Below the pieces are notes generated by a model, which was given only the letters and a program-made list of their open reading frames with translations, was not told the origin of the DNA and searched no databases. The translations under genes were made by a program, and so were the position numbers. Positions 1-64,000 of a stretch of DNA of 64,000 bases are shown here, in pieces; within the stretch, counting starts at the first letter, position 1, and every line of letters starts with the position of its first letter. Origin of the DNA: Spirochaetaceae bacterium (lineage in GTDB: Bacteria > Spirochaetota > Spirochaetia > Treponematales > Rectinemataceae); NCBI GenBank assembly GCA_025358255.1, contig JANYKC010000054.1:47355-111354 (forward strand), written 5' to 3'.

Positions 1-334
1 CCTTCGACCTGATCTTCGCGAACGCGAAGCCGGCGAGTAGGGAGAAGAAGATGATGCCGAGGGTGGAGAGGGCGGTGTAGATGAGGGAATTGGGAAAGAG
101 CTTCGCGAACTCGCCGAATTCCCAGGCGCCTTTATAATTGGCAAGGGTCGGCGCCACGGGGAAGCCGAGCTGGCTCACCTGGAATTCCCGCGTCGTCTTG
201 AAGGAATTCATCGCGAGCCAGAATATCGGGTAGAGGGTCATGACGGAGAAAAGGGCCATCACGGCGTAGGCGAGGGATTTCGCCGCCTTCCCGCCCACAG
301 CGCCCCAGAAAGTCGTCTTGTGCTCTTCTGACAT
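1..334 (-). CDS. Carbohydrate ABC transporter permease (CUT1, MalG-like), C-terminus beyond window
   Basis: Minus-strand reading MSEEHKTTFWGAVGGKAAKSLAYAVMALFSVMTLYPIFWLAMNSFKTT... typical of CUT1 permeases; adjacent to second permease and SBP. Confidence 0.85.
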   Translation of the reverse strand, partial: MSEEHKTTFWGAVGGKAAKSLAYAVMALFSVMTLYPIFWLAMNSFKTTREFQVSQLGFPVAPTLANYKGAWEFGEFAKLFPNSLIYTALSTLGIIFFSLLAGFAFAKIRSK

Positions 335-337
335 GTC

Positions 338-1459
338 CTACTCCTTCCCGCCATAGCGCTTCTCGAGGGCCTTGGTGAGGAGGATCAGGAGGAAGCTTAT
401 GAAGACCATGATGAGGGCGATCGCGTTCGCGAGGGGGAAGTTGGGCCGCCCGAGGAAGGCGTTGTTGTACATGTAGATCGAGAGTATCTCCGTGATCCTT
501 CCCGGCCCGCCTCCCGTCATCGCGAAGATGAGGGCGAAGGTCGAAAGGGAACCGGCTATGGCCAGGATCGCGGCGTTGACGATGGTGCCCGAGAGGGAGG
601 GAAGGATGATGAAACGCATGACCTGGCCCTCGTGGGCCCCGTCGATGCGCGCCGATTCGATCACCTGGCTGTCTATCTTCTGCATGTTGGCCAGGAAGAG
701 GATGAGGTACATCCCGGTGTACATCCACAGGATCACGAAGAGGATGGGCAGCATGGCCACGCCAGGCTGGTTGAGGAAACCCGGGCTCCACTTCTGGACG
801 AAGAGGTTGGTGAGCGCGTCCATGACCTGGCCGTATTGGCCCGGACCGTAGGACAGGAGGAGGGACTTGAGCTCGGCCGGAGCGTCCGTGAACTGGTCGG
901 CCCCCGCGCTGCCCGCGAGCTCTAGGAGGCGGGCGACCATGCCATCGTCGACGGCGAAGCCGCCCGCTGGCCCCAGGATGAGTTGGAGCTTCAGCTGGAA
1001 GTCATTGCGGTAGATGCCGTTCATCACCTCGCCGATGGGGCCGTTGGGAGAGAAGATCGTCTGCCACAGGAGGCCGACGACGATGATCGAGATGATGTTC
1101 GGGACGTAGAGGACGCCTTGCCAGAAGCCGGGCCATTTGACGAGCTTGCGGTAGATGACATAGGCGAAGATGAAGCCGAGGGGCAACTGGCCGAACACGG
1201 AGACAAGTACTATGTAGACGTTGTTCCTCAGCGCGTTCCAGAAGAAGGGATCGGCGAGGACCCGCGCGTACTGGCTGAACCCCGCGAAGCCCCACCTCTC
1301 GCCGCCGAACATCTTGCCGCCCGAATAGTTCGAGACCGAGAGGATGACGGAGAGGATGATTGGGAAGGCCATGACGAGGGCGTAGATGACGAGGGCCGGC
1401 AGCACCATGAGGGCGTAAGCCCGCCCTTCCTCCCGGTCGATCCTCTTCATGCGTGACAT
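338..1459 (-). CDS. Carbohydrate ABC transporter permease (CUT1, MalF-like)
   Basis: ORF with multiple TM segments and EAA-like loop (ESARIDGAHEGQVMRFIILPSLSG); likely start at MSRMKRIDREEG. Confidence 0.88.
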   Translation of the reverse strand: MSRMKRIDREEGRAYALMVLPALVIYALVMAFPIILSVILSVSNYSGGKMFGGERWGFAGFSQYARVLADPFFWNALRNNVYIVLVSVFGQLPLGFIFAYVIYRKLVKWPGFWQGVLYVPNIISIIVVGLLWQTIFSPNGPIGEVMNGIYRNDFQLKLQLILGPAGGFAVDDGMVARLLELAGSAGADQFTDAPAELKSLLLSYGPGQYGQVMDALTNLFVQKWSPGFLNQPGVAMLPILFVILWMYTGMYLILFLANMQKIDSQVIESARIDGAHEGQVMRFIILPSLSGTIVNAAILAIAGSLSTFALIFAMTGGGPGRITEILSIYMYNNAFLGRPNFPLANAIALIMVFISFLLILLTKALEKRYGGKE

Positions 1460-1565
1460 GGCAACCTCAGGTACGGGGATTTTCGGAGCTTTCGGGGCAA
1501 GGGACATGCGCGTCCGTGCGACTCGCGGGGCCTCCTGCGGGAGGCCCCGTGTTTTCAAGTATCGC

Positions 1566-2891
1566 CTACTTCTTGTTGGCCTTCCAGCCCTCGAAGGCTT
1601 TCTGCACCTCGGCCGCCACCTTCTCGGGGGTGGAGGTCTTGAGGCCGATCGCGATCAGCCCGGAGTTGAGCACGTTGTAGACGGCCGGGTCGAAGGCGCC
1701 GTCGATGACGTAGCAGGTCTTGGGGTTCGCGGCATAGAAGGTCGGGACCATGGAAACGAGGGGCTCGACCTTGGCCGTCACGCCCTTGCGGGTGGGGACA
1801 TAGGCGCCGGTCCCGAAACGGATGGCCTGGATCTCGGGGGAATAGAGGTACTTGATGAGGCGCACGGCCGCCTTTTCCTGGGCGGAGCCGGCGGGGAGGG
1901 AGGCGGAGAGCGCCCAGCCGGTGCCGGCTACGGCGGAGAGCACGCCGGGGTTGGCCTCGCCCGCGATGGCGACGAAGGGCATGAGGGCGAAATCGCTTTC
2001 CTGGGCGGCGGGGGCGATGAGCGCCTTGCCGGAGGCCTTGTCGGTGATGTAGGCGCCGGTGCGCCAGTCGCCGTCGATCATGATCGCGGCCTTGCCGGCG
2101 ACGAAGAGGGCGGGTCCCTCGCCGTAGCCGACGTTGTCGTCGGTGCGGGCCAGGATGCCGTCCTTGTAGAGGCTCTCGATGACGGCGAGGGAGTCCACGA
2201 AGGGCTTGTCGGTGAACTTGGCGGTGCCTGAGTTGATCGCGTCGAAGAACTTGTCGCCCGCCATGCGGCCGGCCACGGTGGAGAAGAGGCAGGACTGCAT
2301 CGGCCAGCCGTCCTTGTTCGGGAGCATGGCGACGGCGATCCCCTTGGCCTTGAGCTTGGGAACCATGGCCTTGAGGTCGGCATAGGTCTTGGGGACCTCG
2401 AAGCCGTTGTCCTTGAGGAGTTTCTTGTTCACGTACATCACGGAGGTGTAGGTGAAGGACTGGGGCAGCATGGCCATGTACTTCCCGAGCTGGTTGTTCG
2501 GGTCGATGGCGGGCGCGGAGAAGTCCTTGAGGTAGTCGGCCCCCAGGAGCTTGCCCAGGTCCTTGGCGAGCTTCTTCTCGTGGATGACCGCCGAGCGGGA
2601 GCCGGGCCATACATAGAAGACGTCGGGCATGGTGCCGGCGGCGGCGTAGGCCTGGAGCTTGGCGTGGTAGGGGTCGTTGAAGAGCACCTCCATCTCGAGC
2701 TTGATGTCGGGATTGGCTTTCTGGAAGTCCTCCCAGACCTTCACGTCCTCCTGGTACCCGGCCTGGTCTGCCTGCTGGTAGTTCATGACCTTGAGCGTCA
2801 CGACCTTGGGCTTCTTGGCGCAGCCGCCGAGAAGAAGGCCCGATACGACCGCCACGGCGAGGAGAGCGAACAGGATTCGATTCCGCTTCAT
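1566..2891 (-). CDS. Carbohydrate ABC transporter extracellular solute-binding protein (lipoprotein)
   Basis: MKRNRILFALLAVAVVSGLLLGGCAKK lipobox signal; SBP family 1 features. Confidence 0.9.
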   Translation of the reverse strand: MKRNRILFALLAVAVVSGLLLGGCAKKPKVVTLKVMNYQQADQAGYQEDVKVWEDFQKANPDIKLEMEVLFNDPYHAKLQAYAAAGTMPDVFYVWPGSRSAVIHEKKLAKDLGKLLGADYLKDFSAPAIDPNNQLGKYMAMLPQSFTYTSVMYVNKKLLKDNGFEVPKTYADLKAMVPKLKAKGIAVAMLPNKDGWPMQSCLFSTVAGRMAGDKFFDAINSGTAKFTDKPFVDSLAVIESLYKDGILARTDDNVGYGEGPALFVAGKAAIMIDGDWRTGAYITDKASGKALIAPAAQESDFALMPFVAIAGEANPGVLSAVAGTGWALSASLPAGSAQEKAAVRLIKYLYSPEIQAIRFGTGAYVPTRKGVTAKVEPLVSMVPTFYAANPKTCYVIDGAFDPAVYNVLNSGLIAIGLKTSTPEKVAAEVQKAFEGWKANKK

Positions 2892-2955
2892 ACCTTGGTT
2901 CCTCCTGAAAGAATATAAAGATCCAATTGGCAACATCCTGTCGCCGGTTTCCACA

Positions 2956-4074
2956 TCATGAAGTCCCCGGGAGGAGGTGCTCGGCCACGAGGCGGTCCAG
3001 CATCATGCCGGCCGCCCCGTAGGCCACCGCCTTCCCGCCGAAGCTCGAATAGCCGATCTCCACGTCCCTGGGCGAGGGGTACATCCAGTTCTCCTCGAGG
3101 CGCCGGCGCAAGGTAGCCGGGAAATCCGTGTTGAGCCCCTCGATGTCGCCCCCGATATAGACGCGGTCGAAATCCATCGTGTTGACGAGCAGGGCCATGT
3201 TGCGCGCAAGCTCGTCGGAGGCGCGGTCCAGGACGCTTCGGTCGCTTTCCACCCGCATGAGCTCTTCCTTGGAGAGGGAGAACTGCAGCTCCCCCCGGCC
3301 GTCGCAGAAGGCCGAGCGGAACTCGCCCGCGTTGCCATGGGCGCCGGAGTAGACCTTGCCGCCGTAGACGATGCCGAAGCCCACGCCAAGGCCGCCGAAG
3401 TTGCCCCGGGAAGCCTTGTCGCTCCGGTATTCCACGAGGGCGAAGAGGAAGTCCCTCGGCTCCTCGCCGCGGTTGAAGGCAAGCTCGCCCCAGGCGCAGC
3501 AATTCGCGTCGTTCTCGACAAAGCAGGGCAGGGCCAGCTTGGCTGCCACGGTCTTGCCGAAATCCAGGGGCTTGGAGATGCCGAGGGGGACCGAATAGCG
3601 GATGCGGCTTTTCTTGAGGTCGACAAGCCCTCCGACGCCCACGCCGACTCCAAGGAGGGGGCCAGGCCCGCTGGAAAGCCCGGAGGCCGAGTCGCGGACA
3701 ATGCGCAGGACGACCTCGGAGAAATTGCCGGCGTCTACGTCGAGCTTTTCCTTGCGTTCGGCGAGCACTTCTCCCGAAAGGTTGACGACGACCGCGGTAT
3801 AGGAGCCGACCTGTATCTCAAGGCCGAGGATGCGACCGAAGGACTTGCGGATGGCCAAACCGATGGGCCGCCGGCCGCCCCGCACGGAGGCCTCGCCGGC
3901 CTCGGTCTCCTCGATGAGGCCGAAGTCGATGAGTCGGTTGACCTGGTTGGTCACCGTGGACTTGTCGAGGCCAAGCTTGCTCGCGATTTCCACGCGGCTG
4001 ATGTTGGGAGAACGCCAGATTGTCTTGAAAATGCGGGACGCGGTCCTAGGCCCCGTAGTTTTCGTGCTCGCCAC
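2956..4074 (-). CDS. ROK family transcriptional regulator
   Basis: N-terminal HTH (SRVEIASKLGLDKSTVTNQVNRLIDFGLI) plus ROK domain (GVGVGGLVD, FVENDANCCAWGE). Confidence 0.92.
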   Translation of the reverse strand: MASTKTTGPRTASRIFKTIWRSPNISRVEIASKLGLDKSTVTNQVNRLIDFGLIEETEAGEASVRGGRRPIGLAIRKSFGRILGLEIQVGSYTAVVVNLSGEVLAERKEKLDVDAGNFSEVVLRIVRDSASGLSSGPGPLLGVGVGVGGLVDLKKSRIRYSVPLGISKPLDFGKTVAAKLALPCFVENDANCCAWGELAFNRGEEPRDFLFALVEYRSDKASRGNFGGLGVGFGIVYGGKVYSGAHGNAGEFRSAFCDGRGELQFSLSKEELMRVESDRSVLDRASDELARNMALLVNTMDFDRVYIGGDIEGLNTDFPATLRRRLEENWMYPSPRDVEIGYSSFGGKAVAYGAAGMMLDRLVAEHLLPGTS

Positions 4075-4088
4075 TGCCTTCTCCGTTG

Positions 4089-4109
4089 TTGGTTGATCTT
4101 AGCAACCAA
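4089..4109. promoter_or_regulatory. Candidate ROK operator, perfect inverted repeat TTGGTTG-N7-CAACCAA
   Basis: Palindrome in the divergent intergenic region between the ROK gene and beta-mannosidase. Confidence 0.6.
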
Positions 4110-4170
4110 TCATGGTATAGCATGGGTATGCTGAACCGTCAATGAAGAATTAGAGTGAGGAAGACAGGAC

Positions 4171-6729
4171 TTGGAGGAAGGCATGGAGACCAAAAGACTC
4201 GAAGGCAGCTGGACCCTCATCCGCGAGCTGGACAGCTCCTCGCGTCCCATGGCGGTCCCCGGCGACATCATGAGCGCCCTCCTGGCCGCCGGCGAGATAA
4301 GCGATCCCTACGTCGGGATGAACGAGCTGGACCTCCAATGGGTGGGCCGCGAGGACTGGCGGATCGAGCGGGAGCTCGAGCTTTCGGCCGCCGACCTCGA
4401 GGGGGAAGGCATCTGCCTCGAGGCCCTCGTCCTCGATACGATCGCCGAAGTGCGGATCAACGGCAGCCTCCTTGGCACGAGCCGGAACATGTTCCGCCGC
4501 TTCCGTGCAGATGCCAAAAAGCTCCTCCACGTGGGCAAGAACCTCATCTCGATCACGATACGCTCCCCGGAAAAGGCCGCCGCGGAAGCCGCAGCCCTCC
4601 TCCCCTATCCGATACCCGCCTCCGAATACCCGGTCTTCTCGCCGCACCGCAACCTCATCCGCAAGGCGCAATTCATGGCCGGCTGGGACTGGGGTCCCTG
4701 CCTCATGACGGGCGGGGTCTACGATCGCATAGGTCTCCTCTGCCACGACGGGCCGCGCATCGAGTACGCCACGACGCGGATGCGCCGGGTTGGGACAGGA
4801 GAGGGACGGACCTGGAAAGTCAGCGTCGAGGTCGAGCTCGAAGCGGCCGTCGGCTCCTCGGTGACCCTCGAGGCGACCCTGGGCGGGGCCAGGGCCGAAA
4901 GCCAGGTCGAGGCGGCGCAAGGCAGGTCGAGCCACCGCCTCGACCTCGAGGTCCGTGGCGTCGAGGACTGGAATCCTGCCGGCTACGGGAAGCAGCCGCT
5001 GTACGAGCTCGTCGTAAGCGCCATCCCGGCGGCCTCGGGAAAGGACCAACAATCTTCGATGCACCGAGGCGCCTGCCTGCGCAAGCGCCTCGGCTTCCGG
5101 GAGCTCGCCGTCCTTGCTAAGGAGGACGAGTGGGGAAAGAGCCTCACCTTCGTGGTCAACGGCCGCCGGGTTTTCGCCAAGGGCGCCAACTGGATCCCGG
5201 CCGACTCCCTCCCCTCGCGCTGGACGACCGGACGCCTCGAGGACCTCCTCGGCTCGGCGGTCGCGGCCAACATGAACTGCCTCCGCGTCTGGGGCGGCGG
5301 AAGGTACGAAAGCGATGCCTTCTACGAACTCTGCGACGAGCTGGGCATCCTCATCTGGCAGGACTGCATGTTCTCCTGTGCCCTCTATCCCTCGGACCCC
5401 GCCTTCCTGGCGGAGGTGGAGGCGGAGATCCGGGACCAGGTCAGGCGCCTCATGGACCACCCCTGTCTGGCGCTCTGGTGCGGCAACAACGAGGCCCTCG
5501 GCGCGATCACCTGGTACGAGGCAAGCAAGAAAAGCCCGGCGCGCTACATCGCCGACTACGACCGCCTCACGGAAGGCTGCATCGGCCGCGTGGTCAAGGA
5601 GATCGATCCTGACCGTCAGTGGTGGCCTTCCTCCCCCTCGGCGGGGCCGAACGACTTCGGGGACAACTGGCACGAGGACGGCCGGGGGGACATGCACTTC
5701 TGGTCGGTATGGCATGAGGGCAAGCCTTTCTCGGCCTACCTCGATGTCAGGCCCCGCTTCTGTTCCGAGTTCGGTTACCAGTCCTTCCCCTCGGAGCGGG
5801 CGGTCGCCTCCTTCGCCTCGGAAGCCGACCGCAACGTGGCAAGCCCGGTCTTCGAGCACCACCAGCGCCATCCCCGCGGCAACGCCATCATCATCGAGAA
5901 CATGCTCCGCTACTTCCGCATGCCCTCGGGCTTCAGCCAGGCCCTCTACCTATCCCAGGTCCAGCAGGCCCTGGCGATCCGGACGGCGGTGGAATACTGG
6001 CGCAGCCTCCAGCCCCGTTGCATGGGCACCCTCTATTGGCAGCTCAACGACGTCTGGCCGGTGTCGAGCTGGTCGAGCCTGGACTACGACGGCGGCTGGA
6101 AGCTCCTCCACTACGAGGCGAGGCGCTTCTATGAGCCCCTCCACCTGGCCCTCGTCGTCAAGGACGGCTGTGTGGAGGCCCATGCGATGAACGATGGCCT
6201 CCAAGCCCTGCCCGCCGACCTTGACCTCGCGCTACGGCGCTTCGACGCAGGCGCGGACGGGGAAAAGGGCAGCGCGCGCCGGTATTCCGCCAAGGGCACG
6301 ATCCCCGCAGGCGGATCTGTCCTCCTGTGGAAGGCGTCGATCGCCGACCTCGGCTGCAAGCCCGAGGAGCACTTCCTGGACGCAAGCCTCGCCACGGGCG
6401 ACGGAGAAAAACGGCGGGCGCGGGCCTTCCTCACCGAGCCCAAGCGCTGCGCCCTCCCTGACGCCCGACTCATGGCCACGGTGGAAGGCCAGGGCGACAA
6501 GCTCCAGGTCCGCCTGCGTGCGGAAGCACCAACATTCTTGGTGGCACTCACCCTCGACCCGAAATCCGGCTTCAGGGGTCGTTTCGAGGATTCCGGTTTC
6601 GACCTTGGCGCAGGCGAGGAGATCCAAGTCCGCTACCTGCCCTCGAAAGCCGATGTGGCCCAAGACCTTTGCGCCGGAAAATTGGCAGAGGCGCTACGGA
6701 TCATGGACCTTGCGGGCAGCTCCCGCTGA
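4171..6729 (+). CDS. Glycoside hydrolase family 2 protein, beta-mannosidase-like
   Basis: GH2 motifs FVVNGRRVFAKGANWIPADSLPSR, NCLRVWGGGRYESDAFYELCDELGILIWQDCMFSCALYP, LWCGNNE, CSEFGYQSFPS; start TTG 4171 or ATG 4183. Confidence 0.93.
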   Translation: MEEGMETKRLEGSWTLIRELDSSSRPMAVPGDIMSALLAAGEISDPYVGMNELDLQWVGREDWRIERELELSAADLEGEGICLEALVLDTIAEVRINGSLLGTSRNMFRRFRADAKKLLHVGKNLISITIRSPEKAAAEAAALLPYPIPASEYPVFSPHRNLIRKAQFMAGWDWGPCLMTGGVYDRIGLLCHDGPRIEYATTRMRRVGTGEGRTWKVSVEVELEAAVGSSVTLEATLGGARAESQVEAAQGRSSHRLDLEVRGVEDWNPAGYGKQPLYELVVSAIPAASGKDQQSSMHRGACLRKRLGFRELAVLAKEDEWGKSLTFVVNGRRVFAKGANWIPADSLPSRWTTGRLEDLLGSAVAANMNCLRVWGGGRYESDAFYELCDELGILIWQDCMFSCALYPSDPAFLAEVEAEIRDQVRRLMDHPCLALWCGNNEALGAITWYEASKKSPARYIADYDRLTEGCIGRVVKEIDPDRQWWPSSPSAGPNDFGDNWHEDGRGDMHFWSVWHEGKPFSAYLDVRPRFCSEFGYQSFPSERAVASFASEADRNVASPVFEHHQRHPRGNAIIIENMLRYFRMPSGFSQALYLSQVQQALAIRTAVEYWRSLQPRCMGTLYWQLNDVWPVSSWSSLDYDGGWKLLHYEARRFYEPLHLALVVKDGCVEAHAMNDGLQALPADLDLALRRFDAGADGEKGSARRYSAKGTIPAGGSVLLWKASIADLGCKPEEHFLDASLATGDGEKRRARAFLTEPKRCALPDARLMATVEGQGDKLQVRLRAEAPTFLVALTLDPKSGFRGRFEDSGFDLGAGEEIQVRYLPSKADVAQDLCAGKLAEALRIMDLAGSSR

Positions 6730-7026
6730 CACAAAGCCTCGAGTGCCAGCCGCATTGTGGAGCCTGAAGCCATTCTATAAGGGCTCGGGCTGATCATTGA
6801 TTCTTTTCGAAACACATACTGTGTCATTATTTGTCATTACTTGGCAAAAAGGAAACGATCTCCTGGAAAAGGACCTCATCGAAATGAAAGCATGAGGCTT
6901 GCCTTTCGCCGCTTTCGGGGCTGAGCGGCTAACTCTGGTTTACTATTTTATTTCTATATAGCTAATTAGATAGATCACTCTCCAAGCCCTTTCCGTTCTT
7001 CATTTTTCTCATAGAATCTGCCTGTT

Positions 7027-7042
7027 TGGCACGCAGCTTGCT
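7027..7042 (+). promoter_or_regulatory. Candidate sigma-54 (RpoN) promoter TGGCAC-GCAGC-TTGCT
   Basis: Exact match to the -24/-12 consensus TGGCAC-N5-TTGCW, 58 bp upstream of the hsp20 ATG. Confidence 0.6.
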
Positions 7043-7099
7043 TATGTATTACTGAGCGCGAAGAAAAGCGCCACAAACCTAAGCCTATGGAGGTTCGAT

Positions 7100-7561
7100 A
7101 TGAAGAGCTTGGTGATCTGTGATCCGATGTTCCCCGCTTTCCAGGTTTCCGGCAGCTTGTTCGGATCGGAAAGTCCCTTCGACGCCTTTGAGCGTCTCCT
7201 CGGTGCCGAGCCATTCTTCCCCGGCAGCGTCCGCGCCCCGGCGGTGGATGTCCGCGAGAGCGCCGAGAAGTTCACGATCGTCGCCGAGCTCCCCGGCCTT
7301 ACCGAAAAGGACCTGAAGCTCGAGGTCAAGGATCGCGTCCTCTCCCTCTCCGTGGAGCAGGAAAAGGCCGAGGACAGGAAGGACGAGGCCGCCTGGATCC
7401 GCCGCGAGCGCCGGGAGTTCGCCTTCTCCCGCCGCTTCTCCATCCCGGAGAATGCCGATGTGGACGGGATCAGCGCGCGCTTCAAGGACGGGCTCCTCAC
7501 GGTGGAGCTGCCCAAGAAGCCGGCAACCGCCCCGCGCGTCGTCGCGGTCAACGCTGCGTAA
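7100..7561 (+). CDS. Hsp20/alpha-crystallin family small heat shock protein
   Basis: VDVRESAEKFTIVAELPGLTEKDLKLEVKDRVLSLSVEQEK...FSRRFSIPENADVDGISARFKDGLLTVELPKK. Confidence 0.95.
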   Translation: MKSLVICDPMFPAFQVSGSLFGSESPFDAFERLLGAEPFFPGSVRAPAVDVRESAEKFTIVAELPGLTEKDLKLEVKDRVLSLSVEQEKAEDRKDEAAWIRRERREFAFSRRFSIPENADVDGISARFKDGLLTVELPKKPATAPRVVAVNAA

Positions 7562-7579
7562 ACCTCGAATGCGAAACTG

Positions 7580-7608
7580 GAGCCGTCATAATTGGCGGCT
7601 CTTTTTTT
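7580..7608 (+). terminator. Rho-independent terminator downstream of hsp20
   Basis: Stem GAGCCGTC-ATAATT-GGCGGCTC (one G-U) followed by TTTTTTT. Confidence 0.85.
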
Positions 7609-7809
7609 CGGCCTTTCTTGAGCGTTTTTAGGACTTGTTCAGCGGGTCCACCGCCAGGCGTCAAGGCGCCTGGCTTCGGCACATCGAATGAACCCCCACC
7701 ACCCGCGGCGCTGCATAACGCGGCAAAAGCTGGGGCCGGGTTCAACCAACTGGACGGCCAGCGGAGACGGCAGCTTTTCGACCGGCCATGCTACGCGGCA
7801 TTTGCCAAA

Positions 7810-8790
7810 TTATGGAGCATGGCCGAATTTCAGGCCGAGCCTCGCGAGCTGGGAACCGAGCTCCACGACGTCATGGGAGGCGGCGAACTTGAGGCAGACG
7901 CCGGAGGGGCGGCGGACGCGTTCGACCCAGGCGGGGGGGATGACTTCGTAGCCTTGCCTCGCTCCCGACATCGCGCCTACGAGGGCGGCTATCGTGTCGG
8001 CGTCGCGGCCGAAGTTGCTCGCCCAGAACATGCCCTTCTTGAAGTCGCCGCCGGTCAGGAGGAAGACGCCAAGGGCCTGGGGGATGGCCTCGGGGCTCAT
8101 CGAATGGCGGGGGGTCCAGAAATCGACATGGAGGGGAGCCCAGGCCTCCTCGATCGTGGGCTTGCGGAGGGAGAGGTCCAGCATCCTGCGCATCGTCACC
8201 CCGAGCCATGCGTCGGCGGGGATGTGGCGCGCGGCGGCGTCGACGGCCTCGGAGGCGGTGGCGCCGTCCATGCACAGACGCACGGCCACGGCGCAGGCGA
8301 CCGCGGCGTAGATGCCGTCCTCGTAGTGGCTGATGCTCGCCTCGAGGGCGGCCAGCTGGGCGGCATGGGCCTCGTCCCTGGCGATTATGCCCACCGGAGC
8401 GATGCGCATGGCCGCGCCGTCGTCCACGTTGAGGGTGTTGTAGCGGCCGGAGAGCGGCGGGACGAGTCCCCTCTTAAGGTTGTCCACGGCGCCGTAGAGG
8501 GGCACGCCGCCCCGGTCGAAGAGCCCTCCCTGGTCGAGGATGCGCCTCTTCCAGGAATCGAGGAGGCTCTCCACGGTCAGCTCGCCTCCGCAATCGAGGA
8601 GGGTCACGGCCGTGAGTACGGCGAACTCCGTGTCATCGGTGCTTTTAGCGCCGTCGTACATGTCGTCCACGATGCCATACCGGTCCCGGAAAGCCTGGTT
8701 CCGGCCCACATCGCCCATCGCGTCGCCGCAGGCAAGCCCGGCCATGCAACCCTTCGCCCTCGATTCATATCCTACCAATTGTTTCATCAT
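7810..8790 (-). CDS. ADP-ribosylglycohydrolase family protein (DraG/ARH fold), smaller paralog
   Basis: ARH motifs KGCMAGLACGDAMG, STDDTEFAV, FGRDADTIAALVGAMSGA; start codon overlaps the citF stop. Confidence 0.85.
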   Translation of the reverse strand: MMKQLVGYESRAKGCMAGLACGDAMGDVGRNQAFRDRYGIVDDMYDGAKSTDDTEFAVLTAVTLLDCGGELTVESLLDSWKRRILDQGGLFDRGGVPLYGAVDNLKRGLVPPLSGRYNTLNVDDGAAMRIAPVGIIARDEAHAAQLAALEASISHYEDGIYAAVACAVAVRLCMDGATASEAVDAAARHIPADAWLGVTMRRMLDLSLRKPTIEEAWAPLHVDFWTPRHSMSPEAIPQALGVFLLTGGDFKKGMFWASNFGRDADTIAALVGAMSGARQGYEVIPPAWVERVRRPSGVCLKFAASHDVVELGSQLARLGLKFGHAP

Positions 8791-10421
8791 TCCGTCCTTT
8801 CCCCTGGCCATTCTTGCTTCGAGTCCAGCTCCCGGACCACGTCCAGGACCGATCCGTCCCTCCATTCCACCACCGCGACGATCCGGTCACGGAACTCCGG
8901 CTCGTCGGGAATCCCGGTGATCGCGCGCGCCTTTTCCATGAGTTGTCCTATTTCGACGACGGGCAATCCCGCCCGCTTGGCGAGTTCCACGAGGTCGCCC
9001 CTTCTCGGGTTGATGGCTATCCCCCGCTCGGTGACCAGCGCGTCCACCACTTCCCCCGGGCAGGAGACCGTGGTCACGCGCTCCCTGATGATCGGTATGC
9101 GTTTCCTGAAGGATGGGGAGGTCACGATGCAGCACGAGGCGGCGGCGGCGGCGTCCTGGTGCCCGCCGATGCCGTGGAGGAGCCACCCATCCGAGTGGGT
9201 GTTAACGTTCACGTTGAAATCCAGGTCTATCTCGGTGGCGCCGAGGATCGAGAGATCGAGCATCGAGGCGGCGCATCCGGCGCCCTGCGGTCCGTAGGAG
9301 GTGAATGGAGTCGACTCGATGTGGCGGGGATTGTCCCTGCAGGACCGGACGGCGTCGAGGTCGAAACTCTGGAGGTCCAGGATGGAGCCGAGAAGTCCCT
9401 CTTCCAGGAGTCCCACCAGGATCCCCGTCCCGCCTCCATGGGCGAAGGAAGCCTTCACTCCGCCCGACCTCATGCGCTCCGCGAGGCTCGCCACCGCGGC
9501 AAGGGAGATGCCGCCGGCACCGGCCTGGAAGGAGAAGCCATCCCGGATGATGCCCATCCCCTCGGCGAAACGCGCCGCCATCTCGGCGATGAGGAGCTGG
9601 GTGGGGCTCCTTGTAAGACGCGTCGTGCCTGAAGCTATCCTTGCCGGGTCCCCGATGGAGGGGACCTCAAGCACCCAGTCCACATTGCCTCCGCGGATCG
9701 ACCAGGGAGAGCAGGGATAGGGAACGAGGCCGTCGGTCACGATGACGACCTGCTCGGCACAGAGCGAATCCGGGACGGGATAGGCCAGGGGTCCACATGC
9801 CGACTTGCCATGGATGCCGTTCGCGTTCCCGAAGGGATCCGCGCAGGGAGCCGCGATCACGGCGAGGTCGATGGGCAATTCTCCCGACTCCACGGCGCGG
9901 CAGCGGCCTCCGTGGGAACGGAGGATCGAGGTTCCGCGCATCGCGCCTCGCGAGCAGGCGGCGCCGACCGCGCCGTTCATCGAGCCCTCGATCCGGGAGA
10001 TCGCCCCGGATTCCACGAAGGGCACGAGTCGGTCATGGACGGGAAAGAGCGCCGTCGGGGCGATCACCAGGTCTCCATAGCCGCGGGCGATGATGCGCGA
10101 GATCGTCTCATTGATGATCGCGTCGCCATCGCGCAGGTGATGATGGAAGGAGACGGTCATCCCGTCGTAGAGGTCGAGCCGGTCGAGGAGCTCGTCCCAG
10201 GAGGAGACGAGCTTGGCGGGCGCTCCCCTGGAGGCTTGTCCCCGCATGCGGGGGCCCAGCCCGCGAGGACCCAGCCCGCGAGGACCCGGTCCCCGAGCCC
10301 GCGCCAAGCCAGGCGAGGCGGGTGGGGCTTGAAGGGCAAAGGCGCCCGCAAAGGGCCGCATCGCCCTCTCGCCGATCCGGTCCGGGACAGGGCGCCCCAA
10401 GGAGTTCACGTTAGATGGCAT
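8787..10421 (-). CDS. citF: Citrate lyase alpha subunit (CitF-like)
   Basis: DGMTVSFHHHLRDGD, DPFGNANGIHGKSACGPLAY, FNVNVNTHSDG, DALVTERGIAINPRR, DRIVAVVEWRDGSVLDVV; start at MPSNVNSLGRPVPDR. Confidence 0.85.
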   Translation of the reverse strand: MPSNVNSLGRPVPDRIGERAMRPFAGAFALQAPPASPGLARARGPGPRGLGPRGLGPRMRGQASRGAPAKLVSSWDELLDRLDLYDGMTVSFHHHLRDGDAIINETISRIIARGYGDLVIAPTALFPVHDRLVPFVESGAISRIEGSMNGAVGAACSRGAMRGTSILRSHGGRCRAVESGELPIDLAVIAAPCADPFGNANGIHGKSACGPLAYPVPDSLCAEQVVIVTDGLVPYPCSPWSIRGGNVDWVLEVPSIGDPARIASGTTRLTRSPTQLLIAEMAARFAEGMGIIRDGFSFQAGAGGISLAAVASLAERMRSGGVKASFAHGGGTGILVGLLEEGLLGSILDLQSFDLDAVRSCRDNPRHIESTPFTSYGPQGAGCAASMLDLSILGATEIDLDFNVNVNTHSDGWLLHGIGGHQDAAAAASCCIVTSPSFRKRIPIIRERVTTVSCPGEVVDALVTERGIAINPRRGDLVELAKRAGLPVVEIGQLMEKARAITGIPDEPEFRDRIVAVVEWRDGSVLDVVRELDSKQEWPGERTE

Positions 10422-11634
10422 CGCGGGCCCCCTTCCTTCCGGACTTCTCCTCGAGGACGCCGGCGAGGACAAGGACTCGACGCGCCCTCTCGGCCACGGG
10501 CGCGTCGATCATGGCTCCGTCGAGCGAAGCGACGCCCCTGCCCTCCGCCACCGCCGCGGCCAGGCTTTCCAGCACCCGCCTGGCACCGGCCACCTCCTGT
10601 GCCGAAGGCGAGAAGACGCGATGGACGATTCCGATCTGCGAGGGATGGATGAGGCCCTTCCCGGAGAAGCCAAGGGACCTGGCTCGCCGCGCCGAGGCTT
10701 CGAGCCCGACCAGGTCATCGACGTCCGAGAAGACCGTATCCTGGGCCTCGATGCCCGCCGCCCTGGCCGCGAGGACGATGAGGCTGCGCGCCACCTGGAT
10801 CTCCTCCTCGGCCGGCCCCCGGGCAACCCGGATATCGCGGCGATAGTCCTCGCCTCCGAAACAGAGGGAGACGTTGCGCGCGGATGCCGACGCGATGTCC
10901 GCGGCGTTGGCGACCCCCTTTGCCGTCTCCACGATGGGCATGAAGAGGATCGACCCCGCCCTCATGCCCGCGGAGGATTCAAGGCGCAGGACTTCACGGT
11001 CCCAAGCCTCGATGTCGGAGGAGGACTCGCACTTGGGGAGGACGATGCAGTGGGGACGCGCGCCCACGATCTCCGCAAGGTCGTCCATCGCGAACGGCGA
11101 AGACAGCGAATTCACGCGGACGGCGATTTCCGAGCCGCCGAAAAAATCGCTGAAGCCCTCAAGGAGCCTCCGCACCAGGATGCGCGCTTCCGCCTTGCGG
11201 TCCTCCGCCACCGAGTCCTCGAGATCGAGGAGGATGCAATCCGCGCCGAAAAGGCCGGCGTTGATCGGGAGTTCGCCCTGGTTCCCGGGAAGGTAGAGCC
11301 TGCTTCGCCGTGGGCGGTCACGGGAGGCTTCGGCGCGCGCTGGAGGCGATCCCTTTCCATGGGCATCAATGGGCGCGGCGCGGACCAGGCCGGCGGCCCT
11401 GAGGGCGGCCTCTACGCGTGAGGCGACCACGTAGTCGAGGGCGCCGTCATCCTCGATGGAGAGTCTCCCAGTCGCGCCGAAGGCTTCGGCTTCCTTTCGC
11501 GCCGCGGCTTCGATCGCCCGCCCAAAGAGCGAGGCGACGGAGGACTTCACATGGAGCTCGAGCCTTGGGCCCCCCGCTTCGAAAGCCACGAGGCAATCGG
11601 ACTTGCCCTTGGTCCCGGCGAGGAAAACGCTCAC
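10411..11634 (-). CDS. Fused CitD-like (acyl carrier) and CitE-like (citryl-CoA lyase beta) protein
   Basis: N-term AGTKGKSDCLVAF...VKSSVASLFGRAIE...DDGALDYVVASRVEAALRAAG (CitD-like) continuous with RSRLYLPGNQGELPINAGLFGADCILLDLEDSVAEDRKAEAR (CitE); GTG start overlaps upstream stop. Confidence 0.82.
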   Translation of the reverse strand: MSVFLAGTKGKSDCLVAFEAGGPRLELHVKSSVASLFGRAIEAAARKEAEAFGATGRLSIEDDGALDYVVASRVEAALRAAGLVRAAPIDAHGKGSPPARAEASRDRPRRSRLYLPGNQGELPINAGLFGADCILLDLEDSVAEDRKAEARILVRRLLEGFSDFFGGSEIAVRVNSLSSPFAMDDLAEIVGARPHCIVLPKCESSSDIEAWDREVLRLESSAGMRAGSILFMPIVETAKGVANAADIASASARNVSLCFGGEDYRRDIRVARGPAEEEIQVARSLIVLAARAAGIEAQDTVFSDVDDLVGLEASARRARSLGFSGKGLIHPSQIGIVHRVFSPSAQEVAGARRVLESLAAAVAEGRGVASLDGAMIDAPVAERARRVLVLAGVLEEKSGRKGARDAI

Positions 11635-13751
11635 AGCTCCTCCACCCTGAAAGGACCGTAGAGGGCCCGCGCCGCCTCGACACAACCGCAGCCGATCATG
11701 CCCGACCGGTGCGTGCCGTCCACCGTCTCAAGGAGGGCCTTTCCGTCCACGGAGAGCGACAGCCGATCGCCCACGGCCTCGAGGCAAAGCTCGTAGTCCT
11801 TGCCGAGGGCCCAGGCAAAGCCGGCAGTGGCAAGGCGCGTGAAGCCAAAGTCGTTCTTCAGGATGGACAGCCTGCCCGCCCCGTCGAATCCGGCGAAGTA
11901 GCCGCGCATCGCCCCGCCGCAGCGGGCCGCCACCAGGTGGCTTCCGCCGGCAAGCGGCGTGACCTGGGCGACGACCCTCTGGTCGCCCACGCCATGGCCG
12001 CCCGAATAGGAGGCGCAAGCCTCGTGGCTCATGAGCCGCATCCTCCCTTCCTCGATGGTCCAGGAGCCATGGTCATGGGCAAAGGGAGTGACGCAACCGA
12101 ACTCGATCGACTGGGCCGCGATGTCGATCGCATAACGCGCTTTCCCGCCGATCTGGAAGCGGTCGACGATGAGGCGACCGGAATCCCGCTTTTTCGCGCC
12201 GGAGAAACCGGTGATGCGCAGCCCCACCTCGTCGATCTGGGATCCCCCGACCTCGGGCAGGGTGAACTCGACCTGGTAGTCCTTGCCTGGCTCGGGGAAC
12301 ATGAGGACGGAAGCAGGCAGGATGGCGCCGTTCGAAGCCACCCGGACATAGCCCTCGACGCCCAGGCGCTCGCCTTCCCAACGCTCCATCCTGAAGTCGA
12401 TCCTGGCTTTCTGGCCGGGGCGGGCCGTCGGCGCGAAGGTGGGGCTGTAGCGCTCATCGTCGAAATCGGAGCGCTTGTAGCAAGGCTTGTAGAAGAGCCG
12501 GCCGGTGGCCTCCCGCAAGAGCCGCTCAAAGCGGAACTCGAGGGCATTGCCTCCATCCCTTCCCAGGCCCGCCCGATGCTCCACGGAAAAGGCCACCGGA
12601 TCGGAGACCCTGAGGTTGTGCGTGGAACCGGGGAGGGCAAAGTCGAAAAAGAGGCCCCTCTCGCCGTCGCCCGCGGCGAGGGCCGCGGTGATCGCCTCCG
12701 GTACAGCCTCCCGGGCGAGCCGGTAGCCGATAGAGGCGAGGAGGCGGGAGAAGGTCGGGATGTCGAGGATATTGAGGCTTCCCGAGATTCCGGAGAGGAC
12801 GATGCCGTCGTTGATGGGCGCGCGGTAGTGCGCGGGAATGGCGGACAGGCCATAGAGGACCCCCGCAATCGTCCCCACGTTCCCCGCGTTGCAGTCGGTG
12901 TCCCAGCCGCACATCGTCGCGATCTCCACCGTCCGGGAAAAGTCGCCTTCGCCGTAAAGTAGCGCCAGGACGCAGACTCCGGCGTTCGGGATCACATGGC
13001 AGAGGCCCGGGTACCTGTCGTAGCCCCATTGCGCGATGAGATGCCCCTGGCAGGCGCGCCAGTCGCCGGGCTGGGCGGCATGGAAACGGATGACGTCCCT
13101 GGCCACCCTCACGTAGGTCGAGGCAGGAGGCAAGCGGGCAAGGCCGGCCTCCACAACAGCGGCCGCGTTTTTTTCCACGAATGCCGCCGCGATGCAGGCC
13201 GCGACAAAGCGGGCGCCGGCCAGCCCTTCCCCGTCATGGGAGACGCTGGCGGCGGTGGCCGCATAGTCCGCGGCCTCGTCCGGGCGCCTCGGCCACACGA
13301 GGCCCCAGGTGTCCACGAAGATCTGTCCGCCGATCTGCTCCGCCACGGTCGCGCCATTGCGCGCGATCGAGCCGGATTCCGGCGCATGGATGCCGGACTT
13401 CATGTTGAGATAGGCCGTATGCTCGGTGCTCCGGCCGTAGCCGCCCCACCAGAACATGCCTATGCCCTCGCGGGCGTAGTCGAGCCAGGCGCGCTCCACG
13501 TCGATCGCCTCAAGGCCCCGGGCGTTGTCTCCCTCGATGAGGGGACGGATGAAATAGACAGGGCCATTCGCGTCGTCGTCAGCGGCGAAATTGCGGTAGG
13601 GCTTCAGGTAGCCCCGGACGTCGCCGTAGATATCCCTGATCCGCTCGTAGGTCCAAATGGCCGGCTCGACCGGCGCTCCGAGCCTGATGCCGACATTCTT
13701 GCCGATGAAGCCGGCATAGAGCCGCTCGAGGTAGTCACTCTGGATGGGCAT
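11631..13751 (-). CDS. Large ADP-ribosylglycohydrolase family protein with C-terminal beta-rich extension
   Basis: LYAGFIGKNVGIRLGAPVEP, ADDDANGPVYFI, MCGWDTDCNAGNVGTIAGVLYGLSAIP; ~300 aa C-terminal region with laminin-G/concanavalin-like look. Confidence 0.8.
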   Translation of the reverse strand: MPIQSDYLERLYAGFIGKNVGIRLGAPVEPAIWTYERIRDIYGDVRGYLKPYRNFAADDDANGPVYFIRPLIEGDNARGLEAIDVERAWLDYAREGIGMFWWGGYGRSTEHTAYLNMKSGIHAPESGSIARNGATVAEQIGGQIFVDTWGLVWPRRPDEAADYAATAASVSHDGEGLAGARFVAACIAAAFVEKNAAAVVEAGLARLPPASTYVRVARDVIRFHAAQPGDWRACQGHLIAQWGYDRYPGLCHVIPNAGVCVLALLYGEGDFSRTVEIATMCGWDTDCNAGNVGTIAGVLYGLSAIPAHYRAPINDGIVLSGISGSLNILDIPTFSRLLASIGYRLAREAVPEAITAALAAGDGERGLFFDFALPGSTHNLRVSDPVAFSVEHRAGLGRDGGNALEFRFERLLREATGRLFYKPCYKRSDFDDERYSPTFAPTARPGQKARIDFRMERWEGERLGVEGYVRVASNGAILPASVLMFPEPGKDYQVEFTLPEVGGSQIDEVGLRITGFSGAKKRDSGRLIVDRFQIGGKARYAIDIAAQSIEFGCVTPFAHDHGSWTIEEGRMRLMSHEACASYSGGHGVGDQRVVAQVTPLAGGSHLVAARCGGAMRGYFAGFDGAGRLSILKNDFGFTRLATAGFAWALGKDYELCLEAVGDRLSLSVDGKALLETVDGTHRSGMIGCGCVEAARALYGPFRVEEL

Positions 13752-13794
13752 GGACTCTCCCTGGATGGAAATGGATCCGCCGGGCAAGGAAAGG

Positions 13795-13829
13795 CAACCG
13801 TGGGGCACGGAATGCGCCCCCCACGGTTG
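13795..13829 (-). other. Intercistronic hairpin (11-bp perfect stem)
   Basis: CAACCGTGGGG ... CCCCACGGTTG between the SBP and large ARH gene; no U-tract. Confidence 0.7.
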
Positions 13830-13843
13830 GCACGATCCTTGTG

Positions 13844-15269
13844 CTACTTCAAGACCGTATTCGCGTACTTGGTCACCTCGACGCCGCCCGCCTTGTTCCA
13901 CTTGTCGACGAACTCGTCGAAGGCGGATATCGGCTTCTTGCCGGTCACGATGTCGGCGACGTATTCCTTGTAGAGGTTGGTCATCGCGTCCCAATTGGTA
14001 ACGTATTGCTCGGGGATGAGGAAGGTCTTGTCCGGAAGCATGTACTTCTTGGCCATGGCCCCGGCCTCGACGGCGGAGGGGTTCATGATGGGGCGGGACA
14101 GGGGCTTGTCGGGCTTGAACCCGTTGAGGGAGTCGCCGAACCAGCCGATGGGCCACTCGGGATACTTGTCGGTGAGGACATACTGCTTGCCGTCATCGAT
14201 GGAATGCACGCCGGGGATGCCGAGCTTGGCGAGCTTGAGGCCTGCCGGGCTCCACATGAAATCGAGGATGGCGAAGGCCTGGGCCTTGACCTTGGAGGTC
14301 GAGGAGATGGCGAAGCCGCGCGGCTCCTTGGTCACGTCCACGAAGGGCGTAAGCCCCTGGGCCTTGCCCTTGGCGGGAGGCAGGGGGACGAGGTCGGTGT
14401 TCTGGGCCTTGAGCATCTTGTTCACGTAGACATCGATGCTGCCGGGGGCCACGCCAGGGACGACGCCTGCCTTGCCCTCGTAGAAGACCTGTTCCTTGGA
14501 ATCCCACTTCTTGGTGAGGTATTCAGGATCGAGGAGGCCTTCCTTGAACAGCTTGGCGTAGAACTCGAGCTTGGCCTTTTCGGAGGCCTGGACGCGGGAA
14601 TAGCCCCACTGGCCGTCGGCGCCCTTGATCCAGGTCGAGGTGTTGCCGAAGGCGGCGTCGAAGATGGCGTCGAGCTCCTCGACGCCGTTCGTGGCGCCGG
14701 TGACGCTGATGCCGAACTTCGCCTTTCTTGGCGACGAGGTCCTTGAAGAGGGCATACCAGGTATCGACGGTCGGGTTGGCCTGGACAGCCTTGGCCGAGG
14801 GGAGGGAATCAAACCAGTCCTTCCTCATGACGGGAACGCGGACGCGGGGCGGGGCCAGCCATACGAGGTAGGGATAGCTCTCGAGGCGCGTGACGCTGTG
14901 GGGATCCATGAGGGCCTTCAGGTACTTGGACTTCGCCACATAGGGACGGAGGTCCTCGAGCACACCCTGGGTCGAGAGCTTGTCGTCGCCGCCCTGGAAA
15001 TAGATGAGGTCGGGGATGTCTCCCGACATCACCATTAGGCCGATCTTCTCGGCATAGTTGCCGGCCGGGGTCTTGAGGACCTCTATGCTTACCGGCGTGC
15101 CGGCGGCGGCCATGCCCTTCTCGACGAGCGCGATGAAGGCAGCTACATTCGGGTCCGAATCGAAGTCCTTCATCAGGAACCGCACCTTGGTCTGGGCAGC
15201 GACGCTGGCCAGGGTGCACAGGATGAACAGCAGCGACATTGTCGCGATCGCGATTCTCCGCATCTTCAC
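13844..15269 (-). pseudogene. Extracellular solute-binding protein (CUT1) interrupted by a single-base frameshift
   Basis: Two overlapping ORFs give the N-terminal (MRRIAIATMSLLFILCTLASVAAQ...) and C-terminal parts of one SBP; frame changes near the T-run at 14724-14726. Confidence 0.75.
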
Positions 15270-15283
15270 GGTGAGCCTCCTCA

Positions 15284-16183
15284 CTATTCTTTGACTCCAC
15301 CCTCCATGACCCCGCGAGTGTAGTACTTCAGGATCAGGGGATAGAGCATGAGCACTGGGATGATGGATACGATGATGGTGCCCGCCCTGAGGGCGGCATA
15401 GCTCAGGCGCGCGGCTTCATCGTAGCTATACAGGGTGCCGGCCCCGACGAGGGCGGCGGTGTCGTCCAGGACGACGAACTGCCTGAGGATGAGCTGGAGG
15501 GGGTACTTCACGGGATCGTTCAGGTAGATGCTCGCGCGGAAATACTCGTTCCAGTGCATGACGCCGTAGAAGAGGCCCAGGGTGGCCAGGGCCGACTTGG
15601 ACAAAGGGAGCATGATGCGGCTCAGGATCGTCCAGTGGCCGGCACCGTCCACGCGGGCGGCCTCGATGAAGGACTGGGGCACCTCCTCGAAGAAGCGCAT
15701 GAGGAGGATCAGGTAATAGACGTTGACCGACTTGTAGAGGATGACGGCCCACATGCTGTTCATGAGGCCGACTTTCTTGACCACGAGGTATTCGGGGACT
15801 ATGCCCGGCTCGAACACCATGATCACGATCACGAGGAGCATGAGGACGCGCTTCAGGGGCAGGTTCGGCCTCGTGAGCGCGTAGGCCGCCATGGAGGTGG
15901 CCACGAGGTTGATGAGGGTGCCGGCCACGGTGATGAAGACCGAGTTGAGGATGCTCTTCATGAAGAAGGGGTTGGCGGCGAGGACCTTGTAGACGATGAG
16001 GGAAAAGCCCTTCGGGAACACATCGAGGCCTGAGAGCTCGGAGACCCGCCTGGGGTCGGTGAGGGAGAGGGCCAGGAGGTTGAGGACAGGGACGAGGATG
16101 ATGGCCGCGACGGCGAGGAGGAAGATGCCGATGCAGGTCCGGAACACCCGGTCGGCGAAGGGGGACTTCACCTTGTTGCCCAT
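15284..16183 (-). CDS. Carbohydrate ABC transporter permease (YtcP/LplC-like)
   Basis: MGNKVKSPFADRVFRTCIGIF...SFIEAARVDGAGHWTILSRIMLPLSKSALATLGLFYGVMHWNEYF. Confidence 0.9.
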   Translation of the reverse strand: MGNKVKSPFADRVFRTCIGIFLLAVAAIILVPVLNLLALSLTDPRRVSELSGLDVFPKGFSLIVYKVLAANPFFMKSILNSVFITVAGTLINLVATSMAAYALTRPNLPLKRVLMLLVIVIMVFEPGIVPEYLVVKKVGLMNSMWAVILYKSVNVYYLILLMRFFEEVPQSFIEAARVDGAGHWTILSRIMLPLSKSALATLGLFYGVMHWNEYFRASIYLNDPVKYPLQLILRQFVVLDDTAALVGAGTLYSYDEAARLSYAALRAGTIIVSIIPVLMLYPLILKYYTRGVMEGGVKE

Positions 16184-17103
16184 CACCAGAGCCCCTTTCC
16201 CGTCGTGCGCTTGGCCATCACGTGGGTGGACAGGATGAGGACGAGGCCGATGGCGCCCTTGAAGAGGCTCGCCGCCGTCGAGAAGGAGTACTGCATGTTG
16301 ACTAGGCCGATGCGGTACACGTAGGTGTCGAGGATGTCGATGACGCTGATGACCGAGTCGTTCATCATGTTGAAGACCTGGTCGAAACCTGCATTCATGA
16401 AGAAGCCGAGGTTGAGGATGAAGACGGTCACCATGGTCGGGACCAGCTCGGGCAGGGTGATGAAACGCATCTTCTGGAGGGCGGAGGCGCCGTCCATGTC
16501 GGCCGACTCGTAGAGGCTGGGGCTGATCCGCATGAGGGCAGCCAGGTAGATGATGGAGTCCCAGCCGAGGCTCCTCCAGGTCTCGGATGCGAAGAGGACC
16601 CACCTGATGTGGGACTTGCTCGTCATGAAGTCCAGGGGCGGCAAGCCCAGGATGCCGCGGACCTGGTTGGCACCGCCCGTGCTCGGCGAGAGGAAGGCTA
16701 TCCAGATGCCAGCGATGGCGACCCAGGAAAGGAAGTGGGGCAGGTAGGCCACGGCCTGGGTGAACTTGCGCAAGGCGGCCGCCCGGAGCTCGTTCACGAG
16801 GAGGGCGAAGACTATCGGCAGCGGGAAAAAGAGGATGATCTTCATCGCGCTCAGGATGAGGGTATTGGTGAGGACCTTGTAGAAGGCCGGCGAGGAGAAC
16901 AGGACGATGAAGTGCTTGAGGCCGACGAATCGGCTCTTGCCGATCAGGCGGAAGTCCTGGAAGGCGATCACCATGCCCGCCATGGGCCAGAGATGGAAGA
17001 CGAAGAAATAGACGAAGGCGGGCGCCAGGAGGAGGAAAAGGAACCATTCCCGCCTCAGGCTGGAGGCGAAGGCCAGCGCGCCCTGTCCGGATCTCGTCGT
17101 CAC
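16183..17103 (-). CDS. Carbohydrate ABC transporter permease (LplB-like)
   Basis: GTG start VTTRSGQGALAFASSLRREWFLFLLLAPAFVYFFVFHLWPM...SADMDGASALQKMRFITLPEL. Confidence 0.9.
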   Translation of the reverse strand: MTTRSGQGALAFASSLRREWFLFLLLAPAFVYFFVFHLWPMAGMVIAFQDFRLIGKSRFVGLKHFIVLFSSPAFYKVLTNTLILSAMKIILFFPLPIVFALLVNELRAAALRKFTQAVAYLPHFLSWVAIAGIWIAFLSPSTGGANQVRGILGLPPLDFMTSKSHIRWVLFASETWRSLGWDSIIYLAALMRISPSLYESADMDGASALQKMRFITLPELVPTMVTVFILNLGFFMNAGFDQVFNMMNDSVISVIDILDTYVYRIGLVNMQYSFSTAASLFKGAIGLVLILSTHVMAKRTTGKGLW

Positions 17104-18122
17104 GCCCTCCCCCTTTTCGCTACGCTGCCGCGCAGCACGAGCTCGCCAGGGAAAAGCCGCCGCTCGGGCGGCTTGGCCGGATCCTCGAAGCGGGAGAGGA
17201 GGAGGTCGGCGGCCATCGCCCCCATGAGGGACCTCGGCTTGCGGACCGTGGTGAGCGCCGGAAAGGTATGGGCGGCCGCGGGGATGTCGTCCATGCCGAC
17301 CAGGGAGATGTCCTTCCCGGGCTCGACTCCCGCCTCCCGGAAGGCGTTGATCGCGGAGATCGCCATGATGTCGTTGCCGCAGAGGACGGCATCCACGCGA
17401 TCGCGCCATCGCGGCAGCTCCACGAGCTCCCGCACCAACTCCCGACCGCCCTCCTCGGACAATTTAACGGAGAAGGCCAGGTCGGCGTCCAGGGCCAGCC
17501 CCTTTTCCAGGAGGAAGTCCTCGTAGACCTTCCTCCGCAGGGAAAGGAAACGCTCGCTCCCGTGCTCGGTGGTGGCTATGGCGATGCGCCGGTGTCCCGT
17601 CTCCCAGAGATAGTCGAGGGCCATGCGGGTCGCCATCCGCGTATCGGTCCCCGTGGTGTCGAGGGCCTGGGACTCCGCCCGCTCGCCGATCATCACCGCG
17701 GGCAAGCCGATGGCAAGGATGGCCGCGATGTCGTCGGTCACGCTGTTCAGGATAAGGCCGTCAAAGCGCCCCGATCGGGCTAGCTTGTAGTAACGCGTCT
17801 CGCGCTGCTCGCTCCAGTCCGTATTGCCCACGACCACCGAATAGTCCTCTTCCTCGAGCCGGTCCTGGGCTGCCCTGGTGATCTCCGACCAGAAGGGGTT
17901 GGCGATGTCGGGAACCAGGAGGAGGACCATGCCGGTGCGCTGCATCCGGAAGCCGGCGGCGATGGTGTTGCGGGTGTAGCCGAGCTCCTGTATGGCCGAA
18001 TTCACGGCATCCAGGGCCTTCGGGCTCACCGAACCTCCGCGGTCGGAGATCACGCGGGATACCGTGCTTTTCGAGACCCCGGCGAGGCGGGCGACTTCGA
18101 TGATGCTGATGGTCGGCTTCAT
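17100..18122 (-). CDS. LacI family transcriptional regulator
   Basis: N-term TISIIEVARLAGVSKSTVSRVISDRGGSVSPKALDAVNSAIQELGYTRN; sugar-binding domain follows. Confidence 0.95.
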   Translation of the reverse strand: MKPTISIIEVARLAGVSKSTVSRVISDRGGSVSPKALDAVNSAIQELGYTRNTIAAGFRMQRTGMVLLLVPDIANPFWSEITRAAQDRLEEEDYSVVVGNTDWSEQRETRYYKLARSGRFDGLILNSVTDDIAAILAIGLPAVMIGERAESQALDTTGTDTRMATRMALDYLWETGHRRIAIATTEHGSERFLSLRRKVYEDFLLEKGLALDADLAFSVKLSEEGGRELVRELVELPRWRDRVDAVLCGNDIMAISAINAFREAGVEPGKDISLVGMDDIPAAAHTFPALTTVRKPRSLMGAMAADLLLSRFEDPAKPPERRLFPGELVLRGSVAKRGRA

Positions 18123-18129
18123 GCTTGTT

Positions 18130-18147
18130 ATTGGGAACGTTCCCAAT
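18130..18147. promoter_or_regulatory. LacI-type operator O1, ATTGGGAACGTTCCCAAT
   Basis: 18-bp perfect palindrome with central CG, immediately upstream of the lacI-family gene. Confidence 0.82.
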
Positions 18148-18150
18148 ACG

Positions 18151-18179
18151 AGTGTAGCACGATATGCAAAAACGCGCAA
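18151..18179 (-). promoter_or_regulatory. Putative sigma-70 promoter for the lacI-family operon (TTGCGC-N17-TACACT)
   Basis: Reverse-strand -35 and -10 hexamers with 17-bp spacing, bracketed by the two operators. Confidence 0.5.
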
Positions 18180-18186
18180 GGAAATA

Positions 18187-18203
18187 ATGGGAACGTTCCC
18201 CAT
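18187..18203. promoter_or_regulatory. LacI-type operator O2, ATGGGAACGTTCCCCAT
   Basis: Second near-perfect GGGAACGTTCCC palindrome, centre 56 bp from O1. Confidence 0.78.
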
Positions 18204-18263
18204 GCGCCGAATAGTCCACCCTTTTGCCGAAAAGCCGTATATCGCATTCGAGGAAACGGCGCA

Positions 18264-19319
18264 ATGCTGGAGCTGCACTCGCAAAGAAGGTGGCCGGTCG
18301 TGTCATGGAGCAGGTTCGCTTTGGCCGTAGTGGCGTTTGCCGCATCCTCATCCGGCATCTGGGCCTCCCCGAACCCGGCAAGCCTTGTCGTCTACTGTCC
18401 CCATCCGCGCGATTTCATCAACGCCATCGTCCAGGAGTTCGAAGTCGAGACGGGAATCAAGGTTGAGGTGGTCGCGGCCGGGACGGGCGAGCTGCTCAGG
18501 CGCGTCGAAGCCGAAAAGGCCAGTCCCCTCGGGGATGTCCTTTGGGGCGGCAGCAGGGCCTCGCTCGAGATCTATAAGCAGTATTTCGAGGCCTATCGGT
18601 CGGGGAACCAGGCGTCCTTCGTGGCAAGGTACATCGACCCGGGCGACCGGTACACGCCTTTCACCGCGATACCCACGGTCTTCATGTTCAACAAGAACCT
18701 CGTTTCGCCCGCCGAATACCCGAAGTCCTGGGCCGGGCTTCTCGACCCGAAATGGCGGGGAATGATCGCCTTCGCGGATCCAGCCCTGTCCTCGTCGTCC
18801 TTCGAGGCCCTGGTCAACATGCTCTTCGCCATGGGACAGGGCAAGCCGGAAGACGGCTGGACCTATGTAACGAAGTTCATCGACAGCCTCGGGGGAAAGC
18901 TCCTCGCCGGCTCCTCGGCGGTCTACAGCGGCGTGGCCTACGGAGAATACGCGATAGGAGTGACCTTCGAGGAGGCGGCAGCCATCTACCTCAGGCAAGG
19001 CGCCCCGGTGGGCATCGTCTATCCTGCCGAAGGGACTATCGTCGAGCCGGACGGGGTCGCCATCATCGCAGGCGCGCCGAACCGCGGGAACGCCAGGCTC
19101 TTCGTCGATTTCGTGACCTCGCGGAGGGTCCAGGCCAAGATCGCGCGCAACCTCAACCGCAGGTCATGCCGGACCGACGTGCCCGCGGCATCGGGGTTGC
19201 TTGATATCGGAGCGATCCGGGTCATCCCGGGCGACTTCAAATGGGCGGGGACGAACAGGGAGGAGATCCTTGGGAACTTCGGGAATCTTGTGCGCGCCTG
19301 GCGAACGGAGCATCGATGA
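18264..19319 (+). CDS. ABC transporter substrate-binding protein (Fbp/Afu/phosphonate-type family)
   Basis: LVVYCPHPRDFINAIVQEFEVETGIKVEVVAAGTGELLRRVEAEK...DVLWGG. Confidence 0.85.
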   Translation: MLELHSQRRWPVVSWSRFALAVVAFAASSSGIWASPNPASLVVYCPHPRDFINAIVQEFEVETGIKVEVVAAGTGELLRRVEAEKASPLGDVLWGGSRASLEIYKQYFEAYRSGNQASFVARYIDPGDRYTPFTAIPTVFMFNKNLVSPAEYPKSWAGLLDPKWRGMIAFADPALSSSSFEALVNMLFAMGQGKPEDGWTYVTKFIDSLGGKLLAGSSAVYSGVAYGEYAIGVTFEEAAAIYLRQGAPVGIVYPAEGTIVEPDGVAIIAGAPNRGNARLFVDFVTSRRVQAKIARNLNRRSCRTDVPAASGLLDIGAIRVIPGDFKWAGTNREEILGNFGNLVRAWRTEHR

Positions 19320-19544
19320 GGGGCCGGGGACGGCATCGCCGGGGAAGCGGCTCCGGGCAAGGAGGAAAATGGACGATTGGAGTTTGAGGAAATCTTGACT
19401 TCGGGACCGTGATGCGCAAAGTAGGTAAGGGGGTCTGGCCGATCCCTCCCTGTTTGCCAGGGATCCGGTCCAGGCCAAGGCATCGGCGATCGACCTAGGG
19501 GTCGGATAGCCCGACCCGCGACATATCCTTAAGGGGGAAATTCG

Positions 19545-20543
19545 ATGAAACGATTCGTTGCGATCATTGCGGCATTGATGGCGATTGGCCTGGGCGCCTG
19601 GTCCCAGGAGAGCGTCAGCGTCTACGCGTCCTGCGACGAGGCGCTGGCGAAACAGCTCTTCGCCAAGTTCACCCAGGAGACCGGCATAGCGGTCAACTTC
19701 GTCCGCCTCTCCGGCGGCGAGGCGATCTCGAGGATGGAGGCCGAGAAGGGGAATCCCCAGGCCTCGGTGTGGGTGGGAGGCGTCGGCCTTGACCACATCA
19801 CCGGCAAGATCAAGGGCCTCACCACGCCCTACAAGTCCAAGGTCGCCGCGACCATCCCCGCGAAGTACCGGGACAAGGAAAGCTACTGGACCGGCCTCTA
19901 TGTGGGTCCCGTCACCTTCTTCACCAACAACAAGCGCGCCGCCGAGCTCGGGATCAAGCCCCCGACCTCCTGGGCCGACCTCATCAAGCCCGAATACAAG
20001 GGCTTCATCCGCATGGCCGATCCCCGCACCTCGGGCACCGCCTATGCCGTCATGACGACGCTTCGCTACGTCTTCAAGGGCGACGAGGGCAAGGTCTTCG
20101 ACTACCTCAAGAAGCTCGACGCGAACATCGACCAGTACACGCGCTCCGGGGCGGCCTATGCCGCCAGCGTCGCCACCGGGGAGATCCCGATCGGCATCGG
20201 CTTCGCCCATGACCAGGTCAAGATGCTCAACCAGGGCGTCGACGCGGTCATCACGGCGCCCAAGGAAGGCTCCGGCTTCGAGCTCGCCGCGATGTCGATG
20301 ATCAAGGGTGGCAAGGACCAGGTCAACGGCAAGAAACTCTACGACTGGATCCTCGGCAAATCCTCCCAGGAGATCTTCGCCACCTACTTCGTCCTCCTCG
20401 TGGCTCCTGGCGCCACGGTCCATCCCAAGGCCCTGCCCCTCTCCAAGGTGAACGCGCTGGTCCAGGACCTCGAATGGGACGGCGCGAACAAGGAAAGGCT
20501 CGTCAAGCGCTGGACCGAAGAGATCGGTTCGCTCCGCAAGTGA
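19545..20543 (+). CDS. ABC transporter substrate-binding protein (Fbp/Afu-type), second
   Basis: Signal peptide MKRFVAIIAALMAIGLGAWS then VSVYASCDEALAKQLFAKFTQETGIAVNFVRLSGGEAISRMEAEKGNPQASVWVGG. Confidence 0.9.
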   Translation: MKRFVAIIAALMAIGLGAWSQESVSVYASCDEALAKQLFAKFTQETGIAVNFVRLSGGEAISRMEAEKGNPQASVWVGGVGLDHITGKIKGLTTPYKSKVAATIPAKYRDKESYWTGLYVGPVTFFTNNKRAAELGIKPPTSWADLIKPEYKGFIRMADPRTSGTAYAVMTTLRYVFKGDEGKVFDYLKKLDANIDQYTRSGAAYAASVATGEIPIGIGFAHDQVKMLNQGVDAVITAPKEGSGFELAAMSMIKGGKDQVNGKKLYDWILGKSSQEIFATYFVLLVAPGATVHPKALPLSKVNALVQDLEWDGANKERLVKRWTEEIGSLRK

Positions 20544-20552
20544 TGTTCGACA

Positions 20553-20584
20553 GGGCGGCCTTCCCTCCACCTGGAGGGCCGCCC
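20553..20584 (+). other. Intercistronic GC-rich hairpin between SBP and permease
   Basis: GGGCGG-ccttCCCTCCA-cc-TGGAGGG-CCGCCC. Confidence 0.65.
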
Positions 20585-20628
20585 TTCTCCAGCGCCGACC
20601 CGTCAAGCGCCGCCAGAAAGGAGGGATC

Positions 20629-22845
20629 GTGATCGAAAAGAGAAGGCTCATCCGGCTCGTCGCCGTGGTGACTGTATTCCTCGCGGCCGACCTATGGGTC
20701 TGCACGACGCTCCGCGGTTCCTTCCGCGGCCTCATGGCGGAAAGCGAGACCAAGGCGATCGGCCTTTTCTCCAAGACCGCGCCTTCCGGTCCGGCCCAGG
20801 TGGCCGACTGGCTTTCCAGCGCGAAGGAGGCCCTGCCGGGCGCCCGCGTGCTGTGGCTTGCCGCCGATCCCGCCTCAGGCGGGCTGGTCCCCGCCGGAGG
20901 GGACGCCTCCCTGGCCGCCCTCGCCACGGACAGCGCGGCAAAGGCCGACTTCGACAAGGGCATCGACAGCGCCCACTACCTCGAACCATCGACCTCAGCG
21001 AAAAGTTATGCGCTCCCGGCAGCCGGGGGCTTCCTCGCGGCGCGCGGAAGGCTGCAGTTCGCGCCGGTGCCCGATGAATCCGGCGCGGACGCGCGCGGAG
21101 CCCTCGTCGTCTTGTCGGCCGGCGCCGTGGCCGCGCGCTTCGATGGCCTCATCATCGCCATGGGCCTGATCGCCGCCGCCATCTTCATGGCGATCTACCT
21201 GGTCATCAGCCTGAGCCGCGATCCCTTCATGGGCTTCGCCATCCTCGGGCTTTTCGCCATCGTCCTCGTCTTCGTGGCCTATCCGCTCTTCGAGTCCGTG
21301 CGGCTCACCTTCATGAAGGATGGGGCGCTTTCCCTCGCCGTCTGGAAGGAGATCCTCACGCCAGGCTACCTGGGAGCCCTTTGGGGCTCGATCAGGCTCG
21401 GCATGGTGACCGCGACCTTCTCGACCTTCCTCGGCTTCGTCTTCGCCTTCGTGACCGAACGCACCTCGCTCAAGGGCCGGAAGTTCATGACCACCATGGC
21501 GACCCTCCCGGTCATCTCGCCGCCCTTCTCGCTGACCCTCTCCATCATCCTCCTCTTCGGGAACAACGGCCTCATCACCAAGCAGCTTTTCGGGCTCAAG
21601 CACTTCTCGATCTACGGCCTCGGCGGGCTCTCGGTCGTACAGACGATCTGCATGTTCCCCATCGCCTTCCTCACCCTCTCGAGCGTCCTCAAGGGCATCG
21701 ACTCGACGGTCGAGGACGCGTCCCTCGACCTCCGCGCCTCACGGATGCGGACCTTCCGCTCCATCACCTTGCCGCTCGCCCTTCCGGGCGTCCTCTCGGC
21801 CTGGCTCCTCGTCTTCACCAACTCCCTCGCCGACTTCGCCAACCCCCTCCTCCTCGCGGGCTCCTACCGCGTCCTCTCCACGGAGGCCTACATGGCGGTC
21901 ACCGGGCAGAACAACCTGGGCGGCGGCGCGGCCCTCTCCCTCCTCCTCCTCCTTCCCACGCTCACGGCCTTCTTCGCGCAGCGGTACTGGATCGGACGCA
22001 AGAGCTACGTGACGGTAACCGGCAAGCCCTCGACGCGGCTCACCGAGCTCGCCTCGCCCGCCGTCCGCTTCGCCCTGGCAGCCTTCGTGGGCCTGTGCAT
22101 CGCCTTCATCATCTCCCTCTACGGCACCATCGTCGCGGGCTGCTTCGTGAAGAACTGGGGCATCGACTACAGCTTCACGCTCTCGAACATACCCGAGGCC
22201 CTGAGCCGCGGCTGGAAATCGATACTCGACACGGTGACTTTGGCGGCGGCCGCCACGCCCATCGCGGGCATCCTCGCCATGATCGCGGCCCTCGTCGTGG
22301 TCCGGAAGGCCTTTCCCGGCAAGCGCATCCTCGAGGCCCTCATCATGACGCCCTTCGCCGTCCCGGGGACACTCATAGGCATCAGCTACATACTCGCCTT
22401 CAACAAGCCGCCCCTCCTCCTCGTGGGGACTGCGGCGATCATCGTCATCAACTATGTCGTCCGCGAGCTTCCGGTGGGGCTCGAGGGCGGGGCGGCCTCG
22501 CTGCGGCAGATCGACCCCTCGATCGAGGAGGCCGCCCGCGACCTTGGCGCCGACACCCCCACCGTGTTCCGCACCGTCGTCCTGCCCCTCATCAGGCCGG
22601 CCTTCATCTCGAGCATGTCCTACACCTTCGTGCGCTCGATGACAGCCGTCTCCGCGATCATCTTCCTCATCTCGGCGCGATGGTACCACCTGACCGTGCA
22701 GATCTACAACTTCTCGGAGCTCCTCAGGTTCGGGCTCGCGAGCGTCCTCTCCACGGTCCTCATCATCATCGTCCTCCTCGCCTTCGGCCTCATGCGCCTC
22801 CTCGTGCGCGACGATGGCCTGACCGAGAAGTCCGTTTCGCAGTAG
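20629..22845 (+). CDS. ABC transporter permease (FbpB/AfuB-like, two fused permease modules) with extra N-terminal domain
   Basis: Two EAA-type loops (SLDLRASRMRTFRSITLPLALPG; ARDLGADTPTVFRTVVLPLIRP) preceded by ~160 aa TM-periplasmic-TM segment. Confidence 0.88.
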   Translation: MIEKRRLIRLVAVVTVFLAADLWVCTTLRGSFRGLMAESETKAIGLFSKTAPSGPAQVADWLSSAKEALPGARVLWLAADPASGGLVPAGGDASLAALATDSAAKADFDKGIDSAHYLEPSTSAKSYALPAAGGFLAARGRLQFAPVPDESGADARGALVVLSAGAVAARFDGLIIAMGLIAAAIFMAIYLVISLSRDPFMGFAILGLFAIVLVFVAYPLFESVRLTFMKDGALSLAVWKEILTPGYLGALWGSIRLGMVTATFSTFLGFVFAFVTERTSLKGRKFMTTMATLPVISPPFSLTLSIILLFGNNGLITKQLFGLKHFSIYGLGGLSVVQTICMFPIAFLTLSSVLKGIDSTVEDASLDLRASRMRTFRSITLPLALPGVLSAWLLVFTNSLADFANPLLLAGSYRVLSTEAYMAVTGQNNLGGGAALSLLLLLPTLTAFFAQRYWIGRKSYVTVTGKPSTRLTELASPAVRFALAAFVGLCIAFIISLYGTIVAGCFVKNWGIDYSFTLSNIPEALSRGWKSILDTVTLAAAATPIAGILAMIAALVVVRKAFPGKRILEALIMTPFAVPGTLIGISYILAFNKPPLLLVGTAAIIVINYVVRELPVGLEGGAASLRQIDPSIEEAARDLGADTPTVFRTVVLPLIRPAFISSMSYTFVRSMTAVSAIIFLISARWYHLTVQIYNFSELLRFGLASVLSTVLIIIVLLAFGLMRLLVRDDGLTEKSVSQ

Positions 22846-22856
22846 GAGCAAAGCAC

Positions 22857-23948
22857 ATGAAGAAGAACAGCGTGTCGGTGAGGCTCGAGGGTGTCACCAA
22901 GCGATTCAGGAATACCAAGGGCCGCGAGGACATCGTGGCGGTCAAGGCCTCCGACTTCGAGGTGGCGCCCGGCGAGCTCGTGACCCTCCTGGGGCCCTCG
23001 GGCTGCGGCAAGACCACGACCCTTCGCATGATCGCGGGCTTCGAGCTGCCCAGCGCGGGCCGCATCCTCATCGGCGACCAGGACGTGACCATGCTCACGC
23101 CCGACAAGCGGGACAAGGCCACCGTCTTCCAGAGCTATGGCCTCTTCCCCCACATGAACGTGGCGGACAATGTCGCCTATGGCCTGCGGATCCGCAAGAC
23201 GCCCAAAGAGGAGATGGCCCGCAAGGTCAAGGAGACCCTCGAGCTCGTGGGCTTGGCCGACCTGGCCGACCGCGCGCCGGGGCGCCTCTCCGGCGGACAG
23301 CAGCAGCGCGTGGCGCTGGCGCGGAGCCTCATCGTCGAACCGTCGGTCCTCCTCCTCGATGAGCCGCTCTCGAACCTCGACGCGCTCCTCCGCGAGCAGA
23401 TGCGCGTGGAGATCCGCAAGATCCAGAAAGCCCTCGGCATCACGGCCGTCTATGTCACCCATGACCGCGTCGAGGCGATGAGCCTCTCCGACCGCGTCAT
23501 CGTGATGAAGGACGGCCAGATCATGCAGATCGGCAGCCCCCAGGAGATCTACGAGAACCCCGTCACGCGCTTTGTCGCGGGCTTTGTCGGCAAGGTGGCC
23601 TTCTTCCCGGCCGACATCGCCTCGGGAGGCGAGAGGAACTGGGACTGCCTCCTCAACGGCAAGCATGTGCACGTCGAAAGGGCATCGGCGGGGCTCGCCG
23701 TGGGCAGCAAGGCCGTCGTCATGGCGCGGCCGGAATCCCTGAGGCTGACCGAACGCGGCGCAGGGCTCATAGAGGGCAGGGTCAGGATGAACGTCTACCT
23801 CGGGAACAGCATCGAATCTTTTGTCGATACTCCCTACGGGGAGGTCCTGGTGCAGGTCGACGATCCCGCGTCAAGGAAGGTCTTCCCCGAGGGCAGCGAC
23901 GTCGCGGTGACCTTCGAGCCGGATCGCATCCGCCTCCTTCCGGAGTAG
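22857..23948 (+). CDS. ABC transporter ATP-binding protein (FbpC/PotA family)
   Basis: Walker A LGPSGCGKTTT, signature LSGGQQQRVALARSL, Walker B SVLLLDEPLSNLD. Confidence 0.95.
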   Translation: MKKNSVSVRLEGVTKRFRNTKGREDIVAVKASDFEVAPGELVTLLGPSGCGKTTTLRMIAGFELPSAGRILIGDQDVTMLTPDKRDKATVFQSYGLFPHMNVADNVAYGLRIRKTPKEEMARKVKETLELVGLADLADRAPGRLSGGQQQRVALARSLIVEPSVLLLDEPLSNLDALLREQMRVEIRKIQKALGITAVYVTHDRVEAMSLSDRVIVMKDGQIMQIGSPQEIYENPVTRFVAGFVGKVAFFPADIASGGERNWDCLLNGKHVHVERASAGLAVGSKAVVMARPESLRLTERGAGLIEGRVRMNVYLGNSIESFVDTPYGEVLVQVDDPASRKVFPEGSDVAVTFEPDRIRLLPE

Positions 23949-23960
23949 AAGCACCGCAAA

Positions 23961-25751
23961 ATGGGGCGATACAGCCACACCCTCCGCGTCAAGATCCTCA
24001 AGAGCGTCTTCCTGACGGTCGCCCTTCCGGCTTTCATACTCATGCTGTCCCTCTATTTCGCGTGGAACCTCTACGTGCGGGAACGCATCGTCCGGGACCT
24101 GGCCCATTCGACCCGGACCATCGCGGGAAGGATAGCCTCGGACCTCGAAGCCTATGACGGGATCATGGACCGGCTGCGGTCGGAGAGGGAGATCATCGAG
24201 GCCTTCACGCGCAGCGCCATTGACCGCGCGGGCCCGGGCGGAACCCGCTACGGCGAGGGCGAAAACCGCGACGGCGGAAGCCGCGATGTTCCGGGGGCGA
24301 TGCGGGAGATCTACGCGATGATGAAGGATCGCCGCATCAAGGCCGTCGTGAACGGGCTGGACGCCGAAGGACAGCGGGTCTTCGGCACCATGGGCCTGCC
24401 CGCCGACCTGGACGAGGAGGGTGGTGGCCTTGATTGGGGGCTCTTTGGCCTCATGCGCAGGGATCCGGGCAAGGTGGTCGCCTACCAGAGGGCTATGCGT
24501 TACGGCAAGATCGTCCAGACCGATTTTTCCCTTGGCGTCTCGGTGGAGGGAAGGGACGGGCGCAGGCTCGGCTACCTGACCGCCGACCTTTCCTTCCGCG
24601 ACTCCCAGGACCTGTCCTCGGAGGGGAAGGATGGGGTGACCGGCCGCTTCATCCTAACCAACGGGTTCGACCGGGTGGTCGCGGCCTACGACGGCTCGTC
24701 CATCGTGCCCTTCAACCGCTTCTCGATACCGGGCAAGGACGGCGAGACCGCCCTCGAAGGAACGAGGTACGCCTTCGCGCGCGCGGCGGTGGGACGCCAC
24801 GGCCTCTCGGTCTACGGGCTCGCGTCCATCGAATTCATCATCTCGAGCTTCTGCTTCGGCCTCTACACCATCGCCGTGATCCTCGTCCTCTTCTCGGCTG
24901 TCTTCGCCTTCGTGCTGGCCCGCAGCGTTAGGCGGATGACGCGTCCGATGCACGAGATCCTCGTGGCCATGGGCAAGGTCAGCCAGGGCGATTTCACGGC
25001 CAGGCTGGACGTCATCTCGGGGGACGAGTTCGAGGAGATAGCCATAAGGCTCAACGCCCTCATCGTCGAGATGGAGTCGACCGTGCGGCGGATGACCGAG
25101 GGCATCGAGCTGGCCAAGACCGCACAGATGCGGCAGCTGCAGGCCCAGTTCAACCCCCACTTCCTCTACAATACGATCGACACGGCCAAGTGGATGATGA
25201 AGATGGGCGAGACGCAGAAGGCCTCCACCATGCTGACGAACATGGCCAAGGTCCTCCGCTACAGCATCCATGGCAAGCAGGCGGAATCGATGGTCACGCT
25301 CCGCGAGGACATCGTGGCGATACGGACCTACCTGGAGATCCACAGCCTCTCCCTTGGCGACCGGCTGGCGATCGACTACGACATCGACGAGTCGGCCCTT
25401 GCCTGCCGGATCCCCAAGCTCCTCATCCAGCCCATCGTCGAGAACGCGCTGGTCCATGGCATCGGCTCGACGGGGGAGGGACGCCTCGGGATCTCCATCC
25501 GCGGTCTTGGTGACAATGTCGTCATAGCCATAACCGATTCGGGCGAGGGCTTCGCCATCGACCCCGGGGAGGCCGCGCCCTCCGGGGACGAGGGCTCCGG
25601 GTCGGGCATGGGCATGGGGCTCGTGCTCCGCAGGGCGCGCCTGCACTACGGCGACCGCTTCTCCTTCGACATCAAGAGCCTCGCCGGCGTGGGGTCCGTG
25701 GTGACCCTGACCATCCCGAAGGGCCTGGAGGAGGATCCATGTACCGGGTGA
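23961..25751 (+). CDS. Sensor histidine kinase (YesM-like, HAMP + His_kinase + HATPase)
   Basis: HAMP-like region, QLQAQFNPHFLYNTIDTAKWMM, PIVENALVHGI. Confidence 0.92.
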   Translation: MGRYSHTLRVKILKSVFLTVALPAFILMLSLYFAWNLYVRERIVRDLAHSTRTIAGRIASDLEAYDGIMDRLRSEREIIEAFTRSAIDRAGPGGTRYGEGENRDGGSRDVPGAMREIYAMMKDRRIKAVVNGLDAEGQRVFGTMGLPADLDEEGGGLDWGLFGLMRRDPGKVVAYQRAMRYGKIVQTDFSLGVSVEGRDGRRLGYLTADLSFRDSQDLSSEGKDGVTGRFILTNGFDRVVAAYDGSSIVPFNRFSIPGKDGETALEGTRYAFARAAVGRHGLSVYGLASIEFIISSFCFGLYTIAVILVLFSAVFAFVLARSVRRMTRPMHEILVAMGKVSQGDFTARLDVISGDEFEEIAIRLNALIVEMESTVRRMTEGIELAKTAQMRQLQAQFNPHFLYNTIDTAKWMMKMGETQKASTMLTNMAKVLRYSIHGKQAESMVTLREDIVAIRTYLEIHSLSLGDRLAIDYDIDESALACRIPKLLIQPIVENALVHGIGSTGEGRLGISIRGLGDNVVIAITDSGEGFAIDPGEAAPSGDEGSGSGMGMGLVLRRARLHYGDRFSFDIKSLAGVGSVVTLTIPKGLEEDPCTG

Positions 25752-26587
25752 TCATCGTCGAGGATTCCGACTGGATCAGGAAGGGCCTCGAGTTCACGGT
25801 TCCCTGGCAGGAGTACGGCTTCACGGTGGTGGGCTCCGGCTCCAACGGCCTCGAGGGCTACGGCCTCATCCGCGACCTCGCGCCCGACCTGGCAATCGTC
25901 GACATCAAGATGCCCCTGATGGACGGCCTCACGATGATCGAGCGCCTCCGCGACGACGGCCTCCGCTGTCCCGAGTTCATAATCATCTCAGGCTACGACG
26001 ACTTCGTCTTCACCCGTCGCGCGATACTCCTCGGGGCCAGGGACTACCTCCTCAAGCCCATCGCCGACGAGGACCTTGTCGAAGTCCTGAAACGGATGGC
26101 CGCGGCCCTTTCGCGCGGCGACGCCTCGCGGCGGCTGGAGAGCCTTTTCCGGCAGCAGACATTCGATCCCGGTTTCGTCGCGTTTTTCCACCAGCTCCTG
26201 GACCAGTCCGTGAGGAGGGACGACCTCGTCGGCTACACCATCAGGCGCATCGAGGAACGCTTTGACACCGATATCGCTCTCTCCGACGTGGCCTCGGAAC
26301 TGCGGGTCAGCGAGTCCACCCTGGGGAAACGTTTCAAGCGCGTCACGGGCTCGACCTTCGTCGAATACTCGACGATGGTGAGGATGAAGAAAGCCCTCGA
26401 GTTCCTGGCCGATCCCGCGTGCCGCGTGAACGAGGTGGCCTGCAAGGTCGGCATCGCGGATTCCCGCTATTTCTCCGCCATCTTCAAGCGCTGCACCGGC
26501 TTCACCCCCAGCCAGTTCAGGCGGATCGCGGACGGGGAGGCCGAAGGCGGGGCCATGGCCGACAAGGGATTCCCCTCCGATCCGTAG
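25739..26587 (+). CDS. Response regulator, AraC-type output (YesN-like)
   Basis: MYRVIIVEDSDWIRKGLEF...LAIVDIKMPLMDGL; C-terminal AraC HTH (VASELRVSESTLGKRFKRVTGSTFVEY ... SRYFSAIFKRCTGFTPSQFRR). Confidence 0.94.
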   Translation: MYRVIIVEDSDWIRKGLEFTVPWQEYGFTVVGSGSNGLEGYGLIRDLAPDLAIVDIKMPLMDGLTMIERLRDDGLRCPEFIIISGYDDFVFTRRAILLGARDYLLKPIADEDLVEVLKRMAAALSRGDASRRLESLFRQQTFDPGFVAFFHQLLDQSVRRDDLVGYTIRRIEERFDTDIALSDVASELRVSESTLGKRFKRVTGSTFVEYSTMVRMKKALEFLADPACRVNEVACKVGIADSRYFSAIFKRCTGFTPSQFRRIADGEAEGGAMADKGFPSDP

Positions 26588-26689
26588 CATCGGTTACGGA
26601 ACCCCTGGACCGCCGCATGCGAAAGTGTCCTCGCGGGCGGACGGGAAGCCCCTCGTCCCGCATCCACAGGACCTTCGAGGAGGAAGACA

Positions 26690-27607
26690 ATGGCTCTCCG
26701 TGAAATCATCGCCATCGACGAGGACAAGTGCGACGGCTGCGGGCTCTGCGCCCAGGGTTGCCCTGAAGGCGCCTTGCGCATCATCGAAGGGAAGGCCCGC
26801 CTTGTCGGAGAGAGCCTCTGCGACGGGCTGGGCGCCTGCATCGGGGAATGCCCGCGCGGCGCCATCATGGTGGAAAAGCGGGAAGCCCAGCCCTATGAAG
26901 AAGCCCGCGTGATGGAGGGCATGGCCAAGCTCGGGCCTGCGGTCATCTCCGCCCACCTTGAGCACCTTGCCCATCATGGCCAGGACAAGCTTGAAGGCGA
27001 GGCCCTTGCATGGCTGGCCGCCCGCGGGCTGTCGGACCCTCGAAAGCGCGCGGCGGGCGCGTGCGCGGACTCCCCCGGAGGCTGCCCGGGCTCGGCCTCG
27101 CGCCGCTTCGGCCCGCGCAGCGCGGGCATCGACTCGGCCCGCAGCATGGTCAGCCCTGGTCGGCCCGCCAACGCGGCGCAAGGCGGAACCGCGCAGTCCG
27201 GCGCGGCGGCGAAGCCCGGCGACCTTGCACAGGCCTCCGCCCTCGCCCACTGGCCCATCCAGATGAAGCTCGTAAACCCCCGCGCTCCCCAGTATGCCGG
27301 GGCCCGCCTCCTCGTCGCCGCCGATTGCACGGCCTTCGCCCTCGGCGCCTTCCATTCCGAGTTGCTCGCCGGGCGCAGTCTGGTGATCGCCTGCCCGAAG
27401 CTCGATGACCGCGTGGGCTACGTGGAAAAGCTCTCCGCCCTGGTCGCGGCGGCGGAGAGCGTCGAAGTGGCAATCATGGAAGTGCCCTGCTGCGGCGGCC
27501 TCGTCAAGCTCGTCACCGAGGCGAGGGAGGCCGCCGGAAAACCGGCGCCGATACAGGTCGCCGTCGTAGGGGTCGAAGGCGGCATCATAAGCAGGCGGAC
27601 TGTCTAG
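26690..27607 (+). CDS. 4Fe-4S ferredoxin-type protein with C-terminal conserved domain
   Basis: CDGCGLCAQGCPEGAL and GACIGECPRGAI clusters; C-term ECPC-type segment VAIMEVPCCGGLVKLV. Confidence 0.85.
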   Translation: MALREIIAIDEDKCDGCGLCAQGCPEGALRIIEGKARLVGESLCDGLGACIGECPRGAIMVEKREAQPYEEARVMEGMAKLGPAVISAHLEHLAHHGQDKLEGEALAWLAARGLSDPRKRAAGACADSPGGCPGSASRRFGPRSAGIDSARSMVSPGRPANAAQGGTAQSGAAAKPGDLAQASALAHWPIQMKLVNPRAPQYAGARLLVAADCTAFALGAFHSELLAGRSLVIACPKLDDRVGYVEKLSALVAAAESVEVAIMEVPCCGGLVKLVTEAREAAGKPAPIQVAVVGVEGGIISRRTV

Positions 27608-27619
27608 TCCGCGAGGGCA

Positions 27620-27645
27620 GGCTGGGCCGCGGTGACGGCCCAGCC
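27620..27645. terminator. 10-bp stem hairpin between convergent genes
   Basis: GGCTGGGCCG-CGGTGA-CGGCCCAGCC; no U-tract, so tentative. Confidence 0.4.
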
Positions 27646-27657
27646 GCCAGGGACGGA

Positions 27658-29145
27658 CTAGTCCGCGCTGCCGGTGGCGAAGAACGCCACCGCATCGGAA
27701 AGGACCTGCGCCTCGCCGGCCATGGTCGTGGCCATGGAAGCCAGTTCCTCCGCGGATGCCGCATGTTGCTGGGTCACGCGGTCAAACTGGGCGATCGCAA
27801 GCCCGATCTGGTCCACCCCCGCCGTCTGCTCCTTGCTCGAGGCCGAGATCTCGCGGACGAGGTCCGAGGTCTTCCTGATCTCCGGCACGATGCCTTCGAG
27901 GAGGGAACCGGCCTTCTCCGCGATCTCCACCGAACGGATCGAGAGTTCCGAGATCTCCTTGGCGGCCACCTGGCTGCGCTCCGCGAGCTTCCGCACCTCG
28001 CTCGCGACCACCGCGAAACCCTTGCCCGCCTCTCCCGCCCGCGCGGCCTCTATGGCCGCGTTGAGGGCCAGGAGATTGGTCTGGCGCGCGATCTCCTCGA
28101 TGATCCCGATCTTCCCGGCGATGTCCTTCATCGCCACCAGGGTCCTCGACACCGCAAGGCCCCCCTCGTCCGCTCCTTTCGCGCTCCGCTCGGCCAGGCC
28201 CTCCGTCGAGACCGCGTTGTCGGAGTTCTGCCTGATGGCCGAGGCCATCTCCTCGACTGAGGAGGAGACCTCCTCGGCCGACGCCGCCTGCTCTGTGGTC
28301 CCCTGCGAGAGGTCCTGGGCGGTTCCGCTCATCTGCGCCGAACCGGACGCGATGACCGAAGCGCTGGACTTGATCCTATCCACCACGGCGGCCAGGCTGT
28401 CGCGCATGGCGACCAAGGCCTTGGCCAAGGCGCCGATCTCGTCATGCCGCGCAAGGTCCTTGCCATCCACCTGTCCTCCCAGGTCGCCGGCCGCGACATC
28501 CTGCGCAAGCCCGACAGCCCGTCCAAGGGGCCGGCTAATGGACCGCGCCAAGGCCAGGCCGAAGGCGATGATGAAGATGGCCAGGAGGCCCATGACCACG
28601 GCTTCGAGGAGGACGAGGCGGCCGGAAGTGGCTTGGTAGGCCGTCTGCTGGCTCGCGAATTTGGCGGCCACGGCCGTCCTTTGCGTGGACGTTTCGGAGC
28701 TGAGCTTGTCCGCCAGGGGAGAGGCCTGCTCGATGAACTGCTGGCGCCCGAGGTTGGTGTCGCCCCGGAGGATTATGTCGACAATGGCGTCATCGGCCTT
28801 GAGGAGGGCGTCGAGGGAGGCGACAAGGCCCTTGTCGTCAGGCGCAAAGGCGAGGGCGGAGGCGCGGAGCTCTTTCGAGGATTTCTCGTAGTCCGCCATG
28901 AGCTTCTCGAGCACATCGACATCCCGTTCACGGAGGAAGCTCTGCACAAGGCCCTGGATCCGCTCCGATTTAACGAGGACATCGAAGGCGTGGTCATTGC
29001 TCTTCCCGATCGAATCGATGAGCCCCCCTGCGGTCGCGTTGGAGCTGTTCAGGAAGGCGATGGCGGCGAACATCGAGCCGAGCACGATAAGCCCGGAAAG
29101 GGCGACGAGGAGGATGAGCCTCCCGGCCAGCGAAAGGCGGTTCAT
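27658..29145 (-). CDS. Methyl-accepting chemotaxis protein
   Basis: Two TM segments, HAMP and MCP signal domain ([44 protein letters not shown]). Confidence 0.95.
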
Positions 29146-29156
29146 GAAAGCCCCGC

Positions 29157-29717
29157 CTAGAGCTTGGAGACGTCGAGGCCGATGACGATGGAGCCGATGG
29201 CCTTGCCGCCGTCAAGGACAGGGAAGGATATCTGCACGGTCACCTTGCCAGAGGACTCGTCGAGGGCCGGAACGTCGATCCAGGTCTTGCCTGACATCGG
29301 GGAATCGTGCTTGGGCTTGCCCTTGTGGCTCCAGCTTGTCGTTTTGGCGAAGAAGGCGACCTTGGTGCCATTGGCTCCGGAGACGAAAAGCTCGGCCATC
29401 AGGGGGGTGCGCTTGCCCTTGAGGTATTCCGCCAGGGCATTCTTGCTTAAGCCTTTCACCTCCGGGCTGAGGACGCTCAAGCCGGCCCATTTCTCCTGGG
29501 TCATGCCGACGGTGTCGGCGGGCGGCGCGGCGTTGAATTCCTTGACAGCCTTGACGACCGTCGGATCGCTGCCAAGGGCCATGTATTCCTTGAGGGCGGC
29601 GTCCACCTTCGCCTTCTGGTCGGCGGTGAGGGTGGGTGAGCCTTGGGCGCTGAGGTTCGCAAGGACCAGGAAAACGGCGAAAAGGGCGATGAGAATGGCA
29701 CGAATCTTCAATTTCAC
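29157..29717 (-). CDS. Secreted PDC/Cache-like sensor-domain protein
   Basis: Signal peptide then [42 protein letters not shown], typical of PDC/Cache C-terminal strand; GTG start with SD. Confidence 0.7.
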
Positions 29718-30151
29718 GTTGGTCTCCTTGATTGGTTGTTGCATATAGCCTAAGAGCTGGGTTCGCAAAAATCAAGAAGACCGGTGAAAATGCCATTTTC
29801 CCAAAACATCTGTGCATTTGATAAAGATTGCGCACAACGCGCCTGCGGCGGCATTGCCGGTTTCCATGTGAAGTCCGAGGGCTCCTCGCGCTGCGCCCGA
29901 TTTCCCTTGCCCCCCCGGCCGGCCTCCATGTCAGGCTGTCCCAATTGCCGGACAGACGCGGGCCACGGGCCTGGGGGCAGGCGTCTCCGACGCCCAGTCC
30001 ATACGCGGGTGGATGACGGTCCCCTGCATCGCCAAGCTCCTCGGCCTCCCGAGCGGGGATATCTATGAGCGCATCGGCATTTCGGCAACCGGCTCCGCCG
30101 GAATAGGGGCGAAGGCTGAAGCGAAGGCAGGGGTAGGGACCTTCACCCCGT

Positions 30152-31150
30152 TCAGGCGGCGGGGTGCCCGCTTCCCGGGCCGGCGGCGCCGTCCGCCCTT
30201 GCTGACAAGGCCGACTTCCAGAAGAAACCGCCAACTATGACGAAGGTCACGAGGGGGGAGATCCATTCAGGGAGGTGTATCCCGAAGCCCTCGACGGCCA
30301 TCACCATGCCCAGGGCGAGGATGGAATACATCGCGCCGTTCTTGAGGTACTTGTAGCGCTTGATCTTCTCGATGTTGCCCACGGTGATCTGGCGCACGAT
30401 GACCGCCCCGATGCCGTTTCCGACCAGGATGATGGGCACGGAAAGGGTGAAGGCGAAGGCCCCCAGGACGCCGTCGATGGAGAAGGTGAGGTCGATGATC
30501 TCGAGGTAGAGGAGCTTCGAGAGGTCGGAGAGGAGGAAGCCGGAGCTGCCGGCGGCGGCCGCGCTGTCCGGGACCGGGGTGCCGGCGGCGGCGAGCATCG
30601 CCTCCTCCTGGCGCTCGGCGTTTTCCTTGAAGCCGTAGGTGATGAAGAAGGCGGTCGAGCCGAGGATCGCGGCGAAGGCCAGGTGGTCGGAGACATCGAG
30701 GGCGAGTTTCACGAGGACTGCCAGGAGGATGGCGGCGACGGCGAAGAACCATGCGCCGGTCTTCAGGAAGAAGCGCTCGCCGGGCAGGCCGAAGTGCTTG
30801 GGTTCCATGAAGAGCCAATGGAGGAAGAGGAGGACCAGGAAGGTGCCGCCGCCCATGAGGAGGGGCGGGCGGGAGCGCTCGATGGCTTCCTGTACGGATG
30901 GATCGCTCGAGAAGGCAGCCGCGAAGGCCTGGATGGGGCCGAGCCCCGGGGTCGCCACCCAGACAATGAGCCAAGGGAGGAGGCCCCGCACCAGGAAAAC
31001 CGCGATCAGGATGCCCCAGGTGAGGAACCACCTCCTCGCCTTCCTCCCCATGCCGGAGAGGACCTCGGCGTTGATGATGGCGTTGTCGATGCTGGAGATC
31101 GTCTCGAAAAGGCAGAGGCCCGCCACCGTGACCAGGATCGAAAGGATCAC
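30152..31150 (-). CDS. DUF475 family integral membrane protein (TerC-like superfamily)
   Basis: [65 protein letters not shown]. Confidence 0.88.
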
Positions 31151-32985
31151 GCCTTCTCCGCTTCGGGGTCGGGCCTGTCCTCGCAGGCGTCTCCCCCGAT
31201 CACATAGCAGGCCAGGAGGCTCTCCACGGTGTCGATGGCCTGGCTGTTCCTCGAGGAGAGGCCGGTCACCGTATTGGAGGCATCGGCGATCGCGGCGACG
31301 CTCCTGCCTATCCCCGAGGCGGCGTCCCTGAGGGCGATCGTCGCCTTCTCGAGCTCGCCCATCTCGATGCCGATGGCCTTGGAGCCCTCGTTCAGCTCAT
31401 GGGAGCCGGAGCGGACCTTGGCGGTGACCTCGTTGATGGCCGCCAGGCCCTCGAGGGCCTGGCGGGAGCCTTCGCGCTGCTCCTCCAGCGAGGCGTTGAT
31501 CTCGCGTTCCAGGCCGCCCACAAGCCCAAGGAGGCTAACCACGGAGGCGAAGGCCTTCCGGGCCGAGTCCGAGCTCGTGACCGCGGTCTCGATGGACTTG
31601 CGTATGCCACCGATGTCCCTGCTGATCTCCTTGGACTGCTTGGAGGCGCTCTCCGCCAGGCCGCGGATCTCGTCCGCGACCACGGCGAAGCCCTTGCCTG
31701 ACTCTCCCGCATGCGCGGCCTCGATGGCCGCGTTCATCGCGAGGAGGTTGGTCTTGGAGGCGATGCCCGCGACCACGGCGTTGGCTTCCCGCAGCTTCTC
31801 CGATTGGGCGGCGATATCGGCGACGACGGCGATGACGCCGTCGAGCTTCACCCGGCCCTCCTCGGAGGCGCCCATCAGTTCGCTGAAGCTCGCGCCCAGG
31901 CGCTCGATGCTCTCGGCCACGGCGGCTATGTTGCCCACCATCTCCTCGATGGAGGAGGAGGACGAGGCGACGCCGCCGGATTGCCTCTCGATCTCCTGGT
32001 CCAGCCCGTCGATCGTCCGGATCATGTTCCTGACCGTGGCCGCGGTCTCATCGACGCCGGCGCCCTGGTTCTCGACGTTGGCGCGCACTTCCTCGACCGC
32101 CGTGCCGACCTCGATGATGGCTGCGTCCGCGATGGCCATGTTCTCCATGAGGCTCTTGCCCACATCGGCCAGCTCCAGCACCGAGGCGCGGATGGAGGTC
32201 ATCTGCCGGGCGAGCTCGCCGGACATGCCGCCCAAGGCGCGGACCAGGTCCCCGAACTCATCGCCCCTGGCCAGGAGCCTGGGATCAAGGTCCATGACAA
32301 GCTCGCCGCCGGATATTCGGGAAGCCGCGGCCACGGCGGCCCGGAGGGGAAGGACGAAGGTGCGCGCCATGAGGAGGGCCAGGCCGATGGAGGCGAGCAA
32401 GGACACGACAAGGAAGCCAACCACGTAACGCTGGGACATCGCGGCCATCGCCGCGGAGGACTTGGCGAGCACCGTGCCGCGTCCGACAAAGGCGGCGAGC
32501 ATGACCGTGAGCTTGGAGTTCAGCGTGACCCCCGGCCCGTTCGAAAGGCTCTTGTAGCTGTCCAAGGCCGTGGGGCCCGTCCCCGACTTGGCGGCGACGA
32601 GGAGGTCGGCGAAACCCACCTTGTATTCCTCCCAGATTTCCGAGAAGGACGAAAGGAGGTCGCGGAAATTGCCCGGCGGAGCCTCTGCCTGGAGGTCCTT
32701 CAGGGTCGAGTCGATCTTGGACAGGTTCGCCGTGGCACGCCCCGTGTTGTTCGTCACTTCGCGAAGCTCCCCGAGCGCCTGGGCGGCGGGCTGGAGCTTG
32801 AGGATCTCGCTGTTGAGCATGAAAAGACGGGCCATGGGGACCGTCGTCTCCCGGTACAACCTCCCCGTCTCCTCGGAAAGCCGCCCGAGATAGTAGAGGC
32901 CAAGGATGCCCGCGAGGGCGCCGACGAGGGCTACCGCGATGAAGGCGGCGAGAAGTCTTTTTCGGACGCTGATACGGGTAGCCAT
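31147..32985 (-). CDS. Methyl-accepting chemotaxis protein
   Basis: N-term TM, ~160 aa periplasmic region, HAMP, MCP signal domain ([48 protein letters not shown]). Confidence 0.95.
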
Positions 32986-33063
32986 GAGCCGGCCTCCATG
33001 GAGCGCAACCCTGGATTCACTGGACGCGCAATAGGAACAGGGTAGGGAATGAAGGCCCTCTTG

Positions 33064-34890
33064 TCAAGGAAAGCCCGCGTCCGCGACGCTTTCGGCCTCA
33101 TCGAGGACATAGCGGGAAAGGAGCGATTCCACGGCCGCTATGGCCTGCGCGTTGCGGGCCGAGAGGCCCGAGACCGAGGCCGAAGCCTCCGCGATGGAGG
33201 AGGCGCTGCGCTCGATGCCGACAGCCACGTCACGCAAGGAGGTGGTGGCATGCTCGAGCTCGCCCATCTCGGTCCCGATTGCCTTGGAGCCCTCACGGAG
33301 CTCCTGGGAGCCCGCGCGGACCCTGGCCGTCACCTCGTTGATCGAGGCGAGCCCCTCCAGGGCAAGCCTCGAGCCCTCCCGCTGTTCGGCCAAGGAGGCG
33401 TTGATCTCGCGCTCCAGGGCCGCGACGGTGCCGAGGAGCCCCGAGACCGCGGCAAAGGCCGCGCGGGCGGAATCCGAGCTCGCGACCGCGCCCTCGATGG
33501 ACTTGCGGATGCCGCCGATGTCCCGGCTGATCTCCTTGGACTGCTTGGCCGCGCTTTCCGCGAGGCCCCTGATCTCGTCGGCGACGACCGCGAAACCCCG
33601 GCCTGCGTCCCCGGCGTGGGCCGCCTCGATGGCGGCGTTCATCGCCAGGAGGTTTGTCTTGGCCGCGATGCCGGAGACCACGACATTGGCCTCGCGGAGC
33701 GTTTCCGATTGGACGGCGATGCTGGCCACCACGGTGGAAACGCCCTCGAGCTTCTCCCTTCCCGCTTCCGAGGCGCTCACAAGCTCCGCGAAGCTCGAGC
33801 CGAGGCGCTCGATGCCCTCGCCCACCGACCGGATATTGCCGACCATCTGCTCGATCGAGGAGGAGGATGATGAGACCCCGGCCGCCTGCCGCTCGATCTC
33901 CTGGTCAAGCCCCTCGATCGTCTGCGTCATGTTCCGTACGGTGGCCGCTGTCTCCTCGACTCCGGCGCTCTGGTTCTCCACGTTGTTCCGCACGCCGGAG
34001 ACCGCCGCGGCCACCTCGGCCGCCGCCAGGTCGGATACCTTCATGCTGGTCTGCAGGTTGGCTCCCACATAGGCCAGCTCGTCCACCGAAGCGCGGATTG
34101 CGCTGATCTGTTTCGAGAGCTCGCCCGACATCCCCTCCAAGGCGCGCGCAAGGTCCCCGAATTCGTCGCGTCTCCCCAGCAGCCTGGCGCCAAGGGAGAT
34201 CGTGAGCTCGCCATCGGCGATGCGGGAGGCGGAATCCACCGCCGCCAGGAGGGGCCGGGAGAAAAAACGCCCCATGGCGAGGGCCATGGCCACCGAGGCA
34301 AGGATCTCCAGGACAAGGAGGATGCCGACCACGAGGGTCGAGGAAGCGAAGGAGCCGCGTGAGGCCGTGGCGAGCTTCGCACCGGTGCCGACGAACTCCG
34401 AGATCATGCGCTGGAGGGTGGAATCGGCCTTGGCCGCGCCATTGCCCAGGAGCTGGAACATATAGGCCTGTGCCAAGGCCTTGTTGCCCATCCTCGCGGC
34501 GTTCAGGAGGTCACCGAGGGTTATCTTGTACTCCGTCCAGATGTTCCCGAAGACCTGGAGGGAATCGCGGAACTCCCCGGGCCTGCTCATCGGGATGAGC
34601 TCGCCGACGATGGCCTCGATATGGGCCTTTTTCTCCTCGGCGAGAGCCAGGTTGGCGTCGACGTCCTGGAGGGCGCCCAGGCCGCGGATCACGGGCTCCA
34701 TCCTGAGCGTGTCGCCGTAAAGGGAAAAGAGGCGATCCAGCGGCGCGGTGGTTTCCGCATACATCCGTTCCATCTGCCCCGAGAGCTTGCCGAGATACAG
34801 CATGCCGATGGCGCCGGCAAGGGCTCCCACAAGGGCGATCGCAAGGAAGGCGGCAAGGAGCCGCTTGACGACGCTGGATCGGGAAGCCAT
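33064..34890 (-). CDS. Methyl-accepting chemotaxis protein (tandem paralog)
   Basis: Same architecture as preceding gene; [48 protein letters not shown]. Confidence 0.95.
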
Positions 34891-34983
34891 GGCTGGAACC
34901 TCCGGGGACTTCGTGCGGATTCGGAAAGACCCAGTTAAGTCCGCGCGAGCCCGCTTGTCAATTCAAAACGTCGATTCCGCGCG

Positions 34984-36099
34984 TTATGCGAGCCGGTCCG
35001 GGTTCAGCCCTTCCAGCTCCGCCACGACAAAGATGCCATCCTTGCGCACGAGGCGGCCATCGAACCAGATCTCCCCGCCTCCCCATTCCGGCCTCTGGAT
35101 GAGGACGATGTCCCAGTGGAGGGCGGAGCGGTTGCCGTTGAAGCAGTCTTCGTAGGAGTTGCCCGGCGTGAAGTGGATCGAGCCCGCTATCTTCTCGTCG
35201 AAGAGGGTCTCCCGCATCGGCTTGAGGATGTAGGGATTGACACCGAGGGCGAACTCGCCCACGTAGCGCGCGCCTTCGTCGATGTCCAGGACCCGGTTGA
35301 TCCGCTGCGTGTCATTGGCGCTTGCCTCCACGATCCTGCCGCCCTTGAACTCGAAGCGGACGTTCTCGAAACAAAAGCCGTCGTGCTCGGTCTGGGTGTT
35401 GTAGGCGATGACGCCTTCGACGCTGTCCCGCACCGGGGCGCTGTAGACCTCGCCGTCGGGGATATTCAGCTCCCCGTCGCACTTGACGGGCGGGAGGCCC
35501 TTGATCGAGAAGGACAGGTCGGTGCCTGGGGCGACGAGGCGGACGCGGTCGGTCTTCGCCATGAGCTCCACAAGGGGGTCCATCGCCTTGGACATCCTCG
35601 CGTAGTCGAGGGTGCACACCTCGAAATACCAGTCCTCGAAGGCCTCCTCGCTCATGCCCGCTAGCTGGGCGAACGCTGGCGAGGGATAGCGGAGGACCAC
35701 CCAGCGGGTATGCGGGAGCCGCTCCTCGATGTGGACGCCCTTCCAGATGTGGCGGTTGTAGAGGTCGAGCTTGTCCCCCGGCATGTCCGACCAGGCCGAG
35801 GCGTTGGCCAGGGAGGTGAAGCCGATGTAGCAGTCCATCTCCTTCATCCGGTCGCGCTCGAACCTAGCCTGCAGCGCCACCTGCCCCTCCGTCGCCCGGT
35901 GGAAGAGGGCGCGGTCGACGGTCCGGTCGCGAAGGGTCACGAAGGGCAGGCCGCCGGCGTCATGGACGGCCTCCACGATGGCGCGGACAAAGGCGGCCTC
36001 GGCATTGTTGTCCTGCACAAGCACCTTCTCGCCGGGCTTCACCTTGGTCGAGTAGTTCACGAGGATATGGGCGAGTTTCCTGAGCCTCGAATCGATCAC
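34984..36099 (-). CDS. Aminopeptidase, peptidase family M29 (thermophilic metalloprotease)
   Basis: KLAHILVNYSTKVKPGEKVLVQ, CDGELNIPDGEVYSAPVRDSVEG, EFALGVNPYI, GNRSALHWDIVLIQRPEWGGGEIWFDGRLVRKDG; GTG start with AAGGAG SD. Confidence 0.9.
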   Translation of the reverse strand: MIDSRLRKLAHILVNYSTKVKPGEKVLVQDNNAEAAFVRAIVEAVHDAGGLPFVTLRDRTVDRALFHRATEGQVALQARFERDRMKEMDCYIGFTSLANASAWSDMPGDKLDLYNRHIWKGVHIEERLPHTRWVVLRYPSPAFAQLAGMSEEAFEDWYFEVCTLDYARMSKAMDPLVELMAKTDRVRLVAPGTDLSFSIKGLPPVKCDGELNIPDGEVYSAPVRDSVEGVIAYNTQTEHDGFCFENVRFEFKGGRIVEASANDTQRINRVLDIDEGARYVGEFALGVNPYILKPMRETLFDEKIAGSIHFTPGNSYEDCFNGNRSALHWDIVLIQRPEWGGGEIWFDGRLVRKDGIFVVAELEGLNPDRLA

Positions 36100-36351
36100 G
36101 GGGAGCTCCTTTTTTGGTGCATCGAAGATTGTTGGGAGCCGGCGCCATATTCCGGCGGCCGGACATTCTAACCCGGAAAGCGGGCTTTCAGGCAAGGGAA
36201 TCGAATTCCAGCACGAAGGCCGTCCCCCGTTGGCCAGAGGGAGAGGGGCAGGCAAGCCCCTCCCAAGGACGGGCAGGCAGTCGCCCACGGCCGCTTGCGG
36301 CGACAATGCTCCTGCCTCGACAGCCGGCTCCCGGCCGTGCCATGATGTGAC

Positions 36352-36639
36352 ATGGAAGACGCCTGTGACACCGGCCCCTTCGGGACGGCCGAGCTCGAGT
36401 TCCCCGTCTCCTTCGACCTGCGTATCATCTACGTCCTGGCCGGAGGCGCCACGATCGTGGACGACCTCGAGGCCATCTACCGCGCGCTGGCCGTGACCTG
36501 TTCCATGATCCAGGGGGTGGCCAAGCCCGGCGCCAAGTACGGACGCATGGGCTCGCGGCTCCGCTTCGAGTCGAAGGCGCAGATGTACGCCACCTACGAG
36601 GCGATCGCGAAACTGCCCTATGTCAAGACCGCGATCTAG
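36352..36639 (+). CDS. DUF493 (YbeD-like) family small protein
   Basis: ELEFPVSFDLRIIYVL... SRLRFESKAQMYATYEAIAKLPYVKTAI resembles YbeD/DUF493 pattern. Confidence 0.65.
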   Translation: MEDACDTGPFGTAELEFPVSFDLRIIYVLAGGATIVDDLEAIYRALAVTCSMIQGVAKPGAKYGRMGSRLRFESKAQMYATYEAIAKLPYVKTAI

Positions 36640-36670
36640 ACGGCCGCGGTCCGTTCCAAGGAGACATCCG

Positions 36671-37810
36671 ATGACCGACGTCGTCTGCATGGACTGCGCA
36701 AGCTACGAGACCCCTGCCCTGATCGAAAAGCTCGAAGCGGGCATGGCCTTCCTCGGAGGATGGGACAGCTTCGCCAAGCCGGGGATGAAGGTCCTCCTCA
36801 AGGTGAACCTCATCGGCCCCAAGGCGTCACAGACGGCGGCCGTCACCCATTGCGAATTCGTGCGGGCCGTGGTCCGCATCCTGAAGGGGCGCGGCTGCGA
36901 GGTCTGGATCGGCGACTCGGCCGGCGGGGCCATCGCCGGCATCGCCCCGACCGAACGGGGTTTCGAGGTGTCGGGCCTCGCCCGGATCGCGGCGGAGGAA
37001 GGCGCCCTGCTCAAGAACTTCGAGCGTGAGGGCTCGGTCGAACGCCGGCCTGCCGACTCAGGAGACCGCGCCTACTTCCTCGCGAAACCGCTCTTCGACG
37101 CCGACCTGGTCATCAACCTGCCGAAGCTCAAGACCCACTCGGCGGCCACCTACACGGGCGCCTTCAAGAACCTCTTCGGCTGCGTCCCCGGCCTCAAGAA
37201 GGCCGAGTACCACCGGATCGCGCCCAACACGCATGAGTTCGGACGCATCATCGCCGACATCAACCTCTGCGTCAGGCCCGGCCTCCACATCATGGACGGC
37301 ATCGTCGCGATGCAGGGGCGGGGTCCCACGGCAGGCACGCCCTATCCTTCCGGGAAGATCCTTTTCTCGACCGACCCCCTTGCCCTCGACGCGGTCGCCT
37401 GCGCGATGCTCGGGGTCGAGCTTGCGGGATTGCCCATCTTCGATTCCGCGCGGGAAAGGGACCTGGGTCAGTGGCGCCTGCCCGCCATCCACCTCGTCGG
37501 CGACCATGCCACGCCTCCACCGCTTCCCGGCTTCGAGGTGCCCAAGGCTATGAAGGTCGGCGCGACGGGCGGAAGGTTTTTCGGCGTGATGATCAACTTC
37601 ATGAAGCGGCGCCCCGTGGTCGACCTTGCCGCCTGCAAGGACTGCGGCGCCTGCGTCGAGTCCTGCCCGGTGAAGGCCATCGACCGGCCGACCAAGAGGA
37701 TCGATTACACCGCCTGCATCGAATGCCTTTGCTGCCATGAGCTGTGCATGCACGAGGCGATCGCGATCAAGCCGACGAACCGCCTCATGGCCCTGCTGTC
37801 CCGAAGCTAG
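36671..37810 (+). CDS. DUF362 domain protein with C-terminal 4Fe-4S ferredoxin domain
   Basis: VLLKVNLIGPKASQTAAVTH, NLPKLKTHSAATYTGAFKNLFGCVPGLKKAEYH, CKDCGACVESCPVKAI. Confidence 0.92.
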   Translation: MTDVVCMDCASYETPALIEKLEAGMAFLGGWDSFAKPGMKVLLKVNLIGPKASQTAAVTHCEFVRAVVRILKGRGCEVWIGDSAGGAIAGIAPTERGFEVSGLARIAAEEGALLKNFEREGSVERRPADSGDRAYFLAKPLFDADLVINLPKLKTHSAATYTGAFKNLFGCVPGLKKAEYHRIAPNTHEFGRIIADINLCVRPGLHIMDGIVAMQGRGPTAGTPYPSGKILFSTDPLALDAVACAMLGVELAGLPIFDSARERDLGQWRLPAIHLVGDHATPPPLPGFEVPKAMKVGATGGRFFGVMINFMKRRPVVDLAACKDCGACVESCPVKAIDRPTKRIDYTACIECLCCHELCMHEAIAIKPTNRLMALLSRS

Positions 37811-37825
37811 CGCCTCACGCCGCCG

Positions 37826-39238
37826 TCAGGCGAGGAGGCTTCCTCCATCGGGCACTTCGTTGTCCACAAGGCGAAGCCCCATCCCTTGGCCTTCGGGAAG
37901 GCCGACCAGGGCAGCTCCGCGGACCGACGAGCGGCAATGCCGGAGGACACCTTCCGCCTCGCCTGAGAAATCGAAGGCAGGACCCTCGTGGCCCGCGATC
38001 GAGACGGACTCGAGCCTGAGTCCCCGGACATTCCTCGAAAGGAATCCCCGGCGGCGCAGCAATTCCATGCCATCGGCCATCTCGGGCTCGGAAGGAGGGT
38101 CTCCTTCCTCCCCGCAGGCCAGCTCGATCGCGATGTCGCGGAGCTCGAGGTCCTCGACCGGCGATTCGGGAAGGCCTTCTATCCACGCGGCGGCGACCCT
38201 TGCGCCGCGCGCGCTCATGCCGGAAAGGCTCACCCGCCGCACGCGGGGCGTGCCCTCCCCCACCGGCCGATGGCCGCGGTCGGCCACGAGGCCATCGCCC
38301 TTCGCGCCGCAGTGGTAGCGCAGGTTGATGGCGAGGGGGCAGCCCACGCCTTCCATCACGATGTTCGAGATCCTGATGTCCTCGACGGTGCCGCCGCGTC
38401 CCCGGCGCGACTTTATCCGGATGCCGCGGTCGGTGCCGCGCATGACGCAGTTCGACACCACGACATTGCGGACACAGCCCGACATCTCGCTCCCGATGAC
38501 GATGCCCCCGTGACCGGCCTCGAGGACGCAGTTCGCGATGACGATGTCCGAGCAGGGCAGGCGAAGCCCGGCGGCCTCGGCCTCCGTCCCCGATTTCAGG
38601 GTGATGCAGTCGTCCCCCGCGGAGATGTGGCAAGCCTCTATGACGACGCCCCGGCAGGAGTCGGGGTTGATGCCGTCGGTATTGGGTGAATCGGCGGGGT
38701 TGCGGATCGAGATCCCTGCCACGCGGACCCTCGTGCATCGCACCGGGTTCACCGTCCAGCTCGGGGAGTCCACGAGGGAAAGTCCCTCGATGAGGACATC
38801 GTCGCAATCGGAGAACGCGATGAGGCGCGGGCGGGGATGGGACAGCGCCCCTGCGCGGAAGCGCCGCCACCAATGCGCGCCGCGGCCGTCAATCGTCCCC
38901 CTCCCGGTGAGGGCGACGCGGGACAGGCCGGAGCCGGAGAGGAAGGCCGCGTGGACGGGACGGGATACTCCTTCCCAGCGCGCCTCGACGATGGGGAAGT
39001 CGGCAGGCTCCCCGCTCGCCCGCAGCACCGCCCCCGCCTCGATCCTTAGCTCGACGCCCGAGCGCATGGAAAGGGCGGCGGATAGCCAGGTGCCGGCGGG
39101 GACGGTGACAAGACCGCCGCCGGACCTGCCGGCCGCGTCGATGGCCGCCTGGATGGCCGCCCCGTCGCGCGTGGCGCCGTCACCGACCGCGCCGAAGGAC
39201 CTGACATCAAAGCCCGCCGTCGAGGTAGGCTCCGTCAC
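37826..39238 (-). CDS. Glycoside hydrolase family 28 (polygalacturonase-like)
   Basis: NTDGINPDSCRGVVIEACHISAGDDCITLKSG, GHGGIVIGSEMSG, RGIRIKSRRGRGG. Confidence 0.93.
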   Translation of the reverse strand: MTEPTSTAGFDVRSFGAVGDGATRDGAAIQAAIDAAGRSGGGLVTVPAGTWLSAALSMRSGVELRIEAGAVLRASGEPADFPIVEARWEGVSRPVHAAFLSGSGLSRVALTGRGTIDGRGAHWWRRFRAGALSHPRPRLIAFSDCDDVLIEGLSLVDSPSWTVNPVRCTRVRVAGISIRNPADSPNTDGINPDSCRGVVIEACHISAGDDCITLKSGTEAEAAGLRLPCSDIVIANCVLEAGHGGIVIGSEMSGCVRNVVVSNCVMRGTDRGIRIKSRRGRGGTVEDIRISNIVMEGVGCPLAINLRYHCGAKGDGLVADRGHRPVGEGTPRVRRVSLSGMSARGARVAAAWIEGLPESPVEDLELRDIAIELACGEEGDPPSEPEMADGMELLRRRGFLSRNVRGLRLESVSIAGHEGPAFDFSGEAEGVLRHCRSSVRGAALVGLPEGQGMGLRLVDNEVPDGGSLLA

Positions 39239-40434
39239 GATGCCCTTCCCTGGCCGCGCCCCAAGGCCGCGTCCTCAATCTCGAGCGCGGCCAGGATAAA
39301 GGGCCCCACGCCCTTGAAATCATCGCTCACGACGGGCTCGGATAGGTAATAGCGGCAGGAGCCATCCCGGTAGGGCTTTCCCCCAAGGCCCGCCACCTGG
39401 CAGATGCCGCCGAGGGAGAGGAGGCCGTCCTTGCCCACAGAGACAAAGCGCTCCACGACCGAGGACCAGGCCTTTTCGGCGGCCGCGAGGAAGGGCGGGG
39501 CGAGGCAGCCGAGGGCGACGCCCCGCGCCAGCGCGTACACGAACATGCAGGAGGCCGATGCCTCGAGGTAATTGGCTTCGCCGGCGGCGCTTTCACCCTC
39601 GGCTGCCCAGTCCATCACCTGCCACCAGAGTCCCGTCGCGGCATCGGCATGGCGACGTACCGCCTCGGCGACGCGGGAGAGCATGGCACACAGGCCTGTC
39701 CTCCCCTCGTGCCCGGAAGGCAGGAGTCCTATGCAGTCGACAAGGGCCATCGCGAACCAGCCCATGGCCCTTCCCCAGGCATGGGGCGAGCGCCCGCTCA
39801 AGGGATCGGACCACGCTTCCTTGCGCGATTCGTCCCAGGCGTGCCGAAGGAGGCCGGTCGCCGTATCCAGGCAATGCTCCTCGGCGAGGCGGAACCAGGC
39901 AAGGATATCCTCGACGCCGGCGCGGCCCGCGCCGCTTTCGAGGCTCGCGCGGAGGTAGAACGGAGCGGCCATGTAGAGGCCGTCAAGCCAGAGCTGGTTT
40001 GGATAGATGCCCTTGTGCCAGAAGGCGCCCGAGGGCGAGCGGGGCTGGGCGCGCAGCTGTCCCCTGAGGACCGCGATCGCCGCCGCCCAGCGTGGATCCG
40101 AGCTCCCACGGGCCAGGTCGAGAAGGAGGACGCCGGGCCGGACCTGGTCGAGGTTCCAGTCCTCGAGCCGGTAGCCGGCGATCCTGCCGTCCGGACCGAC
40201 CAGGCCCTCGAGGACATCGCGCACGAGAGGCAGGAGGCCTGTGCCCCCCCTGCGCCGCCCTACCTCCGCCAGGGCATGGAGGACGAGGCCATCCTCGTAC
40301 CTCCAGCGGAATTCCGCCGCCGGGCGCCGCCCCGTGACGGAGGCGGAGGCGGCGAGGGAAAGCGCCGCCCCGCCTGGGACCGCATCGCCGGAGGGGCGGC
40401 GGGCGGGCGCTCCGGCGTTTGCGCAGGCTTTCAT
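39235..40434 (-). CDS. Glycoside hydrolase family 105 (unsaturated rhamnogalacturonyl hydrolase)
   Basis: RYEDGLVLHALAEVG, FWHKGIYPNQLWLDGLYMAAPFYLRA, HAWDESRKEAWSDPLSGRSPHAWGRAMGWFAMALVD; overlaps GH28 start. Confidence 0.92.
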   Translation of the reverse strand: MKACANAGAPARRPSGDAVPGGAALSLAASASVTGRRPAAEFRWRYEDGLVLHALAEVGRRRGGTGLLPLVRDVLEGLVGPDGRIAGYRLEDWNLDQVRPGVLLLDLARGSSDPRWAAAIAVLRGQLRAQPRSPSGAFWHKGIYPNQLWLDGLYMAAPFYLRASLESGAGRAGVEDILAWFRLAEEHCLDTATGLLRHAWDESRKEAWSDPLSGRSPHAWGRAMGWFAMALVDCIGLLPSGHEGRTGLCAMLSRVAEAVRRHADAATGLWWQVMDWAAEGESAAGEANYLEASASCMFVYALARGVALGCLAPPFLAAAEKAWSSVVERFVSVGKDGLLSLGGICQVAGLGGKPYRDGSCRYYLSEPVVSDDFKGVGPFILAALEIEDAALGRGQGRAS

Positions 40435-40442
40435 CGCAATTG

Positions 40443-42005
40443 TTACTTTATGAAGCCGGCCTCGAGGACCTGCTTCTTCGCCGCGGCCTCGAATTCCCTG
40501 GCGCCCAACTTGTCCAGCCCCGCGAGGTAGGCGGCCCAGCTTTCCTTCGTGAGGGGCTGGAGGCCGAGGATGAACTTGACCTGGTTCTCCGTGTAGAAAC
40601 GCCAGAAGTCCGAGCCGTTCGCCGGCGGGTTGATGACCAGCGCTCCCGTCTCCTCGCTCCACTTGTTGGCCTTGAAGGCCTCCCAGTAGGAGAGGGGATC
40701 CATCGTCCGGCCCTTGGCGGTCTTGAAGCTCACGTAGCGCACAGCCAGCTCGTTCGCGCTGTTCGTGTAGACATAGTTCTTGAGCTGGAGGAGTGGGGCC
40801 TGGGGCTTGGCGGTGTAGGCCTTGGCAGGCTCGATGCCCGCCACCGAGACGAGGCCCTTGTCGTCCAGGTTGAAGTTCACGCCCTTCTCGCCGAAGCCGA
40901 GGAGGTAGTAGCCCTCGTCGGACTGCATCCACTCGAGGAGCTTGGCGATGGCCGGTCCCTTGCCTTCCTTGACGGCCCTCGCGGAGACGGCCAGGATGCG
41001 GGCGCTCCGCATGAAGGGCCCTTCCGAGCTCTTGCCCTTGGGTCCGATGGGCGTCGGCACCGCGAGCCACTCCCCTTCGGGGAAGTTCACGTCGAAGTCC
41101 TTGTAGTTGGCCTGCATGGCCAACGCCGCATAGCCTTCCGTCATCATGCCGAAGCGGCCCTGCTTCCAGCGCGCCCGGAAGTCGTCCTTCTTGAGGCTCG
41201 CCCAGTCGGGGTCCATGAGCTTCTCGTCGGAGAGGCGCTTCATGAAGAGCATGGCGTCGTAGAATTCGGGCTTCCGCACCTGGAGGCCGAACTTCGCCGC
41301 GCTCGTGATGTCCCAGGTGGCGGCCACGCCGTAGGCGCCGATGATGGCGTCGAAGCGCGAGCCGAGTCCCTGCTGGGCCATCGAGAGCGGCTCGATGTAG
41401 CCGCCGAAGCCGTAGGTGTCGTTCTTGCCGTTGCCGTCGGGGTCCTTCTCCGTGAAGGCCTTGGCGACCGCGTAGAAGTCCTCGATGGTCTTGGGGACCT
41501 TGAGGCCGAGCTTGTCGAGCCAGTCCTTGCGGATCACGAAGCCGTCAGTGCCGGCCAGCGCCCCCGGCTCGGCGAAGCCGTAGAGCTTGCCGTTCAGGGT
41601 GACGAGCTTGTTGCGAACGGTGTCGCTGTAGCGGAGCTTGGTGCGGAAGGGCATCTCCTTGAGGAGGCTGTCCACCGGCGCGATGAGCCCCGCCTTCACG
41701 AGCTTGTACCAGACATCGCGCTGCACCTGGAAAAGGTCGGGCAGGGCGTTGGCCGCCGCCGCCGTGTTGATCTTCGTGTCCTGGTCGGACGAGGTCGAGG
41801 GGAGCTGGACGAGGTTCAGGTTGACCCCGAGCTTGTCCTTGATGATCTGGTATGCCGCCCAGCTGTCCGGCGGCTGGCCGGCTTCGCTGGCGGCCGCGTT
41901 GTACCAGAAGTTGACGTCCGCCGGCTTCGCCTGGGCGAATGCGGGAAGACCTATCCCCGCCGCGACGAGCAGGGCGAGAAGCTTGATCGACAATGTGCGT
42001 GCCAT
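40443..42005 (-). CDS. Extracellular solute-binding protein (LipO-type, CUT1)
   Basis: Signal peptide MARTLSIKLLALLVAAGIGLPAFAQA; SBP features; next to two CUT1 permeases. Confidence 0.92.
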   Translation of the reverse strand: MARTLSIKLLALLVAAGIGLPAFAQAKPADVNFWYNAAASEAGQPPDSWAAYQIIKDKLGVNLNLVQLPSTSSDQDTKINTAAAANALPDLFQVQRDVWYKLVKAGLIAPVDSLLKEMPFRTKLRYSDTVRNKLVTLNGKLYGFAEPGALAGTDGFVIRKDWLDKLGLKVPKTIEDFYAVAKAFTEKDPDGNGKNDTYGFGGYIEPLSMAQQGLGSRFDAIIGAYGVAATWDITSAAKFGLQVRKPEFYDAMLFMKRLSDEKLMDPDWASLKKDDFRARWKQGRFGMMTEGYAALAMQANYKDFDVNFPEGEWLAVPTPIGPKGKSSEGPFMRSARILAVSARAVKEGKGPAIAKLLEWMQSDEGYYLLGFGEKGVNFNLDDKGLVSVAGIEPAKAYTAKPQAPLLQLKNYVYTNSANELAVRYVSFKTAKGRTMDPLSYWEAFKANKWSEETGALVINPPANGSDFWRFYTENQVKFILGLQPLTKESWAAYLAGLDKLGAREFEAAAKKQVLEAGFIK

Positions 42006-42033
42006 CGAATTCCTCCTTAGGCAGTTTCTTTCG

Positions 42034-42924
42034 CTATCCCTTGATGCCACCCACGAGGGTTCCCTTCGTGAAGTGCTTCTGGATCCATGGGTAGATGATG
42101 GCCATGGGCAGGGTCGTGAGGACCACGCTTGCGGCCTTGAGCGCCTGGACCGGTGCGGCGCTCATCGCGTCGAAATCCACGTACTCGTTGACGTTGGAGG
42201 CGAGGAGGATGTTCCGCAGGAGCACGGGGAGGGGCTGGAGCTTCGCGTTGTTGAGATAGAGGAGGGGGCCGAAGAACTCGTTCCACAGCGAGACCGCGTA
42301 GAAGAGCCCCACGGTGAGGAGTATTGGCTTGGAGAGGGGAAGGATGATGCGCCGCAGGATGTAGAACTCGCCCGCCCCGTCCATGCGCGCCGCTTCCTTG
42401 AAGTCCTCGGGTATGCCCTCGAAGAAGCCGCGCATCACGAAGGTGTTGTAGACGCTCACGGCGCCGGGGAGCATCACCGCCCAGTAGGAATCGGTGAGGC
42501 CGAGGCCCGTCACGACGAGGTAGCCTGGGATGAGGCCGGGGTTGAAAAGGAAGGGGATGAGGATAAGGGTGTTGAGGAACTTGCGCCCGGGAAGCCCCTT
42601 CACGGACAGGACATAGGCCAGGGGCACGGTGAGGAAGAGGCTCATCGCGGTGCCGCCCAGGGTGATGATGGCGCTGTTCGCGAGGGAACGGAGGAAGGCG
42701 GGATGGCTGAGGAGCTGGCGGTAGGCGGCAAGGCTCAATTCGGAGACGGGGATGAGGAGCCCGCCCAGGATTTCCCTCCCGGCCTTGATAGGCGTCATCG
42801 ACATCGTGATCACCCGCACAAGGGGGATGGCGACCGCGAGGAGGGTGAAGAGGAGGATGCCGTTGACCAAGGCCTGCCAGGCCCTCTCCTCGAGGGACAT
42901 CTTGCGGAGCATCGTCCCCTCCAT
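42034..42924 (-). CDS. Carbohydrate ABC transporter permease (YtcP-like)
   Basis: MEGTMLRKMSLEERAWQALVNGILLFTLLAVAIPLVRVITMS...DFKEAARMDGAGEFYILRRIILPLSKP. Confidence 0.92.
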   Translation of the reverse strand: MEGTMLRKMSLEERAWQALVNGILLFTLLAVAIPLVRVITMSMTPIKAGREILGGLLIPVSELSLAAYRQLLSHPAFLRSLANSAIITLGGTAMSLFLTVPLAYVLSVKGLPGRKFLNTLILIPFLFNPGLIPGYLVVTGLGLTDSYWAVMLPGAVSVYNTFVMRGFFEGIPEDFKEAARMDGAGEFYILRRIILPLSKPILLTVGLFYAVSLWNEFFGPLLYLNNAKLQPLPVLLRNILLASNVNEYVDFDAMSAAPVQALKAASVVLTTLPMAIIYPWIQKHFTKGTLVGGIKG

Positions 42925-43868
42925 CAGTACAGGCTTGCGCCCGAGGCGCGCTTGGCGATCCTGTTGAACACGAGGACCATGCAGAGACCGATGACGCCCT
43001 TGAAGAGGCCCACCGCCGTCGCGAGGCTGAAGCGGAAATCCAGGACGCCCTGGCGGTAGACCCAGGTGTCGATGATGTCGGCGACGCCCATGACGGGCAT
43101 CGAGGAGAGCATGAAGAGTTGGTGGAAGCCGGCATCCAGGACGGTGCCGAGCCGCAGGAGGGTGACCACGACGATGACGTCGGCGATGCCCGGCAGGGAG
43201 ATGTAGCGGATGCGCTGGAGCCGTGTGGCCCCCTCGACTTCGGCCGCTTCGTAGAGGGCGGGGTCGATGGCCGCCAAGGCCGCAAGATAGATGATGGCGC
43301 TCCAGCCCGTCTCCTTCCAGGCGTCCGAGAGGACGACGATGAAGGGGAAATCCGAGGGCTGGCCGAGGAAGGATCGCGGCGTGCCGCCTGTCGCCCGGAT
43401 TATTGAATTGACGAGGCCTTCGCTCTCGGAGAAGAGGGCCAGGAGGACGCCGTACATGATGACCCAGGAAAGGAAATGGGGCAGGTAGGTCGCCGTCTGG
43501 ACGAGTCCCTTGAAGGCCTTGGCGGCGGTCTCGGAGAGGGCAAGGGCAAGGATGACGGCAAGGGGAAGACCGACCGCGAGCTTGGCCAGGCTGTAGCCCA
43601 CCGTGTTTCGAAGGAGCTCCCAGAAATAGATGGAATGGAAAAACTCCACAAGGTTGGCCAGGCCCACCCAAGGCGATTTCCATACGCCGTCCAGGGGGCT
43701 GAAATCCTTGAAGGCGATCTGGGCGTTGACCAGGGGCATGTACTTGAAAACGAGGAAATACGCCAAGGGGCACACAAGCATGAGGTACAAGGTCCAATGG
43801 CGACGGAGATTGCCCCGTCTCCCAGGCCTTGTCAGTAATGCGGCGTCGCTGCGGCCCTGCCAAGCCAT
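42924..43868 (-). CDS. Carbohydrate ABC transporter permease (LplB-like)
   Basis: HWTLYLMLVCPLAYFLVFKYMPLVNAQIAFKDFSP...LYEAAEVEGATRLQRIRYISLPGI. Confidence 0.92.
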   Translation of the reverse strand: MAWQGRSDAALLTRPGRRGNLRRHWTLYLMLVCPLAYFLVFKYMPLVNAQIAFKDFSPLDGVWKSPWVGLANLVEFFHSIYFWELLRNTVGYSLAKLAVGLPLAVILALALSETAAKAFKGLVQTATYLPHFLSWVIMYGVLLALFSESEGLVNSIIRATGGTPRSFLGQPSDFPFIVVLSDAWKETGWSAIIYLAALAAIDPALYEAAEVEGATRLQRIRYISLPGIADVIVVVTLLRLGTVLDAGFHQLFMLSSMPVMGVADIIDTWVYRQGVLDFRFSLATAVGLFKGVIGLCMVLVFNRIAKRASGASLY

Positions 43869-44043
43869 CTGGGGTCACCCTCGTGTGGTTGATCTGGAGT
43901 GCGTCCAAGATTGTTGGGACCTCGCCTGAGAGCGTCGTTTCCCGTCTCGAGACCCGATGCATTGACGGATCCACGCCCGCCCAACAATCTCGGTAGCACT
44001 TCGTGAAGTCTAGGCCATCAAGGCAAGACAGGAGCGGCTTTTT

Positions 44044-47000
44044 TTAGGATTTTACCGACTTGTCCGATGAGTCCGAATCTAGGTCGGGGATTTCACCCCG
44101 GCCAAGGTAATGGTTTCTCCAGGTCAAAGGAGCCAGGCCCGTAAATTTCCGGAATACCCTGCTGAAGTACGCCTGGTCGGGTATGCCTACCTTGGCGCCA
44201 AGCACGGCCAAAGATTCGTCGGACTCCTCAAGCAGGCACTTGGCCTGCCGGATGCGATAGCGGCCCAGGAACTCCCAGGGCGAGAGGCCCATCTCCTGCC
44301 GGAAAATGCGGCCAAGATAGTCTTCGTTCACCCCGATGGCCGCGGCAAACTCCACTCGGGAAAAGGATACCGCGAAATTCCTCGCGAGCCAGAGTTCGGC
44401 GCGGCGCACAAGGGCTGAGGAGTGATGCGGCAAGCCCCCACCGCCATGGACGGCGCGGGCGATGAGCTCGCACAGGAGGGCTTCGGGCAACACCGCGCGG
44501 GGTAGGATGCGAAGGCCCGCCTCGTCCACGAGGCCTGCCCAGGACTCGCAATCGTCCGGCGCGAGGACGACAAGTGGAATGAGGCGCTCCCCCTCGGGCC
44601 CGCGCGCGCCTCGGTCCAGGGAAAGCCAGGACTGGCAGCCTTCCGGATCGCAGAGCAGGAGGGCAGGCTTGCCAAAGGCGATTGAAATGGCGGCCTCGTC
44701 CGCCGTGGCAAAGCTCCTTTGTCGCCGCCCCGGAAGCGCCCGGGAAACGAGGGAGGCCAGTTCGGCGCGAAGGCCGGGGTAGCGCGAAAGGAGGAAAACC
44801 GGCTCGGTGGCGGCGGCGGCGTGAGAGCGCTCCAGGAGACCCAGGAAATCCGTCTCCATCCATCCCCTGCCCTCGCTCGCCACTAGAGCGGCGCTTGCCG
44901 AGGAGAGGACAAGGAAGGGAAGGCTGGAGAAGCGCTTCTTGAACCTGAGGGCCCTCACAAGCTCCCAATCGCCCGGGATGGCCTCGTCGAGATCCCAGAC
45001 GAGGGCGATCGGCTCGACGCCTCCACCCAGGTCCTCCTCCTCCAGCGAAGCGAGGGGAAAGCAGTGCCGCTTGAGGTCCTCGGCAAATCGGGAGGCTTCC
45101 TCGGTCACCTGGCCTGAACGAGAGAGGATGGCGAGGGCTTGGATGCGAGCGGCATCCTGGGTTCCTCCTTCGGGGAGGGCTGCGCCGGCGGCCGATCCGA
45201 CCAGGGCGGGAAGGTTGAAGGCCATCCTGAACCCACAGGGGAGGGATTCGAGGCTTGCGCCATGAAGCGCGAGGATGCGGCGCGCCAGCGCAAGGCTCAC
45301 ATCGGTTCCGATAGGGCCGGGGGAGGCGATGTCGATGAGGAGGTGAGGCAGCTCAAGCCGCGCGGATATCCGGGAAGGCCCGGATCCGGCTTCCCCCGCT
45401 TTTGCCAGCATCGAGAAGACCCGGGAAAGCAGGCTGGCGTCGGCAGCGATGAGTGGAAGGCGCCGGGGCAGGCCAGGCGTGGCTTTTCCGCCTGCGAGGC
45501 CTTCAAGGAGTGCCAGCGGATCGAGGGGCGTGAGGGCAAGGTCGAGCTCCCCTATGTCGGCGCGCGTCAAATCGAGAAGCTCCTCGATGAGGACAAGCTG
45601 GCGCCTGGCCTCCTGGCCGATGCGCCCCGCGGCTGCGGAAAGGGGAGCGGCGGAAGGAGGGCCTTCCGTCGATCCAAGCAGCCTGGCTTCCTCGATGATC
45701 CTTTCGAGGGGCTCGCAAAGTTCCCGGCTCAGATTGGCCAGGAGGCTGGTCTTGATGCGGTCGGCCTTCTCTGCCCGCAGCCTCGCGTCCTGGGCTTCGG
45801 CGAAGAGGGCCGCCCCGCGCAGGGCGCTGGACAGGTAGGCGCGGAGCTCTTCATACACCGTGCCGTCGCGGGGGCCAATCTCCAGGACGAGCCGGCCTAT
45901 CGCCTCGTCCCGGAAAAAAAGCGGCTCGACGACGAAGGCCCAGGGTCTCGTGCCGGGGAGGATGCCTTGGGGGAGGATCAATCCTCTCTCGAAGGCATGG
46001 CCGCCCTCGGCGCAGCGGAACTCGCAGCCTTGCCCGAGCGCGGCGACCAAGCGGGCTTCCTTGGCCCCAACGTCCTCGAGCACGAGATAGGCGCTCGGGA
46101 TCCCCAGCCTCGGCAAAACCTCTTCGAGGACTGCGGCGATGCGAGGGAGGTCATGGCTGGCAAGGAGGGCAGCCCCCGCCCCGCGAAGCGCCTGGGCTTC
46201 CTGGTCTTCCTGCCAATGGCGATAGGTCTCGGCCCTGCGCGAGCTTTCCGCCGCGAGGGCCCGGGCGCGGTGGAAAAGCTCCTCCACCCGGGTGGGATCG
46301 GCCCCTGCGAGGAGGAGGGCCTGGGAGCGCAGCCGGGTAAGCACCGGTTGCCAACCCGCCGGGTCGAGGCCTTCCGGTGAGCTGCGGTCCAAGGCGGACT
46401 CGAGAAGCTCAAGGAAGCCCTTGCCGCATCTTTGGCCTGGGGGCGGTGAGAGGGAATCCACCAATCCTCCCAGCCAGGCCATCGAGGCCTTCGCCGCCAC
46501 TGCCCCGGGCGCGCCATGCGCGTTCGGCCCTGAGACGCAAAGGAGGGAGGCGAGCTCCGCGACAAAGGCGCTCCGTCCCGGTCCGGCGGCAGGCAGGACC
46601 TGCGGTTGGCGCGGGGTTTCAAGGAGGCTGGTGGGGCAACCGCAGGAACGGCGCAGCCTGAGCTCGGCGGGAAGGAGGGTCTGCGCGGGAACCTTCTCGC
46701 CGCCGAGCATGCGGAGGAGGATGTCCGCGGCCGCCCTTCCCTCCCCGCGAAAGTCAATCGCCACCGTCGTGAGTGCCGGCGAGGAGAGGGCGCTCTCCCT
46801 CGAATCGTTGAAGCCGGCCACCGCGAGGTCCTCAGGCACGCGTATCCCCCTTGCCAGGAATTCCTTGAGGGCCCAGAAGGCCAAAAGGTCGCTCGCGGCG
46901 ACAAAGGCGCGGAAGTCCTTCCCCGGGACAAGCCTGCGGGCATCAAGGAGCGCAATTGCCGCCTGGCTGCCCGCGTCCCAGGGAAGGGGATCGGTCACGA

Positions 47001-47500
47001 GGGCCGGGCGGAAGGGGATGCCACGCTCGGCCAGGATATCGCGGTAGGCGCTATAGCGCTGCTGTGCTGAGACATGGCTTTCGGGTCCGCGCGCGAAGGC
47101 TATGCGGTCGTGTCCGTGGGCATCGATGAGATGCTCGATCAGGGCCCTCATGCCCCGATAGGCGTCGAAGGCTATGAGGGGATGGCCGGCCACGGCTTGG
47201 GAAAGGCTTACCACCGGCAGGCAGTCGAGGCGCGCCATGAATGCCTCGACCTCGCGAGGCGGCACGGAGCCCGAAAGGCTCGTGGTCCAGCTGGCGACTG
47301 CGTCGATGTTGCGGGGGCTGGCGAGGCTGTAGATGACGTTGCGGCGTCTCTCGAAATCGTCCACCGCGCCAAGGCGGCCACCGGGAAGGCAGAACGTGTT
47401 GGCGCCCCGCGCGGCCGCGGCATCCACGAAGCCGTTCCACAGCCCATGGCTCGCCCCCGTGTGTATGGAGGCGCAGACGAGGGCAAGGCAGGGCGGTGGG
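44044..47500 (-). CDS. Hybrid regulator: LacI-type periplasmic-binding domain, GAF-like, degenerate histidine-kinase-like, pseudo-receivers, AraC HTH
   Basis: PBP-like region without N-terminal HTH; SLLANLSRELCEPLERI in place of an H-box; C-term FAAAIGVNEDYLGRIFRQEMGLSPWEFLGRYRIRQAKCLLEESD; start codon uncertain. Confidence 0.8.
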
Positions 47501-47507
47501 TCCGTTT

Positions 47508-48488
47508 TCAGGAAATGCCCGTCAAGGCCTGGATGTACTGGAGCCTCGCGTGGGCGGCGGGATTCGCCGAGTTCGCCTGCGAGAGGCGGCCCTGGATGGC
47601 CTTGAGGGAGCCGAGGCCCTTGGCATCGAGCCAATCGTTGAGGGCGCGGTTCATCTCGCCGATCACGCCGAAGCCCCGGCGGTAGATCACGGAGCAGAGC
47701 TCGACCACGCTCGCGCCGACGCTCACCAGCTTGATCACGGTCTCGGCGTCGTGGACCCCGGTGGAGGCCGCGAGGTCGCAGGGGACTTTCCCCGAAAGGA
47801 GGGAAATCCAGCGCAGGCTTTCATGGTATTCGTCCCCGGCGGAACGGGCGTTCCCCGCCTTGAGGGCGAGGTTCTGGAGATCCACGTCAAAGCGGTAGAA
47901 ACGGTTGAAGAGGACGAGCGCCTGGGCACCGGATCGCGAGAGCTCGGCGACCACCGATGGGATGCTCGCGTAGCCGCTGCCGATCTTCACGGCGAGGGGA
48001 AGCTTCGTCACCGTCCGCACCGCGGCCACCGTCTCGAAAAGCCTGGCCTCGACGGCCGCGCCCCGCTCGGAGGCGGATTCCGGCATGACGGCCATGTTGA
48101 GCTCGAGTGCGCTCGCCCCTGCCCCCTCGATGCGCTTCGCGAACTCGGCCCATCGCGTGGCCCCCACGCAATTGACGCTCGCGATCACCGGGACGCCGGC
48201 GTCGCGCGAGCCGCTCACGAGCTTGAGGTATTCGCGGGCGCCCTCCTCCATCCCCGCCTTCCTGAAAAAGTCCTCGGCCTCGGGATGCTGGCCGCCTTCA
48301 AGGCTGGCCTCCACGGCGGCGAGCTCGGCGACGAGCTGTTCCTCGAAGAGCGACTTGAGGACGATGGCTCCGGCGCCGGCGGCAGCCGCTTTTTTCACGC
48401 CGTCCACGGTGGCCGTGAGGCCCGATGCGGCGACGACGAGGGGACTCGTGAGTGCAAAGCCCAAGTAGCGCGTGGTGAGGTCGGCCAT
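47508..48488 (-). CDS. Dihydroorotate dehydrogenase-like protein
   Basis: MADLTTRYLGFALTSPLVVAASGLTATVDGVKKAAAAGAGAIVLKSLFEEQ, LPLAVKIG, DLAASTGVHDAETVIKLVSVGASVVELCSVIYRRG. Confidence 0.88.
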   Translation of the reverse strand: MADLTTRYLGFALTSPLVVAASGLTATVDGVKKAAAAGAGAIVLKSLFEEQLVAELAAVEASLEGGQHPEAEDFFRKAGMEEGAREYLKLVSGSRDAGVPVIASVNCVGATRWAEFAKRIEGAGASALELNMAVMPESASERGAAVEARLFETVAAVRTVTKLPLAVKIGSGYASIPSVVAELSRSGAQALVLFNRFYRFDVDLQNLALKAGNARSAGDEYHESLRWISLLSGKVPCDLAASTGVHDAETVIKLVSVGASVVELCSVIYRRGFGVIGEMNRALNDWLDAKGLGSLKAIQGRLSQANSANPAAHARLQYIQALTGIS

Positions 48489-48603
48489 GGGGACTCCTTG
48501 CCTGGACAACAGGACGTATGTTCAATGTAGCGCCAGTGGCGGCGTCAGGCAAGGTCGGCCGATGCCTTGCCCATGCCCGGAGTCGGGGCCATACTCCCTA
48601 GTC

Positions 48604-49977
48604 ATGAACATGGACCCTTCCCGCATCGCCTCCTTTGTCGAAGCCAAGGCCGCGCAATGGGACGCCTTGGCACTGGACATCTGGGAGCACCCCGAGCCGA
48701 GTCTCCAGGAGAGCCGCTCAGCCGCGCTCCATCGCGACCGCCTGGCCTCGAGCGGCTTCGCCGTCACCGATTGCCCGGAGATGCCCCATTCCTTCATGGC
48801 CGAGAGCGGCCGAGGTGGCGCGGTCATAGGCATCATGGGCGAATACGACGCCCTTCCAGGGATGTCCCAGGCCTGCTCCACGGAAAGGCGCTCCCTCGTG
48901 GATGGCGGTCCAGGCCACGCCTGCGGCCACAACCTCCTGGGCGTCGGCTCGCTCGCGGCCGCCGAGGCCGTCGCCGATGCCCTGCGCGAAAGCGGCCTCC
49001 CCGGCCGCGTGCGCTACTACGGCTGCCCCGCGGAGGAGGCGCTCGGACGCATCCCCCTCGTCAGGGCTGGCCGCTTCGACGACCTGGACGCGGCGCTATC
49101 CTGGCACCCCGCCGACGTCAACACCCCCCACCGCTACTCGACGAACGCCAACGTCGCCCTCATCATCCGCTTTGCCGGCAGGGCAAGCCACGCCGCCATG
49201 GCCCCCCATGCGGGGCGCTCAGCCCTGGACGCCGCCCAGCTCATGAACATCGGCATCGAGTTCCTCCGCGAGCATGTCGCGCCGGGCACCCTCCTCCACT
49301 ACGTCATCACCGACGGCGGCAGGCGTCCCAACATAGTTCCCGAAGCGGCCGCGGTGTCCCTCTACGTCCGCGCCCCCCGGGCAGGGGGCGTGCGCGACGC
49401 GCTGAAGCGTGTGCTCGACTGCGCCCGAGGGGCCGCCCTCATGACCGGCACCAAGGCCAGCTGGGAGGTCACCCACGGCAAGTGCGACTTCATCCCCAAC
49501 GACGCCATCCACGACGTCATCGCGGCCGCGATGCGCGACATCCCCCTGCCGCCTGCCGCCCCCGAGGAGAGGGCCTTCGCCAAGGGACTTGCCGCGACCG
49601 TGGGCCGCAAGGACCGCGAGTCGACCCTGGCCATGATCGGCGCGCCTACGTCCCTGCTCTCGAGGCCTCTCCACCGGGAGCTCGGGGACTTCGGGCGGGG
49701 CTACAGGATCGGCGGATCCCTCGATGTGGGAGATGTGTCGTACATCGTGCCTGTGGGCCAGATGAACGCCGCCACCTGGCCGCTGGGCATAGGCGCCCAC
49801 ACCTGGCAGTCCTGCGCGGCATCGGGCAGTCCCTATGCGGCGCGGCTTGCCCGGTGGGCCGGGGCTGTCCTCGCCGTGACGGCGTTCAGGCTCCTGTCCG
49901 AGCCGGAATTGCGGAAGGCGGCGAGCCTGGAGCACAAGGCCTCGAAAAGGCCCTGGCGGTCGACGATGGACCTATAG
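48604..49977 (+). CDS. M20 family amidohydrolase (AbgB-like)
   Basis: LDIWEHPEPSLQE, GIMGEYDALPGMSQ, GHACGHNLLGVGSLAAA, GRASHAAMAPHAGRSALDAAQLMNIGIEFLREH. Confidence 0.92.
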   Translation: MNMDPSRIASFVEAKAAQWDALALDIWEHPEPSLQESRSAALHRDRLASSGFAVTDCPEMPHSFMAESGRGGAVIGIMGEYDALPGMSQACSTERRSLVDGGPGHACGHNLLGVGSLAAAEAVADALRESGLPGRVRYYGCPAEEALGRIPLVRAGRFDDLDAALSWHPADVNTPHRYSTNANVALIIRFAGRASHAAMAPHAGRSALDAAQLMNIGIEFLREHVAPGTLLHYVITDGGRRPNIVPEAAAVSLYVRAPRAGGVRDALKRVLDCARGAALMTGTKASWEVTHGKCDFIPNDAIHDVIAAAMRDIPLPPAAPEERAFAKGLAATVGRKDRESTLAMIGAPTSLLSRPLHRELGDFGRGYRIGGSLDVGDVSYIVPVGQMNAATWPLGIGAHTWQSCAASGSPYAARLARWAGAVLAVTAFRLLSEPELRKAASLEHKASKRPWRSTMDL

Positions 49978-50708
49978 GGATTCCAGCGCCACCTCGATCA
50001 TCCCGTCCAGCGCCGTCTCGCGGTCGGCCACCGACAGGTGGAGGTCCTTCTCCCGGTGGTCCGAGACGGAGAACATGGCAAGGGCCTTCTTCCCGAGGCT
50101 GGCAGCTATGCAGTAGAGGGAATAGGCCTCCATGTCGGTGGCCACGATGCCCATCGCGGTCCAGGGCCGCCAGACTTTCGGGATATGGTTGTACTTGGTG
50201 AAGGTGTCGATGCACAGGGTGTTGCCCACCACGAAGCGCCTCCCCAGCCTCCGGGCCGCGGCGGCCGAGGCCTCGAGGAGGCCGAAGTCGGGGATGGCGG
50301 AGAAGGTCCCGCCGAGCTGGTACTGCTCCGCCCACGACGAGGTCGTGGAGGAGGCCTGCGCGATGACGATGTCGGACAGCTCGATGTCGTCGCGATAGGC
50401 GGCACAGGTGCCCACCCTGATGATCGACTCCACGCCGAAGTAGCTGTAGAGCTCGTAGGAGTAGATGCCCATGGAGGGGATCCCCATGCCTGAGCCCATC
50501 ACGGAGACGTCCTTCCCCTTCCATGTCCCCGTGAAGCCGAGCATGCCCCGAACGCTGTTGAAGCGCCGTGGGGAATCGAGGAACTTCTCCGAGATGTACT
50601 GGGCCCGCAGGGGGTCGCCGGGCATGAGGACGGACGGGGCTATTGGGGCCTCGGGAGCTATGTGCGGTGTGCCCTGGGGCAGGTCCATTTCCTTGCCGTC
50701 GCCGGTCA
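49972..50708 (-). CDS. deoD: Purine-nucleoside phosphorylase (DeoD-type)
   Basis: VLMPGDPLRAQYISEKFLDSPRRFNSVRGMLGFTGTWKGKDVSVMGSGMGIPSMGIYSYELY, IRVGTCAAYR, GIVATDMEAYSLYCIA, SVSDH. Confidence 0.96.
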
Positions 50709-52139
50709 TCGTATCTCCTCCATGAGCCGGGCTATCTCGCCCCGGCAATCGCCTGCGATGCGGCCCATCGCGCCTTTCGCCTCGGCCTCGTCGAAGCCCG
50801 TCATGTGGCCGTCCTCGACGACCGCCCTGCCGTCCACCCAAACCGACCTCACGTTGTGCGGCCGCATGGCATAGACGGCGGTGGCGTACCAGTCATAGAC
50901 GGGCTGCATGTTGAAGTCGCCTGAGTCGGCCATGAGGAAATCCGCCCTCTTGCCGATCTCCAGGGAGCCTGTCCTTCCGGCTATCCCCAGGGCCTCCGCG
51001 CCGCCAATGGTGGCCGCCCGTAGCGCCTCGCGGGAGGCCATGGTCTCCCGCCTGCCTGAGGCGACCTTCTGGAGCTTTGGGAAGAGACACAGGACTCCTT
51101 CCATGTCCATGCCGTTGCCCGACACGGGGCCGTCGGTGCCGAGGCCGAGCCGCACGCCGGCCTCCATGAGGCGCCAAGCCTGCGCTATGGGGCGGCCGGA
51201 CTTGGCGTTGGACGCCGGGCAGTGGGCCGCTGCCACGCCGCGACGGGCGAGCAGGGCGATGTCGTCGTCGTCGAGGTAGACCGTGTGGGCGGCCACGAGG
51301 CGGGGATCCAGCAAACCGATCGAGTCGAGGTACCTCACGGCCGAGCCATGGGGCGCCTTGAAGCGGGCAGCCTCGGCTTGCGTCTCCGCCACGTGCATGA
51401 GGATGGGGACGTCGAGCCTTTCGGCCCTCCCGTGGATCACGCGCAGGTGGTCGGCATCCACGGTGTAGGTGGCATGGGGGGCGAAGCAGGGAGTCACGAG
51501 GGGATGGCCCTTCCATTCGTCGATGAAGCGCTCCGCGTAGCTGATGCCGCCATAGGGCTCGGCGGCGTCGGGGGCGGGAAAGTCCACCACGGTCTGGCCA
51601 AGGACGCAGCGGAGGCCCGCCTGGTCGGCGGCGCGCGCCACCTCGTCCTCGAAGTAGTACATGTCGGCGAAGGTCGTGGTGCCCGACCTGGCCATCTCGG
51701 CCATGCAGAAGCGGGAAGCCTCGTGGACGAGCTCCCGCGTCACGAGGGCCTTCTCCATGGGGAAGAGGAAGCGCAGGAGCCGGTCGTCCCTGTCCTCGCC
51801 CGCGCCCCTGAAGGCAGCCATGGCCACGTGCGTGTGGACATTGACAAAACCAGGCATGATGAGGAAACCGCGGCCATCGATGTGCCGCTTGGCCTCCGGG
51901 ACATCGCCTCCTGTGGAGGCATCGCCTCCTGTGGAGACATCGCCTCCTGTGGAGGCATCGCCTCCTGCGGAGGCATCGCCTCCTGTGGAGGCGCTCCTTC
52001 CAAACGCGCCGGCCTCGGCAGCAGGGCCTATTCCGACTATCGCGCCGTCCTTGACCGCGATGTAGCCCGGATCGAAAAGCCGCCACTGCCCGTCCATCGT
52101 GATGATGGTGGCGCCCTCGATGACCAAGTCCGCGCTCAT
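50706..52139 (-). CDS. Amidohydrolase, ATZ/TRZ-type deaminase family
   Basis: MPGFVNVHTHVAMAAFRGAGEDRDDRLLRFLFPMEKA, HVAETQAEA, GLGTDGPVSGNGMDM; contains 6-aa repeat array near the N-terminus. Confidence 0.9.
   Translation of the reverse strand: MSADLVIEGATIITMDGQWRLFDPGYIAVKDGAIVGIGPAAEAGAFGRSASTGGDASAGGDASTGGDVSTGGDASTGGDVPEAKRHIDGRGFLIMPGFVNVHTHVAMAAFRGAGEDRDDRLLRFLFPMEKALVTRELVHEASRFCMAEMARSGTTTFADMYYFEDEVARAADQAGLRCVLGQTVVDFPAPDAAEPYGGISYAERFIDEWKGHPLVTPCFAPHATYTVDADHLRVIHGRAERLDVPILMHVAETQAEAARFKAPHGSAVRYLDSIGLLDPRLVAAHTVYLDDDDIALLARRGVAAAHCPASNAKSGRPIAQAWRLMEAGVRLGLGTDGPVSGNGMDMEGVLCLFPKLQKVASGRRETMASREALRAATIGGAEALGIAGRTGSLEIGKRADFLMADSGDFNMQPVYDWYATAVYAMRPHNVRSVWVDGRAVVEDGHMTGFDEAEAKGAMGRIAGDCRGEIARLMEEIR
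51901..51990. repeat. In-frame tandem repeat, 18-bp unit x5 (RCATCGCCTCCTGYGGAG)
   Basis: Five consecutive 18-mers differing at two positions; encode STGGDA/V-type units. Confidence 0.95.
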
Positions 52140-53143
52140 GCCCCGGTCCCCTCCGCCTGCTTTTTCGCCGTGCCCCCGTCGCCGGCGCCGCCGCTGGCCG
52201 CCCCGCCAGAGAAGAGGGCGCGCTTGCGGGCCGCCTCACGCCGGTCGCGGGAGAGGGTGACGACGATGAAGCCGAGGATGGTGACCGCATAGGGAAGGGC
52301 CTGGATGAGCTCAGGCGGCATGCCCACGTTCTGGAGGAAGGTGGCCAGGGCGTCCGTGAGGCCGAAGATCAAGGCCGCGAAGATGGCCCCCACCGCGGTG
52401 CCTCCCGCGACGACCTGGGCGGCGTTGGCCACGTAGCCGCGCCCTGCCGCTATGCCCGAGGTGAAGTTGGAGGTGTAGCCCATGGAGAGGAAGCAGCCCG
52501 CGAAGCCGGCCAGGACACCCGCGATCACGAGGGCGAAGAGCTTGACGCGGTCCGGGTTTATGCCCGCCGAGCGCGCGGCCTCGACATTGGCCCCCGTCGC
52601 CTTGATCCTCCTGCCGATCGTGTACTTGTTGAGGATGAGGTTGAGGACGACCACGGCGATGATGGAGATGTAGACCACGATGTTCTGGCCCGAGATGATC
52701 TTGCCGAGCCAGGGGATGTCCTGGATCAAGGGGATCTTGATGAAGGGCAGGGTCTTGCTCGCCAGGCTCGAGGAGATGCCCTTGTCCCCGGTGAGGGAGT
52801 AGAGGACAAACACCGTGCCTCCATGGGCGACGAGGTTGAGCGCCACGCCGACGAGGACGGCGTTGGCCTCGAGCTTCAGGGCGAAGTACCAGAGCGTGAC
52901 GCAGACCAGGATGGACGCGAGGATGCCCGCCGCCAATCCCATCCAGGCGCTGCCCGTGGCGGCGCTCACGATGACGCCGACGAGGGCGGCCCAGAGCATG
53001 GCGCCTTCGAGGGCCATGTTGCTGATGCCCGCCTGCTCGCTGATGACGGCTCCGAGGGTCACGAGGAGGATGGGCGCGGTGGAGCGGAAGACTATGTACC
53101 AGTAATTGGAGGACCCGAACACGGAAATGAGGAAGTGGATCAT
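52136..53143 (-). CDS. Nucleoside-type (BMP system) ABC transporter permease
   Basis: MIHFLISVFGSSNYWYIVFRSTAPILLVTLGAVISEQAGISNMALEGAMLWAALVGVI. Confidence 0.92.
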   Translation of the reverse strand: MIHFLISVFGSSNYWYIVFRSTAPILLVTLGAVISEQAGISNMALEGAMLWAALVGVIVSAATGSAWMGLAAGILASILVCVTLWYFALKLEANAVLVGVALNLVAHGGTVFVLYSLTGDKGISSSLASKTLPFIKIPLIQDIPWLGKIISGQNIVVYISIIAVVVLNLILNKYTIGRRIKATGANVEAARSAGINPDRVKLFALVIAGVLAGFAGCFLSMGYTSNFTSGIAAGRGYVANAAQVVAGGTAVGAIFAALIFGLTDALATFLQNVGMPPELIQALPYAVTILGFIVVTLSRDRREAARKRALFSGGAASGGAGDGGTAKKQAEGTGA

Positions 53144-54273
53144 TCGAGGACCTCCGCGGCTTTCCGGGCCAGCGCCTCGGACTTGAGTGCGTCGCTCCGC
53201 AGGCGCCGGGCACGGAAGGAGTTCACGAGCCGGTCGGAGGCGAGGATGAGGATGATGAGGCCCTGGAGGAAAGTGATGAACTCGAAGGCCACGTCGCCGC
53301 GGCGCGACATGAAGTCGGCCCCGACCCGCAGGTAGGCCAGGAAGAATGCCGAGAGGGGCACGAACTTCGGGTTCTTGCGCGCGAGCATCGCGACGATCAC
53401 CCCGTCCCAGGCGTAGGAGGGGTCCATCTGCCAGATGAAGGCCCGGTAGAGGCCGGACATCTCCACGGCGCCGCCCACGCCGGCGATGAATCCGGAGATG
53501 AAATGGGCATAGAGCGCGATGCCCGACACCGAAAGGCCCGCGTAGGTCGCGAAGCGCGGGTTGGCGCCCGAGAGGCGTATCTCGAAGCCCCACTTGGTCC
53601 GGTAGATGAAAAGCGAGACGAGGACGACGGCGACCGCGGCCACGATGAAGCCCGTGTGGAGCTGGGTGTTCGGCACGAGCTTGGTGAGGGCGAAGGTCGG
53701 GCGGAAGGGAAGGGAGGCCAGGATGGACTGGTTCCGGTCGCGCAGGAAGTAGAGGATGATGAAGCTTCCGAAGAAATAGAAGACATAGTTGAGCATGAGG
53801 GAGGACACGAGCTCGTTGGCGCGCCATTTGATCTTGAGGATTGCCGGCAGGAGCCCTATGAAGCCGCCCCCGAGCCCGGCCACGACCATCGCGACCGCCG
53901 GGTGGAGCCCCTTGGGCAGGGGAAGGTATATGCCGATCGCCGTGGCGATGACCGCGCCCATGTAGAAGCTGGAATCCGCGATGAGCGATAGGTACTTCGC
54001 CTGGTAGACGATGCAGAGGGCCAGCCCCGTGAAGGTGATGGGGACCATCGCGATCATGAGGTAGTAGAAATTGTAGGTGCGCAGGACAGGCCCGAGGAGG
54101 AAGTTCTTCGTCGACGTCACCGGATCCTTGCTCACGAGGAAGATGAGGGCCACCCCGGCCAGGATCGAGAACACGACGGCGAAGAAGGTGATGACCGCGG
54201 GCTCCAGCTTGTCCCTGTCGGTGAAGTAGAGGCCTATCGAATGGAAGAAGCCCCGTTTCCGCGCGCTAGTCAT
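53140..54273 (-). CDS. Nucleoside-type (BMP system) ABC transporter permease
   Basis: FLVSKDPVTSTKNFLLGPV...RWRANELVSSLMLNYVFYFFG... RLSGANPRFATYAGLSV. Confidence 0.92.
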   Translation of the reverse strand: MTSARKRGFFHSIGLYFTDRDKLEPAVITFFAVVFSILAGVALIFLVSKDPVTSTKNFLLGPVLRTYNFYYLMIAMVPITFTGLALCIVYQAKYLSLIADSSFYMGAVIATAIGIYLPLPKGLHPAVAMVVAGLGGGFIGLLPAILKIKWRANELVSSLMLNYVFYFFGSFIILYFLRDRNQSILASLPFRPTFALTKLVPNTQLHTGFIVAAVAVVLVSLFIYRTKWGFEIRLSGANPRFATYAGLSVSGIALYAHFISGFIAGVGGAVEMSGLYRAFIWQMDPSYAWDGVIVAMLARKNPKFVPLSAFFLAYLRVGADFMSRRGDVAFEFITFLQGLIILILASDRLVNSFRARRLRSDALKSEALARKAAEVLE

Positions 54274-55825
54274 GGAGGACCATCCTTATCTCCTCTTCGC
54301 CCTGGCTCTTGAGCCCGAGCATATATAGGCCCAGTTCCTTGTCGGTCACGGCGGCGGCGTCGGGGAAGTAGGCGACGATCCTGCCCGAACTCATGACGAT
54401 GAGGCTGTCGGAGAGGGACATCACCTCGGTGAGGTCGGAGGAGACGAGGAGGACGGCCTTCCCCGCGTCGCGCATCTCGATGATGCGCTTGTGGAGGAAT
54501 TCTATGGCGCCCACGTCCACGCCCCGGGTCGGCTGGGAGATCACGAGGAGCTCGGCCTCGGCGGTGAACTCGCGCCCCACGACCACCTTCTGCATGTTGC
54601 CGCCCGAAAGGCTGCCGACGCTCTGGAGCTCGGAGGAGCAGCGAATGTCGAAGCGCTCGACGATGCCCCTGGCCTCCTGCCTCATCGCGTCCTGCCTCAT
54701 GAAGCCGCCGGGGCCGGTGAACGCCTTGCCGGCGTAGCGGTCGGCTATGAGGTTGTCCATGATGCTCGCGGGAAGGGCGGTGCCGACCGTCATCCTGTCC
54801 TCGGCCACGTGGGCCATGCCCGCCTTCCGTATCGTCCCGGGCGAGGCGTTGGTCACGTCCTTGCCGCAGACGACCACCTTCCCCGTGAGGGTCTTCGCGA
54901 GCCCCGCGAGGATCTGGACGAGCTCGGTCTGGCCGTTTCCGTCCACGCCGACCACGCCGAGGACCTCGCCGCGCCTCAGGGTGAAGGAGACACGGTCGAC
55001 CATCTTGATGTCGAAGTCGTCCACGAAGGAGAGGTCCCTCGCGAGGAGGACCGCCTCCCCGGGTTGCGCGGGGGACTTGTCCACGCCGAGCTTGACCTCG
55101 CGGCCCACCATCTCGTTGGAGATGGTCTGGCTGTCCACGTCGCCCACGTCGTGGGTGCCGATCATCCTGCCGTCGCGCATCACGCTCACGCGGTCGCAGA
55201 GGCGGAAGACCTCCCCTAGCTTGTGGCTGATGAAGATGATCGTGCAGCCCTGCTTCCGCAGCTCGGAGAGCTCGACGAAGAGCTCATCGGTCTCCTGCGG
55301 GGTGAGGACCGCCGTCGGCTCGTCCAGTATGAGGATGTGGGCGCCGCGGTAGAGGGTCTTGAGTATCTCGAGCTTCTGGCGCATGGACACCGAGACGTCG
55401 ACGACCCTGGCCCGGGCGTGGACCTTGAGGTTGTAGCGGGCGGATAGCTCTTCCGTTATCCGGACCGCCTTTTCGAGGTCGAAAAAGCGGCTGCCCTTCC
55501 TGCGCGGTTCCTTGCCGAGGACCAGGTTCTCGGCGAGGCTGAGCGAGGGAACGAGCATGAAATGCTGGTGGACCATGCCGATGCCCGCACGGATCGCGTC
55601 CTCCGACGAGGAGAAGGACACAGGCTTGCCTTCAAGGAGGATGGAGCCCGTCGTGGGGGACTCCTCGCCATAAAGGACCTTCATCAGGGTCGACTTGCCC
55701 GCGCCGTTCTCCCCGACGAGGCCGTGGATCTCCCCTGGTCGCACCGAGAAATCGACACGCTTGTTCGCCGCCGTCCCGTTCGAATAGACCTTCGTGAGCC
55801 GGACAGCTTCCAATAATGCGTTCAC
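54266..55825 (-). CDS. ABC transporter ATP-binding protein, two fused ATPase domains (BMP/nucleoside system)
   Basis: Walker A GENGAGKSTLMKVLYG; second domain GVVGVDGNGQTELVQILAGL, SGGNMQKVVVGRE. Confidence 0.94.
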   Translation of the reverse strand: MNALLEAVRLTKVYSNGTAANKRVDFSVRPGEIHGLVGENGAGKSTLMKVLYGEESPTTGSILLEGKPVSFSSSEDAIRAGIGMVHQHFMLVPSLSLAENLVLGKEPRRKGSRFFDLEKAVRITEELSARYNLKVHARARVVDVSVSMRQKLEILKTLYRGAHILILDEPTAVLTPQETDELFVELSELRKQGCTIIFISHKLGEVFRLCDRVSVMRDGRMIGTHDVGDVDSQTISNEMVGREVKLGVDKSPAQPGEAVLLARDLSFVDDFDIKMVDRVSFTLRRGEVLGVVGVDGNGQTELVQILAGLAKTLTGKVVVCGKDVTNASPGTIRKAGMAHVAEDRMTVGTALPASIMDNLIADRYAGKAFTGPGGFMRQDAMRQEARGIVERFDIRCSSELQSVGSLSGGNMQKVVVGREFTAEAELLVISQPTRGVDVGAIEFLHKRIIEMRDAGKAVLLVSSDLTEVMSLSDSLIVMSSGRIVAYFPDAAAVTDKELGLYMLGLKSQGEEEIRMVLHD

Positions 55826-55922
55826 TTTTGGCGATCCTCCGTTATAAAACTCGGGATGAGGCGAAACCCCATCCCGAGCTGAGCGACATTGCCGGCCGTC
55901 TGTGGCCGATCCGGAAATCGGC

Positions 55923-57002
55923 TTACTTGGCGGCGTTGACCGAGTCGCGGAGCTTGTTGATCTCGTCTGCGGTCATGGTGAAGGCCGAGGGGATATTGGC
56001 CTTGCCGGCCTTGATGTCGGCGATGACGGCGTCCAGCTGCTTCTGGATGGAGGCGGGGACGGCCTTGTTCATGGTCGCGTAGGCGATCACGCCGTCGGCC
56101 ACGCCGAGGTAGACCTTCTGGCCGCCGAGCTTGGCCCCGGCGATGAACTTGTCCGCGGCGCCCGCGAGGGTGAGGTCGACGCGCTTGGTGGTGGAGGTGA
56201 GGATGAGAGCCGACTTGGCGGGCTCGTTGCCGAAGAGGGCGGCCTGGTCGGTGTCGACGCCGATCGCGTACTTGCCCGTCTCGACGGCGGCGTCGAAGAG
56301 GCCCAGTCCCGCGCGGCCGGCGGCGTGGTAGATCACGTCGGCCTTGTAGGTGCCGAACTGGAGGAGGGCCTGGTCCTTGGCCTTGGCGGTGTCGGTGAAG
56401 GAATTGACATAGTTGTAAATGATCTTGACGGACGGGTCGACCTTCTGGGCGCCGGAGATGTAGCCCACGAGGAAGTCGTTGATGCCCGTGATGTCGCGCC
56501 CGCCGATGAAGCCGATCACGTTGTCGGCGTTGAGCTTGGCGTCGCCCTTGGCCTGGGTCATGATGCCCGCGAGGGCACCGGCGAGGTACCCGGCCTCGCT
56601 GTTCTTGTACATGATGGAGTGGACGTTGGCGACATCGCCCGTGATCCAGCCGTCATACATGACATAGAGGGTGTTGGGGTAGCGCGCGGAGACCTCGGAG
56701 ACGGCGCTGTTGAAGTTGTTCGAGCAGAAGACGATGGAGTAGCCCTCGGCGCCGGCGTCCTCGAGGGAGGGCGCGTATTTGGCGGTGTCGGCCCCGAGCT
56801 CGGTGTACTTGGTGGTGACCTTGTCGCCGTACTTGGCCTTGATCATGTCCAGGCCCGCCTTGGCGGAGTCGTTGAAGCCCTTGTCGCCAAGGCTTCCGGA
56901 GATCAGGAGGAAGATGCTCGTCGGCTTGGGGCCGGCGGCGAAAACGGGCATTGCCATGAGGATGGCGAGGAAAATGACGAGGACTGCGGAACTTCGTTTC
57001 AT
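55923..57002 (-). CDS. BMP family ABC transporter substrate-binding protein
   Basis: Signal peptide; SIFLLISGSLGDKGFNDSAKAGLDMIKAKYG; NTLYVMYDGW; VDPSVKIIYNYVNSFTDTAKAKDQALLQF. Confidence 0.94.
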   Translation of the reverse strand: MKRSSAVLVIFLAILMAMPVFAAGPKPTSIFLLISGSLGDKGFNDSAKAGLDMIKAKYGDKVTTKYTELGADTAKYAPSLEDAGAEGYSIVFCSNNFNSAVSEVSARYPNTLYVMYDGWITGDVANVHSIMYKNSEAGYLAGALAGIMTQAKGDAKLNADNVIGFIGGRDITGINDFLVGYISGAQKVDPSVKIIYNYVNSFTDTAKAKDQALLQFGTYKADVIYHAAGRAGLGLFDAAVETGKYAIGVDTDQAALFGNEPAKSALILTSTTKRVDLTLAGAADKFIAGAKLGGQKVYLGVADGVIAYATMNKAVPASIQKQLDAVIADIKAGKANIPSAFTMTADEINKLRDSVNAAK

Positions 57003-57170
57003 GGTGGACTCCTCTGGGGGTAAATGCGGGCCCGGACCGGGAAAGTCCTTGGCGCGATGGACAACAATGGAGCATGAGGGCCTTTTCTGTCAACCGCAGC
57101 GCGTTGTCACGCGCAGAAACACGCCCTCCGACCGGATTTCGCTTGTCCTTACGAGGGGCCGGCATCATAC

Positions 57171-58880
57171 TTGGCAACCATGAGTCGAGAAATCTTGTTC
57201 GAGAACGCCACGATCCATGGACTCGAGGCCGAAGGCAAGTCCTTTGGCGCGATGCGCGTGGGGCGCGACGGGAAAATCGCCGAGCTCTACCCCAAGGGCG
57301 CTCCCCTGCCCCCCCTTCCCGACCGCATCGACCTGGGCGGCAAGACCGTGGTTCCCGCCTTCATCGACAGCCATGCCCATTTCATGTCCAAGGCCGCCCT
57401 TGAAGCCCTCGCGGTCAACCTTGGCCGCCTGGAAAACGGCAAGATCCTCCCCGATTGCCTTGAAGGCGCCAAGGAGCTCCTGGTCCGCCATGCCGAGGAG
57501 AATCCCGGACCCGTCATCGGCTTCGGGCTCTGCCTCGGTGTCCTGGCCGAACGCCGCCTTCCCCGCGCCTCGGAGCTCGACGCCTGGCTTCCCGGTCGCC
57601 CGGCTATCGTCTTTTCCATGGACGGCCACTCGAGCGCCTATTCCACAAAGGCCCTGCGCCTCCTTGGCTTCGAATCCATGGCCACTGACGGCCTCCTCAC
57701 AGGCCAGGCCAACGAGTTCAACATGGGCAAGGTGACCGCCTACGTGATGAAGGGCCTCGGCCTCGGAGCCCTGGCCCGTGGGCTCTCCGCGTCCATAGCG
57801 GAGGCCGCCGCCGGAGGACTCGTCTCCATCCATTGCCTGGAAGGCTCGCAGGAAGGCAGGCGTGACCCCGCCCTGGCCGTCATCTCCCTCATCGGCGGCC
57901 GCCTCCCCCTCCGCCTCAAGCTCTGGCTCCAGTACACCGAACTCGAGCGCGTCGAGCGCCACGGAAGGCTCCTGTCCAACAAGCGGGCCGGCGGCTGCTT
58001 TGCCTGGGAAATGGACGGCTCGGTATCGTCGAGGAGCGCGGCCTTCGACCACCCCTACCTCGACGCCATCGCCATCGCCGGCTCCGCCATCGCCGGCTCC
58101 GCCGGCGCCGACAGCTTTGCTGGCGCCGACAGCTTTGCTGGCGCCGGCAGCTTTGCTGGCGCCGGCCAGCTCTACCGCAGCCCCGAGGAAGCCCAGGCCC
58201 TCGTTGCGCCGTTTTACCAGGCAGGCTGGCAGACGAGCGCCCACGCCATCGGGCCGCGCGGCATCGAATCGATCCTCTGCGCCTACGAGAGGCTCATGGA
58301 CAAGGCCGGGGACAGCACGAACGCCCTGCGGCTTCGCATCGACCACTTCGAGTTCCCGCGTCCCGACCAGGTCGAAAGGGCGGGAAGGCGGAGGATGGTC
58401 CTCACCGTCCAGCCCGGCTTCGCCTGGGCGGACGCGCGCTTCGTCCACTGCTACGAGGAAGCCCTCGATCCCGCCACGAGGGAAGCCCAATGCCCCTTGC
58501 GCTCACTCATAGACGCCGGCTGCGTCATCGCCCTCTCGACGGACGCGCCTGTCCAGCCCCTCAATCCCTTCCTCCAGGTGGCGGGCGCGGTCTGCCATCC
58601 AGTGGCAGCCGAGCGCATCACGGTCTACGAGGCGCTCAGGGCCTACAGCCACGCCGGAGCCTTCTCCACATTCGAGGAAGGCGAGCGAGGGACCCTTGCC
58701 AGGGGGAAATACGCGGACTTCGCCATCCTCGACACCGACCCCTTCGGAACGCCGGCGGAGAAGCTGGTGGACATCAAAGTCATCGGCACCTGGCACGAGG
58801 GCAGGCCGCTCGAGGCGCCACCATCGTCCGCCCTCGCCTTCGCCCTCAAGGCAGCCTTCACCAAAAGGAGAGAATTATGA
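57171..58880 (+). CDS. Amidohydrolase family 3 protein
   Basis: GKTVVPAFIDSHAHF, SMDGHSSAYSTKALRL, RIDHFEFPRPDQ, VIALSTDAPVQPLNPFLQ. Confidence 0.88.
   Translation: MATMSREILFENATIHGLEAEGKSFGAMRVGRDGKIAELYPKGAPLPPLPDRIDLGGKTVVPAFIDSHAHFMSKAALEALAVNLGRLENGKILPDCLEGAKELLVRHAEENPGPVIGFGLCLGVLAERRLPRASELDAWLPGRPAIVFSMDGHSSAYSTKALRLLGFESMATDGLLTGQANEFNMGKVTAYVMKGLGLGALARGLSASIAEAAAGGLVSIHCLEGSQEGRRDPALAVISLIGGRLPLRLKLWLQYTELERVERHGRLLSNKRAGGCFAWEMDGSVSSRSAAFDHPYLDAIAIAGSAIAGSAGADSFAGADSFAGAGSFAGAGQLYRSPEEAQALVAPFYQAGWQTSAHAIGPRGIESILCAYERLMDKAGDSTNALRLRIDHFEFPRPDQVERAGRRRMVLTVQPGFAWADARFVHCYEEALDPATREAQCPLRSLIDAGCVIALSTDAPVQPLNPFLQVAGAVCHPVAAERITVYEALRAYSHAGAFSTFEEGERGTLARGKYADFAILDTDPFGTPAEKLVDIKVIGTWHEGRPLEAPPSSALAFALKAAFTKRREL
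58071..58157. repeat. In-frame tandem repeats: 15-bp x2 then 18-bp x3 (GGCGCCGRCAGCTTTGCT)
   Basis: GCCATCGCCGGCTCC twice (58071-58100), GGCGCCGACAGCTTTGCT twice plus one variant (58104-58157); encodes AIAGSAIAGSAGADSFAGADSFAGAGSFA. Confidence 0.95.
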
Positions 58881-60064
58881 GCAAAAGCGGGTCAGACAGG
58901 CTGAGCTTCATGGAGGCGACGAGCATCATCGCCGGCTACGGAATCGGCGGCGGGATCCTGGCCGTGCCCTGGCTCGCGTCCAGGAACGGAGTTTTCCTGG
59001 CGCTTTCCATCATCGCCCTCGCCTACGCGGCCAGCCTCGTCCTCCACCTCCTCATCGCGGAGCTATCGGCAGGCGACGGCACGGGCAGCCAGATCGTCGA
59101 GCTCTACAGGAAGTACCTCTTCACGGGCAAGGGCGGTGCCGCCTTCACCTGGATCTTCTTCGTCGTGATGGGCGTGGTCTTCCTCGCCAACCTCGCGGCC
59201 TATATATCCGGCGGCAACGAGGTCCTCGCCCAGAGCCTCGGCCTTCCCTCGCCCTGGGGCGCCGTCGTCTTCTACATCCTGGCTGCCGCCATAGCGGCCA
59301 TGGGGCTCAAGGTCCTCGGGATCGCCGAGAAATGGGCGGTGGGCGCAATGGTCGTGCTGTTTGTCGGCCTCATGCTGGCCACGGTCGTGGCCCGGACCCG
59401 CCTCGGAGGCCCCGCTGCCGCCTGGACCACGGCCCTCGAGGTTCCGGCCCCGCGGCTCCAGCTCCCCTTGGCCCTCTTCGGGATGGCCATGTTCTGCTTC
59501 GCCGCGTTCTTCTCCGTGCCTCAGGTGGCCGTTGGCCTCCGCGACCGCCCCAAGCTTATCGGCAAGGCCGTGGCCGCGGGCCTCGGCGTCAACGGCGTCC
59601 TCATCCTCCTGGTCACCCTCATGTCCCTTGTCGCCTCGGACTCGGTGACGGAGATCGCGACCGTCGGCTGGGCCGGGACCTTGGGCCCTTGGGCACAGGC
59701 CGCGGGCACCGCCTTCGTGATCCTGGCCATGCTCACGAGCTACTGGTCCATCTCCTTCGCCCTCTCCTCTATCGTGGAGGAGCGCCTCAAGGTGCCGCGG
59801 ATCGTGGCCTGGCTCATCGCCACCGTCCCCACCCTGCTGATAGCCTTGGCGGGCTTCGGCGGCTTCATGGGCTTCATGCGGACCGCGGGCGGCGGCATAG
59901 CCATCCTCATCGCCGTCCTCTTCCTCCCCAGCTATGCCCGATACCGCAAGACCGTGAAGGAGCCGGCCATACTCCACCGGGTCCTCGACACAAAGGCCTC
60001 GGCATGGATCGTGGCCGTGGCCTACGTGCTGATGGCGGCCGGATCGATGGTGAGCCTGAAATAG
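58877..60064 (+). CDS. Amino acid permease-like transporter (aromatic/HAAAP-type)
   Basis: FMEATSIIAGYGIGGGILAVPWLASRNGVFLALSIIALAYAASLVLHLLIAELS; ~11 TM segments. Confidence 0.85.
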   Translation: MSKSGSDRLSFMEATSIIAGYGIGGGILAVPWLASRNGVFLALSIIALAYAASLVLHLLIAELSAGDGTGSQIVELYRKYLFTGKGGAAFTWIFFVVMGVVFLANLAAYISGGNEVLAQSLGLPSPWGAVVFYILAAAIAAMGLKVLGIAEKWAVGAMVVLFVGLMLATVVARTRLGGPAAAWTTALEVPAPRLQLPLALFGMAMFCFAAFFSVPQVAVGLRDRPKLIGKAVAAGLGVNGVLILLVTLMSLVASDSVTEIATVGWAGTLGPWAQAAGTAFVILAMLTSYWSISFALSSIVEERLKVPRIVAWLIATVPTLLIALAGFGGFMGFMRTAGGGIAILIAVLFLPSYARYRKTVKEPAILHRVLDTKASAWIVAVAYVLMAAGSMVSLK

Positions 60065-60187
60065 GGCCAACTGTCTGGAACTTGCCGGCATCCAGGGGGG
60101 GCATTCAAGGACCATGCGGGGCAGGGCCTTGAAGGGCAGGGGGTGACTCCCTAGGCTCCGGAGGCCCTTCGGCTGTATAGTGGTCAT

Positions 60188-60964
60188 ATGGATTCCAACT
60201 TCGACCAGCTCTTTTTCGACCGAATGCATATCGACAATTATGCCCAGGCGCTTGCCGAATACAGCCCAAAGGACCTGAAGTCGCCCTTCAAGCCCATCGT
60301 GCCCCTGCTTTCCGTCCTCAAGGACCGCTACGATATCCTTGAAGGCATCATGGACGGACTGGGCATGGACAAGGCCTGCGAGCACCACCTGGAGTACACC
60401 GTCGAGCCCCGGCAGGGCAACGGCAAGGCCTCCTACACAGACCTCATGCTCCGCTACAAGGACTCCTCCCTCGCCCTCGAGGCGAAATGGACCGAGCCGC
60501 GCTACGAGACCGTCACCCAGTGGCTCCTGAAAGTCGGGGAAAGCCCGAACTCCCACCTCGTCATCCAGGGCTGGCTCAAGCAACTCCAGAAGCAGGCGAC
60601 CATCCCCCTGGTGGAGGAGAATTTCCCGGACGCCGTCTACCAGATGGTCTACCACGCCGCCGCGGCCTGCTATCAGTCCGCGCGTCCCCGGTTGGCCTAC
60701 GTCCTCTTCACGCCTGACCCCACGGGAACCTCGTCGACCGTCGACCAGTACCTCGCCGACCTGCGCTACTTCCACGGCCTCCTTGGCGACCCGGAGAACT
60801 TCAAGTTCCACGTGATCCAGATCGGCCTTGCGCCCACGCCCGCCTTCGCCGCAATCTCGGAGCTCCCCAAGGGCCTCGTGGCCACCGCGAACGCCGTGCG
60901 GGCCTCCTTGAAAGCGGAACCCCTCTTCGAGTTCGGCGAGGTGAAGATACTTCCGATCGTATAG
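60188..60964 (+). CDS. Hypothetical protein with PD-(D/E)XK nuclease-like motif
   Basis: YTDLMLRYKDSSLALEAKWTEP matches the D...ExK pattern; upstream HHLEYTVEP could supply the helix acidic residue. Confidence 0.6.
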   Translation: MDSNFDQLFFDRMHIDNYAQALAEYSPKDLKSPFKPIVPLLSVLKDRYDILEGIMDGLGMDKACEHHLEYTVEPRQGNGKASYTDLMLRYKDSSLALEAKWTEPRYETVTQWLLKVGESPNSHLVIQGWLKQLQKQATIPLVEENFPDAVYQMVYHAAAACYQSARPRLAYVLFTPDPTGTSSTVDQYLADLRYFHGLLGDPENFKFHVIQIGLAPTPAFAAISELPKGLVATANAVRASLKAEPLFEFGEVKILPIV

Positions 60965-60995
60965 CCTGGCCCCGGGTCAATGTGCCTTCTCGTTT

Positions 60996-61364
60996 CTAGG
61001 CCCACCTCGTCGCAAGGACTTCCTTGCCCACCGCGAGGAGGGAGTCGGTGTTGCGGTTTTCCCTGCCCTTGCGCCAGGCCGGCCCGATCTCGATCCTACG
61101 CGTCAGGCCCGAGATCTCCATGGTGACCAGGCTGCCGTTCCCGTCCGGGGGCGAGGGCGCGAAGCTCGGTACGATGGCCCAGCCGAGGCCGGAGAGGACC
61201 ATGCGGCGCACCGTCTCCAGCTGGCCGCCCTCGAAGGCGGTCTTCGGGCGGAAATCATTCAGGTAGAACAGCTCCTGGATGCGCGCGAGGAGGCCAGGGG
61301 CGCTTGCCCGGGAAAAGGCGATGAAGGGAAGGTCGGCGATGTCCGACGTCCCGCCGTCAGGCAT
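60996..61364 (-). pseudogene. LysR substrate-binding-domain remnant (no HTH)
   Basis: DIADLPFIAFSRASAPGLLARIQELFYLNDFRPKTAFEGGQLETVRRMVLSGLGWAIVPSFA; N-terminal HTH missing. Confidence 0.7.
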
Positions 61365-61369
61365 GATCC

Positions 61370-62095
61370 TGATGGTCGCGATGTCCCAAAGGCCATCGCC
61401 ATCGGGGGAAAAGGCTCCAGGATTCGATGGAGGCGCGGTCTCCGTAGCTTACTGACCCGGCAACAAACATTGGCTTGGGCCCATGATTCTGACCCGTAGC
61501 GACGGGCCAGAATCATGATAGAGCACCCGATGTTATGTTTCCGGGTCACGCCATAGTCGACCGCGAGGGAGGCATAGCAGTTGCCCTCGGCCACCAGCTT
61601 CCCCGTTTCATCCTTGCTGTCCCGCACCACGTATTCAGGGATCGTTGAACCGCTTCCCATGATCTCCGGCTCCAGGCCGGCGGTCGGGCTGGCGATCGCC
61701 ACTGCCCATGACTTCACGGACCCCCGGTTGCCGAAACGAAGGAGGATGTCCAGGCTATGCTTGGCACTTACCGAGGTGGATGAGAAGCCGGCCCGACGCG
61801 CCTGTATGCCGCTCTGTTCGACGGCCTTGGGCAGGTCCGCCACGGATACTGAAGCGGTGGACTTCCCCTCGAGGCCGACATCATCCCTCAGCGTCAGGAC
61901 GAGGGAATAGGAAGGCAAAGGGGTGACGAAAAGCCCTGTCGTGGATTTTCCGTCCCAAAGGATGGCAGGCGTAGGCCATTTGCCGGAAAATGCCCTGAAG
62001 CGCTTCCCTTCGGGCGTAAGCATGTCCAGGTTCCAGCTGCCGACGGCGGGAAGCGGCGATTTCGCGCCGATGGTGATCTGGAGCGGGGAGACCAT
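61370..62095 (-). pseudogene. OmpA-like/surface protein remnant with frameshifts
   Basis: LEPGHAY-frame reads PAILWDGKSTTGLFVTPLPSYSLVLTLRDDVGLEGKS...; SYGDRASIESW and FSPDGDGLWDIATIRI occur in two other frames. Confidence 0.55.
61453..61548. repeat. 96-bp nested palindromic element with terminal inverted repeats TGACCCGG...CCGGGTCA
   Basis: Outer arms TGACCCGGCAACAAACA / TGTTATGTTTCCGGGTCA; inner hairpin CATGATTCTGACCCGT-AGCG-ACGGGCCAGAATCATG (one mismatch); shared centre near 61500. Confidence 0.75.
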
Positions 62096-62674
62096 TCCAC
62101 CCGCCGCTGTAGCGACGCATCAACTTGTCGCTAGCATTCACTTCCGCTTTCCAGGCAGCGCGCAGTAACTTCTTGCCGGAAAAAGAAAAAACTGCATCCG
62201 GTCGACAACCCCGCCGCCATTGGGCGAGAAACCCTTGGACTCGGCCTGGAAAGCCGATAAATTGCCTAGGAAGGGATCGGGGGCGGGATTGATTTGGCTC
62301 TCTAGCAAGCCATGAAAGGGAGGAAAAAAATTAGAAAACAAAAATATAACAAATGTCTAATGGTCATTGGAGCCTCCTTCGGCTGGTAGATCATGGTTTA
62401 CCTACACTAGGGCTGGAGGATTGCGTCCAATTCAGTTTTGTAGGGAAGTGATACCGAAAAGGTATCAAAAAGGAGGCGGAAGGCGGGAACCCGTCCAAAA
62501 AGGGGGAGCGGCCTCATGGGGAACCGGGTACCCGCCTCAAGCCTATGAGAACGGATTTCCGTAATATGCCGCGCCTTTTTCCGCCTTTCACGTCACTGGG
62601 GAAAAAAACGGCGGATTTCCCTGATGGCGCGGCCGTCCTTTATTTCTCGGTACGATTTAAAACCCGACATAATC

Positions 62675-63916
62675 CTAATACATCCGCTCAAGCAGGGCGG
62701 CCAATTCATCGTCGGTAAAGGCCCTTGGGCTTGAGGCACGGTTGCGGTAGGTCAGGGCGTCAGCCAGGATGGCCGGCAATTCCTCGCGCCTGAGGCCCAG
62801 GGCGTGGAGGTTCGAGGGGATGCCGATGCGGGCAGCGAGGATCTTGATCGCCTCGACCAGGGCCGAAGCGGCCCGGTCCGCCTTGAGGCCTTCTACCGGA
62901 AGGCCGGCTGCGGCAGCCAAGTGAGCGAAGGGTTCTGGCGCGGTTTGGGCGCATGCCGCCGCGACATGGGGCAGGATGACGGCGTTGGCCACGCCATGGG
63001 CCACGCCTCCCCTGGCTCCGACCGGGTGGGCAAAGCCATGGACCATACCCAGTCCCGTCTGGCTGAAGGCGACCGCGACCATGGAAGAGGCCAGGGCCAG
63101 GTCGGCGGCGACCTCGGTCGATGGCGATTGCGAACAGAAAGGCCCGAGGGAGCGGAGGATGAGGCGGGCAGCTTCCCCGGCGATTGCCCGGGTGAGGGGG
63201 GTCGAGCGCTTCGACACATAGGACTCAAGGGCGTGGGTAAGGGCATCCATGCCCGTGGCGGCCTTGAGGTGGGCGCTCATGGTCGCCTGGACTTCCGGAT
63301 CGACAATCGCGACCCGGGGAAAGAGCCATGGGCTGGAAAGACCCAGCTTGCGCCCCGCGGCAGGATCTACGGTCACCGCGGCCGAGCTCATCTCGCTGCC
63401 GGATCCGGCGGTAGTGGGCAGGGCGATGAGGGGAAGGCCGGAATGCCCGAAAGCCTTTCGTCCATAGACGAAATCAAGCCAGGAAGCCTCGGGGAAGGGC
63501 GAACCAGGAAGGCGGGCATTGGCCGCAAAAAGGGCGGCTCCCTTGGCGCAATCGATGGGGCTCCCGCCGCCATATGCGATGACGCCGTCGCAGTTTTCCC
63601 CAACAATCTTCGATGCACAGTCCTCGATGCGCGCGGCGTCCGGGTCGTGGCTTACCTCGGCGTAAAGCCCGCAGTCCACGCCTGACGCCATAAGCGAGGC
63701 ACGGAGCCTCGCCAGCCCTTCCGAATCCTTGGTCGGTCCCTTCCCGGTCACGAGAAGGACACGGCGCAGGCCCAAGCCGGCGGCCTCCGCGCCGGTCTGG
63801 CTCACGCTGCCAGGGCCGAAAACCAGGCGGGTCGGGGCCTGGAAAACAAAGCTGTCGGGCATCCTGCATTCCCGGCATATTATACCTAGGAATCTCGATA
63901 ACCTTATATGAAACAA
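62675..63916 (-). CDS. Iron-containing alcohol dehydrogenase
   Basis: GVIAYGGGSPIDCAKGAA, LIALPTTAGSGSEMSSAAVTVD, MDALTHALESYVSKRSTPLTRAIA, GMVHGFAHPVGARGGVAHGVANAVILPH. Confidence 0.94.
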   Translation of the reverse strand: MFHIRLSRFLGIICRECRMPDSFVFQAPTRLVFGPGSVSQTGAEAAGLGLRRVLLVTGKGPTKDSEGLARLRASLMASGVDCGLYAEVSHDPDAARIEDCASKIVGENCDGVIAYGGGSPIDCAKGAALFAANARLPGSPFPEASWLDFVYGRKAFGHSGLPLIALPTTAGSGSEMSSAAVTVDPAAGRKLGLSSPWLFPRVAIVDPEVQATMSAHLKAATGMDALTHALESYVSKRSTPLTRAIAGEAARLILRSLGPFCSQSPSTEVAADLALASSMVAVAFSQTGLGMVHGFAHPVGARGGVAHGVANAVILPHVAAACAQTAPEPFAHLAAAAGLPVEGLKADRAASALVEAIKILAARIGIPSNLHALGLRREELPAILADALTYRNRASSPRAFTDDELAALLERMY

Positions 63917-64000
63917 GAAAATAGGGGTTTACAATAATTGGGACACTCGCTATAATATATTGCTAGTGAGGTTCCCATGCCGCGTGGCACCCAGATCATC

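Follow-up and report, generated by a model that had tools for sequence, protein, structure and literature searches.

What compound is imported and degraded by a bacterial operon that joins a CUT1-type sugar transporter, citrate lyase-like subunits and two ADP-ribosylglycohydrolase (ARH) family proteins? This question is raised by a locus in the window, which here means the whole analysed stretch of 64,000 nucleotides of spirochaete DNA.

A conserved operon on the minus strand

The eight genes, encoding a LacI-family repressor, the permeases PermA and PermB, a solute-binding protein (SBP), the ARH-family protein ARHL, a CitD-CitE fusion (CitDE), CitF and a second ARH-family protein (ARHs), almost certainly form a single conserved operon on the minus strand (Table 1). 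They run co-directionally from 18122 to 7810, at the positions given in the initial annotation of this DNA, and the starts of PermA, ARHL, CitDE, CitF and ARHs were corrected by comparison. That annotation had described mostly overlapping start and stop codons. The two overlaps it named, 11631-11634 (GTGA, ARHL/CitDE) and 8787-8790 (CitF/ARHs), hold and measure 4 nt each. Given the PermA start at GTG 17103, LacI and PermA also overlap by 4 nt (GTGA), the PermA/PermB and PermB/SBP junctions by 1 nt each, and CitDE and CitF by 11 nt. The description fails at the SBP gene, which is broken and is separated from ARHL by a gap of 92 nt. Purifying selection was detected on every operon gene (pN/pS).

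Table 1. Genes and predicted regulatory elements of the operon, with positions in the window.
Feature	Position	Strand	Basis
Operator O1 (predicted), GGGAACGTTCCC, 56 bp upstream of O2	18189..18200	.	Comparison of upstream regions
Probable sigma-70 promoter between the operators (TTGCGC, 17 nt, TACACT)	18151..18179	-	Sequence reading
Operator O2 (predicted), perfect palindrome TTGGGAACGTTCCCAA	18131..18146	.	Kept upstream of LacI in 10/10 loci examined
LacI-family repressor, first gene of the operon	17100..18122	-	Pfam LacI and Peripla_BP_3
PermA, CUT1 permease, GTG start	16183..17103	-	BPD_transp_1
PermB, CUT1 permease	15284..16183	-	BPD_transp_1
SBP, solute-binding protein, frameshifted	13844..15284	-	Comparison with relatives
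ARHL, ARH3/DraG-like domain and two beta-sandwich domains	11631..13751	-	Pfam ADP_ribosyl_GH 8.4e-50, AlphaFold2, Foldseek
CitD-CitE fusion, GTG start 11634	10411..11634	-	Pfam HpcH_HpaI 1.9e-48 and ACP 6e-16
CitF-like acyl/CoA transferase subunit, ATG 10421	8787..10421	-	Pfam CitF 1.3e-142; TIGR01584
ARHs, single-domain ARH-family protein, ATG 8790	7810..8790	-	ADP_ribosyl_GH 1.7e-43

The CitD-CitE fusion was identified in 16 of the 99 genomes searched, counting scores above 300 bits or a fusion in pieces (G011). ARHL lay directly upstream of the fusion and CitF downstream of it in all 16. On contigs of sufficient length, the gene order LacI, ARHs, PermA, PermB, SBP, ARHL, CitDE, CitF was mostly complete, with ARHs as the last gene in three genomes (G000, G001 and G017). 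The arrangement recurred in two families (f1 and f4) of the taxonomic order to which the window belongs; its bearers include Rectinema subterraneum (L055), which may correspond to G023, a genome from the window's own family. The genes flanking the module were mostly not common to the relatives. Chance clustering was ruled out by the recurring gene order across the relatives and the ARHL loci. The earlier proposal of an uncharacterised catabolic module, which had been made to depend on gene order being conserved in relatives, is thus supported, and no description of the operon was found in the open-access literature.

PermA and PermB were 75-84% and 69-87% identical in the relatives, respectively. 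The two BPD_transp_1 permeases and a family 1 binding protein, the latter frameshifted in this assembly, place the transporter in the CUT1 group. No cognate ATPase was found within the operon; CUT1 systems often share an ATPase encoded elsewhere. Comparison with an intact relative (in L031) shows that 2 nt are deleted from the SBP gene near 14720, leaving the pieces 14523-15284 and 13844-14812. The possibility that these are two genuine genes was ruled out by the single unbroken frame of the relatives. The frameshift is a recent event or an assembly error, because purifying selection acts on both pieces (pN/pS 0.28 and 0.16).

ARH proteins and an exchangeable lyase

The two ARH proteins scored 149.8 and 170.5 bits with PF03747, above its gathering score of 26.2. 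ARHs contained the STDDT and GRDADT motifs and the metal-binding aspartates of the ARH family, and the metal-site residues Asp58-60, Asp284 and Asp286 of ARHL were invariant among 49 ARHL sequences. In the AlphaFold2 model of ARHL (pLDDT 92), the ARH3/DraG-like domain was accompanied by two beta-sandwiches, the last of which superposed on CBM66 at ~2 A in a Foldseek comparison of the predicted structure. A sequence search of the PDB with ARHL returned no match. ARHL shares the fold and the binuclear-metal aspartates of ARH1/ARH3 and DraG, but differs from them in its two extra beta-sandwiches, one of them CBM66-like, and in its setting in a transporter operon. Members of the ARH family are known to cleave ribosyl bonds; ADP-ribose is not indicated as the substrate of ARHL, which was accompanied by a sugar transporter wherever the contigs permitted.

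A scan of genomes from 84,980 species yielded 249 relatives of ARHL, and the best 80 of the 249 loci, mostly from Firmicutes, were kept. Their core consisted of PermA, PermB, SBP, ARHL and a second ARH protein, and the conserved neighbour families of ARHL were AtuA, DUF4387 and PfkB. Among these best 80 loci, which share descent, 55 carried CmlA (AtuA/DUF1446 type), 15 carried CitF, none carried both and ten carried neither. CmlA-type proteins and their DUF4387-type partners, CmlB, matched PDB 9erq/9evf at 470 and 90 bits, entries deposited under the name citramalate lyase (subunits A and B); no paper on 9erq was found. A DUF1446 gene is also located downstream of mal in the methylaspartate locus of E. 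coli O157 (PMC4682846). Although CmlAB and the module lyase belong to unrelated protein families, CmlAB fills the same slot in most Firmicutes ARHL operons and in some from spirochaetes, including the further loci L156, L157, L160 and L161. A search of the genomes bearing the module for CmlAB, run without a positive control of its own, gave no match.

In four further spirochaete loci (L154, L155, L158 and L159), the slot was occupied by a CoA ligase and a citryl-CoA lyase (NF004869, above the cut-off). This pair resembles the citryl-CoA synthetase and citryl-CoA lyase system, is not homologous to CitDEF, and has a ligase of the NDP-forming acetyl-CoA-synthetase type. Among the ten loci with neither CmlA nor CitF, a CitE-like lyase occurred together with a family III CoA-transferase in L115 and with an NDP-forming CoA ligase in L091, and no recognised lyase was found near ARHL in L082, L103 and L106, whose flanks were full. 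Several others of the ten were cut by contig ends. As for the CitF type, CitD, CitE and CitF were present in L097, L110 and L117, and L084 had a full canonical CitD-CitE-CitF-CitC-CitXG set beside ribokinase-ARHL. A phylogenetic tree placed the CitF proteins of the module in a single, fully supported and long-stemmed clade. The canonical CitF of these genomes lay outside it, and the ARHL-linked CitF of Firmicutes fell at two other places. Because ARHL-linked CitF thus falls into three separate clades, CitF is predicted to have been recruited to ARHL operons at least three times.

Judging from the chemistry of their families, the five lyase systems would share an acid substrate of the general structure HOOC-CH2-C(OH)(R)-COOH, and the acid very likely belongs to the citrate/citramalate class. 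Most likely it is already pre-formed in the imported compound. The sugar or sugar-acid route favoured by the initial annotation survives as a catabolic module, but a generic sugar acid gives way to pre-formed citramalate or citrate. The corresponding alternative, in which the acid is made from the imported sugar itself and there is no pre-formed aglycone, accords with CUT1 transporters and LacI repressors being typical of sugar operons. It is nevertheless unlikely, since the operons contained no conserved dehydrogenase, dehydratase or isomerase capable of converting a sugar to either acid, citramalate or citrate, and five systems all aimed at citrate/citramalate-type acids better fit a released aglycone.

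On the sugar side, a ribokinase-like gene was present in 51 of the best 80 of the 249 ARHL loci and was not seen in the other 29, some of which lie on short contigs. The ribokinase equivalog cut-off was exceeded in L092 and L084, and three other representatives tested fell below it. Ribokinase directly followed CitF in G084, in L100 the operon was extended by genes for ribokinase, RbsD and a transporter of the ribose type, and in most spirochaetes ribokinase was encoded outside the operon. The released sugar is likely ribose. The staphylococcal cluster SERP2216-2218, in which an ARH protein is grouped with a permease and a ribokinase (PMC3637587), also fits the use of a riboside, but its permease is of a different type and it has no lyase.

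Loss of the prosthetic-group serine in the module lyase

The lyase of the module is related to citrate/citramalate lyase (CitDEF with CitC/X/G) through homologous CitF alpha and CitE beta subunits, in which the catalytic motifs are conserved, and through a CitD-like domain. CitF scored 521.6 bits with the citrate-lyase equivalog TIGR01584, exceeding the cut-off of 501, whereas the fused CitE (261 vs 443.4 bits) and the fused CitD (43 vs 63.5) remained below theirs. The catalytic motifs of CitE were intact. Near-invariant canonical columns were largely retained, 23 of 27 in CitE and 62 of 74 in CitF, and five canonical-invariant positions of CitF had switched to module-specific residues that were fixed in 12 of 12 sequences. 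A model of CitDE, compared by Foldseek, had a CoA-lyase-type CitE barrel, and the matches do not discriminate between substrates.

Unlike citrate lyase, the module has its CitD fused to CitE, is associated with ARH proteins and a sugar transporter, and has no CitC/X/G in its operon; several genomes lack these altogether. The prosthetic-group serine of CitD is also gone. In citrate lyase, this serine carries phosphoribosyl-dephospho-CoA. The alignment showed Lys, or Arg in one case, at its position in 16 of 16 module sequences, and every canonical CitD compared kept the Ser, including the copy on contig C54 of this genome. As reported earlier, no citC, citX or citG was found in the window; the only matches in the genome were on C54, in a complete conventional citrate-lyase locus with its own serine-bearing CitD, CitE and CitF. 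In seven genomes that have the module (G006, G010, G019, G021, G023, G027 and G084), CitX and CitG were not found, nor was a convincing CitC; four of these genomes were 93-99% complete with low contamination.

The C54 locus and the CitF score above the citrate-lyase cut-off would both agree with a normal citrate lyase that depends on the CitC, CitX and CitG of C54 for modification of its carrier in trans. This is very unlikely, since the acceptor residue is Lys or Arg throughout the module yet Ser in the C54 CitD, CitX and CitG are missing from the seven genomes, and the fused CitE and CitD fall far under their cut-offs. The initial annotation had named a conventional locus elsewhere, feeding these subunits, as an objection to its own reading; such a locus exists, but it has subunits of its own. 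It had also offered two roles for the ARH proteins, of which the processing of a ribosylated compound is retained and action on the carrier's prosthetic group is not. A role of these proteins in making, removing or repairing this ribosyl-linked group, or an ADP-ribosylation, is scarcely credible. The ribose-ribose bond of the group resembles the poly(ADP-ribose) bond cut by ARH3, and ARHs adjoins CitF here. However, the majority of ARHL loci do without a carrier-dependent lyase (CmlA occurs in 55, citryl-CoA lyase in four), the carrier serine is missing from the module CitD, and ARHL has a CBM66-like domain and travels with a sugar transporter where contigs allow.

Because the serine is replaced in all 16 sequences and seven module genomes are without CitX and CitG, the balance tips slightly towards a lyase complex that would work with free CoA instead of a covalent prosthetic group. 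CoA-dependent variants in the same operon slot parallel this reading. An invariant Cys after Lys/Arg-x-Asp was considered as an acyl-thioester site and rejected, as the canonical Treponema-type CitD (L029, L030) has the Cys too.

Proposed pathway and its control

We propose, with a probability of roughly 0.6, that the operon is a substrate-induced module that takes up and degrades a hydroxy acid of the citramalate or citrate type in ribosylated form. LacI would repress transcription through two operators flanking the promoter, and the CUT1 transporter would import the ribose conjugate. ARHL and ARHs, as cytosolic metal-dependent ribosidases, would release ribose, which would pass to ribokinase, and the free acid. 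CitDE-CitF would split the acid into acetate and either pyruvate (from citramalate) or oxaloacetate (from citrate). In this reaction, CitF would transfer the CoA of acetyl-CoA to the acid, and the resulting acyl-CoA would be split by CitE, so that acetyl-CoA is regenerated and free CoA is catalytic.

The enzymes point to different acids, CmlAB to citramalate and citryl-CoA lyase to citrate. We know of no ribosyl-citramalate or ribosyl-citrate as a natural product, and neither was found in literature searches; searches on the substrate, on CmlAB and on operons that pair ARH with ribokinase yielded no decisive evidence. Release of some other hydroxy acid with this shape, such as a 2-substituted malate, from a different furanoside is rather unlikely. 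The five fixed replacements in CitF might reflect a change of substrate, PfkB kinases differ in the sugar they use, and the CBM66 of B. subtilis is associated with fructofuranosides; against this, CmlA-type proteins reach 470 bits with a structure named citramalate lyase, and two of the kinases score above the ribokinase equivalog cut-off.

Beyond this operon, it is possible, at a little under even odds, that many Firmicutes and spirochaetes consume an unrecognised ribose conjugate of citramalate or citrate by means of ARH-fold glycosidases, and that the lyase of one spirochaete lineage became a free-CoA enzyme by losing its prosthetic group. If true, this would represent a widespread catabolic pathway for a so far unrecognised natural metabolite, in which ARH-fold proteins gain a nutritional rather than a signalling role and five unrelated enzyme systems are swapped for one reaction. 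A citrate-lyase-type complex without the prosthetic group would also make the role of that group testable.

The LacI orthologues were 56-77% identical and encoded by the head gene of the operon in the relatives. In ten loci, the region upstream of LacI contained two copies of GGGAACGTTCCC, ~56 bp apart and one of them sometimes mismatched, which enclosed a sigma-70-like promoter; the promoter-like hexamer pair was similar in the relatives. In nine genomes (2.4-4.7 Mb), the exact GGGAACGTTCCC site was confined to this operon. The same operator also preceded the four spirochaete ARHL operons with citryl-CoA lyase (L154, L155, L158 and L159) and the CmlAB-bearing spirochaete operon L161. Since these operons differ in the kind of their lyase, the shared operator suggests one effector for all ARHL operons that carry it.

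Carrier motif of canonical CitD

CitDEF is present in the methylaspartate (glutamate fermentation) clusters of some bacteria, and the enterobacterial clusters carry a gene of the DUF1446 family, to which CmlA belongs, downstream of mal (PMC4682846). The citramalate lyase of these enterobacterial clusters was not found in that study, and the DUF1446 gene may, by analogy, encode it. Canonical CitD in two loci of family f3 genomes (L029 and L030) had Ser-Asn-Asp-Cys as the carrier motif; the other canonical CitD had Ser-Ser/Gly/Cys-Asp followed by a non-Cys residue.

Paralogues of the large ADP-ribosylglycohydrolase-family protein

Loci L162 and L163 contained ARHL paralogues with 35-38% identity, located beside a different CUT1 transporter and, in both loci, no recognised lyase. 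The substrate of these paralogues is probably other than that of the operon.

Solute-binding protein gene and other genes in the window

A 2-nt deletion near position 14720 caused a frameshift in the SBP gene, both halves of which were nevertheless well conserved; an assembly error is a possible source.

Positions of the SBP gene and of features outside the operon
Window positions	Feature	Description
13844-15284	SBP gene	frameshifted
18264-23948	Gene group	divergent from the operon
within 18264-23948	Two paralogous binding proteins	tandem; aminoethylphosphonate/iron type
within 18264-23948	Permease	double length
within 18264-23948	ATPase	
27658-34890	Three methyl-accepting chemotaxis proteins	cluster
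31147-34890	Two of these three	neighbouring; same domain layout
36620-37810	DUF362 protein	4Fe-4S domain; adjoins M29 peptidase
44044-47634	1196-aa protein	LacI-type sugar-sensor domain, weak histidine-kinase-like segment, AraC DNA-binding domain
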